This document shows positions 1 to 64,000 of a stretch of DNA of 64,000 nt, piece by piece. The translations under genes were made by a program, and so were the position numbers. The DNA comes from Solanum dulcamara. Its lineage: Eukaryota; Streptophyta; Magnoliopsida; Solanales; Solanaceae. Location: the NCBI RefSeq assembly GCF_947179165.1, contig NC_077242.1:51345097-51409096 (forward strand). Direction: 5' to 3'. The notes beneath the pieces were generated by a model, which saw nothing but the letters and a program-made list of their open reading frames with translations, did not search any database and was not told where the DNA came from. The first letter of the stretch is position 1. Each line of letters starts with the position of its first letter.

Positions 1-1508
1 TCCTCCACCAACATTCTTACTTAACTCGAATTTCAACATTCTTTCATTTCATAAGAGTCCCTTTTTGATCATAGACATTGCTTTCATAAATATTTATTTG
101 GAGTCAAAAGCTTTCAAGTCAAACTTCATTGAAAACATAGTAGATCTAGGTGCATTCAATTCAATTCATCTTTCAAACATGCTTTTCAAAAAGAATCATA
201 CATGAACATTATCAATTGAGTCAATTCAAAACATACTTCAAATAACCCGCCATTTATTTCAAAGACCCATAATAGCTTGAGAACTGAAATTACTTGAAAT
301 TCAATAATTTATGCAATTGAGTAGTAATATAAGCTTACTTGAACATAATATCAAATAATTTGAACCATAATCTAGCAATTTGAGAAGGATTGAACAATAC
401 CCATTTGAAAATTTATAAACCCAAGGTAGGAAATTAAGGCATTCATAAGTAGAAATTATTTCATGCAATTTGAGTCAATAATCACAATTTCAATCATACT
501 TCATGCTAATAAGAAGAAATTAGAAGTACCCATAAAGAATCAATACTTGAATTCAAATGAATTAGTTGGAAAGGGTTTTGGGTCCATGGGTGAAAGAATC
601 CATGGATAAAGAAACTCACATACCTTAGAGTAAAGCTTGAAGAAACACTTGATGCTTAGTCTTCAATGAGGAGCCTTAAATCCCTTTAGTTTGATAGGAG
701 TTTTGTAGGGGATGATTTAGAAGAAGGGGGGGGTTGAAGTTTAGGATTTTGGGTAGGCAAAAGAGTGGAAAATGACCCACCCAAAATATGTCCAAGTCTG
801 TCTATATATATTGAGGAAATTGCCCGCTTTGAATTTTTTAGCCTTATCTGACATTTTTTTATGCTTTTATTGAGTCGAGGGTCTTTCAGAATAGTCATCC
901 TACCTTGACAGGAGTAAGGTTTGCGTACACTTTATCCTCCCCAGACCCCACGTTGTGGGATTTCACTGGGTTGTTATTGTTGTCCAAGTTTTTCTTACTT
1001 GAAACTGAAAATTTTTGCTAAATTTTGAACTAACTGGGAATAGGTATGCGATGCAGAGGTGTTCTCCCACAGTTTATTTTTTTCCGCAATTAAAATTAGA
1101 GCCAATATTGACCAAGTCTGCATCGCAGACTTGGCGTGCACCCTTCTGGTTAAGAGAACATAACTTTTTACTCCAAATTCTAAATAATGCAATGTTGGTG
1201 GAGTTGGAAATAACACTCAAAGACTTTTAATGTGATAGGTCATGAGCCACCTAATTTGTTATATGATAAGAGATATGACCATTTGAAGTTGATCCTTATA
1301 TAGACTCACAAAAAAACTTAGCCGATAGAAATTCTTTGGACTCGATTTGATGTTAGAGATCCCTTCTGACCCTACACCACACCTAACACTCTTCAAATAC
1401 TTAGAAATTAATCCTAACTCATATATACAACTAGAAGTCATTGAGTTCGCTCCTATACGCATATGAAGAATGGTTCGAATTTTTGTGTAGAAATTTTTGG
1501 GGTGTTAC
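1..1508 (-). mobile_element. Reverse-oriented LTR fragment (gypsy, same family as 42352-46393)
   Basis: Read on the minus strand this starts at 1508 with TGTAACACCCC, a usual start for Tekay/Del-type LTRs, and runs off the left edge of the window. Sequence near 45-130 (around a 'ttgatcatagacattgct' string) and near 590-640 ('cataccttagagtaaagctt') recurs in the solo LTR at 42352-46393, which also ends on the plus strand in TGTTACA. The second string is the start of the unit repeated in tandem there; here it occurs once. No retroelement coding sequence is present. A LINE tail lies inside it. Whether this is a solo LTR or the edge of a full element cannot be seen. Confidence 0.7.
824..985 (+). 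mobile_element. RTE-type LINE 3' end, 5'-truncated
   Basis: About 160 bp match the last part of the LINE at 11119-12157. They share the 'gagtcgagggtctttc' block, the 'aaggtttgcgtacact' block, 'ccccacgttgtgggattt' and a closing GGGTTGTTATTGTTGT tail. Truncation at the 5' end and a TTG-type tail are typical of RTE retroposition. It sits inside the LTR fragment 1-1508. Confidence 0.75.
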
Positions 1509-1618
1509 AGAAAAGTGGTAAAATGATAGCTTGTAGCTAGTATGTAAGTTAATTTATTTTGCTAATACTTATAATTTTATTTAATAATTTTATATATTGT
1601 AATATAATTTGCATACAG

Positions 1619-3510
1619 ATGTCTGGTGATGGTGATAGATCTCGAGATCATCTTGGGATGACCAGCCTAGTTCAAGTAGGAAAAAGAAGTCTAGAAGACC
1701 TATAGAGGCTGATGATATACCAGACTTTGTTTCATCTGCACCAGAGCATGTAGAGCAGTGCAGAACGAATACACACATATATGCTATTCTATTTGGGACA
1801 GCAAATCCCTTAGATTATCACCCTCATTATTGGAGACTAGCGGGTGCTTCTTCTTCATCGTAGTCCTTGCCTCCACGTCGCTACACCGTCGTACCTACGG
1901 AGGATTATTATCGAGTACGACCATTATCGTCCAATAGGATATCCTCTGCGACGCTATCTCTTTCTCCATCTCCCTCAGATTTGGCATCTCCTCACCTATC
2001 TGCCATGGGACTTAGAGACACCAGTACTGAGTCAAATGCTATGGCTGCTACTCCTTCATTGACTCAACATTATGTGTCTCCTAGTGTATCACATTCACCT
2101 CCACCTCCTTCGAATGCTACACCCAATGAGTCGCTTGAGCTATCACCTGGGCAGAAGGATAGGCTTGGAAGAGTCATGATTGAGCCCGATGGATCATTGT
2201 AAGTTTCTTTATTTTATTTATTTCTTTACTGTTAATTTATACTTGAACTACCATGTTTGTCTTGCAGGTGGCATCCTTCTAAACCAGCTGTCAGGGCTCT
2301 ACAGGAGAGTGTTCGGAGGCTCTATACAGAGCCCTATCACTTTTGGAGTGTGATTTCAACTAGGATACGACAGGCCATGTTTAATGAATTTAAGGAATAT
2401 ATATGTTTGCTTATACATATTTTAGTTAATTAGCTTATCTATTTTTTAGTGTACTTTATTAATTATCTAACACTACTAATTCTTTTTTCAGACTTCGTGT
2501 GCTTGGCAGCCGAAGTACAATATTGTCATTGCGACCACATTTGAGAGAAAAACAAGCGCTAGACTGTCTAGCTAGTTTAAGGCGGCCTAGGATTCCATGA
2601 CACACCTAGTTGGATGTTACCATATGTTTTTGAGGAGTTGTGTCGTTATTGATAGACCGATGAATTCAAGGCTACGTCCGAGTAAGCAAAAAAAGCTAGA
2701 GGTAGTTTAAAGGGTGGTTCGTTGCACACCGGAGGTGCAAAGAGTGTTGGGACGATTATAAGAGAGATGGTACGTTTTCTAAATTTGAAATTTTAATTCA
2801 TATAAATTTAGTTCCTTAAATATTATTTGATTAATATCATCTAAAATTGTATTCTTAATTATAGGAAAAAGAATTGGGGCGCCCTCCCCTTCGTTGCAAG
2901 GTATTCAAGAAGACTCATGTCAAGAAGAAGATCAATGAGTCAGATTCGGATGAGTTGGTGGAGGAAAGGGCCTCACAAAGTTATGTAAGTTATTTAAAAT
3001 AAATAGTGCATATATATGAATTAAAATTTTATGATGATAACTTTTATTTTTATGATAACTTTTATTTTTAAATGCAGGATATGTACTAGCGGTGCATTGA
3101 TGAGATGGGAGATTCGGTGCAGCTCACGCTAGAAGAGTCCACTAGAATTTTGACTGAAAAATGGTAGGAGGGACGCATAAAGGCAGGATCTACGGGATGG
3201 TCTCTCAAAACGACATTCGACGACTCCAATCAGGTCTATAAGGTATTGGGTCGTCACGCCAAGCCGAGGCACTTGATAGTGTTCAGATAACTGAGATGTT
3301 AAGGAAAATCTCAGACCTTACACGTGCATTGGCAGCATCTGAGAAGAGAAAACTTGCTAAACAAAAAAGAACGAATCAAACCATCAAGTAAATTAAAGAG
3401 CAAATGCTCAACCTCGCTCGTAGGCCGTCCCGTTCTTCAAGAGCCTCTACTTTTGGCGATGATTCATTAGAGGATGAAGAATACATAGCCCCTATTCCTC
3501 CTTAGCTACA
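1619..3510 (+). pseudogene. Decayed CACTA-associated transposase (Ptta/En/Spm, Transposase_24-like)
   Basis: Exon-like segments can be followed. Segment 1 (about 1619-2198) has a frame change near its start, then an acidic/Ser/Pro-rich stretch with TAG at 1861. It is joined through a GT-AG intron (2199-2267) to a segment beginning WHPSKPAVRALQESVRRLY, typical of this family. A third segment starts at 2492 and holds the GGSLHTGGAKS motif near 2710. A fourth (about 2868-2983) holds EKELGRPPLRCKVF followed by a DE-rich tail. A fifth (about 3079-3510) ends in a heptad-like Ser/Arg-rich tail. Several in-frame stops (for example near 2570 and 3160) show that it is dead. Family members are thought to be the DNA-binding accessory protein of CACTA elements. 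Exon borders after the first intron are approximate. Confidence 0.6.
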
Positions 3511-3659
3511 TTACTCTCATCGCTTTTTTGAATATTTTTATTAAGTTTGGATATTTGACTAACTTTGGAAGACTTTTTGTTAATTGTGTTGTTTGGATTG
3601 TTATTGATTTGAATTGATTGAGCAGATTGGACAACAGAAATTGTAGGGTTCTGCTGTAA

Positions 3660-4020
3660 AAAAAATACAAAAAAGCGACGGACAGGACTCTATTGTTCGT
3701 TGCTTATTTTGCATTTTTTGAAAAAAATTTCCAAAAATTGCGACGAATAGGGTCGCCTAATCCGTCTCTTTGTTCTTCATAATTAAGAACAAAGCAACGG
3801 ACATAACAACGCTGTCCGTTGCTTTTCTAAAAGATTTAATTTTCAAAATTGCGAGGACTACTTCGTTATGTTCATCATGCTGAAGAACAAAGCGACGCAG
3901 TCCATCGCTTCTTGAAAAGCGTCAAGGCGAAAAGCGATGGAAGTGACTGCGTCGCTTTTTCGTCGATTTTGACTAAAAAAGCGATGCAATTCATCGCTTT
4001 TTGACTGATTTTTAGTAGTG
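3660..4020. repeat. CACTA subterminal repeat region
   Basis: Short words such as AGCGACGGA, GCGACGCAG and GCGATGGA, and their reverse complements (TCCGTCGC-, TCCATCGCTT-like), recur at roughly 20-40 bp spacing in both orientations up to the terminal TTTTTAGTAGTG. Dense short motifs next to the end are the known transposase-binding layout of CACTA elements. The right edge of the element is set by this terminus. Confidence 0.7.
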
Positions 4021-4225
4021 ATTTAGATTTTGGGCTTGAATTTTGATTTATTGTGTCATTAACTTAATACTTCTTCTATTCTGTTATGTGACACCCTTTT
4101 CTTTTTAGTATATCCCAAAAGAATTTCATCTTATTATAATTAGAAACAATGTAACTTTAAAATTTCTCTTTTGATTGTTTTAGATCAAAACTTCAAAAAT
4201 CTTTCTTTTTAGTTAAACATTGTTT

Positions 4226-4772
4226 TAGACAGGACATGACGCAGTTACAACTTATCGAGGACATGACCTTAGATAGAAGGGTGTGGATGACCCACATTAG
4301 GGTAGAAGACTAGTACATAGTCTCGTTATTCTTTCCCATTAGTAGGCACATTAGCGCACTATAATTTCTTTTGTGGAGGACTCAGATTAGTTTAAAAGGC
4401 TAGGTGACTTATCCTTACACCATAGTAGTTGTAGTTCTGGTCATTATTTATTGCCATTTGATTTCTACATTGTATTGCTGTTTTGTAGGTGTGGGGACGT
4501 TGTACTTTGATTATCTTATTTGTTTATAGTAGTTAATGCCTCTTTCTTTCCGTACTATTCTACCATGACTTTCTCACTTTTGCTATTCCTTATTTTTATC
4601 TTGTTTTCGATATGCTTGTTCCTATCTGACCTTTTATCTTATTTTCCTCTCTTGAGCCGAGGGTCTTTTGAAAACAGCCGCCCTACCTTTCAAGGTGGGG
4701 GTTAGGTCTGCGTACACTCTACCCTCCCAGACCCCACATGGTGGGATTATACTGGGTTTGTTGTTGTTGTTA
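4226..4772 (+). mobile_element. RTE-type LINE 3' fragment
   Basis: The first 90 bases encode the last about 28 residues of the LINE reverse transcriptase ORF (ending DRRVWMTHIRVED then stop) and match 11770-11858. After the stop comes the same 3' untranslated region with the 'gagccgagggtctttt' block, the 'gtctgcgtacactctacc' block and a TTG-rich tail (4757-4772). It is 5'-truncated and ends about 60 bp before the MITE upstream of the NDL gene. Confidence 0.8.
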
Positions 4773-4830
4773 TTATTTCAAGTCAAAATGTGTCACATAT
4801 AATGGAACAATAGAAATATAATATATGGTA

Positions 4831-5108
4831 TTTCCTCCGTTCATTTTTACTTGTCCAATATACTATTTTGGGATGTTCAATAATATTTTTTTAGTTTATA
4901 AAATTAATAAATAATTTATCATGATGTGTATATTTTATTCTTGTCATTAAATATGACTCATTTTCTAATATTTAAATAATTTATATTTAATAAGAGTGAT
5001 TTGATGAAATTATCCCAACTATTTACTGCTTGTTAATTTTTGTGTAAAGTAAATAATGAAAAACTATTGTTATACACATAAAAAAGTAATTTTAGGAAAG
5101 CGGAGGAA
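4831..5108. mobile_element. Stowaway-like MITE upstream of the NDL gene
   Basis: An AT-rich segment of about 280 bp is bounded by TTTCCTCCGTT on the left and AGCGGAGGAAA on the right. These are imperfect inverted copies of the CTCCCTCCGT-type end of Stowaway (Tc1/mariner) MITEs. The left end is preceded by TA. It has no coding capacity. It lies about 400 bp before the NDL start codon and so is a candidate part of the promoter region. The exact ends are uncertain by a few bases. Confidence 0.55.
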
Positions 5109-5320
5109 ACGACTAGTATGAATGAGTTGGCAATATATCCGCATATCTATGAGAAAGTATTTTGGTAATGCCAAGCTGTCGGTAGTTAACTGCGGTTATA
5201 ATATGACCACATTCAATGGTTAAGGCATAAGAGGCGTCGGTGGAAGGTCAAGTTAACCAGCGATTGAAAATCTTCAGAAATAAGAAGGACCGTTGAATAA
5301 ATATGAAAAAACCAATAAGC

Positions 5321-5325
<5 letters not shown>

Positions 5326-5361
<36 letters not shown>
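5326..5361. repeat. (AG)n microsatellite, probable 5' leader of NDL
   Basis: About 18 AG dinucleotides without interruption, followed by more GA-rich sequence to about 5400. GA tracts near transcription starts are common in plant genes. It lies about 150 bp before the NDL start codon. Confidence 0.9.
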
Positions 5362-5365
<4 letters not shown>

Positions 5366-5455
5366 AGAAGAGAGAAGAAAAAGATTGAAGAGAGAAAGAA
5401 TCGCTTGGTTTATAAGCCATAAAAGCCTTCCTTCTTGGAATACCCATTTACATAT

Positions 5456-5464
5456 ATGCATTGA
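5456..5464 (+). other. Two-codon upstream ORF (ATG CAT TGA) before NDL
   Basis: ATG at 5456 is followed by one codon and a TGA stop, 44 bp before the main ATG. It matters only if transcription starts upstream of 5456, which the sequence cannot show. Such minimal uORFs can lower translation of the main ORF. Confidence 0.3.
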
Positions 5465-5508
5465 AAAGAGAGAGAGTTGAAGGATTGTTGGGCATTTTAC
5501 CGACTGTA

Positions 5509-8500
5509 ATGGCTGATTCTAATTCAAGTACCGATTCTGTTTCCATCGACGTTGAGACCATTTATCTGGGCGGAAAGGTTCCATTTTTCACCATAGAAGT
5601 CTCTTTCTCTATGCGTATTGTTAAATAAACGAAATGGGTTTGCCTTATTAATTGCTCATTTCTAGGCATTTTTGGGTTTTCATGTGTACTTCTCCTTTTC
5701 TTTTTACAAGTTGTTTCGGGTAGATTATGGGTTTGTAGATTCTTTGATAGAAAAATAAATGTGCTCTACAAAAAGATTATCGTCACAGTTGGAGATTTTC
5801 TGTCCGCTGTGGTCAAATTTCTCGTTGAAGGCCCATATTTACATCAATTCTTGTCTGTTTTTCCAATTGGGTTTCTGTTGGTGGTGGACGTCAGTAATGG
5901 AGTTCCTCAAATAAACCTTTTATAGTAATTGTCATATGCACTTTTCTTTGGTTAATTGTTGAATTGGATTTCAGACTCATTTTCCTAATAGCTTTTTATT
6001 CTGATTGTTTAGCCAAATTGTTTTCTTATCATCTTCTTGTGACATCACTTTCAAACACAGCTTGCCTTTTATTTCTTATATAAAACAACTTCGTGTTGCT
6101 TAACATATGAGCTCATCTATCTCTTCTTTGTTGTTGTCTTTGATTCTGCCCTTTTCGTCTTATCTCTTTTCAAGAACTGGTATAATCCAAACTACTTTAT
6201 TCTTGTTTGACATTAAATTTTTTTCTGTAGTGAGTCGATCATATAGTTATCTGATTGCACATAGTTGAGGGGGGAGATTACAACAACAACATACCCCTCT
6301 AAATCCCACAAGTGGTTGAGGGGAATTTTTTATTTTTTTTTAAAAAACTAACATGTCTTCTACTCGAGGTGCGAGTGATATTGTATAAGAGAAGTGATTG
6401 AAATTGCTCTAAACCAAATCATTTCTGGTTTACAAAATCACACTGATTAGTGGAGATTTTCCTTTTAACTTTAAACTTGGAGGAATTAATACTCTTTGGA
6501 TAATGGATGTATGTTTTTCTTGATTTACTAAACTTGTACAAATAAATTCTATTCAGGAGCACGTCGTACGGACTGGCTGCGGCTCTGTATCTGTTATAGT
6601 TTATGGAGACCAAGAGAAGCCACCACTGTTAACTTATCCAGATTTAGCTCTAAATCGTAAGTGAGGGTTTGTGTTCTAATGTTCCATATCTTCCATTTTC
6701 AGGATTCTGTTCATGTGCTTTCAGGTTGATTATATTGTTGCTTGTTTGCTGTTGATCTTTATGCTTATAATGTTTTACTTTCAAACATACATTATGCAGA
6801 TATGTCATGTTTCCAAGGATTGTTCTTCTGTCCGGAAGCAGCTTCATTGCTGCTCCATAATTTTTGCATTTACCACATAAGTCCTCCGGGGCATGAGGTG
6901 CGTGAATTGGACAGCTTGTTTCCTTTCATATAATCTTATTGGGTTTTTGGCTCTCTATTCCAAGTTCCATTAGAATCGACTCAACTTATCTCCATTACTC
7001 ACATAGTGCTCTCTGATTTCCACAAGAGTTCTTGCAGTTGGGAGCTGCAGCAATTTGTCCAGAGGAGCCTGTACCCTCAGTGGATGATTTGGCAGATCAG
7101 ATAGTTGAGGTTCTTAACTATTTTGGGTAATTTCTTGAGCTCCATTTACTCTATATGTTTAATTATGATTATACAGGGATTGCAAATGCTGTTTCTTTTC
7201 TTGTAACTTGTTAGAGATCTGTTTTCTGCTTTTTTGAGCCCTTTCTTGATAACTTTGTTTTTAAGCAAGGACTCTTCCAGGGAAAAAAAAGAGGAATTCT
7301 TTTAAGCAACATTTCTTGCTGTTTTCAGGCTGCGGTCAGTTATGTGTATGGGAGTAACAGCTGGTGCTTATATACTCACCTCATTCGCAGTAAGTTTGTT
7401 TTTCAAAAATGACCATGTGATACTCCTCTTAGTGGTCGATCATCTATTTCACTAACATGTATCTTATATTGCAGATAAAACATAGGGAACGTGTTCTTGG
7501 TTTGATTCTTGTTTCCCCTGTATGCAGAGCACCTTCTTGGAGTGAATGGTTTTATAATAAGGTGATGTTTCATATCTTTCTTTTACCATTCCTCAAATGA
7601 GAAGAAAATGCGCTCTATAGAAGTTGAGATAATTGTTCATCTGCAGGTCATGTCGAATTTACTTTACTTCTATGGAATGTGTGGTCTGCTGAAAGACTTT
7701 TTACTGTACCGCTACTTCAGCAAGGTACCTGTTGACTGTTGTGTTCTATTATTTGTTTGTCCTGCTTCATGTCTATTGCCTTTTTGTAGATCAGATTGAA
7801 TAAGGAGGTTGCTTTAATTGTTTCAGGAGGTTCGGGGCTCTGCAGAAGTTCCAGAATCAGATATAGCTCAAGCATGCAGAAGAGTAAGTGCCTATCTCCG
7901 CCAGTAGTTAGTTTGCAGAAGTTAGTCAATTTCATTATTCTTCTACCTTCATTAGATTATTGTTTTGCACATCTTAATTTTTCTATAACTATTGTATTTT
8001 GTGTTTTTCTTATCTTTTCAGTTGCTAGATGAGAGGCAGAGCACAAACATTTTACGGTTTCTACAAGCTATTGACGGGTAGGAAACTTGATCTCACTGCA
8101 TGAAATATAGATAGCAATGTGTTGTTTTTGAATAGTCACAAAATTAGACCTCCCTAAGTGTGGTTATGCAAATGAGCAGGAGACCAGATATTACACAAGG
8201 ATTGAAGAAACTACAATGTCGAACCCTGATTTTTGTTGGGGATAGTTCTCCTTTCCATTCAGAGGCTCTCCACATGACAGCTAAATTGGACAGACGATTC
8301 AGTGCCTTAGTGGAGGTATGCCTTACTTCCACTTTAATGAATCTTTAACAACAAACTATTCCCATATAATGGTATTCCTTTTCTGGCTTAAAAGCTATGT
8401 ATGGCTAAGCTAATTTCCATTTCTGTGATGTTTGGCCGGTTAGGCAAGAAGCTGTTTGTAGTGTATAACTAAATAAAATGATGTGCACGTTCATAAAAAG

Positions 8501-8932
8501 GTGCAGAAGTGTCATGGATGAAGTTATGTACTATTTAATACTCTATAATATACAAACTATTTTAAATGCTGATGTATTAGTTGGCAATGCATTGGATCTT
8601 GTGTTGAGTTGTAGATCTTATGTATTATCGTACTATGAGTAAATGCTGAATGGTGTTGTTGACGAAATGTATGGGGTTGTGATTGTAATTGGCAGGTACA
8701 GGAGTGTGGATCAATGGTGACGGAAGAACAGCCACATGCAATGTTGATACCGATGGAGTATTTTCTCATGGGATATGGACTATACAGACCTAACCAGTTC
8801 AGTGGCAGCCCAAGGAGTCCTCTTAGTACATCTTGTATTGCCCCCGAGCTTCTCTCTCCGGAGAGCATGGGGCTAAAGCTGAAACCTATCAAGACCCGGA
8901 TTGAATCCAAGGTCCCCGCTGCACAACGATAA
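5509..8932 (+). CDS. NDL: NDRG-family protein (N-MYC DOWNREGULATED-LIKE / SF21-like), 11 exons
   Basis: Coding exons with GT-AG borders that keep frame: 5509-5577, 6557-6656, 6800-6897, 7038-7126, 7329-7389, 7475-7561, 7647-7724, 7827-7883, 8022-8077, 8180-8315, 8696-8932 (TAA). The product is 355 residues, close to the usual length of about 345-355 for plant NDL/SF21 proteins. Segments typical of the family are [10 protein letters not shown] (about residue 39), [15 protein letters not shown] (about 63), [13 protein letters not shown] (about 82), the nucleophile-elbow-like region [14 protein letters not shown] (about 126), [30 protein letters not shown] and a Ser/Pro-rich C-terminal tail. NDRG proteins have an alpha/beta-hydrolase fold but lack the catalytic triad. 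Here too the elbow has G-V-T-A-G instead of G-x-S-x-G. Arabidopsis NDL proteins bind the G-beta subunit AGB1 and affect auxin transport; that role is inferred by family only. No stop or frameshift was seen. The start is set by a short acidic N-terminus before the conserved GGKEH motif. Confidence 0.95.
6277..6315 (-). mobile_element. Short RTE/SINE-type TTG-tail remnant in NDL intron 1
   Basis: On the plus strand, ACAACAACAACATACCCCTC is followed by AAATCCCACAAGTGG. This is the inverse of the 'ccacttgtgggattt...ttgttgttgt' tail of the LINE family in this window. Only about 40 bp remain. It lies inside the 979-bp first intron and leaves the splice sites intact. Confidence 0.6.
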
Positions 8933-9245
8933 TGTTGGTCGATTCAGTTCAATTTAATTTGTGTATTATATTGGAAAGAAAAAAAGAATCCCCTCTTAAG
9001 TTTTTATTGTTTCTCTTGGGTTTTTTGTTGTAACTGGAGGGTGAGCAGGCAGGGTAGATATTTATAAATGAGCTGTAGGTAGGAAGTTGATATTCTTTTA
9101 TGGACATATATAGGGAGGGAGGGAGAAATTGGGGATTCATTCATTGATAGGCAGAGAAAAAAGGGTCATTAAACATGTTCCCACTTTCAGTTGTATTGTA
9201 AATTGGAAAAAGAGACGTTTATTTATGAAACATGATAAATGGTGA
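8933..9245 (+). other. Probable NDL 3' untranslated region
   Basis: T- and G-rich non-coding sequence follows the NDL stop, with AATAAA-like words near 9227-9246 (ATAAATGGTGAATAAG). The polyadenylation site is not determined. No other gene is seen here. Confidence 0.4.
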
Positions 9246-10077
9246 ATAAGACAGCAATTGAGCTGGTCATTATTAATTCTAGATTTTTAAATTCATAAAT
9301 GACTATCCTCTTACGGTCCTACTCCTTGACGTAGGCCAAATTAATTGTACTCCTTCCCAATCTGTCCTATTCTGCTTTTCATTTTGTCTCAAAATGCCTG
9401 CCATATTTTATTATTTATAAATAATTTTATTTTTTGGTTAGATTAAAATATTTATTTTAGATTATATTACAGACAATCTTTCTTTTTAAAATTAATGTCT
9501 ACTGAAATGGAACGCAACAATAGAGAAAAGGTGTCAACAACTGGCACTTGTTTGATGAAAGCAGAGTTCGATGGTTATTATGGCCACTTTTTGTGTCACA
9601 TATAGTGGATTGCCAGTGGGATGGGGGTGGCAATCCCGTCGTCTTGCATCCTATACGAAAAAAAAAATGCTATCCACTTTATTTTTCTTCTTTTCATTCA
9701 ATCTCTGTCTTGTCCTTCCAAACTATCGGAATGTGAAACAAGAGATATAATGTCACACATAAAATCTAATTGGATTTCTTTATTCTTTTTATATTAAAAA
9801 TACTTGTTTAAAATTAATTCTCAATTTAAACAATCAAAAGAGAATTAATTTTTTTTTTCTATTTTGCCCGTACTATTAATTATTCTAGAATTAAGAGACA
9901 CGTAAATAGATAAAAATTAAAAAATTTATAAGAGATATATTAGTTAAGTATACTCCTATTAAGTTTTTTCTTAAGGAATATGCAAAATCTTATTATGAAA
10001 ACTAAAAACAGCGAGGGAGTAGCTTCAAGGAATATATATCTCATGATTTTGGGCTCCAAATTTAATAAATGAAAAAA
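9246..10077. other. Intergenic sequence without a recognisable gene
   Basis: AT-rich sequence. 9320-9530 contains fragments resembling decayed Stowaway-type MITEs ('tactccttcccaatctgtcc', then an A/T-rich body). A 62-codon reading frame at 9548-9736 has no recognisable features and is not called. Confidence 0.4.
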
Positions 10078-10711
10078 GGTTAAAAATGTCTCGGTTGATA
10101 TTTGGTCCAAAAATGCCTTTATTGTTATTAAAAGGTCAAAAATGTCATTTTCAAAATAAATATATACATATTTTTAAAACACATTCCTTTCTTAATGATG
10201 ATTTTTTTAATTACAAAAAATTTATCCTACTTCAATTCATGAAAAATAGTAAGAAATAAAATATTTTCTATCTTATTAGAAAATTTTAATTGTTATCTAA
10301 ATAAAAATTAATGACAGAATTACTATGATCTTATATATATGACATGTATTATCAGTTAAAAAGGTACGTGTAGCTTAGAAGAAGAAAAAATTATTTCCTA
10401 CTTATTTATTACTTAAAGTGATTTTTAAAGAAAAAAAACAAGAATAAGGTTCTTTAAAAATAATATTTTTATTGTAATACCCTCATAGTAACCCTGTCAT
10501 TGATTTTCATTTAGATAACGATAAAAAAATTCTAATAAAATAGAAAATATTTTTAAAAAATTATTTTTCACAAATTGAAGTAGATAAATATTTTGTAATT
10601 ACAAAAATCATCATTAGGAAAAATGTGTATTTAAAAAGAAAAGAAATAATATATTTATTTAGAAAAAGATATTTTTGACCCATTAAGTAACAATAAAGAC
10701 ATTTTTTGGAC
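10078..10711. mobile_element. Foldback / MITE-like element, copy 1
   Basis: Left arm (about 10098-10340) and right arm (about 10440-10711) are long inverted copies of each other. 'ggtccaaaaatgcctttatt' at the left edge mirrors 'aataaagacattttttgga' at the right, and 'ttatcctacttcaattcatg' mirrors 'caaattgaagtagataaata'. The roughly 100-bp centre is unique and A-rich. It has no coding capacity. The arms could pair as a hairpin, and the family resembles non-autonomous Mutator-type foldback elements of Solanaceae. Confidence 0.65.
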
Positions 10712-11118
10712 TTCTTCAATTTGTGAAAAATATTAAGAAATAAAAATATTTTCTATTTTATTAGAATTTTTTATTTTTTATTTAAATGAAATTAATGAAG
10801 GAATAACTATGATCTTTTATATATGACATATATTGTCAGTTAAAAGGTACATGGATTTATTCTATTTTAATTGTTTAAATGAGATTAAGAAGAAGAAAAA
10901 GATTATTTCCTACTTATTTACTTTATTTTAAAAGAAAATACCCTCATAATAACCCCATCATTGATTTTCATTTAGATAATGATAAAATAATTTAATAAAA
11001 TAGAAAATATTTTATTTTTTAAATATTTTTTCACGAATTGAAGTAGGATAAATATTTTCTAATTAAAAATATCATCATTAGAAAAATAATTTGTTTAAAA
11101 AGAAAGAAATACTATATT

Positions 11119-12157
11119 TATTTAGTGGAGTTAATGCTACGCTGGAGGTTTGGAGACATACCTTGGAGTCTAAAGGGTTTAAGCTGAGTAGGACCAAGAC
11201 AGAGTACTTAGAGTGCAAGTTTAGTGAGACACCTCAGGAGGTTGGCGCGGAAGTTAGGCTTGGTGACCAGACCATCCAAAAGAAAAGTAGTTTCAAGTAC
11301 CTTCGGTCTATCATGCAAGGCAACGGAGAGATTGACGATGATGATGTCACACACCGTATTGGGGCAGTGTGGATGAAATAGAGGCTCGCTTCTGGTGTGC
11401 TATGTGACAAGAAGGTGCCACCACAACTTAAGGGCAAGTTCTACAAAGTGGTGGTTAGACCGACTATGTTATATGGGGCGGAGTGTTGTCCAGTTAAGGT
11501 CTCTCACGTTCAAAAGATGAAAGTTGCCGAGATGAAAATATTGAGATGGATGTGTGGGCATACCAGGAGCGACAGGATTAGAAACGAGGCTATTCGGGAC
11601 AAGGTAGGAGTGGCCTCGGTGGAAGACAAGATGCAGGAAATGTGACAGAGATGGTTTGGACATGTGAAGAGGAGAGACACAGATGCCCCAGTGCGGAGGT
11701 GTGAGAGGCTGGCCATGGATGATTTCAGAAGAGGTAGGAGTAGACCGAAGAAATATTGGGGAGAGGTGATTAGACAGGACATGACGCTGTTACAGCTTAT
11801 CGAGGACATGACCTTAGATAGGAGAGTGTGGAGGACCCACATTAGGGCAGAAGGCTAGTACATAGTCTCGTTATTCTTCCTTATTAGTAAGCGCATTAGC
11901 GCACTATAATTTCTTGTGCTCTGATTTTTCTTGTTATCTATTACTTTCTGTACTTTGATTACTCTATATGCGCCGCTCTCGTTATTTGCTTTCCCATATC
12001 GCTTTGAACTTCTTAGCCTTATCAAACCTCTTTTTATGCTTTTTTGAGCCGAGGGTCTTTCGAAAACAGTCATCCTACCTTGGTAGAAGTAAGGTCTGCA
12101 TACACTTTATCCTTTCCAGCCCCCACGTTGTGGGATTTCACTCGGTTATTGTTGTTG
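11119..12157 (+). mobile_element. RTE-type LINE, 5'-truncated
   Basis: This holds the C-terminal part of an RTE reverse transcriptase ORF, then a roughly 300-bp 3' untranslated region, ending in GGTTATTGTTGTTGT. It is inserted in the right arm of the second foldback element. Compared with copy 1 of the foldback, about 22 bp at the target ('aaaaagatatttttgaccca...') are missing at the insertion point, so no clean target duplication is seen. Confidence 0.8.
11124..11858 (+). pseudogene. RTE reverse transcriptase C-terminal part, two in-frame stops
   Basis: One continuous frame carries a TAG at 11379-11381 and a TGA at 11643-11645. It is otherwise unbroken to a final TAG at 11856-11858. Features of the plant RTE RT C-terminus are [39 protein letters not shown], '[16 protein letters not shown]', '[20 protein letters not shown]' and 'WFGHVKRR'. 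The endonuclease and the catalytic RT domain are missing. Only two nonsense changes in about 245 codons suggest a fairly recent loss. Confidence 0.85.
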
Positions 12158-12240
12158 TAAGTAACAATAATGACATTTTTGGATCAAACTATTGAAAATA
12201 AGAATATTTTTAGACCAAACTATTAACTAAAGACATTTTT

Positions 12241-12640
12241 ATTCATTTTGACATTTTAAACTCTTTTCCGTTTAACAAAATTAATTCCCCCTAATCTCCC
12301 CCTTCTCTCTTTCTTTCTTTCTTTCTCACAAAGCTTCAGCATACCCAAACAATTAAGAGCAATAATTTTCATATTTGAATTTTGATTTTCAATCTTTAGA
12401 GTTCATATTTTCTTCTTAAATTTGTTTCTCAAATAACAAAATCAACAAACTATGGTTGGATTCAAATAGAAAAGAGTTTCTCTAAGTCCAAATACATTAA
12501 AGTCTCGGATGTTTGAAATTTGAGACTTTCAAACTAAGCTTTCCACGTAGTGAACAATAATAACTAATTTTTTTTGGGAACTTACGTAAATTTCACTAAT
12601 TTGAGAGTTAATGTTTTTGTAATATTATGGATCTTACCAC
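12241..12640. other. AT-rich intergenic sequence
   Basis: It holds a short CTTT-rich run (about 12300-12330). No gene, RNA or clear element edge is seen. Confidence 0.4.
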
Positions 12641-12990
12641 TATTTTGTACGTTCAGATACATTCAGATACGTCTAGATACATTTATTTTTAAATACATGG
12701 GGGTCAAAATTATGTGTTATTTATTCTAGATATATTGTATTCAAGTGGATTCACATGTATCTGAGATACATAACAAATCTCACCCGCCTCTCTCTCATCT
12801 CGCCCGCTACTCTCGCATGTATCTGAGATTCATGTCAAATACATATAGATACATGTATTTAGTGTGTATCTAGTGGAATTCACATGTATCTGAGATACAT
12901 ACGAATCTTACTCGCCTCTCTCCTTAATCTCGCTCGCCTCTCTTCCTATTTTAGTGTATCTGGTAGCAAAAATACTTGTATCCAAATCTA
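12641..12990. repeat. Degenerate repeat of GTATCTGAGATACAT words and CTCGCCCGCCTCTCTC blocks
   Basis: The palindromic word GTATCTGAGATACAT or a variant occurs several times (about 12763, 12817, 12887). Each is followed by a pyrimidine-rich block of the 'ctcgctcgcctctctcc' type. This alternation of a palindrome and a C/T block is seen in a common Solanaceae MITE-like repeat. The boundaries are uncertain. Confidence 0.5.
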
Positions 12991-13246
12991 TCTTCCTCAA
13001 TATATGATAGAAAATTCTTAATCAGTGATAAGATACCTAATATTTTAAAAATATATAGGTAATAATAGTAAATATGACAGTGTAAGTATGTGTAATTATA
13101 TAGCCTTTTCATTTCCCCGCTTCTAAATCTTGATTTACTGTTAAAATTAGATGATTACTCAAATTTCGTTTTAGCATTGCAAATTTTCACATAAGATAGA
13201 ATTGAATAATGACGAACAATGATGGAATTTTCTAAAATCTTCTCAC

Positions 13247-13459
13247 TGTTAGGACAAAACATAGTGGATGTTCCACTTTCATTAGTGGAACCACTAAATG
13301 GCAAATTGCCATTTCTTTTTTACCTATCATTTGATTTTCTTAGCTATAAATAGTCTTAAAAATCAGAGAATGAATATACACAGATACACTATTCTTCTCA
13401 ACTATCTTTTCTCTTACTCTCTCTTTCTAATTTTTGCTAAGTTAGTTTATTTTATAACA
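13247..13459 (+). repeat. 5' LTR of the copia element
   Basis: It runs TGTTAGGACA...TTATAACA. A TATA-box-like CTATAAATAG lies at 13344-13353, followed by a CT-rich stretch (13390-13430) that fits a transcription start region. It is nearly identical in layout to the 3' LTR. Confidence 0.95.
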
Positions 13460-13474
13460 CGTTATCAACACGAG
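13460..13474 (+). promoter_or_regulatory. Putative primer binding site of the copia element
   Basis: CGTTATCAACACGAG follows the LTR directly. It is not the usual TGGTATCAGAGC (complement of the tRNA-iMet 3' end). Some plant copia elements carry a related TTATCAACACG-type site, which suggests priming by an internal tRNA segment. Confidence 0.5.
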
Positions 13475-13536
13475 ACTCCACCACTTTGAGCTATTTTAAA
13501 AAGGTAATAAAAGGATAAGAATTTTATTTTCTTAAA

Positions 13537-14460
13537 ATGTCTAATATTTCTAAACTTGAATTTATTGCTTGATATATCTGAAAAAGGCCACTCATCGTGG
13601 GCACTAGATATCGAAATACACCTAGAATCGATGGGTCTGACAGACACCATTAAAGATGACAATATGACATCTAGTCAAGACCATGCCAAAGTTATGATAT
13701 ATTTTTCCGCCACCATCTTGACAAGGGGTTAAAATTACAGTACCCCACATTAAAAGACCCCTTAAACTGTGGAAGAATCTAAAAGAAAGATATGATCACC
13801 TGAAGTTGGACATTCTTCCACATGCACGTCATGATTGGCTTAATCTGAAAATTAATGAATTTTAAAAATATAACTGAATATAATTCTGCCTTGTTTAGAA
13901 TTATAGCTCAGTTAAATTTATGCGGAGAAGAAATCACTGAGTAAGACAAACTTGAAAAAATATACTCTACATTTTCACCCGCGAATATGCTCCTGCAGCA
14001 GCAATATCGCAAAAAGGGTTTTAAAAAATATTCTGAATAACTTTCTCACCTTCTTATTGCTGAACTCCATAACGAACTATTAATGAAAAATTATGATAGT
14101 CGGCCCGTTGATTCTTTGCCACTCCCTGAAGTGAATCAGGCAAACTATAACCAATGAGAATTGTCGTGGTTGAAGAAGAAATTATAATTATGATGCTCGG
14201 CTGGCACCGAGAAATGATCAGCAATATAAAAAGAAGAATGAAAAGCAAAATGCTATACCAAAGAAAAATCTAGAAAGTATGTGTCATAGATGTGGAGATA
14301 TGGGGCACTGGTCACGGACCTGCCGATCATCAAAACGTCTGGTTCAGCTATATCAGACATCTTTGAAGAGAACAAAAAATAATCCAGAGACAAACTTTAT
14401 CTCTGAAGATAATATTGAGCCTATGCATCTGGATGTAGCTGATTTCTTCAATTTTTACTA
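13537..14460 (+). pseudogene. copia gag remnant with CCHC zinc knuckle
   Basis: An ATG at 13537 opens a frame (MSNISKLEF) that soon stops. Frames further on still show gag-like segments (ITEYNSALFRIIAQLNLCGE near 13880). A CCHC knuckle at 14279-14320 reads CHRCGDMGHWSRTC and would bind the RNA genome. At least eight stops or frame changes occur before it. Confidence 0.8.
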
Positions 14461-14619
14461 GAAGAAAATATGAATATTGATAATCTAGATAATATTTAAA
14501 TAATTTTCTTTTTATTTTATTTGTACTAAATAATATGTTTGCATTTTTCTAATTCATGTAAATAAATAAAATTTTTATAATGAGCCATGTATTAATTATA
14601 ATATTTACTTTATTTCTTT

Positions 14620-14988
14620 TTGAAAAAAACATATGAATATGTTCAAATTTTGTTTGCATCAATTATCAATCACGAGGATATTTGTGTAATTGATAGTGGA
14701 ACGACTCAAGCCATTTTTAAAGATGAGAAATATTTTTCCTACTTGCTTAGAAGAAAAGAAAATATTACTACAATTTCTGGTAATTCTAAAATTATTGAAG
14801 GTTCCGAAAGAGCTACTATATTTCTGCCTAAGGGGACAAAGATTGTTATAGAAGATACACTATTCTCTTCTAAATCCCCAAGAAACTTGTTAAGTTTTAA
14901 AGATATCCACAAAAATAAATATCATGTCGAGATACTAAATGAAATGAATGTTGAATTCCTTGGTATAACCAAGAGTGTCTCCAGCTAG
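14620..14988 (+). pseudogene. copia aspartic protease remnant
   Basis: An open stretch of 122 codons contains DSGTTQAIF (about 14692), the D-S-G active-site motif of retroviral-type proteases, followed by LFSSKSPRNLLSFKDIHKNK, typical of Ty1-copia. It ends at a stop at 14986. Confidence 0.85.
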
Positions 14989-15063
14989 AAATATATTTTG
15001 AAAAAATTACCAACTTTGTAGTCTGGCCTATATTATGTAAAAATTAGTGCGATTGAAGCACAT

Positions 15064-15960
15064 TTGATCGTAAATCAAAAGTTTACTGATCTAATTATAT
15101 TTGTGCTATGGCATGATCGAATAAATCATCCTGGATCAATAATGATGATACAAATTCTTGGGAATTCAACTGGACATCCGTTAAAGAATCTAAAAATTCT
15201 TACGAATGATGAATTTTTATGTGCTGCTTGTTATCAAGGCAAATTAATTGCCAGACCATCAACCCTGAAGGTTGGCATTGAATCTCCTGGATTTTTAGAG
15301 CGTATACATGGGAGATTTATGTGAACCTATTCATCCACCTAGTGGATTGTTTAGATATTTTATGATCCTAATAGATGTATCATCAAGATGGTCTCATGTG
15401 TGCTTGTTATCATCTTGCAACCTGGTGTTTGCAAAGTTATTAGCAGAAATAATAAGATTAAGGGCGCAATTCCCAAATTATCCAATTAAGGCTATTAGCC
15501 TTGATAATGCTGTAGAATTTACATCCCAAAATTTTGATAATTATTGCTTATCAATTGGGATAAATATTGAACATCCTGTTGCTCATGTTCATACTCAAAA
15601 TGGCCTTGCAGAGTCATTTATTAAGCGTCCACAATTGATAGCAAGACCTCTACTTATGAAAATAAAATTGCCGATTACTATTTGGGGTCATGCTATTTTA
15701 CATGCACCAGCACTTATGTGTCTTAGACCAACAAATTATAATAAATACTCTCCGTCACAATTAATATTTGGTCATGAACTAAATATATCTCATCTACGAA
15801 TTTTTGATTGTGCGGTATACGTTCCTGTAGCACCACCACAACTTACAAAGATAGACCCTTAATGAAGGTTAGACATATATGTTGGGTTTGACTCACCCTT
15901 CATAATTCACTATCTTGAACTATTGACAGAAGACTTATTTACTGCTCGATTTGCAGATTA
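15064..15960 (+). pseudogene. copia integrase remnant
   Basis: 15064-15324 has the gag-pre-integrase/zinc-binding region (LWHDRINHPG... then CAACYQGK). 15308-15862 is the catalytic core: IDVSSRWSHVCLLS holds the first Asp, SLDNAVEFTSQNF the second, and NGLAESFIK the third acidic residue (Glu). A frame change joins the two parts. It would insert the cDNA into the genome. It is interrupted and so presumed inactive. Confidence 0.85.
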
Positions 15961-16479
15961 TCGATTTGATGAAATAACTTTTTCGCAATTAGGGGGAGAG
16001 AAAAAGGAACCCAAAAGAGAAAGATAAATTGCGTGAAAAGTTTCATCACTATCTCATTTTGATTTAGGTACCCGCACATGTGAGCAGGAGGTCCAGAAGA
16101 TCATCCATTTATAGAAAATAAAAAATCAAATGCCAGATGCATTTACTGATTTAAAACGGATAACTAAATCACATATCCCTTTAGTGAATGTGTCTATCCG
16201 AATTGATGTCCCAAAAGGACCATCTACTAGTATCATAACTTCTAAATCCCAAACACGCCTGAAGCATGGTAGACCACTGGGTTCAAAGGATAAAAATCCT
16301 AGAAAGAGAAGTGTGAAATAATAAAGATGATACTACAAAAGAACCTCATGAAAAAGGTCAAGATTTGAGTAATCCTGATATTCTTAAAGAAATAAGTGAA
16401 CCCGAGAGTCAAGTGAATGAAGAACTTTCAATAAGTTCTACTGATGATGAGATAAATTTAGATCGATAAAAAATTATGA

Positions 16480-17566
16480 TAGATAATATTTTTACATATA
16501 ATGTTGCACTTAACCTCATGCAATATAGTGAAATTCTTGAGCCTAAATCTATTGAAGAATGTCGACGTAGATGTGATTGACCAGAATGGCAAAAGACAAT
16601 TCAATCAGAATTTGACTCACTTGCTAAACGTAAGGTTTTTGGACCTACAGTACAAATCCCTTAAGGTGTAAAACCATATGGCTATAAATGGGTTTTTGTG
16701 CGAAAACGAAATGAGAGAAATGAAATTGTAAGGTACAAGGCACGCCTTGTTGCACAAGGATTCTCTCAAAGACTTGGTATTAACTATGAAGAAACATATT
16801 AACCTGTTCTGGATGGAATAACTTTTCGATATCTCATCAGTTTAGGTGTACATAAAATCTTAAAATACATCTAATGGATGTAGTTACAACTTACCTTTAT
16901 GGTTCACTTGATAATAAAATTTACATGAAAATCCTAAAAGAATTAAAATTGCCTGAAGCGTGTACTAAGTCTTGGAAGATGTACTCAATCAAATTGTAAA
17001 GATCATTATATGGTCTGAAACAATCAAGGCGTATGTGGTATAATCACCTTAGTCAGTACTTGATAAATGAAGGTTATATAAATGATGTCATTTGTCCATG
17101 TGTTTTTATTAAGAAAATGGAATTAGAGTTTGTTATACTCGCCATTTATGTTGATGACATAAATCTCATTGGAACCTCTGAAGATGTTCAAAAGGCGATT
17201 GAATATCTAAAGAAAGAATTTGAGATGAAAGACCTTGAAAAGACAAAACTTTGTCTGAGTCTGTAAATTGAATATTTAGCAGATAGGGTCTTTGTCCACC
17301 AATTTGCCTACACTGAGAAAATATTAAAATGATTTTACATAGACAATGCACATCCATTAAGTACTCCAATGGTTTTTCAATCACTTGAAGTGGAAAAAGA
17401 TCCATTTCGACATCCAGAAGAGAATAAAAAACTTCTTGGTCGTGTAGTATCATATCTTAGTGTTATTGGTGCACTTATGTATCTTGCTAACGCAACCAGA
17501 CCTAATATAATATTTTTTGTTAATTTGCTGGTAAGGTACAATTCATCCCCAATGCGAAGACATTGA
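16480..17566 (+). pseudogene. copia reverse transcriptase remnant
   Basis: Segments in order are [74 protein letters not shown] and the catalytic IYVDDINLIG (about 17150). The HLMDVVTTYLYG stretch carries the first catalytic Asp. Stops at about 16662, 16801, 16998 and 17264 break it. Confidence 0.9.
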
Positions 17567-18148
17567 AATGGAATCAAGTATATTTTGCGATACCTAAAGG
17601 GTACCATTGATATGAATTTGTTTTATACTAACAAAGGCTGTGCAAATCTTATTGGTTATACAGATGCAGGTTATTTATTAGATCTACATAAAGCTCGATC
17701 TCAAACAGACTATCTATTTACATATAGAAGAACTGCTATATCATAACGATCTATAAAGTAGTCTATTGTTGCTATTTTTTCAAATTATGCTGAAATAATA
17801 GCAATTCATAAAGCAAGTAGATAATGTGTGTGGTTGAGATCGATGATACAGTTCATCAAAGGAAGATGCAGCCTGAAAAATGATGTCAAAGTATCCACAA
17901 TTATATTCGAAGACAATGCCGCGTGCATAGCTCAATTGAAAGGTGGCTTCATAAAAGAAGACAGAACGAAATATATTTCACCAAAATTATTCTTCACACA
18001 TGATCTCCAGAAGAATGGTAATATTGATGTACAACAAGTTCGTTCGAGTGATAATCTTGTAGATTTATTTACAAAGGCATTACCAATATCAACTTTTGAG
18101 AAGCTAATGTATAAGATTAGAATGCATCGTCTCCAAAATATCAAATGA
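17567..18148 (+). pseudogene. copia RNase H remnant
   Basis: Segments: YTDAGYLLD, FEDNAACIAQLKGG and HDLQKNGNIDVQQVRSSDN, with the ending DLFTKALPISTFEKL (about 18064). The order and wording are typical of the Ty1-copia RNase H C-terminus. Several stops lie near 17744-17823; the last 106 codons are open. Confidence 0.85.
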
Positions 18149-18418
18149 AATTTTAATTAGGAGAGTAAAATATGCGCTGTACTCTTTTTTCCTTAACTAA
18201 GGTTTTGTCCCACTGGATTTTCCTGGTAAGGTTTTTAATGAGGCAACACTCAAGGTGTATTATCAGATGTGTGTACTCTTTTTTCTTTCATTAGGTTTTT
18301 TCCCACTGAGTTTTTCTTAATAAAGTTTTAACAAGGAACAACATCTATGGGTGTTCAGGATAACTATGTATATTGTTTCTTCTAAATTTTTTAATGAGGC
18401 ACATTACAAGTGGACATC

Positions 18419-18428
18419 TAAGGGGGAG
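18419..18428 (+). promoter_or_regulatory. Polypurine tract of the copia element
   Basis: TAAGGGGGAG directly precedes the 3' LTR and would prime plus-strand DNA synthesis. Confidence 0.85.
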
Positions 18429-18639
18429 TGTTCGGACAAAACATAGTGGATGTTCCACTTTCATTAATGGAACCGACTAAATGACAAATTTTCATTTTTC
18501 TCTTACCTATCAGCTGATTTCCTTGACTATAAATAGCCTTGGAAATCAGAGAATGAATATACATAGATACACTGATCTCTTAACTCTTTTTTCTCTTACT
18601 CTCTTTCTAATTTTTCCTAAATTAGTTTATTTTATAACA
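18429..18639 (+). repeat. 3' LTR of the copia element
   Basis: It runs TGTTCGGACA...TTATAACA, 211 bp, with the TATA-like CTATAAATAG kept near 18527. It is followed by the CTCAC target duplication. Confidence 0.95.
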
Positions 18640-18716
18640 CTCACACTTTTTTTGGTCTAAAAATGATTTTTGCATTCTAATGGTGGCATGAGTAGTGATT
18701 ATTGTTGTTTTTGGTG

Positions 18717-19413
18717 GGGATAATGCATAAGTACCCCTAAACTATAATCAAAATTGACACACCTTAACTTAACTAGAATCCTATTATTCCCTCCCCCGAA
18801 CTCATTTTTTCGCATTTTTGTGCACATTTTGTATTGACGTAACACTTTCTACCAAATAAGTTGATTTTATTTGTACACACGTGTCTTCCACGTTAGTAAA
18901 TATATTTTTATTTTATTTTTTTAAAATAATTAAATTATTTTAAATTTATTTAAAGTTTTTAGTTCTTTTTAAATATTTTGCTTTTCTTTATCTTGTATTT
19001 AAATTAAATTAATACACATAATATTTTTTTAAAAAAACTTCCTTGTATTTTTCCCCCTTCATTCATTGTCTTTTATCTTTTATTTTTCTATTGACTTTAT
19101 TTACTCTTTTTATTTTCTTTGCCTTTCCTTTTGATTTTCTTTCAAATATAATTTCAAATGCCTTGTATTTAAAATAAGGTAATTTTGAATGGATATCAAA
19201 ATAAGTGAAGAAAATCAAATAAGACACAAAAATTAAAACGTTAAAATTAAAGGACACTTTTTAATTATTTTTTTAAAAAACACATATTTTGTATTTTTTA
19301 AAAAATAATTAAAAGTGAAAAGATAAGAAATTAATGAAAGAAAAAAAGATAAAAAGTTTAAAGTGAGGAAGAAATTGAAATAAATATTTTAAATAGAAAG
19401 AAATGAAAATAAT

Positions 19414-19472
<59 letters not shown>

Positions 19473-19714
19473 AAGTTTTAATATCAATAACTATGCATAA
19501 TAACTAATTATATAATTATCAATTAAAAAATAACATATGTCCAATTTTTTCACTTATCACTTGCATTCAAGAGAGTGCCATGTCAACTTTTAGGGTGTAT
19601 TTATTTCATTATAAAATAGTTTAAGGGTGGGAGGGAGGTAATATGACCCAGTGAAGTTAAGGTGTGTCAATGAGATTTCTGTCATAATTCAGGAGGGAAC
19701 TTATGCATTATCCC
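18717..19714. mobile_element. Non-autonomous Mutator-like TIR element (998 bp)
   Basis: The ends are GGGATAATGCATAAGT (left) and the inverted ACTTATGCATTATCCC-like right end. Inverted similarity extends for roughly 95 bp and includes 'gacacaccttaactt' in both arms. The 9-bp flanks TTTTTGGTG (18708-18716) and TTTTTGGTA (19715-19723) differ at one base, matching the 9-bp target duplication of Mutator-like elements. The AT-rich interior has no coding capacity and includes an AT microsatellite. Confidence 0.8.
19413..19472. repeat. AT microsatellite with GTATGT interruptions
   Basis: (AT)n-GTATGT-(AT)n-GTATGT: two similar halves of about 28 bp, suggesting duplication of one half by slippage. Confidence 0.9.
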
Positions 19715-19723
19715 TTTTTGGTA

Positions 19724-20479
19724 GTGGTCTAGTAGTAGTGGAATGACTATATACTGTGTATGTGCAATGTATGTCATGTATATCCATATTGTTCCTAGAG
19801 TCAAATCTCAAACATGTGACACTACTCAAATACCGTTCAAAATAGTCTTTTTTCCTAAATGATATAGAAGCCTTTTTGTGTTAGTATTCTTAAGATTTTT
19901 TCCCTATAAATAAATCTTTGTATAAAAGAAGAGGCACCTCATTTTTTGCACTTATAATGCACAGTTCTACAAATTGAGTTCTGAGAAAGATCTTAATTTT
20001 CTTACTCTAGTTCTTGCATGTTAAAATTTAGATTTCTCATTTTTTGCCAAGTTTATAAATTTCATAAATATACAATGAAGTAATTTTTTTGCACTAAATA
20101 TAGCCAAGTTTTCATTTATATAAAAGATAGCTCAAATTAGCGATATATGTACATGCAATAAAAATTATTTTTCAACAAAATGGTCATATGTATGTATAAT
20201 ATCGATATGTATATATAATGTATCGATATTGTATAAATAGTGTATACTCGTGTATAGATGATGTATAACTATATATCAGAGACGTATATATATCTATATA
20301 CATTGTTGATACAATAAAGTATACATTGTAGATCAATTTTATTTCAATTCCAACCAACTTAAATCTCCTCTAAACAATTCCAAAATTTAGATATGAGCTC
20401 TTCTCAATGTTTCAAGTCTTTTGATTTATTGTTCACTCAAAACGATTCACGTTTGTAGCACATCGATTTTTAAAGTCCA
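19724..20479. other. AT-rich intergenic sequence
   Basis: It contains 20170-20330, rich in short GTATA/TATCGATA words. No gene or element edge is recognised. Confidence 0.4.
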
Positions 20480-20482
20480 ATT

Positions 20483-20645
20483 TTGAACATAAAAGAAGAA
20501 GAAAAAGGAGGAGGAGGAGAAGGAAGAAAACAACGAAGAAATAAGGAAAAAGAAGAAGGAAGGAAGAAGAAGAAGAAAGAAAAGAAGAAACCATTAACGG
20601 CGGGAAGAAGAAGACCAAAGAAGGCGAAGAAGAATGCGAGAATTG
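20483..20645. repeat. Polypurine tract, GAA/GGA-rich
   Basis: About 160 bp are almost pure purine on the plus strand (GAAGAAGAAAAAGGAGGAGG-type). Reading frames through it translate to Lys/Glu/Arg or Ser/Phe runs and have no protein features. It is treated as simple sequence. Confidence 0.8.
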
Positions 20646-20765
20646 CACTTCGCTTGCAATTGAAAAGCACCGAATGATCATATTTGATAAAAATGATAAT
20701 TAGGTTATTTTGAGTGTTGCTGTACCGTACATTTACGATACTTTTAATGTTTTAAAACTTAAGAA

Positions 20766-22316
20766 TGTGCATGTCTTTTAAGCATTTGTTAGCATATTTG
20801 ATGTTGGTTGTGCTTATTTTGCGGGAAACTAAGTCAGAGATTTGGTTGAGGAATCACAACACTGAAGGAAAGTATTTTTGGTATTTATGGTCTGATCCTA
20901 CGACTCATCGTTACTTATGCAGGTCGTACGTGTCAATCATCAAAAGGTAGAAGAGAAAAATAAATGTTGAACTGAAGACTACGAGTAAAGGGAATGAATC
21001 ATTCTCAAATTTACGGGGTTATGAAAAGAAGTCATCAAAGCAGCAGTGAAAGAATGAAGGCAAAGTGAAAAAAACAAGTAAGTTCTACGTATCGTCTAAA
21101 TTTCTACGAGTCTTAGAATTCACTCATAGCTAGAAGTTACAAGTAATGAAGAAAGGATAGTGTCTACGACCCCATTTGACCCCATTTGACGAGTCGTCCT
21201 CAAAGTTACGAGCCGTAGAGAATGGTCATGAAGAAGAAGAATTCCTCAGTGCAATGTGAAAGATTACGAGCTGGGTCTACGACTCGTCTGAATTGTTATG
21301 ACCCATAGAAATGAGCCGTAGACCCAAACCGACTTTTAGTTTCCTATGGTTTCCAAATCCATACTTATTTAAGAATGTTTGTCTATAAAAACACTTCTTA
21401 GGTTCAGATTACTTTATTCACATTTTTGGGTTTTAGAATATGGCTTAAACTACTTTTGAGGTTTTATTCTTGAATTCGGATTTTTGTTATCGATATTTTA
21501 TGTTTGGATTTTATTGAAGATTTTTGGATTTTCATAATTCTCATTTTAAGTTTATGATTTATTTTAACCCAAATATTATTGATTGTGAACACGTAGTTTT
21601 GAGTAGCTAATTTCACACTAGGGTTGTGGAAACCATGAAGAATTAACTACCTAGAACTTAATAAAAAGTAATTCTTGAATAGTGTGCATGTATGTATTAT
21701 TTTTTCCTTCATTTTGATTGCTTTTAACGGTGGCCAATGTTAGAATTCGGCTTATCGTTACTTGCTAGATTAAGGAGGTAACAGATGGGAAAAGATTTGG
21801 AGCTAATCATCCTCATCAAATTAGCTTGAATGGATCAAAGGATAGCTAAATTTGGGATCATTGGTAAGGGTTAGTAAAGTATACACTTGTTGACAGATCA
21901 AGTTGCATAGTGAAATTCACTTATTTGCCAGATTAAAGACTTAGGTGAAATTAACTTACCAATTCTACATGCAATACACTAGAAAAGAATTACTAATAGT
22001 AAAGGTCTACTTAGTTAAGGGTTCGTGGGGAACACATAAAATTCGAGTTTCACTTTTTATTAATTTAAACCACATTAAACGTACTTTCGTTCGTGGACGT
22101 TTGCTATTTGATTTATTGATTAGTTTTATAAAAAATTCCCCCTTTGTTTTCTCTTTTTACGGGAATAACTTGATTACTAAAGCAAATAATAAATGATTGA
22201 TCTAAAGTCTAAACCATATTCCTCGTGGGATCAACCCTAACCTTCGTTAAGTTATATATTTGATTAACAATTGTTTTATACATCCCTAGGGAGGTGTAAT
22301 TTGAGCATATCAGGTA
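20766..22316 (+). mobile_element. Lone LTR-like block of Athila/Tat type
   Basis: The right part resembles the 3' end of Athila/Tat LTRs: a 'cctcgtgggatcaaccc' string, then a TTAAGTTATATATTTG-type stretch, then CCCTAGGGAGGTGTAATTTG and a final GAGCATATCA at 22316. The Athila 5' LTR at 47500-48901 ends in a comparable order. The left edge is set loosely at a TGTGCATG. No primer site or coding region follows, so it may be a solo LTR. No target duplication was found. Confidence 0.45.
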
Positions 22317-22646
22317 AGAATTTATGATTGAAGGGAAGTTTTCTTAGTTACCATGTAAATATATTTAGTTCATCTGCTCTTATTGTTTTGGACTTAAACA
22401 AAAAAAGAAGGCTTGATCGAACCTAATTCATTTTTGTTTAACCCTATTAGATGATCTCTCATTTTATGAAATTTTAAAATCCTAACTTATGAATAATGAG
22501 GTCAAAATACTCGAATTGATGGGAAAATTAATTAAGGGTGAAAAAAATTTCACAGCTAAAGAAAAGTGGCACGCGTCTTAATTATTAAGTAGAGATGACA
22601 ATTTAAAGATTAGTATTACTGACTAATTTAAAAATTCCAAATTTTA
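22317..22646. other. Intergenic sequence without recognisable feature
   Basis: AT-rich; nothing recognised. Confidence 0.4.
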
Positions 22647-22880
22647 TTGTTTATAAAAATGCCCTACCTTCCCTTCCCTCTCCTCACCCCCTTTGTCATC
22701 GCCGCCATCACCACCACCTTCTCCTCCACTACTATCACCACTTCCTCCACTACTATCACTTTCTCTTCTTCCTCCTCCTCGTCCTCCTCCTTCACTACCA
22801 CCTCCTTTTCCACTATCACCATCGATTCCTCTATAATAAACACCACCTCTTCATTCTCCATCATCACCAAATAACACCAC
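22647..22880. repeat. Imperfect ACC/TCC trinucleotide-rich block
   Basis: A C/T-rich stretch of degenerate (ACC), (TCC) and (ACT) triplets. The plus-strand frame gives only Thr/Ser and the minus frame only Glu/Val, so it is read as simple sequence rather than a gene. Confidence 0.75.
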
Positions 22881-22975
22881 TTCCACCGCCATAACTATCT
22901 TCTCCTTCACTGGTTCCTTCTCCACCTTATTTTATGTCATAAAATTAAATAATTGTCAAAGTTAAAATAATAACT

Positions 22976-23130
22976 ATGCTGAGGTTATTGCAACAAAATC
23001 TATATTTTTTTGAGTGTTGCAACAACTACATTAAAGTTGTTGTAGTAATTTCAACAATTACTACAACAACTCAAATAATTATTGAAGTTGGTGCAACAAT
23101 TCAAACAGTTGATGAAGTTGCTGCAATAAT
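22976..23130. repeat. CAAC/GTTG-rich block
   Basis: Words such as TTGCAACAAC, AAAGTTGTTGTAGTAAT, ACTACAACAACT and GAAGTTGCTGCAATAA alternate in both orientations at about 20-30 bp. Short hairpins could form. The origin is unknown. Confidence 0.5.
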
Positions 23131-23645
23131 TTTCTACAGAATTTCTTTCAATGACTTAAAAAATTTAAGTTTTTAAGATTCTCAAAATCAAAGAAAAATG
23201 ATATGTAAAAAAATAAAATTAAGTCTGGCCTATCAAAGTTTAAGATAGAAGTCATACTTGATCAGCCCGTCACCGTCATAAACCATTACAAGCATCAATA
23301 CAACTTGTCATATGTCTATTCAAAAAACAACCAGATAAATCAACTCATGAAACACGTATTCAAGATAGAGACAAGTCAAATAGAAATGATACCCATCCTG
23401 GCCTTGTAATCGCATAATCATTGCACCTTCTAGGAATAAATCACATTTCTCTCAAAATCATCAATTTAACTCTTATCTGTACATACATGCTAAAGGGTCT
23501 TACAATTGCCCATCTAGTCCTGACCTGCAGGGTATTCTCGGTGACTATGTACCATATCGACGTTGTACCCGATCTCACACAAATTGTTCGATTGTAGGCT
23601 CACATCAAACTCGATCAACTTATCATTCAAATAGTGGTGATTTAC
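23131..23645. other. Intergenic sequence without recognisable feature
   Basis: Mixed-composition sequence before the outer gypsy LTR; no gene recognised. Confidence 0.4.
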
Positions 23646-24080
23646 TGTAATTTTCCAAAAGTTGGAAAATCAAAATAGAAAAGAATGTTGTAGAAAAGTA
23701 CTGGTGCAAGATTTAACGAGGTCATGTACAGACCGTATAAGCTTATACGGTCTATAGAGGACTATCGTAGATGGGTCTCTGAAAAAGGGAAAATCTTAAG
23801 TAAAAGTCTGCGAACGGTTGTAGGGTCCTTATATGGTCCTACAGACCATAGACTAGGTCATAGAAGAACTTCAGAGCCTTGGATCAAAGGTCTCTCAGGA
23901 CAAACATACTCTACGGACCATGGTGGGTTCTACGGATCGTAGGAAGATCCGAAGACTACGCCACTACACTTAGGTAATTTTGGATCAAGAAAGTTATACG
24001 AGAGGTTATACGGTCCATGTAAGTTCTACGAGCCTTAAAAGAAAAGATTAGAGAGTTGAACAAGATGAGAGAGGGCCTAC
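23646..24080 (+). repeat. Host gypsy 5' LTR, part 1
   Basis: It begins TGTAATTTTCCAAAAGTTGG, alignable with the TGTAAGACCCC-type start of the related LTRs at 38152, 58075 and (reverse) 36721. It holds a cluster of palindromic motifs around ACGGTC/GACCGT and TACGGA. It ends in CCTAC, the target duplication of the first inserted solo LTR. Confidence 0.65.
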
Positions 24081-24539
24081 TATCATGAACCCATCTAGGC
24101 CCTAGATGTGACACGACGATTAGAATCTCAAAAGATTCCAACCAAGCCTCTTAGCATATCATACATCAGCATACATAAGGTAAATGAAGCAATAAAACTA
24201 AATCATAAGTGCAGAAATAAAGTCATAACATGATTATCTCAATGAAGAGGAAAATCAATGTCAAAGGAACACGACAACATAGTATTCATGAACATATAAC
24301 ATGCCTCTACTAGTATAGATGGGGGTATAAGACCATCTCCTAACTCACCCAAAATATAAAAGATAACGTCATAGAAAGAAATATAAACCCATGTGGTTAC
24401 GTCCTCGAATCATAAGGACTCACCAATCAATTGTCAAAGCTAAGTAATTCGATCTATCCATGAGCCAAAGGATGAGTTCGATGATCGTCGGAACCTACAT
24501 TATGATACAATATAGGAAAAATGTATGCATTAATATATG

Positions 24540-27477
24540 TGTTATACCTCGTACATTTGTACCTTGGAAGGTTCTTAAGCTTTTTAAGTTTCTTGAAAGG
24601 CTCTTAAGTTTCTTGAAAGGTTCTTATGCTTCTTAGAAGTTACCATGTGATTCAGATAATCTATAACGCTACCAAACAACTCTAAGAAAGAGAGAATGTG
24701 ATACCCCATAGTAGGGAAGATTGGAAATATGGTTATAAGAATCTGGAAGAAATTGGAGGCCAAGTAATGAGTCGTAGGACTCAACTTACATACGTAAGCT
24801 ACCAACTTGAAAATCTTACATTCTTAAGCTACTTGAGTTCATACCAAGCTTATGTAGCAAGAATTACATAGGTTTGTAAAGTAAGACGAGATTACAAACC
24901 CATGAGGAGAAAAAGAAAGTGACACGTGGCAGCAAGAGAGAGTGAAACATGGCAGCAGTTGGAAGAGCCATGTGGCAGTAACTTAATCAGGGGGTGGACC
25001 CCACCTGCCACGTAGATCCCATGAGTGGAGGCTTGATGTGTTGGCCCAATAAGGGCTTGACATGTGTCACCACTTAGGGGTTGACACATATCACCCCCTA
25101 AAGTAGCCTATATATATGTTTTATGAATTTTAGTTCATCTTTATCCTTTAGTCATTCTTATCCAACAAAAGTCTAGAAAAAAAAAGAGAAGAGAAACCTT
25201 GAGCTAGAGAGAGAGAGCGCCACAGATTTAAAGCCAAAAAGGTAAACTCTCTAATTTTGTTCCGTAAATTAATTATCTAGGGTATACCACTAGGGTATGA
25301 AGGTGTTATTAATGTAAATTTATAGTTTGGAGCAGCACCAAAAGGATAACAAATAGCCACAAAGTTTCAGCCGCGCTAGCAGAACTTTCGAGGTGAGTTT
25401 TGGCAAGGTTTGGCAAGGTTTGGTGAGTTTCAGGAAAGGTAAGGTTTTTCCTTTCAAATGGGAGTTTATGATGTTATTATGCAGTATATTATATGTATTA
25501 AATGATGCTGGAAGTGGAAAAATTGTATAAGGATGCTTGATGTTAGAAATAAGCTAGATTAAAGTTATTATAGTCAAATCGGAGTCGAGTAGTGTGTTGT
25601 GATTGTGGTGCTGGGGATGCAGCTGGGTTGATTGTGTGTTGCAGGGATGGAAAGTGTTATAAAATGAGTGTGGTTACTTCTGGTTGTAGCCACATTACCC
25701 TCCATTTCGTATTGTTAAAGGTCTTATGAAATAAAGGTTAAAAACTCTATTTTGGCATCATAGTTTGGAGCTAGTTGTTTGGAGTTGTATTGAGTAATAT
25801 TGAAGTGATTTGATTGTATATATAGCTGCTGGTTGTTGTTGGTAATATGTCTGCTAAGATTAGCAGTTGGATAGGGCAAGTTACAGGGGAAATGCAGCCC
25901 GATTTCCGGTAACTTCGAAACTAGTAATGAACTAGTCGAGGGAAATGGATACTTGGTTGTAGAGTTGGAAATTGGAAGGTGAAAGGTTATTAACCTTAGT
26001 ATTTATTTCATGTTAAATAGGTTCAAAAGACGATGAGGTGAACGTGGTGAAGGGTAATCCATAAGAGGTATGTGAAGCTACCTTCTTTCTCTTGGCATGT
26101 TTTTGGCATAAGTATGTAAAACTACCCTTCTTCTCTCCTGATATGTCTTTGACATAAGTTATGATGTTATGATTAAATATTTATGGTATCGAGTCCCTTG
26201 ATGGGACAAATATGATATATATTACTATATAAGGATCGAGCTGAACGTTCCTCGGCATATGTTACTATCTAAGGATCGGGTCGTACGTTCCTCGACACTT
26301 ATGTATATGACGACTACATGAGGGAAAGTAGAGAGTATGTAAAGCCATCCCTTCTTTATTTTGGCATGTCTTAGAATTAAGTAAGGATTTATATGAGCTT
26401 TGGGGGTAATTCCATTCATAAGTCTTGAGGGTAATTCATGATTCCTGTTCTTAGAGATTCTCCGATAGTTAATGTCCTTGGTTTTTATAAGTTATTTTGT
26501 ATCGTCTTGATTCATGCCTATGATTTCTAAGGCTCTTTTGATATGATTAATAGTGATAATTAAGGGATGATTGATATGACTATCATCCTGATTTTCAAAT
26601 GACAATTCATCTTTATTACTTTAGTAAGTCTTTGACAACGTTTTAAATTGCATATGGTTACTCACTACTCTACTCGTGTATACTATAACCCTTCTTTCAC
26701 CGAGTCTCGATCTGGGTATTTAATCATGCGCAGTTCACTGCATTATCCACCGAGTCCCTCATCAAAGGGACAGGTACGCTATATGAAGGCATGATAATGT
26801 AGTGACATGATCAACTCACCCAGTCCCTCACTAGAGGGCCGGGTATGTATGAATATATATATGTGATGATGATGTGATGTGATGTGATAACGTGGTGATG
26901 GAGCCAAGCCCTATGTTAGTCCTATAGTTTTCATGCATATTTTCATGATCCATAAGGTAAAGGTATAGTGTTCTCTTAAGTAACGAGTTTATCCCCCTGA
27001 CTCTCTCTATTTTAGATATGCTTCCAGTTATGCTTTGTATACTCAGTACATATGTCGTACTGACCCCCCTTTTTCGGGGGTTGCATTTTATGCCCGCAGG
27101 TACAGGTACACACTTTATGGATCCGCTACCGTAGGAGTCCCACTCAATAATTAAGAAGCGCTCTATTATGCCAGAGCCTAGATTTTGATACTAACCCTCG
27201 ATGTATATATTTATATGTTCACGGGTACGGCGGGGGTCCTGTCCCACCTTATGTTACTGTTCTTACTCTTAGAGGTTGGTGGACATGTATGTGGGTTGTA
27301 TATGTATGTGTGTACAGTTGTTCCTATTTGTTACGATGGCCTCGTCGGCTTATATGTTATTGTGCCTTTTGATACATTATAACTCACACAAGGGACAAGT
27401 TTACTTATTGTTAGCAGGGGTATGTACGAGTGTCTAGTTCGGGCACCCGTCATGACCTACGGGATTGGGTTGTGATA
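24540..27477 (+). repeat. 5' LTR of the chromovirus
   Basis: 2938 bp. The start has a cluster of 'cttaagtttcttgaaagg' repeats. A promoter-like TATATATATG lies near 25112, followed by 'agaaacc' and AG-rich sequence. Further on there are degenerate repeats built on GAGTCCCTCA and AGGGCC(G/A)GGTA (26700-26850). Compared with the 3' LTR it lacks about 50 bp near 26925 and keeps about 100 bp near 27170-27260 that the 3' LTR has lost. Confidence 0.95.
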
Positions 27478-27481
27478 AAAG

Positions 27482-27493
27482 TGGTATCAGAGC
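27482..27493 (+). promoter_or_regulatory. Primer binding site (tRNA-iMet type)
   Basis: TGGTATCAGAGC lies four bases after the 5' LTR and matches the complement of the initiator-Met tRNA 3' end, the usual primer of this class. Confidence 0.9.
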
Positions 27494-27681
27494 GGTCCTT
27501 CCTTGGAATGTCCACAGACTGTGTCTAGTAGAGTCTTATTTATCGGTGTATTGTGAACCACATCTATAAACAGGAGGCTACGGGACATTTAGGATGTTAT
27601 CTTTCGTTCTTGTCTTAGATCGTACGACAGATCTATGTTCTTAGGATGACCTTTCACTAACCTACCCTTATGCTTGCAGTA

Positions 27682-28908
27682 ATGCCTTCGAGGAAAGCAA
27701 CAACCGCCCAGAAGGGCAAGTCGGCAGCAGGGGAAACCAGTCAGGCCCTGAGAGTTACTAGGGCTCATGTCCAGCCTATGCTGAGGATTGTGCCTCAGTC
27801 GGCGAGTTCTACTATGCTGCCACTTCTAGAAGAGTTTAGGAAAGCAAATGCAGGTCCTGAAGCTGCAGTACTGGAGCCTCCAGCCCCATAGCAAGGGTAG
27901 AGGATAGAGCTATGAGAGACGTAGTGTAGTTGCTGGCCAAAATGCTGGTAGGACAGGCTCGAAGGCATGGCCTAGATGATGCAAAAAGACAAGACAGCTT
28001 GAGGGTCCGTGACTTCCTAGCCTGCAATCCCCCAAAATTCCATGGGTCAAGACCTACAAAAGATCCACAGGAATTCACCTGGCAGATGCAGCGCACACTG
28101 CGAATCATTAAGGCCTCGGAGACTGAGTCGGTTGAATTAGCTTCATATCGGCTGCGTGATGTGGCCGCTAACTTGTATGAGTCATGGGAATTATTGAGGG
28201 GCAAGGGTTCTCCTCCAGCTGAATAGGATGAGTTCGTAGAAGTCTTTTTTGGACATTTTATGCCTTCAGAAATGAAACGAGCTAGAGTTGATAAATTCTT
28301 ACAGTTGAAACAAAATGGTAGGAGCATTAGAGATTATATCCTTGAGTTTGACTCGTTGGCAAGACATGCACCCATTATTGTGGTTAATATGGCTGATAAG
28401 GTGTATCGTTATGTGATGGGGATAGATCTTACCTGATTGATAGCTGTATGGCCATGGCTTCTCAGCCAGGCATGGATATTGCTTGGGTACAGGCGTATGC
28501 ACAAGGAGTGGAGGATCGGCATAAATGGCGTCAACCCGAGAGAGATTTCGACAAAGGCCAGTATAAAAGAACTAAATCAACTAGTTATTATGGTGGATTT
28601 CGAGGTGGGAAGCCTCAACAACATGGTAGATATCCCTTCCAGCCAGCTCGGAGCGCACCCCTACAGTTTCCAGGTGGAAGATTTGAGAGCACCGGGTATT
28701 TGGGAGCCGGGAAAAGCTCCAGGGTTTTAGGTACACAGGTGAACTTGGGTTCTCGACAATCTAGACCACCGTTGCCCCAGTATCCCTATTGTGGTAGACC
28801 TCATTTTAGAGAATGTCATTGGAATACAGGTGCTTGTTTTTCTTGTGGCCGCCAAGGCCATGTTGCGAGGGAATGTCCACTCAAGGGTACTTCAGGTGGT
28901 GCAGCTTA
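27682..28908 (+). pseudogene. Chromovirus gag remnant
   Basis: An ATG at 27682 opens MPSRKATTAQKGKSA, a basic N-terminus typical of Tekay/Del gag. The capsid-like part follows at 27930-28437 (FLACNPPKFHGSRPTKDPQE, YRLRDVAANLYESW). The nucleocapsid part has two cysteine clusters at 28785-28890 (CGRPHFRECH and CFSCGRQGHVARECP). Stops at 27889, 28226 and 28434 and a frame change near 28445 break it. Confidence 0.9.
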
Positions 28909-29040
28909 GCCAACTGGGTCAGTTGCGGGTTCTTCTTCTTCAGTATCTATGTGCCCTATGAGGCTGGGTATGCATACACCAGCAGGCCATGGCAGAGGCC
29001 GTGGGGGAGCTTCCAGTTCTAGCGGTCCTTCCAACCGCAT

Positions 29041-29552
29041 ATATGCCTTAGCTAGCAGACAGGATCAAAAGTCGTCACCTAACGTGGTTACACGTATATT
29101 ATTAATCTTTTCCCGGGACATGTATGTATTGATAGATCCAAGCTCTACTTATCATATATATCCCCCTTTGTTGGTAGTAGAATTGGAATAAAGCCTGAGT
29201 TAATGGAGTCATTTGAGGTGGCCACACTGGTGGGAGACTCGGTTATAGTAAACCAAATATATAGAAATTATTTGGTAGATGTATGGACTGATTGGCTTCT
29301 TTTCATGACAACGTGGATTGTAGAAATAAAGTGGTTCGGTCCCAGTTCCCAGGTGAACCAATTGTCGAGTGGTTAGGGAATACAACATCGTCGAAGGGTA
29401 AATTCATTTCATACCACAAGGCAAGGAAGATGATTAGAAAGGGGTATATCTATCATCTAGTCCATTTGCATAACCTGGAAGTGGAGGTGCCAACTTTCCA
29501 ATCGATGCTCGTGGTTAATGAATATCCAGATGTGTTCCCAGATGAACTCTAG
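29041..29552 (+). pseudogene. Chromovirus protease remnant
   Basis: The active-site region reads VLIDPSSTYHIY (about 29125). Related elements have D-P-G-S-T, so the Gly next to the catalytic Asp is changed to Ser. A downstream part ends with [12 protein letters not shown] (about 29515-29550), the usual link to RT. Stops lie in between. Confidence 0.8.
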
Positions 29553-30420
29553 GTCTTTCTTTTGAACGGGAGATAGAGTTCACTATAGACGTGTTACCAG
29601 ATACTCAGCCCATCTCTATCCCTCCATATAAAATGGCACCCGCGGAGTTAAAGGAGCTAAAGGAGCAGTTGAAAGAATTGCTGGAAAAGGGCTTCATTAG
29701 GCCCAACACATCACCATGAGGAGCACCAGTACTGTTTATAAAAAGAAAAGATGGGTCGCTGCAAATATGCATCGACTAAAGGCAACTAAATAAGGTAAAA
29801 ATTAAGAACAGATATCCCCTCCCCAGGATTAATAATTTATTTGACCAATTACAGGGTGCTATGTTTTTTGAAGATAGACCTACGGTCGGGATATCATCAG
29901 GTGCAGGTAAGGGAAGCATATATACCGAAGACCGCATTCAGAACCCGATATAGACATTTTGAGTTTAGAGTAATGTCTTTTGGACTGACAAATGCTCCAA
30001 CGGTGTTTATGGATCTGATGAATCGAGTGTTCAAACCATTTCTAGATTTGTTCGTGATTGTATTTATTGATGATATTCTGGTTTATTCACGATCATAAAA
30101 GGATCACATGGATCATTTGTGGGTGGTACTGGGAGTACTCCAAGACCAAAAGTTGTATGCTAAGTTCTCTAAATGTGAATTCTGGCTGGCTTTAGTGGCA
30201 TTCTTGGGGCACGTTATTAGGGCCGATGGTATTCGCATAGACACGAAGAAGATTGAGGTCGTGAAGGCCTAGACAAGACCTACAACCCCTATGGAGGTAC
30301 GTAGTTTTTTGGGGATTGTAGGATACTACAGGAGGTTCATATAAAAGTTTGCTTCCATTTTGGTGCCTTTAACTAGGCTAACTCAAAAGGCAACTAAGTT
30401 CTAGTGGGTTGATGCTTGTG
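29553..30420 (+). pseudogene. Chromovirus reverse transcriptase remnant
   Basis: Segments in order: [58 protein letters not shown] (first catalytic Asp), [17 protein letters not shown], then [14 protein letters not shown] (catalytic F-I-D-D, about 30056) and FLGIVGYYRRFI. Stops at about 29719, 29776, 30096 and 30270 and a frame change near 29865 inactivate it. Confidence 0.92.
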
Positions 30421-31010
30421 AGTGAAGTTTCCAGTTGCTAAAATATAAATTGACTACCGCTCCTATTCTAACCCTTCTTGAAAGACTAAATGGCTATATT
30501 ATTTATTGTGATGCTTTTAGTGTTGGGCTGGGATATGTATTAATGCAATATGGTAGAGTTATAGCTTATGCCTCCCGGCAGCTCAGAAAGCACAAAAGGA
30601 ATTACCCAGCTCATGATTTGGAATTAGCAACGGTGATTCATGCTTTAAAAATATGAAGGCACTACCTGTATGGCGTATATATTGATATCTATACTGACCA
30701 CAAAAGCCTCTAGTACATTTTTAAACAGAAAGAGCTAAATCTACAGCAGAAAAAGTGGCTAGAATTACTGAAGGACTATGATGTTGACATTCTATACCAC
30801 CCAGGGAAAGCAAATGTGGTGGCAGACGCACTCAGCCATAAATCAATTGGTAGCTTAGCAGGTGTACAACCAGAACGAAGGGAGATAATCCATGAGATTT
30901 GCCAATTAGCTAGCCTTAGAGTCCGCTTAGCTGATTCGAATGATGGTGGGGTCTCTGTTCGAGGAGTTGCTGAATCCTCAGTACAAGAACCTTATTCTGA
31001 CATAGTATAG
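30421..31010 (+). pseudogene. Chromovirus RNase H remnant
   Basis: [32 protein letters not shown] and DIYTDHKSL carry the three acidic catalytic positions. [15 protein letters not shown] (about 30800) marks its end. A TGA at 30654 and a TAG at 30711 break it. Confidence 0.9.
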
Positions 31011-31087
31011 GGATGTAGCTCTCCAGAAGTAAAATACACCATTCGAGATCACACCTGGCAGGGTACCATGATATAGAGGCAGAGTAT

Positions 31088-31600
31088 ATGTGCCAGAAGT
31101 TGCAGGGCTACGACAGTAAGTACTGGGAGAGGCACACCATGCCCATTAGTCTTCCTACATCTATTATCTCCGATAGGAGAGCTCAGTTCACAACCAAATT
31201 TTGGAGATCATTCCAAGAAGGCTTGGGAATGCAGGTGAATCTTAGTACAGTATTTCATCCTCAGACTAACGGATAGGCCGAGCATACTATTCAAATGCTA
31301 GAAGATATGTTGCGCTCCTGTATTATTGATTTCAGAGGTAGCTGGGATGATTATTTACCACTTATTGAGTTTGCCTATAATAATAGCTAACTCCAGCATC
31401 CAGATGGCACCGTATGAGGCTTTATATGGCAGGAAGTACAGATCCCCTATTGGGCTGTTTGATGTTGGCAAAACTTGACTAATAGGCTTGGCATGGTCCA
31501 ACAAGCTATGGATAAGGTGAAGCTTATTTAGGAAAGATTATTAGCTTCTCGGAGTTGGCAAAAGTCATATGTAGACAATCGATGTTGAACTTTAGAATTT
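31088..31600 (+). pseudogene. Chromovirus integrase, N-terminal part deleted
   Basis: It begins with MCQKLQGYDSKYWERHTMPI and continues SDRRAQFTTKFWRSFQEGLG (second catalytic Asp) and [16 protein letters not shown] (the Glu region). The zinc-binding HHCC domain and the stretch with the first catalytic Asp, normally about 150-200 codons between RNase H and this point, are missing. Stops at about 31274 and 31388 follow. Confidence 0.85.
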
Positions 31601-31799
31601 TAAGTAAGTGACTAGGTGTTCTTGAAGGTGTCGCCCATGAAAGGAGTAATAAGGTTTGGACAGAAAGGGAAGCTGAGTCCTAGATATATTAGTCCTTAAC
31701 AGATCCTTCGCCGAATAGGTAAGGTTGCCAATGAACTAGACTTACCGGCGGATCTGGAAACAGATATCCAGTCTTCCATTTATCAATGCTTTGCAAGTG

Positions 31800-32045
31800 C
31801 ATTGGTGATCCATCCCGAGTATATCCCATAGAGATATCCAGGTCACAGAGGAGTTATCTTATGAAGAGCAACTTATCGCCATCCTGGATCGGCAGATTAG
31901 AATATTGAGGACTAAGGATGTAGCTTCTATCAAAGTGCAGTGGCAAAATGAGAATCGCGAAGAAATGACCTGGGAAGCTGAAGAGGAAATAAAACACAAG
32001 TATCCGTACCTATTCCCTACGTCCAAAGGTAATCCCAACTTCTGA
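31800..32045 (+). pseudogene. Chromodomain at the pol C-terminus
   Basis: Segments EELSYEEQLIAILDRQIRIL and KVQWQNENREEMTWEAEEEI match the chromodomain fold region of Tekay/Del elements (the aromatic W in VQW and the W in MTWE). It is followed by KYPYLFP and a stop. Chromodomains are thought to guide integration to heterochromatin. The end of this segment is also what survives in the non-autonomous element at 62675-62760. Confidence 0.85.
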
Positions 32046-32165
32046 ACTCTTATATTGGTTACGTGATTAAAGTATATGTGTTATTGCAATAGATATTTTT
32101 TTTCTTGTAATCTGTATAAGATCTTGAGGAAGGTTTTTGGTTCACATTCGAGGATGAATATTATA

Positions 32166-32178
32166 AAGGGGGGAAGTA
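32166..32178 (+). promoter_or_regulatory. Polypurine tract of the chromovirus
   Basis: AAAGGGGGGAAGT precedes the 3' LTR. Confidence 0.85.
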
Positions 32179-35056
32179 TGTTATACCCCATACATTTGTA
32201 CCTTGGAAGGTTCTTAAGCTTCTTAAGTTTCTTGAAAGGCTCTTAAGTTTCTTGAAAGGTTCTTAAGATTCTTAGAAGTTACCATGTGAGCCAGATAATC
32301 TATAACACTACCAAACAACTCTAAGAAAGGGAGAATGTGACACCCCATAGTAGGGAAGATTGGAAATATGGTTATAAGAATCCGAAAGAAGTTGGAGGCC
32401 AAGTAATGAGTCATAGGACTTAACTTACTTACGTAAGCTACCAACTTGAAAATTTTACATTCTTAAGCTACTTGAGTTCATACCAAGCTTACATAGCGAG
32501 GATTACATAGGTTCGTAAAGTAAGACGAGATTATGAACCCATGAAGAGGAAAAGAAAGTGACATGTGGTAGAAAGAGAGAGTGACACATGGCAGCAGCTG
32601 AATCAAGGTGGGAGGGTGGACCCCACCGGCCATGTGGTAGCCCATGAGTGAAGGCTTGATGTGTTGGCCCAATAAGGGCTTGACACGTGTCACCACTTAG
32701 GGGTTGAAACATGTCACCCCTAAAGTAGCCTCTATATATATGTTTTATGACTTTTAGTTCATATTTATCCTTTAGTCATTCTTATCCAAGAAAATTCTAG
32801 AAAAAAAAGAGAAGAGAAGAGAAACGTTGAGCTAGAGAGAGAGAGCCACTGATTTGGAGCAAAAAAGGTAAGCTCTCCAATTTCGTTCCATGAATGAATT
32901 ATCTAGGTTAAACCAAGAGGGTATGAAGGTGTTTTTAATGTAAATTTATGGTTTGTAGCATCACCAAAAGGATAACAAACAGCCACGAAGTTTCAGCCGT
33001 GCTAGGAGAACTTTCGAGGCGAGTTTTGGCAAGTTTTGGCGAGTTTCGGGCAAGGTAAGGTTTTCCCTTTCAAATTGGAGTTTATGATATTGTTATAAAG
33101 TATATTACATGTCTTAAATGAGGCTGTAAGTGGAAAAATTATATAAGGATGCTTGATGTTAAAAATAACTAAATTGAAGTTGTTATAGTCAAATCGGAGT
33201 CGAGTAGTGTGTTGTGATTGTGGTGCTGCGGCTGTAGCTAGGTTGATTGTGTTTTGAAGGTATGGAAAGTTTTATAAAAGGGGTTTGGTTACTTCTGGTT
33301 GTAGCCACATGACCCTCCATTTCGTATTGTGAAAGGTCTTACGAAATAAAGGTTAAAAACTCTATTTTGGCATCGTAGTTTGGAGCTAGTTGTTTGGAGT
33401 TGTATTGAGTAATGTTGAAGTGATTTGATTATATATATAGCTTCTAGTTTTTGTTGGTAATATGGATTCTAAGATTACCAGTTGGATAGGGCAAGTTACA
33501 GAGGAGATGCTGCCCGATTTCCGGTAACTTCGGAAATAGTAATGAACTAGTCGAGGGAAATGGATACTTGGTTGTAGAGTTGGAAATTGGAAAGTGAAAG
33601 GTTATTAAACTTAGTATTGATTTCATGTTAAATAGTTTCAAAATATGATGAGGTGAACGTGGTGAAGGGTAATCCATAAGAGGTATGTGAAGCTACCTTC
33701 TTTCTCTTGGCATGTTTTTGGCATAAGTATGTAAAGCTACCCTTCTTCTCTCCTGATATGTCTTTGACATAAGTTATGATGTTATGATTAAATATTTATG
33801 GTATCAAGTCCCTTGATGGGACAAATATGATATATATTACTATATAAGGATCGGGCTGAACGTTCCTCGGCATATGTTACTATCTAAGGATTGGGTCGTA
33901 CGTTCCTCGACACTTATGTATATGACGACTACATGAGGGAAAGTAGAGAGTATGTAAAGCCATCCCTTCTTTATTTTGGCATGTCTTAGAATTAAGTAAG
34001 GATTTATATGAGCTTTGGGGGTAATTCCATTCATAAGTCTCGAGGGTAATTCATGATTCCTGTTCTTAGAGATTCTCTGATAGTTAATGTCCTTGGCTTT
34101 TATAAGTTATTTTGTACCGTCTTGATTCATACCTATGATTTCTAAGGCTCTTTTGATATGATCAATAGTGATAATTGAGGGATGATTGATATGACTATCG
34201 TCCTGATTTTCAAATGACAATTCATCTTTATTACATCAGTAAGTCTTTGACAACGTTTTAAATTGCATATGGTTACTCACAACTCTACTCGTGTATACTA
34301 TAACCCTTCTTTTATAGAGTCCCGGGACGGGTATATAATCATGCATAGTTTACTGCATTATCCACTGAGTCCCTCATCAAAGGGCCAGGTACGCTATATG
34401 AAGGCATGATAATGTAGTGACATGATCAACTCACCCAGTCCCTCACTAGAGGGCCAGGTATGTATGAATTTATATATGTGATGATGATGTGATGTGATGT
34501 GATAACGTGGTGATAACGCCGAGCTCTATGTTAGTCCTACAGTTATGATTTACCGAGTCCCTGAAAGGTCCGGCTATATTGTATAATATGAGCATGCATA
34601 TTTTTATGATCCACAAGGTACAGGTACAGTGTTCTCTTAAGTAACGTGTTTATCTCCCTTACTCTCTCTATTTCTAATATGCTTCCAGTTATGCTTTGTA
34701 TACTTAGTACATATGTCGTACTGACCCCCCTTTCTCGAAGAGCTGCATTTCATGCCCATAGATACAGGTACACACTTTGGGGATCTGCCAGCATAGGAGT
34801 CCCACTCAGTAATTAAGAAGTGCTCCCTTATATTATTGTTCTTACTCTTAGAGGTCGGTGAACATGTATGTGGGTTGTATATGTATGTGTGTATAGTTGT
34901 TCCTATATGTTATGATAGCCTCATTGGCTTATATATTATCGTGCCTGTTGATACATTATAGCTCAAACAGGGGACAAGTTTACTTATAGTTAGCAGGGGT
35001 ATATGCGAGTGTCCAGTTTGGGCACCCGTCACGGCCTACGGGGTTAGGTCGTGACA
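32179..35056 (+). repeat. 3' LTR of the chromovirus
   Basis: 2878 bp, TGTTATACCCC to GGTCGTGACA. It contains about 50 bp near 34545-34600 that are missing from the 5' LTR. It lacks about 100 bp between 'aagaagtgctc' and 'tgttcttactct' (around 34825) that the 5' LTR keeps. Confidence 0.95.
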
Positions 35057-36726
35057 ATATATAATGAATTAAATATATGAGAAGCATGTAAGAACAATGA
35101 TAATAGAACATAAATAATATGACCATAAGATGCATGACCAGTATCTTGAAAAATAAGTAAAACTTGAACACATTTAAATATCATAATCATATGGTCAATA
35201 TATCATAAACATCATGAAGACGTATGCCATTACATATACCTTTGTGGGGTAGGACCTTTAACCGACATATAAGACCATATGAGCTATAACATGAAATCTA
35301 ATGTAACTCTCACATTGAGAAGAGAGAGGCTACTTTCCAAAGTAGACTCTATGAGAACATCTTAAGCTTGAGCTATTTGTGGATCCACTAGCTAAGACAT
35401 AAAGGCAAACCTACGCAGACAACATAGTTAGGGACTAGAAGTTGCTACTAGGGTTCCCTTGGGTCATTTTTTTGAGCTTCTGGACCGAACACCACCTCAA
35501 AGTCCTCTCGATGCTTATTCAACATCCCAACGAAAGTGTTGTAAAAAACATAGTCATTAACATCACTAGGAAAATTAATAATAGATACCAATCCAACATC
35601 ATAAAATAATTGTAAAAGTAGCTCATTAACATAGTTGATTCATACAAGAGTGAGAAAACCTTTCAATCCTTATGAATCCGTGAGTCAGTGAAAAAAACTT
35701 TCACTTCTTTAACATGAATGTGTAAGAAACCTTTCACAGCCATATATACTTTCTTGAATATAATTGAAAACATCATTCTTTACTTATCATGAGTCATTCA
35801 TAAGTCCTTGATAACCATTCATACTTGAAAGTAGTATAATGCATGGTCCATGATAATCAATTGAAATCATGTAATTGAAACTTGTATCAAACATAATTTA
35901 ATCAATGATAATAAAATAAACCATAATTGGATTGACCTAATGCAAGTTCATAAGAATTAGGGCTATAAGATAATTATAGAAGAAGAATTTGAAAGAAAAG
36001 CCTTTAGGACTCCATTGATAAATTCCCACATACCTTGAACAATTAAATCCCTAAATGCACTTGAATTGGAGACTTGAACTTAGGATTCCTTGAAACCTTG
36101 CTTGAGGAAGAAGATGAGCTTTGGGAGAATTTCTAGAGAGAAAATTTATGTTTAAGGTGAATTAGGAGTGAATGATGGGCTTAGAAGGGTTTGGGGGCAG
36201 TTAATATAATATGATTTATACCCAAAACCATTCAAATACATTAATGAACTAATAGGAAAAAGACCAAAACACCCTTCCTGAAACACTAGCAGGACCATCT
36301 TCATGGGCTGTCAACCTCTCCACGGTCCGTGAAGAGGGTCGTGGATTGGAGGGGGAAAAATTGCCTTGAGGGATCGACTTCTATTGTTGGCCTCACCGCT
36401 TTTCTAGGGGACCACGGTTCCTGGACTGTTCTATGAAGTGGGCAGTGACTTGGGTTGTTAAAGATTTTCCTACACAGACCCCTTTAAAACCCGTGAAGTG
36501 GGCGGTGACTAGGTTCCATAATATGTGGAACTCTCTATGAGCCGTAGAGCCTTTCGTGAGCCTCCCTCCTTTTTCTCCCTTGACTAGTGCACTACCACAA
36601 TGGCCTTCCACGGCCGTGGTCATTTACACAGCCCTTAAAGGGCTTTGTGAAGGGCCAAACTATTTTTTGAGATCCTCTTTTAAACTCTATTTTCTAACTT
36701 TCCAACTTCCGGGGTCTTACACCTAC

Positions 36727-38151
36727 GGAAAAGTTTCTACCGCCCATAGAGTGTCATCGTAGAAGGGAACTTTAGAAAATGGAAGTTTCTCCCTTGACTT
36801 CCATGAGATCCTATACAACCCGTATAGAGTTCAACGAACCATAAAAGTGTCCGTCGAATCAATCGTTAGTTTAATTTTTAGGGGTATTTTGGATATTTTT
36901 TGTTCTTTATTACCTAATCTATGTCGTTTTGGACTACTTATTAAGGCTTATAACTATCCAAACCCTTCAAAATCTACCCATTCCGTCTCATTCACTCAAA
37001 CCCCCTATGTCCCTTAAGGATTTATCTCTCAAGTCTTCTTCTTCAAGTCAAGCTAGGGTTTCAAGTTCAAGCCTCCATTACAAGATCTTGTTAGGGAATT
37101 GATTCAAGGTATGTGGGAATTTCATTTATAGATCCTTTTCGTACATGGATTCCCAAAATATTTTCAATTGTTCTTTATGATTTCTTCCTAAACCCTAGGT
37201 TTTTGATGATCTTGTAGCGTTCAATCAATTATGCATAATTTGATCTTAATTATATGTTTTTGATAAATTTCTCTTGAATACCTATTTTATGACTATGAGC
37301 TATGTTTTAGAATTATGCATGCATCATGAATTTATGAACTATGATTTTAAGGATAATTTTAGATAAAGTATTAATGATATTTTTATGGAAAAAAGGCTAT
37401 TTCAAAAGGTGAAGTATTCTTATCATGAAGAATTTCCAGAATTTTCTATGAAAAAGCTTATCATGATCTAAATGCTTTTAATTAATTATCTCTTATGACA
37501 TTGATTGTGTTAATGGTTCATGATCTGACTACAAGGAGCTACTCCGTCTTATTTAGACACATGAAATGTGTGCCATCTAGATATGCCATTAATGCTTTTG
37601 AACATTTTTCCTAAAAGTAAGTCCCTATTACTTTGGTACCCAGAATATCATCAATAATCTTGGATCATTTTTTTTATAAACCAGAGTTCACTAGTAGTAT
37701 AGAAATCTTGTATGGTAGCCATGATTATATACAATATTGCAAGATTCTTAAAATTTTCAAATATCATGATATGTTATGTATAATATTACGTTGAGAGTTT
37801 ACTTAGCACCGAGTGGACCTTGGGATGGAGGATCTCTTGTATGTAGAGGCCGACTCTCTAGAAGTAATCCACTAGTTGAGGACTTTGACCTAAATGACCC
37901 TAGTTAGTGGATCCATCAATAGCTCATGTTAATAGTCCTTACCTTGGAAAGGAGGAAAATCTCTTTTTGCCGTGGGAGAGATGATACTGGACTTCATGTT
38001 ATAGCTCACATTATTTATGTCTGTTATAATATTTCTCACTTATGTTATGTTAAGCTCATGATTTTTTATGAATATTGCGTTGACCATGTTTTATCCTTCT
38101 AATGATGTTCTAATGGATTATGTTATGTTTTAGCTTGATCATTGCATTATC
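36727..38151 (+). repeat. Host gypsy 5' LTR, part 2
   Basis: It continues the host LTR after the CCTAC duplication. It shows a promoter-like AT-rich stretch, then 'caagctagggtttcaagttc' and 'caaggtatgtgggaa', the same order as in the related solo LTR at 39240-39360. It ends with TTATC, the target of the next insertion. Confidence 0.7.
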
Positions 38152-40760
38152 TGTAAGACCCCAGAAATTCAGAAAGTCCTAAACCAAGGATCAAAGGAGG
38201 AGATTTGAGAAAGTTGTAGAAACTGGCACTAGAAGCTGACCAGGGATCCATCATGGGCCATGGGAAGCACCACGGAACATGGTGAGTAACCGTGGTAAAG
38301 ATTCAGAGAGTCATACTTATGCAGAAGGATCCACGATGGAGGACCATGGACCGTGGCAAACACCACAGGCTGTGAAGTCTTCCGTGGTGACCCCTTCCCT
38401 AAGCCCAAGAAAACTTCCCAAGGCAAGGGCCATGAATGACCACCAAAGATCATGGAGCCCTCTATAGACCGTGGTGTGTTTTTGCGGTGATCACTCTGTA
38501 GGTCTTCTACAGAACCTGCAGCACGTCTATGTTCCACGGTCCATGATGCCCTTCATGGACCGTGAAAGGTCCATGTGGAGAAACTTCAGAGATATACCCT
38601 ACAGACTCCCAAAAACACTTTCCTAAGTCAAACACCACGGTTTCCCACCATGGGCTGTGGTGAGCACCAAAAACCATGAAGGATCCCTATGGAGCCAGTT
38701 CAAATAAGAATTTTTAAGGGACACTTTGGTCTTTTCCTGTGTTTAAAATCAAAGTGGGTCATTTTGAGGGCAGAATTCACCTATATAAAGACCCTAAACC
38801 CTTCCAAATCCTTATTTCTCACAGTTATACTCAAGATTCACAAATTCTCTCTTCTTAGAGCCTGTTTGGATTGGCTTAAAAAAAGTAACTTTTATGTATG
38901 AAGTGCTTTTAGAACTTTGAAGTGCTGAAAGTTATTTTTATAAATAAACAATTGAGTGTTTGGATAAAAGTGCTTATAATGTGAATTTTAGGGTTAAAAG
39001 AATAAAAAAAGATAGTTTGAGAATTTAGTTAAAATATAAGGGATATAAAAGTAATTTCCATAGTCAAAGAAAATGACTTTAAGCACTTTGAAAAAAAAAA
39101 GTTAGAAATCCTAACTTTTCATTTTTGACTGACTTTAAGAACTTTATGACTTAAAGTCAGCATTAGACAAACATGTCCAAAAACCAAAAAGAGGCTTTAA
39201 GTTGATTTTGATCAACTTAAAGCCAATCCAAACGGGCTCTTAAACTCTCCCAAGAGTTTCAAGCCAAGCTAAGGTTTCAGTTCAAGACATCTTCAAGTCT
39301 GCTTTCCTTATCAAGCTTTCATTAAGGATTTTGTTTCCCCCAAGGTATGTGGGTTTATCCATGGGTTCTTCCACACATAGAGCCCAAATATTTTTTCAAC
39401 TTAGTATTTTAATTTTAAATGAGGAAATCTTATTGGCTTTTACATAATGATTCTAAATGCATAGATTATGGCTTATTTAAAATTTATTTACCTATATTGT
39501 TATGTATTGACTCCCAATTTCATAAAAATAATTTATCAAGGTTATTATATGAAGGCTTGAAAGTAGCTTTAAAGTGTAAATGGTGGGTTGTTTTGAGATA
39601 TTTTGAATTGACGTATTTCCTTCACCCTCATGCATGCAAGTATTGTTTTAAAATATATTTGAAGGTTTTAAGAAATGATTTCACCTAGTTTCCTTATGTT
39701 GAAATGAAGTTGAATTAAAAGCTTTGACTCCAAATGAAAGTTTATGAAGCAAATGTTTATGTTTAAGGGAGTCTTATGAAATGAAGGAATGATGATGAAA
39801 ATGCTTTTTAGCCAAAGAAATGATTCAATATGAAAGGAAAATTCTCACATATTTGAATCAAATAAAATATTTTAATGAGCTATTCCACTGAATGATGATT
39901 TGATGTTTAAAGTTACATAAATGCTTATGTTATTATGATATCTAAATGTATTTCGTGGGATTGACCTAGCACCGAATGTAGCATGTGGATGGGTACTCGA
40001 CCTAAGGGGTCCTTAAGTAAATTCTCATACTGCATTAGCTATGCGTCAATGTAGGAGCTCTTGTAGGCTATTTAGGCTAGTGGATCCATGATTATCCATT
40101 AAAGTTAAAGTTAAAGAAATGATCAAAGTTGAGGGAGTTCTACCCGGCAAGTAGTCTCCTCGTTCCAACGTATGGGATTATGTTGGATTCCATGTAATAG
40201 CTCGCATGGTCTTATGATGATTTATCATGCATGCATTCACTTATGCATATTGCTTATAAATGTCTTAATATTCTTCATTGTATAACATGCTCACATACTT
40301 AGTACATTCAAAGTACTAACGCATACTTTTGCCTACATGATATCACCATGTAGGGACCGATATTGCTCCACACTCTCCTCTCCATGGCTAAGTTTGATCG
40401 TTGAAGGATACTACTATTTAGTGAGTTACCACGTTCCGGGAACAACACTCCTATCTTTTTTAGCTTATGTCATGTATAGACTATTGAGTTACTTTTGGTA
40501 CTTTTGGCTTATATCTTGAGGGTGAGCTAGGGATATGTCGTAGCCCCAACCAAGTCTTTAATGTAGAAGGTATGGTATGATAAAAATGTATGATGTTCAA
40601 ATGATTTGAATCTTATTCTATGTGGAATCCCTTAGTCCCGTTGTCCCTTACATTTCCATTTGTTTTTAATTATCATTACCGATGAAAGGCTTAATTAATG
40701 CTAAGAGGATTAAGTAAGGTACCTCTGTGTACATCTAGGACCTAGGCTTGGGTCATGACA
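38152..40760 (+). mobile_element. Solo LTR (family B) with perfect TTATC duplication
   Basis: It starts TGTAAGACCCC and ends GGGTCATGACA. Identical TTATC lies at 38147-38151 and 40761-40765. It is 2609 bp including a 382-bp MITE. The first about 550 bp are rich in CCACGG/CCGTGG motifs. 'cctatataaagacccta' near 38785 is TATA-like. Confidence 0.9.
38858..39239. mobile_element. MITE copy 1 (PIF/Harbinger-like), 382 bp
   Basis: Inverted ends GAGCCTGTTTGGATTGGCTT and AAGCCAATCCAAACGGGCTC are flanked by TTA on both sides (38855-38857, 39240-39242). The 3-bp TTA duplication suggests the PIF/Harbinger class. It is non-coding and inserted in the solo LTR 38152-40760. Confidence 0.8.
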
Positions 40761-40765
40761 TTATC

Positions 40766-41257
40766 ATATTTAATGTCATGCATTGTATATTTTTCATACT
40801 CAGTACATTCCATAGTACTGACTGCATACTTCTTTTTCCTATATTGTCTTATAATATAGGACACAACGCTCCTTACCTGGCTTACGATTAGTATTGGATT
40901 CTATTTATGTTGCACTATTTGGTGAGTCCTTATGGCTCAAGGACATGATCACTTTATTAGTTTCTTATGTCTTTTTATTTTCATACTTTATTTAGCTTCA
41001 GTTTCTTTTATGAGTTAGGGCTTGTCCTATACCACACATATGATAGTAGAGGCTATGTCATACTAGTATAATTTCTGGTTTATTATTATTTATACTCATA
41101 TTTTCTTTCATTTTCTATTTTGAGACTTATCCTCCACTTTTAGTTTACTTTGTCTTGTCTTGTTATCTTAAGTCATGCTTATGCTATGAGGCTTGTTTAG
41201 GGTCTTTCAGGATCCTATTCACTGTGTCACATCTAGGGTGTAGCTTGGATCATGAAA
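40766..41257 (+). repeat. Host gypsy 5' LTR, part 3
   Basis: It contains the 'ctcagtacattccatagtactg' region found near the 3' end of related LTRs and ends GGATCATGAAA, decayed from ATGACA, just before the primer site. Confidence 0.65.
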
Positions 41258-41261
41258 AACA

Positions 41262-41274
41262 TGGCATCAGAGCC
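41262..41274 (+). promoter_or_regulatory. Primer binding site of the host gypsy element
   Basis: TGGCATCAGAGCC differs from the tRNA-iMet type TGGTATCAGAGCC at one base. Confidence 0.8.
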
Positions 41275-41429
41275 TGGTTCAAGTGTCCTATTATGTCCGA
41301 CAAGTCGTACTACATCTATGAATAAGAGGCTATGAATGTGTAAGAAACATCACTTCTTTCATCACTCTTAAGTTGTATGATAAAGTTGAATTCTATAAGG
41401 TTTACTTCTAACTCATGTCCTCCGCATTT

Positions 41430-42351
41430 CAGAATATGTCTTCTTAAGAAGAGAGCAGTCAAAAGAATGATCAAGGTGATAACCCTTCCACACCTGTCAA
41501 TCTGCCTTCTAGTGCTTATATTTCTAATGCATAATTTTGTGATGTCATCCAACTATTGTATTGAGCTATGACCGCTCAATTGAATTGAGATGTGGTATTC
41601 CCTATGAATTCTAGTGGTAAGAAGAGAAGAAGATAGAGTAAGAGGACTATTTTGGAGGATAATAAGAAGAGAGAGTAAGAGGACCGTTTTGGAGGATAAT
41701 AACTCTAACCATTAGAAGATTTCTAAGGCGGGAACATCTGGCTCTTATTCTTCGAAGGGCGATGGAAAGAAAAAATCATACCCTATGCACAACAAGTGTT
41801 GGAAGAAACTATCTGGGAGATTGTTTAGCCAGTACCAGAGTATGTTTTATTTATAGTAAGACTGGCCATAAGATGAGGATTGCACAATGACTTCTAGTAG
41901 AGGTATAGAGAATGGTCAGTTGGCTCAGTCTACTTCTTCAGGTCTCCCAATGCAACTAGACACTCATCTGGTTCAGGTGGTAGTCAGCATCACAATAGGG
42001 TTTATGCTCGTTAGACTCGGCAAGATTAAGAGGATTCCTTATAAGTGGTTATTGGTATGTTTAGAGTCTTTCAGTTTGATATTTACGCTTTGTTAGATTC
42101 TGGAGTGAATATTTCTTTTGTGAATCCTTATATTGCTTTGAGGTTCGATGTCAATTCTAAAATCTTGTTAGAACCTTTATCAGTTTCTACTCTTGTTGGT
42201 GATTCAGTTTTTAGCTAAACAGGTTTATAGAAATTAACAGCTCTTAGTTTTTCAAAAAATCACCTCAATTGATCTTGTAGAGTTAGATATGACCGACTTT
42301 GATGTTATTCTTGGTATGGATTGGCTTCATATTTTTATGCCTCTAACGACT
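41430..42351 (+). pseudogene. Host gypsy gag/protease remnant
   Basis: A decayed knuckle-like stretch lies near 41840-41890 (FIYSKTGHKMR-type wording). It is followed by DIYALLDSGVNISFVNPYIA at about 42079, which has the protease D-S-G, and DVILGMDWL-like wording near 42302-42325. Many stops. The frame is cut at 42351 by the inserted solo LTR. Confidence 0.65.
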
Positions 42352-43772
42352 TGTCACGACCCAAGCCTAGGGCCTAGATGTGATAGGGAGAATGAGGAAC
42401 CCGAAAGTTTCTCAAACAAGCCTTTTAGCATTCTTTTAGCCTTTCATCGGTAATAAAAATAAATAAACAAGCAAAAATCATAATAGTAAATCTTGAACTT
42501 ACATATGTTCAATAATACCTCTAACTTTTAGATTTAATGGAGCTAAGACAAGTACGTAGCTCACCCTCAATCATAATAGAAAAAATGCCATAGTAAGTGT
42601 CTAACAATCTCAACATATCATAAGCTAGAAAGGTAAAAGAGTATTGTTCTCGGAACATGGGAACTCACCAAACGTAGTCTTTAAATAAAATCTCAAATAG
42701 CCACGTTGAGGAGGACGAGGAGGAGCACCGATCCCTACATGGTAATATCATGTAGGCAAAAGAGTATGCATTAGTACTTTGATTGTATTAAGTATGTAAG
42801 CATGCATGAACATTGATAAAATATTAAAACATTTATGTAATAAGAAACATAATGCAATGCATGCATAATCAATCATATAGATATCCTTTAAAACATTCAT
42901 TTTGTGGGAAAATGACCTTAACCAACATTTAAGATCATTCGACCTATTACATGAAATCAACCATAACCCCCTACGTTGGCCAGGGAGACTACTTGCCGGA
43001 TAGAACTCCGTCAACTTCATTCATTTCTTTAACGTTAACTTTAAGGGTTTTCATGGATCCATTAGCCTAAGCCTACAAGGGCTCCTATGTTGGCACATAG
43101 TTAATGAGACAAAGGGTTGCTACTAGGATTTCCTTACCGAATCCCACCTCAATGACTCATTCGGTGCTAAGTCAATCCCACAGAATAGTTTAATACTTCA
43201 AAATAGTCATAGCATATAACTCGAGAATTCAAAACATCATATTCGGTAGAATAGCTCATTAAAATATTTGGTGATTCAAATATGCAAGAATTATCCGTAT
43301 AGCATAAAGAATCTATCATTCATAGCATTTTATCATTTTTTTATTTTATAAGACTCCTTTTTGATCATAGACATTGCTGTCATAAACATTCATTTAGAGT
43401 CAAAGCTTTCAAGTCAAACTTTATTGAAAACATAGTAAAACTATGTGGGTTCAAATCACTTCAACTTGCAAACATGTATGTAAATAAATATGCATAAATA
43501 CTTTGAAATTCATTAATTAAAAATCATGCTTTAAACAACCCACCATGAATTTTAAGAATCTTTAAAGAGATAAATAGAGAAATTACTTGAAACCATCAAT
43601 TCATACATATGAAATCATGTTTCATTAGAATAGACCAATAATTATTAGGTTAACCATGATTCATTCTATTAAGTAAAAATAATAATTACCCATAAGAAAA
43701 TATTACTTGAAATCAAGAAATTTAGTTGAAAGAGTGTGAGAATACATGGGTTGAAGAACCCATGGATAAACA

Positions 43773-45197
43773 CCCACATAACTTAGAGTAAAGCTTAAAG
43801 AAAATAAATATAATTTATCATATAATCAAAATACTTTAGGCATGAGAGTGGAAGAAATACTCTCATTGAAGCCTTATATACGCTAATGTAAGATAGGTAA
43901 TTAAACTTCAAATACTTAACAATCTATGCATTTAGAATCAAGATATGAAAACCCATAAAGTTTCATACTTGAATTAAATAGAAGAATTTGATAATTCATT
44001 TGGGCTTCATGGATGAAAGAATCTATGAATCAATACCCACATACCTTAGAGTAAAGCTTAAAGAAAATAAACATTATTTATCATATAATTAAAATACTTT
44101 AGGCATGAGAGTGGAAGAAATACTCTCATTGAAGCCTTACATACTCTAATATAAGATAGGTAATTAAACTTCAAATATTTAATAATATATGCATTTAGAA
44201 TCATGATATAAAAACCCATAAAGTTTTATACTTGAATTAAATAGAAGACTTTGATAATTCATTTGGGCTTCATGGATGAAAAGATCCATGAATCAATACC
44301 CACATACCTTAGAGTAAAGCTTAAAGAAAGAAAATACATAATTTATCATATAATCAAAATACTTTAGGCATGAGAATGGAAAGAATACTCTCATTGAAGC
44401 CTTACATACGCTAATGTAAGATAGGCAATTAAACTTCAAATACTTAATAATCTATGCATTTAGAATCATGATATGAAAAGCCATAAAGTTTCATGCTTGA
44501 ATTAAATAGAAGACTTTGATAATTAATTTAGGCTTCATGGATGAAAGGATCTATGAATCAATACCACATACCTTAGAGTAAATTTTAAAGAAAATAAATA
44601 TAATTTATCATATAATCAAAATAATTTAGGTATGAGAGTAGAAGGAATACTCTCATTGAAGCCTTACATACGGTGATATAAATTAGGTAATTAAACTTTA
44701 AATACTTAATAATCTATACATTTGGAATCATGATATAAAAACCAATAAAGTTTGATACTTGAATTAAATAGAAGACTTTGTTAATTCATTTGGACTTCAT
44801 GGATGAAAGGATCCATGAATTAATACCACATACCTTAGAGTAAATTTTAAAGAAAATAAACATAATTTATCATATAATCAAAATAATTTAGGCATGAAAG
44901 TGGAAGAAATACTCTCATTGAAGCCTTATATATGGTGATATAAGATAGGTAATTAAACTTCAAATACTTAATAATCTATACATTTGGAATCATCATATGA
45001 AAATCCATGAAGTTTCATACTTGAATTAAATAGAAGACTTTGATAATTCATTTGGGCTTCATGGATGAAAGGATCCATGAATCAATATCCACATACCTTA
45101 GATTAAAACTTAAAGAAAATAAACATAATTTATCATATAATCAAAATACTTTACGCATGAGAGTGGAAGAAATACTCTCATTGAAGCCTTACATACC
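43773..45197. repeat. Tandem array, about 263-bp unit, 5.4 copies
   Basis: The phrase '(c)ccacataccttagagtaaa' recurs at 43773, 44036, 44299, 44563, 44825 and 45088, a steady period of 262-264 bp. Each unit also has 'gcatgagagtggaag', 'actctcattgaagcctta' and 'tcatggatgaaa'. Units differ by scattered changes. The last is partial (about 109 bp). The related LTR at 1-1508 has this phrase once. Confidence 0.95.
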
Positions 45198-45980
45198 CGG
45201 AATCTGAAGCATTACTCAGAATCGAAGGACTTAATGAACATTCTTGAATCCTAGCCTTTTCTCCTTGCCGCAGAGTTTTGTGTACTACCCAGAGAATATG
45301 AATCACCAGAATATTATTTCTACACTACTAAGAACTAAAATATATTTTAAGAAGGAGTAAAGAAGTGGATACAGAGAATAGCTGCTTGAGAAAGCTTAAT
45401 GAGCAAAATGATGAAATAAGGTAGGTATTTATAGGTATGAAGGAGGGACCTAACAATAATTAAAATAATTATAAATAAAAATATAAAAATTTAATGGAAG
45501 ATTATGATGTCATGGGTGATTTCAAATGGAGGACTATTGATGTCATGGGTAATGTCAAATGGATCTAGATCTTTCCATAGTTGGTGAGATGAACCTTCTT
45601 TTAACGAAATACCCTTTTTCAGAGCTGCGTTTAAAAAAGATAACTTTCTCATTAGGATTTGGAGTCTTCATATGAATTGTTGATGTAGAAGTCTAATTTC
45701 ATGTCATTCAAGAATCAACTGATTTGGAGTATCTTACAGTGAGATATGATTTTATTTCTATAAATACTCTATTTCATTACAATACCATATCTTACAATAA
45801 TTAATTTATTTGACCTAGTTAATCTCTGAAATATAAAATATGGTCTTCAAAAAAGTTGTAGGTAATGATGTTTGAGTTATTTAAGAATTTCAATCACCTA
45901 ATTTGGACCATCCTATTAAAAGTTATGCCCAAAGTACAGAAATAATATTATTTTTATTGAGAATTGAAATACCATATATA

Positions 45981-46369
45981 GAGCCCGTTTGGATAGGCTT
46001 AAAAAAGTAACTTTTATGTATGAAGTGCTTTTAGAACTTTGAAGTGCTGAAAGTTATTTTTATAAATAAGCAGTTGAGTGTTTGGATAAAAGTGCTTAAA
46101 TGAGGAAAATGATGTGAATTTTAGGGTTAAAAGAATAAAAAGGGTAGTTTGAGAATTTAGTTAAAATATAAGGGATATAAAAGTAATTTCCATGGTCAAA
46201 GAAAATGACTTTAAGCACTTAGAAAAAAAAGTTAGGAATCCTAACTTTTCAGTTTTGACTGACTTTAAGAACTTTATGGCTTAAAGTTAGCATTAGGCAA
46301 ACACGTACAAAAGCTAAAAATGGGCTTTAAGTTGGTTTTGACCAACTTAAAGCCCATCCAAATGGGCTC
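45981..46369. mobile_element. MITE copy 2 (PIF/Harbinger-like), 389 bp
   Basis: Ends GAGCCCGTTTGGATAGGCTT and AAGCCCATCCAAATGGGCTC are flanked by ATA on both sides (45978-45980, 46370-46372). Most of its length matches copy 1 at 38858-39239, with about 13 bp extra near 46100. Confidence 0.8.
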
Positions 46370-46398
46370 ATAATATTTTTAGGGAGTGTTACACGACT

Positions 46399-47330
46399 TT
46401 TGAACCCAAGTGGTTAGGTTTCAGTTTTCAAATGAACCAATCATAGAATGGAATGGGGTAATTTAGTATTTAAGGGTCAGTTTATCTCGTGAGTCAAAGC
46501 TCGAAAGTTAATTTCTAAAGGTTGCATTTATCATCTAGTATGAGTTAGGGATATGAATTTTGAAATCTTTGTTCTTGAGTCAGTTCCTATTGTTAATGAG
46601 TTTTCAAAAGTATTTTCTGATGATCGTTTTGGTATTCCTCTTGCAAAGGAAATCAACTTTGGAATTGACCCATCCTATCTCTATTCCTCCTGGCCTCTCT
46701 CTATTTCTCCTTGTAAAATGGATCTTAAAAAACATAAGGGGTTGAAAGAACAATTAAAAGACCTTTTGGATAAGGGTTTCATTAGGCCATGTATCTTTCC
46801 ATGGGGTGGTCCAGTTCTCTTTATTCGTAAGAAAAATGGTTCTCTTCTTATGCACATTGATTAACATCAGTTGAATAAGGTCTCAATCAAGAATAAGTAT
46901 CTCATACCAAGGATTGATGACTTATTCAATTAGATTCAATGTGCTAATTACTTTTGAAAGATTGATCTTCGATCTGGTTATCATCAACTTAGAGTGAGAG
47001 AATGTGAAATTTTGAAAATGACATTTAGAACTCAATTGGTCACAATGAATTTTTGGTTGAGGTTGGTTGCGTTTCCTCACCATATTATTTTTGGTGATTG
47101 TATTAGAATTAATCCCAATAATACCAAGGAGGTTAAGAATTGACCTAGACCTCTTCCCCCCTTAGATATTCAGGGTTTCTTGGTTTTAGCTGGTTACTAT
47201 AGATGGTTTGTGGAAGGATTTTCATCTATTGCTTCATCTTTGACTACTTTGGTCAAAAAAGGGTGAAATTTCATTAGCCAGAATCTTGTGAGAAGAGTTT
47301 CCAAGAGTTGAATGATCGTCTTATTTCAAC
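46399..47330 (+). pseudogene. Host gypsy reverse transcriptase remnant
   Basis: It starts with VNEFSKVFSDD and continues [50 protein letters not shown] and FLVLAGYYRWFVEGF. A segment with the F-x-D-D active site is missing: sequence jumps from about 47100 ('GDCIRI') to a later part of RT. Stops at 46862, 46934 and 47261. Confidence 0.85.
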
Positions 47331-47499
47331 CTAATTTTGACTTTATCGAAAGGATCCGATTGTATTATTGTGTATTATGATGCCTCGAGGAATGATATTA
47401 GTTTTGTGTCGATGCAAAATGGTAATGTGGTAGCCTACAATTTGAGGCAACTTAAGGTTCATGATAAGAATTATCCAACTTATGATTTGGAGTTGACGG
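47331..47499 (+). pseudogene. Host gypsy RNase H remnant, cut at its end
   Basis: It reads YYDASRNDISFVSMQNGNVV, then YPTYDLELTVI. Homology stops in the middle of the motif that normally continues HALKIWRHYLYG, at about 47499, where the Athila LTR starts. Confidence 0.8.
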
Positions 47500-48901
47500 T
47501 GATCAGTCGGGAATTTGGACTCATTTAAAGTTCAAAACTCAATAAAATAGTATCCTCTTTGCCTTTATTATGTCCACTTTTAACTTTAAAGTGATCATTT
47601 GCAGCTGTGAAAAGAGTTAAGGACAAGGCATGAGCATAATGTTGAACGAAAGAGAGAAAAAGTGAAAAAAAATACACTCTGGAACTCTCAAAGAGTCCTC
47701 GACGTCTCACCAAGAGGACCCTAAAGCTCACCCAAGAGACCTTAAACCAAGGCCAACTGCCAAGGCTACTCAGCGAGATAAAGGTGCCTTGGCGATTTTC
47801 CAAGTGCAAGAGGCGAGGCACATCGTTCTTGCTTAAAATGTCTGAAAGATTGGTTTGACTGAATGCCCAAAAAGGTGATAAAGGTGCGAAAAAGGCAACA
47901 AACCGATCAGAAAGGAGAGCTCGCCCAAAAGATCTAAAACTTCTGAAAACTGGGTGACTAAATATTAAAGCAAAAGGTGATGACTAGCTGAATCAATACG
48001 CGAGCCCGATCGATATCACCAACTTGCCAGTGCAGAAACCGAAGAAGTGAGGTGCTAAAAGGAGAGAAGTCCATGCTGATGGCGAATCGCCGACCACTTC
48101 GGCGATGTTAGTTTTCAAAGTCGGAAAATGGGAATTTTTACACTCCTTTTAATTTTTCAATGTATATCTAAATCCCATCCTTATAGGGGGTTGCTTATGT
48201 AGTTAATTTGTTAGTTTGTATTTGGCTTTTTGTATCAGTTCAAGAATTGTTAATTTGATATGGATTTTTAAAATTTGGCATGTATTCATTTATGATTTAT
48301 GGTTGCAAATAAATTTCTAAGTTAGATCTTCATCTTAGCCCGAAATGGTGATATAAAGTGGCTAAATTAACAACTAGCCATTAATTTCAATTTATCAATT
48401 GTAATCTCTATCTTGAGAGGAAGTTTTGCTATGGAACGAGTTAGTTTTGTAAGTACACATGTTTAGGATCGAAAGTACTAGCATGGATAGATGAATAATG
48501 ATCGAAAGATGCTTTTCATATATTTGATTAACCTTTGCCTATCCATTGACATTAATGAAATTGAGTTGTGTATTTACCCTTTTCTGAACAACATGTTTAA
48601 CTAAGCACCTACCCTAGAAGCCTCTTCTACCTTGTTACAACCTAATTATTGTTGATCGTGTTGATTTTAAATCTAGTTAACTCTTCAAAATTGATATCCT
48701 AAAACTATTGATTTAATTCATGTTACAATTCACTTATGTTTATGCTACAAAGGTCTAGAACACTCTCGTACTTCTTGATAGAATTATATTCCTTTCCGTT
48801 CCTTGTGGAATTCGAACCAGACCTTATAAGTTGAGTTTATATTGCTAAATATCTCCTACACTCTAAATCGTAAGAAGTGTAGTTTGAGTGTTATTAAAAC
48901 A
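47500..48901 (+). repeat. Inferred 5' LTR of the Athila element
   Basis: It begins where RNase H homology of the host gypsy stops (TGATCAGTCGGG at 47500) and ends TTATTAAAACA one base before the primer site. It contains 'gcgag/ctcgcc' words and a CCTTGTGGAATTCGAACC segment typical of Athila LTR ends. The left edge is inferred. Confidence 0.55.
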
Positions 48902-48902
48902 A

Positions 48903-48919
48903 TGGCATCGTTGTCGGGA
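48903..48919 (+). promoter_or_regulatory. Athila-type primer binding site
   Basis: TGGCATCGTTGTCGGGA is one change from the TGGCGCCGTTGTCGGGG-like site common in Athila/Tat elements. Confidence 0.8.
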
Positions 48920-49023
48920 AATGATGATTAGAGTTCTTTTATTGAAGTTGTTTGTGATTTAGTTGTTTGTAGTAGGACTCTTTTACTATTGTTTACTTTT
49001 TTTTGTCTTTTCTATGTAAAGAA

Positions 49024-50760
49024 ATGAGCGTTCATAGTAGTAACGTTGGGGTCATGAATGATTACATTGGAAATATGAATGATGTCAATGTTGACCAAAT
49101 GGGTAGTGCCGGAGCTATAAGGTTACCCCCAACTGTGGGTAATGTGATATTTCACATGACTGGTTCTATGCTTTAATTGCTTCAAATGAAGGGTTATTTT
49201 TGGAGTCCTCGCTCACTAAGATCTTCATGACCATATCCAGAACTTCATGGATGTATGCAATCCTTTCTCTTTTAAGAACATATCGTATGAATTTATTCGG
49301 CTAAGGTTGTTTACCTTCTCTTTTATGAGGGATGCAACCAAGTGGTTAGAAGATCTACCAAGGGATTCTATTACCTCTTGGGATTAGCTTACAACAATGT
49401 TTTATGAGTGGTTTTTCCCACCTTCTAAGATGCTGAAATTGAGAGATAGTATCCAAAACTTCAAGAGGGTCTATGAGGAACAGATTCATGAGACTTGGCT
49501 TAGATTCTAGAAGTTTCTCCTACAATTCCCCATTTATAGGCTATCAAACAACGTGTTGCTATAATATTTCTACCATAATATTGATATGGTGAACAAATAT
49601 GTAGCGGATCAGCTTATTAGGGATGGTATCATGCGCCATCCATTGCTTCGGCGTTGCTTGATGAAATGAAAAAAATTAGTTATTCTTGGCACACTTGAGA
49701 GGACCATGTGTCTCCTCTTTATATTGGGATGAATAAGGAACAACTTAAGAAGATCCATGAAGGAGATTAAAACATGGAAAAAATTATGACTCAACTCGAT
49801 TTGCTCTCCAAAAATTGTTATGGGTGGAGGATACAAAGTGGTGAATGCAGTAGATACAAATGTTGGGCTGAATCTGGGGGATGCCAAGTTCAATGCCATG
49901 TACAATGAATAAGTGCAATTTCTAGAAAATCAGCTGGAGGGTTCCCGTTTGATCTATCTAAGGTTGGGTAGGAATCAAGGTTGGAAAAAAGATTGAGAAA
50001 ATAGTTGGAGAGAGAGGGATTGGCGCAACCAAGGTAATACTTGGAGGGAAGGTCAGGGTGATTGTGATTAATATGTCCCTCCTCATCAAAAGTCCAAAGA
50101 GATAAATCCTGATCTCGAAAACTTCTAAATAGAAGATATGCTTACTAAAATTCTAAACAAGGTTGAGGGCTCAAAGAAGGTGTTGAAGGAGATAAAAATG
50201 AATTTTTCCTTCCTAAACCAACCGGTCACTTCACATTTGGTGTTAATTAAACAACTCGAGGCTCAAATAGGTCAGATTTCATCCCATTTAAACCCAAGAC
50301 CAAAAGGTGATCTCCCAAGTGATACCGTGGCAAATCCTAGAACGACAACGCACAATGTATGGTTATTTTGACAAGGAGTGGAAAGTTATTAGAAATAAAG
50401 TACCTAATGATGAAGCGGCTAGTTCAAGTAAGGGTAAGACAATGGTATTCGAAAATGATGAGTTAGCCGATGAGCTAAATAATGAAGCACCTAATGAAGT
50501 GAATAATGCATTGACGATTGTTGATTTTAGTGTGTCTCAAAAATGCAATGTGGGAGTTGTCCCATCGGTGGTTCCTACAAATACATTTCCTATGGTAAGG
50601 CCTCATTTCCCTCAACATTTGAAAAAGAAAGGTGAGGACGTGAAATTCCAAAAGTTCATCTCCATCTTCAAGACTCTTTCTATTAACTTACCATTGGTTG
50701 AGGTGTTATTAGAGATGATCGGGTATGCCAAATTTATGGAGTTAGTGACAAAACAATAAA
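49024..50760 (+). pseudogene. Athila gag remnant
   Basis: It opens with ATG at 49024. The capsid-like part (RLFTFSFMRDATKWLEDLPR, about 49301) lies in another frame. A longer open part at 50307-50759 holds PHFPQHLKKKGEDVKFQKFI and INLPLVEVLLEMIGYAKFME, the conserved link between gag and protease in Athila. Several frame changes and stops. Confidence 0.85.
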
Positions 50761-50762
50761 GT

Positions 50763-51394
50763 ATGGACTTCAAAACTATCAAAGTGTTGCACAATTGTTG
50801 CACAATTATGTCAAGTAACATTGTTCTGAAGAAAGATGACCCCGGGGCATGTACCATTCCATGTATTATTGGGATATACCAATTTGCCAAGGCATTTGGT
50901 GATTTAGGTGAGAGTATAAATTTGATTCCCTATGCCATTTTCAAATATCTTGGGTTGGGTGAGCCCAAAGCAACTACGATGTGGTTACTCATGGCCGATC
51001 AATCTGTTAAACATCCCATTGAAATTCTCCATAACATCTTAGTGAAGGCTAACAAATTCATATTTTCAGTGGATTTCATTATCTTTAACTGTGAGATTGA
51101 TGCTGAGGTGCCCATTATTCTTGGTAGGCCATTTTTGCTACCGAAAGAGTATTAGTCAATGTGGAGAGTGGTGAACTAAAGTTTAAGGTTAATGGTGAGG
51201 AAGTCACTTTTAATGTGTGCAAGTCGATGAAGCAACCAGATGATATTCATGTAATATCGATTATAAATGTTATTGACAAAGCGGTTGCAAGCATACAAGA
51301 AGTCTCTAGTGTTAGGGAATCATTGGCAGCTGTGCTATTGAACTTCGACGAGGAAGAAATTACCGACTATGAGGAATTGGTGGTTGCACTTTAG
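50763..51394 (+). pseudogene. Athila protease remnant
   Basis: DPGACTIPCIIG is followed by AFGDLGESINLIPYAIFKYL, in which the active-site D-L-G is kept but the next Ala is Glu. Then come FIFSVDFIIFNCEIDAEVPI and ILGRPF. 130 codons are open to a stop at 51153, and a further frame runs to 51394. Confidence 0.85.
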
Positions 51395-52340
51395 AGCATT
51401 AGGTCATACGCCAAGAACCTTGTGATACTAGAGATTGACTTGAAAAATAGAGACACACCACCCACTAAGCCGTCTATAGATGAGCTGTCCAAGCTTGAAT
51501 TTAAGGTACTTTCATCTCACCTCAAGTATGTTTTCTTGGGGGCCAATGATACTTTGCCTGTTATCATAGCTCTAATTTGGTTGATGAAAAAGTAAAAGCT
51601 CTTATGAGCATGTTGAAGAAATTTATTAAGGCCATCAGGTGGAAAATTGCCTATATTAAGGGCATTCCTCTCGGTGTGTACGTTCATAAGATATAGTTGG
51701 CTAGTGACAAAAAATTGAGTATTGAGCACCAATAGAGGTTGAACCCTCCTATACAAAAGGTAGTGAAGCAAAAAATCATCAAGTGGATTAATATGGGTGT
51801 TGTATTTCCCATTGCCGATAGTAAATAGGTGTGCCCGGTGCAATGTGTCTTGAAGAAAGGTGGCATGATGGTTGTGTTGAATAAAAAGAATGAAATTATA
51901 TTATTGCGGCCGATGACCGGTTGGAAGGTATCATGGACTATCATAAATTCAATGCTTGTACAGAAAAAGAACACTTTCCGATGCCTTTCATGGATCAAAT
52001 AGATTGTCTTGCAGGTCGTGGTAGGTACAACTTCTTAGATGGTATTATGGGTATAACCAGATTTCCATTGCTCTCGAGGACCAAGATAAAACTACTTTCA
52101 CGTGCCCATATGGCACTTTTGTTCTTAGACGAATACCTTTTGGTGTATGCAATGCATCTGCAACTTTTCAAAAATGTTTGCTTTCCATTTTTGCTGACAT
52201 GGTAGAGGTTATGATAGAGGTCATTATGGATGACTTTTTGATTGTGGGGGATACATTTGAGGCATATCTTGAGCATCTTAGTCGAGTTTTGCAAAGATGT
52301 GTGGAAACTAATCTTTTACTTAATTGGGAGAAGTGATAGT
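51395..52340 (+). pseudogene. Athila reverse transcriptase remnant
   Basis: Fragments in shifting frames include VLKKGGMMVVLNKKNE, 'MDYHKFNACTEKEHFPMPFM' and 'FMDQIDCLAGRGRYNFLDG', then 'PYGTFVLRRIPFGVCN'-like wording near 52110 and 'VIMDDFLIVGD'-like wording near 52222, which keeps the D-D pair. The changes of frame make it non-functional. Confidence 0.8.
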
Positions 52341-52342
52341 TC

Positions 52343-52990
52343 ATGGTGAAACAAGGTATAGTTTTAGGTCACAAAATTTCGGGAGATGGTATTCAAGTGG
52401 ATCAAGCAAAAGTTGAAGTGATTTCTCGGTTACCTCCTCTTATTTTGGTAAAGGGTGTCCAGAATTTCTTGGGACATGCCGGGTTTATCGGAGGTTCATT
52501 AAAGACTTCTCCAAGGTGGCCTATCCTTTGTGCAAGTTTCTTGAAAAATAGAGTGTGTTTGAGTTCAATGATGCTTGTGTCAATGCTTTCTTATGTCTTA
52601 AAGAGAAGCTCATATCGGCTCCAGTTATTGTTGCTCCAGATTAGAGCATTCCTTTTAAGCTTATGTGTGATGCAAGTGGTGTAGCCTTAGGGACTGTTCT
52701 TGTCCAGAGAAAAGGAAACTTGTTCCACCCCATCTACTATGCTAGTAAGATGCTGAACGTATCCCAAAAGAACTGCACGATTACTGAGCAAGAGCTATTG
52801 CTATTGTGTATTCATTCAAAAAGTGTCGTGCCTATATTTTGGGTACAAAGGTAGTGTTCTATATTGATCATGCCAAGATCCAATATTTAATGGCAAAGAA
52901 AGATGCGAAACCCCATTTAATTCATTGGGTGCTATTGTTGAAAGAATTTGATTTTGAGGTCAAAGATAGTAAAGGCTGCAAAAATTAAGT
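52343..52990 (+). pseudogene. Athila RNase H remnant
   Basis: MCDASGVALGTVLVQRKGN, then [20 protein letters not shown] and ELL (about 52663-52800) hold the first Asp and the Glu. '[20 protein letters not shown]' follows in another frame. Confidence 0.85.
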
Positions 52991-53099
52991 GGCCAATCAT
53001 TTATCGAGGGTTGAATATAATGTGGTGTTATCGAGAGAAAAAAAGATTGATGAGCCCTTTCCAGATGAGACAGTGATGAGGGTATCTCATAGCTCACCC

Positions 53100-53730
53100 C
53101 CATAGTATGCAGATTTTGCCAACTTTGTAGCAAGTGGGATTTTCCCTGATGGTTTGAATTTTCACCAATACAAAATGTTCTTTTTTGATGCAAAGAAATA
53201 CTATTGGGGTGAACCTTATTTGTTTAGATAATGTACAGGCCATATGATCTGGAGATGTGTTCCGAAAGTGAAGGTTGAACCGATCCTTCATGCTTGTCAT
53301 TCGTCTCTAGTTGGTGGTCACCATAGTCGGGTTTGAACTGCAGCGAAGGCTCTTCAAATCAGCTACTATTGGTCCTTCTTGTATCAAGATACCATCTTAT
53401 TTACCAAAAAATGTGATTAGTGTCAGAAATAAGAAGGAGTATCCAAGCGACATGGGTTACCTCTCACTCCGATCTTGGAGTTTGAGTTGTTTGATATGTG
53501 GGGGGTTGATTTTATAGGCCCTTTTGTGATTTCTTACAGCAACAAGTACATTTTGGTTGCGGTTGAATATGTGTCGAAATGGGTAGAGGCAGTGGCCTTA
53601 CCTAACTATGAGGGGCGAAGAGTGGTTCAATTCCTCAAGAGGTATATATTCACGAGGTTTGGCACTCCATGTGCTATTATTAGTGATGGTGGGTCCCACT
53701 TTTTCAATCATATGTTTTAATCTCTACTGT
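53100..53730 (+). pseudogene. Athila integrase remnant, C-terminal part missing
   Basis: The core begins ELFDMWGVDFIGPFVISYSN (first Asp, about 53490), then YVSKWVEAVALPNYEGRRVV, then GTPCAIISDGGSHFFNHMF (second Asp). It stops at 53718; the Glu-bearing part is gone. Right after comes the 'aaggcgcttcttggtaggca' phrase that normally lies after Athila pol, so a deletion joined the two. Confidence 0.85.
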
Positions 53731-55490
53731 GCAATCATATGCTTGAATGCATGTCCAAATAGTGCCACGACATAAACTAAGGCGCTTCTTGGTAGGCAAC
53801 CTAAGATTTTAATGGTTTCTGAATAACATGTGTTCACTGTATAGGTTGAATTTGGCATTCAATGAAGAAGAGAAATGCGAGAGCTATACTGCACTCGGCG
53901 ACCCACCCAATACAGCTGGTAAACACGCTCTGGCTCACCTAAAATTGTCACTCCTCAGCAAAAACATTCTGTGGGATTAAGCGAGCTTTTTCATATTTGG
54001 CGAGCCACAAAATTCGTTCTATGAGCTCCATTTAGCTCACTTTCAGGTGGTCTGGAAAACCCAATAATCCCTGGAAGATCTGAAAGATCTGGCGGGCGGA
54101 GCTAAACATCGGCGACTCTCTAAGTTAAGTCAGCATGCTCCAATGGGCTTGCCAACCCAACCTACACCTACCTTTTCTCAGTGTTTCATTTTAGTGACAT
54201 GGATCATAGTCGGCGACTCATTGAAACTTCGGTGACGTTAGTACCAACTTGCCAAGTGGAACCACCAGAAGGGAACTTAAGGATCAAAGCTCATTTAAGT
54301 TTCTAACTCTTCAAATTTTGTTCCTTCTTTTTCCATACACTATTCACCTTCCCTATTTTCCTTTACTTGAAGTATATCTTTTTGCATTTCTTTCATTTTT
54401 TGTGTATTTTTATGGATAGCTTCATTGTTCTCACTCCATTGTCTCTTTCCTCTAAGTTCATTCAACATGTTAGCATTCATTATTTATTTTTCTTCGCCTA
54501 TTTTATTATGCTCTGTGAATGCTTTGTGTGATCGTTATGTGTCTTTACCCATTGCTAGTGTGCTTGATTCCTTTGATTTTAATGGTTCTGATTAAGAAGG
54601 GTTTCACTGGTTATTATTGGGTTATCAAATGAATGAGTTAGAAGTGTTCATTGAAATTGTTAATTCCTTTGCTTAAAGCTCTGTGTTCTGAAACTTAGAT
54701 GAGAATGCAATTGTATTATTGAAAAATGCTCATTTTTATAAGTATTCATTGAAAATTATGTAGGTCTAAATCATATATGTTTGGGGTGAAGTCTAATTAA
54801 CCCCATACCCATAAATTCCTAATTTGCCCGATGATAGATGGGTGACATTATTCTTAAGGGAAAATTTATGGATTTGTGGTGATTGGGTTAGTCTTATAGG
54901 GAAGTCTAAGTATCTATTTTGATGTATATAATATGGGTTGTTGAAATTCTTGTTTAATTTGTATGTATGAAGCTGTGAAAACAATGTGGGGTATGAAATC
55001 ATTGAAAAATTAGTGCATGTTTGAGATTGGGCCACTTGGCGAGCATCTACGTGCTTGCCTAAGTGTTTTGCAGGTCACCAAAGGGTAATTTTTCCCTCCC
55101 TTTTTGGCTCCAGTTGCCATTCCTCTAAGGAATTTTTGGCGAGCTTTTGATGGCTCATGGAAATAGCTCGGCATCTTGCCTTTATATATTGATCCTCGAC
55201 CCTTTCCCTTTACATTGATATTGTTTCTATGCCTTTTGTAGAGCTCTTTCTAGCTAGACGAGGTGTTCGATGACTTGCCTAACCACCTGGAACCTCACAT
55301 AAGTACTTTACTCTGATCTCTTGTGTAGTAGGTGAGCTCGATTGAGCCTGCCCTTTTCCTTCAGTGACTTGCCAATCCTTTCAACGTGCCTCATCTGTGC
55401 AAGTTTTCCTGCAACCTCTATTTGGATTTATAAATGATTTTTGACTAACCCCTCACCAAAATTCATTCTTGTTGTGTATGTCTAGCATGT
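53731..55490 (+). other. Non-coding stretch between Athila pol and the 3' reading frame
   Basis: It holds recurring TGGCGAGC and CGGCGACTC words (for example 53998, 54103, 54211, 55037, 55138) like those in the inferred 5' LTR (47640-48120). No protein-coding signal. Confidence 0.5.
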
Positions 55491-55496
55491 AGGTAT

Positions 55497-57305
55497 GGCT
55501 TGGGATAAACATCTAGTGCGCTGCCCTATCAATAAGCTTGGCTTCATGCCTAGAAAAAGGGAATGAGGCATTACTATCACTAATCCTATAGCACCTCACA
55601 GAACCACTCAATACCCACCACTGCGTGTGAGTGATACAGACAAAGACAAGGTAAAAGGGAAGCGATAGTTAGTTGATGAGTCCAGCTCTAGTGACAACTC
55701 ATCCTCGAATGATGCCATGCCCAAATGGGGTGAAGGTGCTTTTAATCTAGTTCATGCACCCATTTTAGAGTCCAAACCTATCCCTTTAGATGAAGAGTAG
55801 GTACATAAGCACTCACGGATAGAGATGCACTCCAAATCTATCCATGACCCTATAGCTAACAGGGTGACCTAGGTAGTCCCCATGATCGCACCCCATTCTA
55901 TGAATCGATTGTAGGCTGTGGGGCTTTGCACAATCCTTGAGAAGAAATGACTCTCTACTGATGGAGTAGTTGATAGATACCCTGAGATTTAGAGGACTAT
56001 TCAGTCTCACCAGTTCGAGCATTTCACTAGAGCTCGAATATATTTTCCCACTTGGATTCATGAATTTTATGAGGCCTATGCAAATGCAATTTCAAAAGGG
56101 AAGAAGAAAGCCAGTGTAGGGGGTATTCTTAAGGTTGTGACATTTTGAGGTAAAGAGGTTAAGTGTAATGAGACTAACATCAATGATGCTTTGGGTTGCA
56201 CAGTTTGGGTTCATCATTCTTTGGCGAACAAGATTCAAAACCCTTGATTGCTGATACTACAGCTCAGTAGATTGAGGAGGAAGCTATAAGAGAAGAAGGA
56301 AATCAATGTTTTGACCCGTTATTGGTATGGTTTTATTAGCAGCACATTGATGCATTTGTAGAATGAGTCAATTCTTCATTATCCCAAGGCATCTTTGTTG
56401 GGGTGCATTATTTATAGGCATAGATTGAAATTAGGTTCGATCATCATGCCTGAGATTTTCTTGAGGGCTCACCAGCAGCAGACTTCGTTGCCGTTCCTTG
56501 GGTGGATCGCTGATTTATGTGAGCGGGCCTATGTCCCATTTATTTATGGTTCTAATGTTCATGTGTCCCTAGCATCAACTAGTGTCATCCTCAGTATTGG
56601 GAAAGATTATATGAGATATGTAGAGGCTTGGAGGAGACCACCACCGGTTGATACTACGTCGGTAGTAGACATGACATTTCTGGAGGTAGACACTACACTT
56701 CCTGCTCCTACTGTGTCGGGTATATCTTCTACTCTATCTAATTCAATAGTCCCTCCAGATTGTTTTAGATCCTGGCCTCATATGAAATAAGATATACTAT
56801 TTCCCACTCAGTGGATGTGAGGACCTCAACACTTGAAGCTTCTATCCCTACCATGCTTTCCACGGCTATTGAGTCATCCCTTGTCCCTTTACGGGTTGAG
56901 GTAGTGGGACAACGTGCTAAATTAATGGACATTTCCCAAAGCCTAGCTACTCTCACCGCTCAATTTAAGTAGCGGGAAAAGAATGAGGGCCCTATTACTG
57001 ATTTGAAGTCCATACGGATATATATTAAAGACTTGAGGCAATACGTGGATGAGATTAGGTCCACATATATTACTATGATTTGGGGTGGTGTTGATTCCCT
57101 TGAGGGTATGAGTTCTGAGGTCCCTCTAGTTCAGAGAGTTGTTGGTGTTGAGCTCCTTTTAGTTTCTACAGACGGAGTTGATACAACTGCTGGTGATAAT
57201 AATGGGGAGCCTCCCAAGACGGATGAGGAGGACTTGGTTGTGACTGAGCAGCAGGCCGAGGATACAAATGAAGGCCTTGGTGATTTTGAGGATGTGCATC
57301 TCTAG
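55497..57305 (+). pseudogene. 3' reading frame of the Athila element (plant transposon-protein, Transposase_32-like)
   Basis: It begins MAWDKHLVRCPINKLGF-like and has a Ser/Asp-rich N-terminal part. The central domain includes ARIYFPTWIHEFYEAYANAI (about 56040) and SIIMPEIFLRAHQQQTSLPF, then ADLCERAYVPF (about 56440-56550). It ends in an acidic tail (EEDLVVTEQQAEDTNEGLGD). This layout matches the uncharacterised plant transposon protein often found downstream of gypsy pol in Solanaceae. No function is known. It lies where Athila elements carry an env-like gene, but I see no signal peptide or clear membrane segment. Stops at about 55567, 55666, 55798, 55870 and 56146 break it. Confidence 0.6.
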
Positions 57306-58074
57306 GTAGCTATGGAGCATTCTCTTGCTGATCCATTCCCCATGGAGCTACCCCCTGCACCCCCAATGAGACATCGGGCACTGATTCCCCAGTTGAGGAT
57401 GCGTCTGCGGTCCACAGATCTCCTCAGGCTTAGCCTGATAGGGGGATCCTTATCTCTATCTCTTTTACTTTCTAATTTTTATTTTTGCATTGAGGACATT
57501 ACTTTCTCTTTTTGGTAGGCTGAGGGTACCTTAGGTACCTAAACCATTTACTTTTGGTTGTTTTGGAAACTTTACCATTTTGGGTTGTAAATAGTACTTT
57601 ATATTTTGATTGGTTGTATATATTTAGTTTTGGGAATTTATCACCTTATCCCCTACTTAAATTGCTATGGTTATGTCCGATGTTCACTTGTACATTTGAT
57701 AATCGATCTTGATCAATATGACTTGAATAGTGCTCTTGATGAACAACACGTGTTGTATAATTCTAATGAGGAAAAAAAGGTTGCATAAGTCTTGTGTGAA
57801 CTCTTGGAATCTTGTTGTGACTAATTGAATATCAATTGTGAATCTTAGAATGATCATTGCATGTCAGCCTAAACTGTAGAGTTTTGTTCGACGTTTGTGT
57901 TGGAATGCCATGTGTGTTGAGGCTTACTTATAAGATATGCATCATTTTCTTTTCTTCTCTTTTTTTATAAGGCGGGTTTCCATTTTTTTATTTTTTTATC
58001 AACCATCCAAGGGTGATTCCTCACAAACTATTTCTCCAGCTTCTTTACCATCTTTTACAAACCCCCAAATTAGG
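57306..58074 (+). other. Athila 3' untranslated region
   Basis: T-rich, without a gene. It includes 'gcattgaggacattac' near 57487, a phrase that usually precedes the Athila polypurine tract. No LTR copy follows. Confidence 0.45.
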
Positions 58075-58566
58075 TGTAAGACCCTAGAAGTTGAAAAGTT
58101 TAAATGAGGGAAGATTTTAAGAAAATTTGATTGTCCTCAAGTCTACGACTTAAACTACGAGTCGTAGGCAGCCCTACAAATCAAAGAAGTGACTCATAGG
58201 GTTAGTATTGAAGAAGGAAGAGTGTTTAAGTCTGAGGGGAAGTCTAAGAGTCAAGTTGATGACTCGTAATATTGAGTCGTAGAGGAACTTTAGAGACTAA
58301 GGAAATATCAGGTTTGTAGGTTTTAGAGGTTGCAAGATGAATGGGGTTTATGATTGGTAGACCTAATGACGAGTATAAGCATGACTCGCAGGTGAAGATA
58401 TGAAACTCAGAATCTTATGGTTTTCTCAGATCCTGTATGATGAATCAAGTCTACGATTCGTAGACCTTATTACGACTCATAGAAGTGAGATCGTGGAGTC
58501 TTCCAATGGAATTAATGAGGGGAATTGTGGTCATTTCCTAATTTTGGTTCAATGAATCTAGACACT
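58075..58566 (+). mobile_element. 5' piece of a family-B LTR
   Basis: It starts TGTAAGACCCTAGAAGTTG like the LTRs at 38152 and 36721 (reverse). It contains repeated CTACGA/TCGTAG words (58140-58500). It is cut at 58566 by the next element; the rest would lie beyond the window. Confidence 0.7.
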
Positions 58567-61501
58567 TGTTACACTCCATACTTTGGTACCTTGGAACGCT
58601 TCTTAAGTTTCTTAAGTTTCTAGAAAGTCTCTTAAGTTTCTTAGAAGTCGTCATGTGAGTTGGATAATCTACCACACTATCAAATAACCCTAAGGAAAGG
58701 AAAATTAGATACCCCATAATAAGGAAGATTGGAAATAGGGTTATAAGAATCCGGAAGGAGTTGGAGGCCAAGTAATGAGTCGTAGGACCCGATCTACTTG
58801 CGTAAGCTACCAACTTAAAAGTCTTACATACTTAATCTACTGGAGTACATTTTGAGCTTCCATATCTAGGATTTCATAGGCTCTTAAAGTAAGACGAGAT
58901 TATGAACCCACGGAAGAGACGGAAGGAGGTGTAGCATCTACTCGGAAGCAAGCAGGTGATGCACCTACTCGGAAGCAAGAAGGTGATGCACCTACTTAGA
59001 AGAAAGCAGGTGATGCACCTACTTGGACTAAGTAGGTGATACACCTACTTAAGGTGGGTCCCACACTGCCACATGGCAGCTTTTGATTGGATGCATGATT
59101 GAGGTGGCGCCCTAGGGGGCTGCCATGTGTCACCCCTAGGGAATGCCATGTGTCACCTCCTAAGAAGGAGATATATGTATGTTATGCTTAAGAATATCTC
59201 ATTTTCAGCTTCCTTAGCCAAAAAAGAGAGAAAAACGTGAGAGAGGAAGAGGCAGCCACGGCTTGGAGGAAAACAAGGTAAGCCCTCTGATTTCATTCCA
59301 TGAATTAATTATTGAAAGTATCCTAAGGTGATGTAGCGGTGTTCAATAACGTTAAATTTCACTTTGGGGCAGCAAGGAAGATATACAAACAGTCCGCTAA
59401 TTTTCAGCATGTTAAGAGAACTTTCGAGATAAGTTTTAGCAAGGTGTTGTGCTTGTGGTGTGCTGCTGTAGGTGTGTGGTGGTGTGTTTTAGGGCCTAAA
59501 AGTATTGTAAAATAGGTGTGGGGGATGCTTTTTGCAGCCACACGACCCCTCATTTCATATAATTAACCGTTTTGCGAAATAAAGACTAGAAACCCTATTT
59601 TGGTATCGTAATTTTCAGCAAGTTGTTTGGAGCTTATGATGTGTAATGTTGCCATGTTGTTTTTGTATATGAGATGCAGGTTGTTGTAGTTGGTTGGCTG
59701 TAGTGATTAGGGATCTAATTGGAAATTCGTATAGGGCATGTTATAGGGGAGGTGCTGCCCGATTTTCGTTAACTCCTTAACTAGCTAAAGAACTAGTCAA
59801 AAAGACGAGCGAGGAAATGCATTCTATGAATACTCGTGTGCAACTTAAGATGCTTAAAAGTCAGGGATGGTTGATATTCATATTACTTTCATGTTAAATA
59901 GGTTCAAGAGACGACGAGGCGAACATATTAAGAGTAATCCGTAAGAGGTATGTAAAGCTAACATTTCGTTCTTTTGGCATAAGTATTTAAATCTTACTCC
60001 TTATCTTGGCATGTTTTGACATAAGTATGAAAATCTAGTCTTTATTTTGGAATGGAAGCAAATATATGAATTTTATATGGTTCCAAGGGAGTTCCTATTC
60101 CTAGAGCCACTAGGATGGCCAATTTCGTGATTTCCCAAAAGACATTGTATTATGCTATGATACGAGTATATAATTCCAGAAGTTCTATTTTGATGTAATC
60201 AATAGTGACTTTAAAAAGGTACTTGATATGAATCTTGTCTTGATTTTGAACGATAGCTCATTTTAATTATTCCATTTGACTTATCTTGAGTAGAATTCCA
60301 AGGAAACTTTTTGCTACGCTTCCAAATATTAAATGACTGTTATTTTAATTAGTCCACTGAGCCCCAAAATATATTTTGAAATATGTAAACGATTTCAGAA
60401 AGACTATTTTGACATGGACCATCGGTACATCTGAAAGACATACACTATGATTATTACTCAATTTCTCTTATATGACTTGTCATCGGAGTTATGCTCTCGA
60501 GTCTCTAGAAATGTCTTGTATTTTAAATTGTATATAGTTTCTCACTACTCCACTCGTGGATGCCTCAATGCTTCCTTCGCTGAGCCTGGGCCAAGATTTG
60601 TTATCATACATACTTCTCTGTATTGTTCGTCCGTGCCTTGATGTGAGGGGGCAGGTACGACCTGTATATGGGATTTGTGGAGTTATGATATACCATGTAC
60701 ACATATGATATGATATGATCTGATATAACCATCAGATATTATATGATCTTTTACGAAGATATTCCCTACTTGGGAGTTATGATATGCTGTGGCACCGGTG
60801 ATGGGGCGGCGACCACAATTTATTCACCGAGTTCCATAATGGGGCTAGATATGGCATATACTTTTCTACACACCTTATCTGTGGTTATGATCATCATTTT
60901 GATATTTCTGGATACTTTGTTTATTTTTGCACATTCTGCTCTAGTAATGACTTTACTTATTATAGTCTATGCTCTACATACTCGATACATTTTCCGTACT
61001 GACCCCCTTTCTTTGAGGGGCTACGTTTCATGCCCGCAACCACAGATGTTTATTTTGGAGATCCTCTAGCTTAGGATTTTTGCTCAGCTATGTTGGAAGG
61101 GCTCCACTATTCTGGAGCCTAGCTCTTGGTGCTGGTTATTTGATGTCGCCATTTGTTTATTCAGGGGTACGGCGGGGGATCTGTCTGACCATATGTTATC
61201 GTTCATAACTCTTAGAGGTCTATAGACATGTGTATGTGGGTTGTTTATAAGTTCATTTTAGCTATGCCTATATGTCGTATTATAAATGTTTTTATATTAC
61301 AGCAGCAATGTCATCTTGCGTGCCCTTTCTTGATATAGTACGAATGAAAGGGGCTACATGTACCTAAAAAAGTTTTGACCTATTGGGGTTTTTGTGTATA
61401 GTATCACATCACACACAGTTCAACTTGACTATAGCTGATAGATACGTATACAGGGGTCCAGGTGGAACCCCAGTCGCGGCCTACGGGGTTGGGTCGTGAC
61501 A
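58567..61501 (+). repeat. 5' LTR of the non-autonomous element
   Basis: It runs TGTTACACTCC to GGTCGTGACA. It has the same order as the chromovirus LTR ('cttaagtttct' cluster, 'gtaccttggaa', 'gagtcgtaggac') but is clearly diverged. Confidence 0.9.
58925..59050. repeat. LTR minisatellite, four palindromic units
   Basis: The unit is about 30 bp, built on the palindrome GTAGGTGATGCACCTAC with spacer CTTGGAAGCAAGCA or similar. It occurs four times here and three times in the 3' LTR (63250-63345). Confidence 0.9.
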
Positions 61502-62580
61502 TAAGTGGTATCAGAGTAGTTCATCCTTAGAGTGTCTATAGACCGTGTCTAGTAGAGTCTTATTTATCGGACATTTTGGATGTTACCTTTCTTTCATATC
61601 TAAGATCATGAGATAGAGCCTAGTCATAGGGAATGAAATTCCTCATACTAACTTGTGATTTCAGTAGAAGGACAACATTGATAGAAGAAAGTAACTGACG
61701 ATATTGGAGGTTATAGGGCATGCAGGTAAGCAAAAGCACGAAAGATATATCTAAGGTGAGGTATTGAAGTACGATTGACATATAAAGTTAAAAATGGAAA
61801 GGAAAAGTAGACAGGGCAGGGTAACAGGTGCAGTTTGAGTTGGGCATATGAGGTAAGTCTATCATTTTTACTGTTGTTGGTATTGGGCGCCCTGTGTGGC
61901 TGCGGTATGATACAATATGAATATATATGTTGGACTTGTGAGGCATTGTTGGCATTTTGTATGTGTAGGTGTTGAGATAGTAAGAAATGCAGAGGAAACT
62001 CTGCCCAAAGTTTTCTAGAAATAAAAAGAGAATGAGATATAGGATTGTAATATATCTTGAAAGGTCAATACTCGTATGGTAAAACAAAGTTGGAAATGAC
62101 TTGTGATCCTAAGAAGATGATTTAGAGATGACACCTAGATCTGGATAGAATGACATATTAAGGAACCAACTGAGTTGATATACTGGGATAAACGGTGATG
62201 AGCTAATTACTGATTGGAATGAATGCAATATGACATTAAATGCACTGCTACATTAAGGATATTACTCGAGTACCAGTGTTCAAGACTGGAGTTGGTACTA
62301 TATATTGAGGATTCGAAGCACCTCATGATTTTATTAAGGTTTCTATAGGGTTAACCTAAAGTATAGGTGATGTAAATGAAGATATGGAAATAGCGCAGTA
62401 TACTAAATAGGTTGGAAAGGAAGCATATGCATTTGGAAAGTTAGAAATAAAAAGACAATGACATAGATACACCCTAAAGTGGGAAGTGGACAGGAGAAGT
62501 ACAAGAGTAAGAGAAAATCAAATGACGCTATCATATGTAAATAGGAATGCTTAAACTTCAAACGAGATCCCATAAGGGAT
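61502..62580 (+). other. Internal non-coding domain of the non-autonomous element
   Basis: The primer site TGGTATCAGAG lies at 61506-61516. The next about 110 bp ('gtgtctatagaccgtgtctag...') match the leader of the chromovirus. From about 61670 to 62580 no frame shows gag or pol similarity and the origin is unknown. Confidence 0.7.
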
Positions 62581-62682
62581 GGATGTGATCGTACCAGCAC
62601 TAATGCATCGGATTCCATCAGAACTCCAAAGTTAAGTGTGCTTGGTCAAAGAGTAGTACTAGGATGGGTGACCCTCTGGGAA
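62581..62682 (+). ncRNA. 5S rRNA-derived segment (about 102 of ~119 nt), decayed
   Basis: From GGATGTGATCGTACCAGCAC through ACTCCAAAGTTAAGTGTGCT and AGTAGTACTAGGATGGGTGA to CTGGGAAG it follows plant 5S rRNA in order without a large gap. It includes the A box, intermediate element and C box of the internal Pol III promoter, each with changes. The differences are mostly C-to-T or G-to-A at sites that are CpG in 5S (for example GATGCGATC to GATGTGATC, AAGCGTG to AAGTGTG, TCCGAA to TCCAAA), plus one inserted base. The last about 17 nt are missing and the sequence passes directly into the chromodomain remnant. This is not a working 5S gene. Confidence 0.93.
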
Positions 62683-62760
62683 GCATAAGAGGAAATGAAA
62701 AACAAGTATCCGTACCTATTTCCTACGTCTACAAGTAATCCTAACCTTTGGAACTCTGAT
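62675..62760 (+). pseudogene. Chromodomain C-terminal remnant fused to the 5S segment
   Basis: CTGGGAAGCATAAGAGGAAA followed by 'caagtatccgtacctatt' matches the chromovirus at 31970-32025 (coding WEAEEEI...KYPYLFP). The first eight bases CTGGGAAG are also part of 5S rRNA, so the joint cannot be placed exactly. Confidence 0.85.
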
Positions 62761-62872
62761 ATTGATTATTCGATGAAAGTATATATTATGGCAATGGGAT
62801 AGAGGACCTCTCCATATAGTCGGTATGAGATCCGTAGGAAGGTTTTGGTTCACATTAGAAGACGAATGTGTT

Positions 62873-62886
62873 AAAGGGGGAAAGGA
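62873..62886 (+). promoter_or_regulatory. Polypurine tract of the non-autonomous element
   Basis: AAAGGGGGAAAGGA lies directly before the TGTTACACC of the 3' LTR. Confidence 0.85.
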
Positions 62887-64000
62887 TGTTACACCCCATA
62901 CTTTAGTACCTTGAAACGCGTCTTAAGCTTCTTAAGTTTCTGGGAAGGCTCTTAAGTTTCTTAGAAGTCGTCATGTGAGTTGGATAATCTACCAAGCTAT
63001 CAAATAACCCTAAGGAAAGGAAAATGAGATACCCCATAATAAGAAAGATTGAAAATAGGGTTATAAGAATCTAGAAGGAGTTGGAGGCCAAGTAATAAGT
63101 CGTAGGACTCGATCTACTTGCGTAAGCTACCAACTTGGACTTCTTACATACTTAATCTACTGGAGTACATGTTGAGCTTCCGTAGCAAGGATTTCATAGG
63201 ATCTTAAAGTAAGATGAGATTATGAACCCAAGGAAGAGACGGAAGGAGGCGTAGAACCTACTCAAAAGCAAGTAGGTGATGCACCTACTTGGACCAAGTA
63301 GGTGATGCACCTACTTGGACCAAGTAGGTGACACACCTACTTAAGTTGGGTCCCATGCTGCCACGTGGCAGCTTTGGATTGGATGCATGATTGAGGTGAC
63401 ACCCACTGACATATGTCATCCCTAGGGGATTCCATATGTCACCTCCTAAGAAGGTGTATATATGTATGTTATGTTGAAGAATATCTCATTTTTAGCTTTC
63501 TTAGCCAAAAAAAAGAGAGAAAAATGTGAGAGAGAAAGAGGGCAGGCACAGCTTGGAGGAAAACAAGGTAAGACCTCCGATTCTGTTCCATGAATTAATT
63601 ATTTAAGGTATCCTACGGTGATATAACGGTGTTTAATAATGCTAAATTTCACTTTGGGGCAGCAAGGAAGAGATACAAACAGTCCGCTAATTTTCAACAT
63701 GTTAAGAGAACTTCCAAGATAAGTTTTAGCAAGTTTTAGCAAGGTGTTGTGTTTGTGGTGTGCTACTGTAGGTGTGTGGTGGTGTATTACAGGGCCTAAA
63801 AGTATTCTAAAAGAGGTGTAGGGGATACTGATTGCAACCACACGACCCTTCATTTCGTATAATTAATGATTTTGCAAAATAAAGACTAGAAACCCTATTT
63901 TGGTATCATAATTTTTAGCAAGTTGTTTGGAGTTTATGTTGTGTATTGTTGCCATATTTTATTTGTATATGAGATGCAGGTTGTTATTGTTGATTGTTAG
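62887..64000 (+). repeat. 3' LTR of the non-autonomous element, cut by the window end
   Basis: It matches the first about 1.1 kb of the 5' LTR, including the minisatellite with three units (63250-63345), the TATATATGTATG stretch (63456) and the 'gagagagaaagagggcagg' block. Confidence 0.92.

Follow-up and report, generated by a model that had tools for sequence, protein, structure and literature searches.

A 5S rRNA segment in the internal domain of a non-autonomous Tekay/Del-like retrotransposon family of Solanum dulcamara

The 5S-bearing element in the window

A segment resembling 5S rRNA lies inside an LTR retrotransposon in the 64,000-nucleotide stretch of Solanum dulcamara DNA analysed here (the window; C6:51345097-51409096), which raises the question of whether it is a chance insertion in one copy or the trait of a mobile family, and of how it came to be there. 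The first-pass annotation had described it as nearly full and as lying in the internal domain. An Rfam cmscan of the full 64 kb returned a single match at the gathering score, RF00001 5S rRNA at 62584-62701 on the forward strand (score 56.6 bits, gathering threshold 38; E 3.5e-9). Aligned to a host 5S gene (L075), nt 1-102 correspond to 62581-62683 with 89% identity over 103 positions, the window copy holding one base more than the host. The host gene is 119 nt long and its 3'-terminal 17 nt are absent from the captured piece, so the description as nearly full is apt. The extent first proposed, 62581..62682, was confirmed and reaches 62683, although the last residues overlap a chromodomain remnant that runs into the 3' UTR.

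All parts of the element lie on the forward strand. The 5' LTR (TG...CA; 2.9 kb, 58567..61501) follows a 5' target site duplication, ACACT (58562..58566), whose twin stands after the 3' LTR, beyond the window. The 3' LTR occupies 62887..64000 and continues past the window's end as far as the equivalent of 65746; LTR-LTR K2P is 0.102. The element measures about 7.2 kb in all, and its 5-bp target duplication is perfect. The internal domain opens with the primer binding site (PBS) TGGTATCAGAG at 61506, which we take to be of the initiator-Met tRNA type, and the 5' leader (61502..61666), homologous to the window's gag-pol relative up to the gag start. A non-coding segment that replaces gag-pol follows (61667..62574), common to a sister lineage, here lineage B, up to GATCCCATA. 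Six extra bases, AGGGAT (62575..62580), stand between this element homology and 5S nt 1; then come the 5S (62581..62683), whose last 9 nt (5S nt 94-102) are microhomology with the chromodomain, the remainder of the chromodomain C-terminus with the 3' UTR (62684..62870; homologous to the window relative) and the polypurine tract (PPT; 62871..62886). The 5S is thus located between PBS and PPT, in the internal domain and not in an LTR, as had been claimed. A PPT-like G-rich run at 62476-62486, within the non-coding core and near the left edge of a block shared among subfamilies, may act as a central PPT or mark a site of strand transfer.

The relative that served as our yardstick is a related full-structure element without 5S on the same strand (24540..35057; LTR 24540-27478, internal part 27479-32178, LTR 32179-35057), whose internal part holds a gag zinc knuckle, reverse transcriptase, integrase (a weak match) and a chromodomain motif. 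The two elements have in common the LTR end, PBS and leader to the gag start (61481-61666), and also the chromodomain end, 3' UTR and PPT (62669-62890). What separates these shared ends in the 5S element is 0.9 kb of non-coding sequence followed by the 5S. Three tested ORFs of its core gave no Pfam match, and the longest stop-to-stop ORF there is 117 aa. Degraded gag/pol found no support as the source of 61667-62580 when compared with the relative, the best local alignment to its gag-pol scoring 30 against 29-37 for 10 shuffles. The loss of gag and pol noted in the first pass therefore stands for the window copy, which has the core without coding capacity of a LARD, but not for two other 5S-bearing copies. 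In these (L017 4233-4949, L019 4020-4948), a gag/protease-region fragment lies directly before the shared non-coding segment, and they are possible intermediates. The relative has alignable counterparts of the leader, the PPT and the chromodomain C-terminal remnant, as expected of Tekay/Del. Judged by its sequence, the window copy is a member of a large non-autonomous LARD-like group, probably of the Tekay/Del chromovirus (Ty3) lineage.

Repeats of other kinds were also seen in the window. At 63269-63346 in the LTR, a 26-nt palindromic unit is repeated three times head-to-tail, giving long inverted repeats. Self-comparison of the window revealed a tandem array at 43745-45196 (unit about 263 bp, copies about 90% alike), with partial diverged relatives of the unit at 39334-39498 and 528-645.

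Copies across the genome and mobility after capture

We searched the source assembly (942,432,443 bases, 32 contigs). The query 62500-62760 gave at least 40 matches, and the 39 listed ones elsewhere in the genome had 89-91% identity. A 5S-free bait (61690-62560) also gave at least 40; among the 40 listed and examined (34 + 6, window copy included), the 5S was present in 39 (33 of 34 and 6 of 6), and L059, the sole listed copy without a visible 5S, stops before the join. A 34-letter pattern over the 5S-chromodomain join was found at 599 places with up to 3 mismatches (273 + 326), and its reversed control at none genome-wide. Given decay of about 9-10% per copy, 599 should be a lower bound. Viral contigs scanned for the junction yielded no match.

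Sampling by other parts of the element gave further counts. All 20 sampled places of a chromodomain tail pattern carried the 5S; in 19 it spans nt 1 or 2 to 102, and in the remaining one it starts at nt 53. These were drawn, at 0-1 mismatch, from about 100 listed of 802 places; the count of 802 itself was set aside because the 5S-less relative in the window matches the pattern with 3 mismatches (by eye). With a query on the backbone of subfamily A3 (L016:4000-4790), the 5S was present in all eight sampled of the 30 matches reaching the query end. Nine A3-backbone matches leave the query at 669-672, and the six of these sampled had no 5S in the next 250 bp. The 5S is a family trait, with copies in the hundreds, and the genome-wide copies with a shared join rule out a one-off insertion confined to the window. 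We also looked for the pattern that would mark such an insertion, namely 5S-free copies of this very element together with a 5S bracketed here by a duplication of its own, and did not find it.

Some places hold more than one unit. In L027 (2729-7476), two 5S internal domains, both complete, stand about 4.4 kb from each other and are separated by LTR sequence, an arrangement like a tandem retroelement array. L107 carries a pair of unlike internal domains with 5S in a span of 3.6 kb, at 1437 and at 5040 in reverse-complement coordinates. Inside the latter stretch, L090 has a nearly canonical 5S, identical to the host at 99 of 102 positions and the least decayed of the sampled copies; this suggests that younger family members exist. 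The stretch read around it contains two 5S units and no complete LTR pair for dating.

The search for further copies with the same junctions and target duplications, proposed in the first-pass annotation and run in the source genome, found both. Of eight copies inspected, four have target duplications at differing sites (two perfect, two at 4/5); in the other four, an element end was not located. Together with the 599 join matches and the 39 of 40 listed copies, these duplications support the earlier suggestion of a gypsy family that was mobile after the capture. LTR-LTR K2P was 0.067-0.112 in eight copies, some with partial LTRs. With assumed rates of 1.3e-8 and 7e-9 per site per year, this divergence corresponds to about 2.6-8 My. 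Among copies chosen with a 5S query, 5S divergence (median 0.094) resembles that of LTR pairs; between copies chosen by backbone, the 5S differs by 0.139-0.168, above the LTR pairs. This excess probably reflects rapid decay through C>T/G>A changes in a methylated stretch rich in CpG. Such changes account for 259 of the 371 seen in 39 copies (103 positions, nt 103 included), the pattern expected of methylated DNA decay.

Donor, joins and spread of the captured 5S

Among the 39 copies picked by upstream sequence, the majority base agrees with the host 5S gene throughout nt 1-102 (102/102); the two part at nt 103, where chromodomain sequence begins. At nt 24 and 93, where the host departs from what we take to be the usual plant 5S, the majority follows the host. 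By subfamily, the majority 5S differs from the host at two positions in A3 (8 copies) and at one in A5 (5 copies). On this sequence evidence, the donor is the host's own 5S, whose array lies on C7 near 63.75-64.28 Mb in 341-bp units; with the majority matching the host throughout, a TFIIIA 5S-like exon or Cassandra is an unlikely donor. A stray dispersed 5S (L076, G000:C6:35274099-35274217) is host-like from about nt 5 with another upstream flank, and lies outside the 5S-bearing element family.

What stands at this place in elements without 5S can be read from lineage B. L017 holds a 5S-less relative beside a 5S copy, and a query on its junction region gave at least 40 matches including itself. 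In all 12 of the listed loci that were read, the shared non-coding segment gives way to another sequence, X, and in nine X is followed by integrase within the stretch examined. None of these 12 loci gave an Rfam 5S match, against all eight of those examined from the 5S lineage. The sister element was followed to chromodomain and PPT in L017 only. At the place of the 5S, lineage B thus has about 2 kb of other sequence, X plus integrase. As integrase followed by chromodomain is the order of the coding relative, we take lineage B as the older state; with its extra 2 kb it would represent an ancestral type of arrangement, not a vacant insertion site. The 5S would accordingly have replaced about 2 kb of X and integrase.

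The two joins differ in kind. At the 3' join, the chromodomain codons contain the 9-nt word CCTGGGAAG, which is also 5S nt 94-102. At the 5' join, lineage B homology stops at GATCCCATA, and AGGGAT and then 5S nt 1 follow. The six bases are absent from lineage B, and the host 5S spacer shares no more than GAT with them; capture of 5S spacer finds no support past these three bases. Neither join shows a visible flanking duplication or poly-A.

A shared word at the 3' join and a 5S beginning at +1 point to a single capture by template switching onto 5S RNA, followed by amplification and later by transfer of the module, and we consider this sequence of events probable. Entry into 5S RNA at the shared word and run-off at its 5' end with a few extra bases is the simplest account. 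The ancestral RNA would have been of the lineage B type (leader, non-coding segment, X, integrase, chromodomain, PPT). Synthesis of the minus strand would have begun at the 3' end, reached the chromodomain codons and, at CCTGGGAAG, jumped to a 5S rRNA template that had presumably been packaged, reading it from nt 102 through to the 5' terminus. A few bases may have been added or re-copied at run-off before the return to element RNA some 2 kb further upstream, which would have deleted X and integrase. Because PBS, PPT and LTRs were retained, Tekay-type proteins, supplied by a putative autonomous helper, could have mobilised the product in trans and so amplified it. Later switches between co-packaged element RNAs would then have put the 5S-bearing 3' module on other backbones. 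This account joins observations made here (family status, junctions, a 5S-less sister state, insertion with target duplications and conflicting groupings) to an RNA donor, 5S packaging, a helper and a direction of change that we infer. AGGGAT weighs against it and is explained only in part; given the GAT in the host spacer, the donor possibly began slightly upstream of 5S nt 1. The higher divergence of the 5S than of LTR pairs in backbone-chosen copies also counts against it.

The main rival is capture at the DNA level, with a 5S rDNA fragment used as filler in double-strand break repair, loss of about 2 kb and later amplification. Microhomology and extra bases both occur in end joining, and repair with such a filler would leave microhomology too, matching the microhomology at one junction and the extra bases at the other; the genome also has a 5S array, and the three bases before 5S nt 1 match its spacer. 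What argues against repair is the boundary at 5S +1, with at most three shared bases beyond it, though a donor in 341-bp units could break anywhere, and the sense orientation of the 5S, as expected of an RNA template. We regard repair as improbable. Far less credible is an inserted 5S-derived SINE, a piece of a Cassandra LTR or a 5S-like TFIIIA exon. The TFIIIA gene does contain a 5S-like exon. Mobile or dispersed 5S-like sequences also exist, SINE3 and Cassandra among those described in the available parts of the sources (PMC10886601, PMC10853983). Against all three stands the identity of the majority to the host gene over nt 1-102, the joins without visible flanking duplication or poly-A and the coincidence of the insert with the absence of X and integrase. 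SINE3 would bring its own target duplication and a LINE 3' tail; no duplication surrounds the 5S here, and lineage B has X and integrase at this place. Cassandra is further set apart, by description, in that its core of about 70 bp sits in the LTR (PMC10853983).

Twenty copies (L020 dropped) were grouped by the sequence 300-45 bases upstream of the 5S into four groups, A1 to A4; L020 was likewise omitted from profile and distance comparisons, and L014 from the profile reference set. From about 62490 to 62910, net divergence between groups is near 0, with no difference beyond the decay inside each group; upstream, it is 0.2-0.4. At 62230-62460, A2 is 0.21 from lineage B and 0.35, 0.48 and 0.31 from A1, A3 and A4; at 62470-62570, the A groups agree (0.07-0.10) and all are 0.25-0.27 from lineage B. 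Because the copies were chosen with query 62500-62760, low divergence within that stretch is biased. The left step of the profile (62461-62490) is close to the query start, and the low values extend 150 bp to the right of the query. The control set was picked by backbone alone and comprised 8 copies of A3 and 33 of A2, of which 32 could be used for the 39 bases preceding the join. Over these 39 bases, A3-A2 divergence was 0.077 (0.077 within A3, 0.103 within A2), with A3-B at 0.205 and A2-B at 0.221; in the 5S itself, A3-A2 was 0.153 versus 0.168 within A3 and 0.139 within A2. The backbone-only copies thus repeat the discordance, which for A2 and A3, the groups covered by this check, is not due to the choice of copies. 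Since backbone and 5S block group differently, recombination appears to have carried the 5S-bearing 3' module from one backbone to another. Such recombination is visible in L014, and at 5 of the 20 sampled tail-pattern places the 5' flank was of a fifth type.

The block from 5S to PPT might instead be alike through selection, on a Pol III promoter, an RNA structure or a ligand for a 5S-binding protein, and not through recombination. The near-zero divergence between subfamilies across 62490-62910 (against 0.2-0.4 upstream) would fit this, as would the majority 5S of other groups, only one or two positions off the host, and the lower divergence of box C at C/G sites (0.101 versus 0.152 for the rest). 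Over all sites, however, boxes A, IE and C diverge like the rest, and L014 is visibly recombinant; selection alone also leaves unexplained why the upstream part of the block is 0.21-0.27 from lineage B while the A2 upstream core is nearer to it. We think selection in place of recombination unlikely.

Possible roles and relation to known elements

The first-pass annotation suggested that the 5S could once have served as an internal promoter or in packaging or localisation. Boxes A, IE and C are all intact in the majority 5S. Over all sites in 39 copies, box A diverges by 0.075, IE by 0.108 and C by 0.087 versus 0.087 elsewhere, so the boxes are kept no better than other 5S positions and conservation of the Pol III boxes was rejected; at C/G sites, the values are 0.147, 0.156 and 0.101 versus 0.152, with box C alone lower. 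The TATA-like stretch of the host 5S spacer is absent from the captured piece. A T4 run lies at about +261, in the 3' UTR, in 20 of 21 copies, and says little since the 5S-less relative also has a T run there. On these sequence data, a role in promotion, packaging or localisation is unproven and speculative. Most likely the 5S is a hitch-hiking scar, and a benefit to the element is possible. A tentative and rather doubtful proposal is that the 5S raised the fitness of the 3' module, through 5S-binding proteins, packaging or a strand-transfer hot spot, and that this explains its spread; if true, a fitter module would account for one 5S module on at least four, perhaps five, backbones in hundreds of copies.

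Nothing of this kind was known to the first-pass annotation from any gypsy or chromovirus derivative, and among the hits listed from the largely open-access literature that we searched there was neither a 5S in a gypsy internal domain nor such a capture, which is not proof of absence. In the available parts of the sources, the closest likeness is to Cassandra TRIMs and the nemertean Ajax, which are also non-autonomous LTR elements with a 5S that includes the internal Pol III promoter (PMC10853983, PMC7215508, PMC10886601). Cassandra, however, carries a 5S core of about 70 bp in its LTRs, at the middle of each, in an element of about 600-900 bp (PMC10853983, PMC7215508). Here the 5S is single and lies between PBS and PPT in the window and internally in the other mapped copies, and the element is Tekay/Del-like, without gag/pol but of about 7.2 kb with 2.9-kb LTRs, well outside TRIM size. 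Helenus and Ajax are described as TRIMs carrying small-RNA sequence in their LTRs (PMC10886601), and a survey of other TRIM families did not find 5S, as far as its available text goes (PMC4717578). LARDs and non-autonomous Tekay/Del elements share with this family the protein-less core, PBS, PPT and presumed trans-mobilisation (PMC7215508); unlike them, the core here has a host 5S rRNA and a scrap of chromodomain, with modules exchanged between backbones.

Capture of host RNA by retroelements has precedents. LINE-1 chimeras with 5S rRNA or U6 RNA also fuse a small Pol III RNA to a retroelement, template switching being one proposed route, but they are separate insertions at the LINE-1 5' end, typically with a truncated 5S in antisense orientation (PMC13174262); the 5S described here lies inside the element in sense orientation and belongs to a mobile family. 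Retroviruses and LTR elements have taken up host sequence, as with oncogenes and Bs1, in retroviruses by RNA template switching (PMC4997597), and Bs1 is reported to have captured exons only (PMC4717578); in this family, by contrast, the captured RNA is ribosomal and the copies number in hundreds. For MLV particles, 5S rRNA has been reported and template switching onto host RNA described (PMC4997597), and template switching is also described for plant LTR elements (PMC1950507). Direct evidence of plant Ty3 elements packaging 5S RNA was not found in the literature searched. Tekay is named the most successful LTR lineage in the tomato clade (PMC13310191), and the amounts of Tekay and 5S rDNA in pepper are treated in an account whose available text does not mention 5S inside elements (PMC7076952).

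One practical consequence is that searches or probes for dispersed 5S in such genomes will catch hundreds of retrotransposon copies. The family provides a natural record of an LTR retrotransposon that took in host rRNA sequence and stayed mobile, with the 5S gene and the 5S-less sister element surviving in the same genome as the 5S-bearing copies. To Cassandra-type LTRs and 5S SINEs it adds a further route by which 5S enters mobile DNA, and the internal placement of its 5S is a possible model for the origin of 5S-bearing LTR elements.
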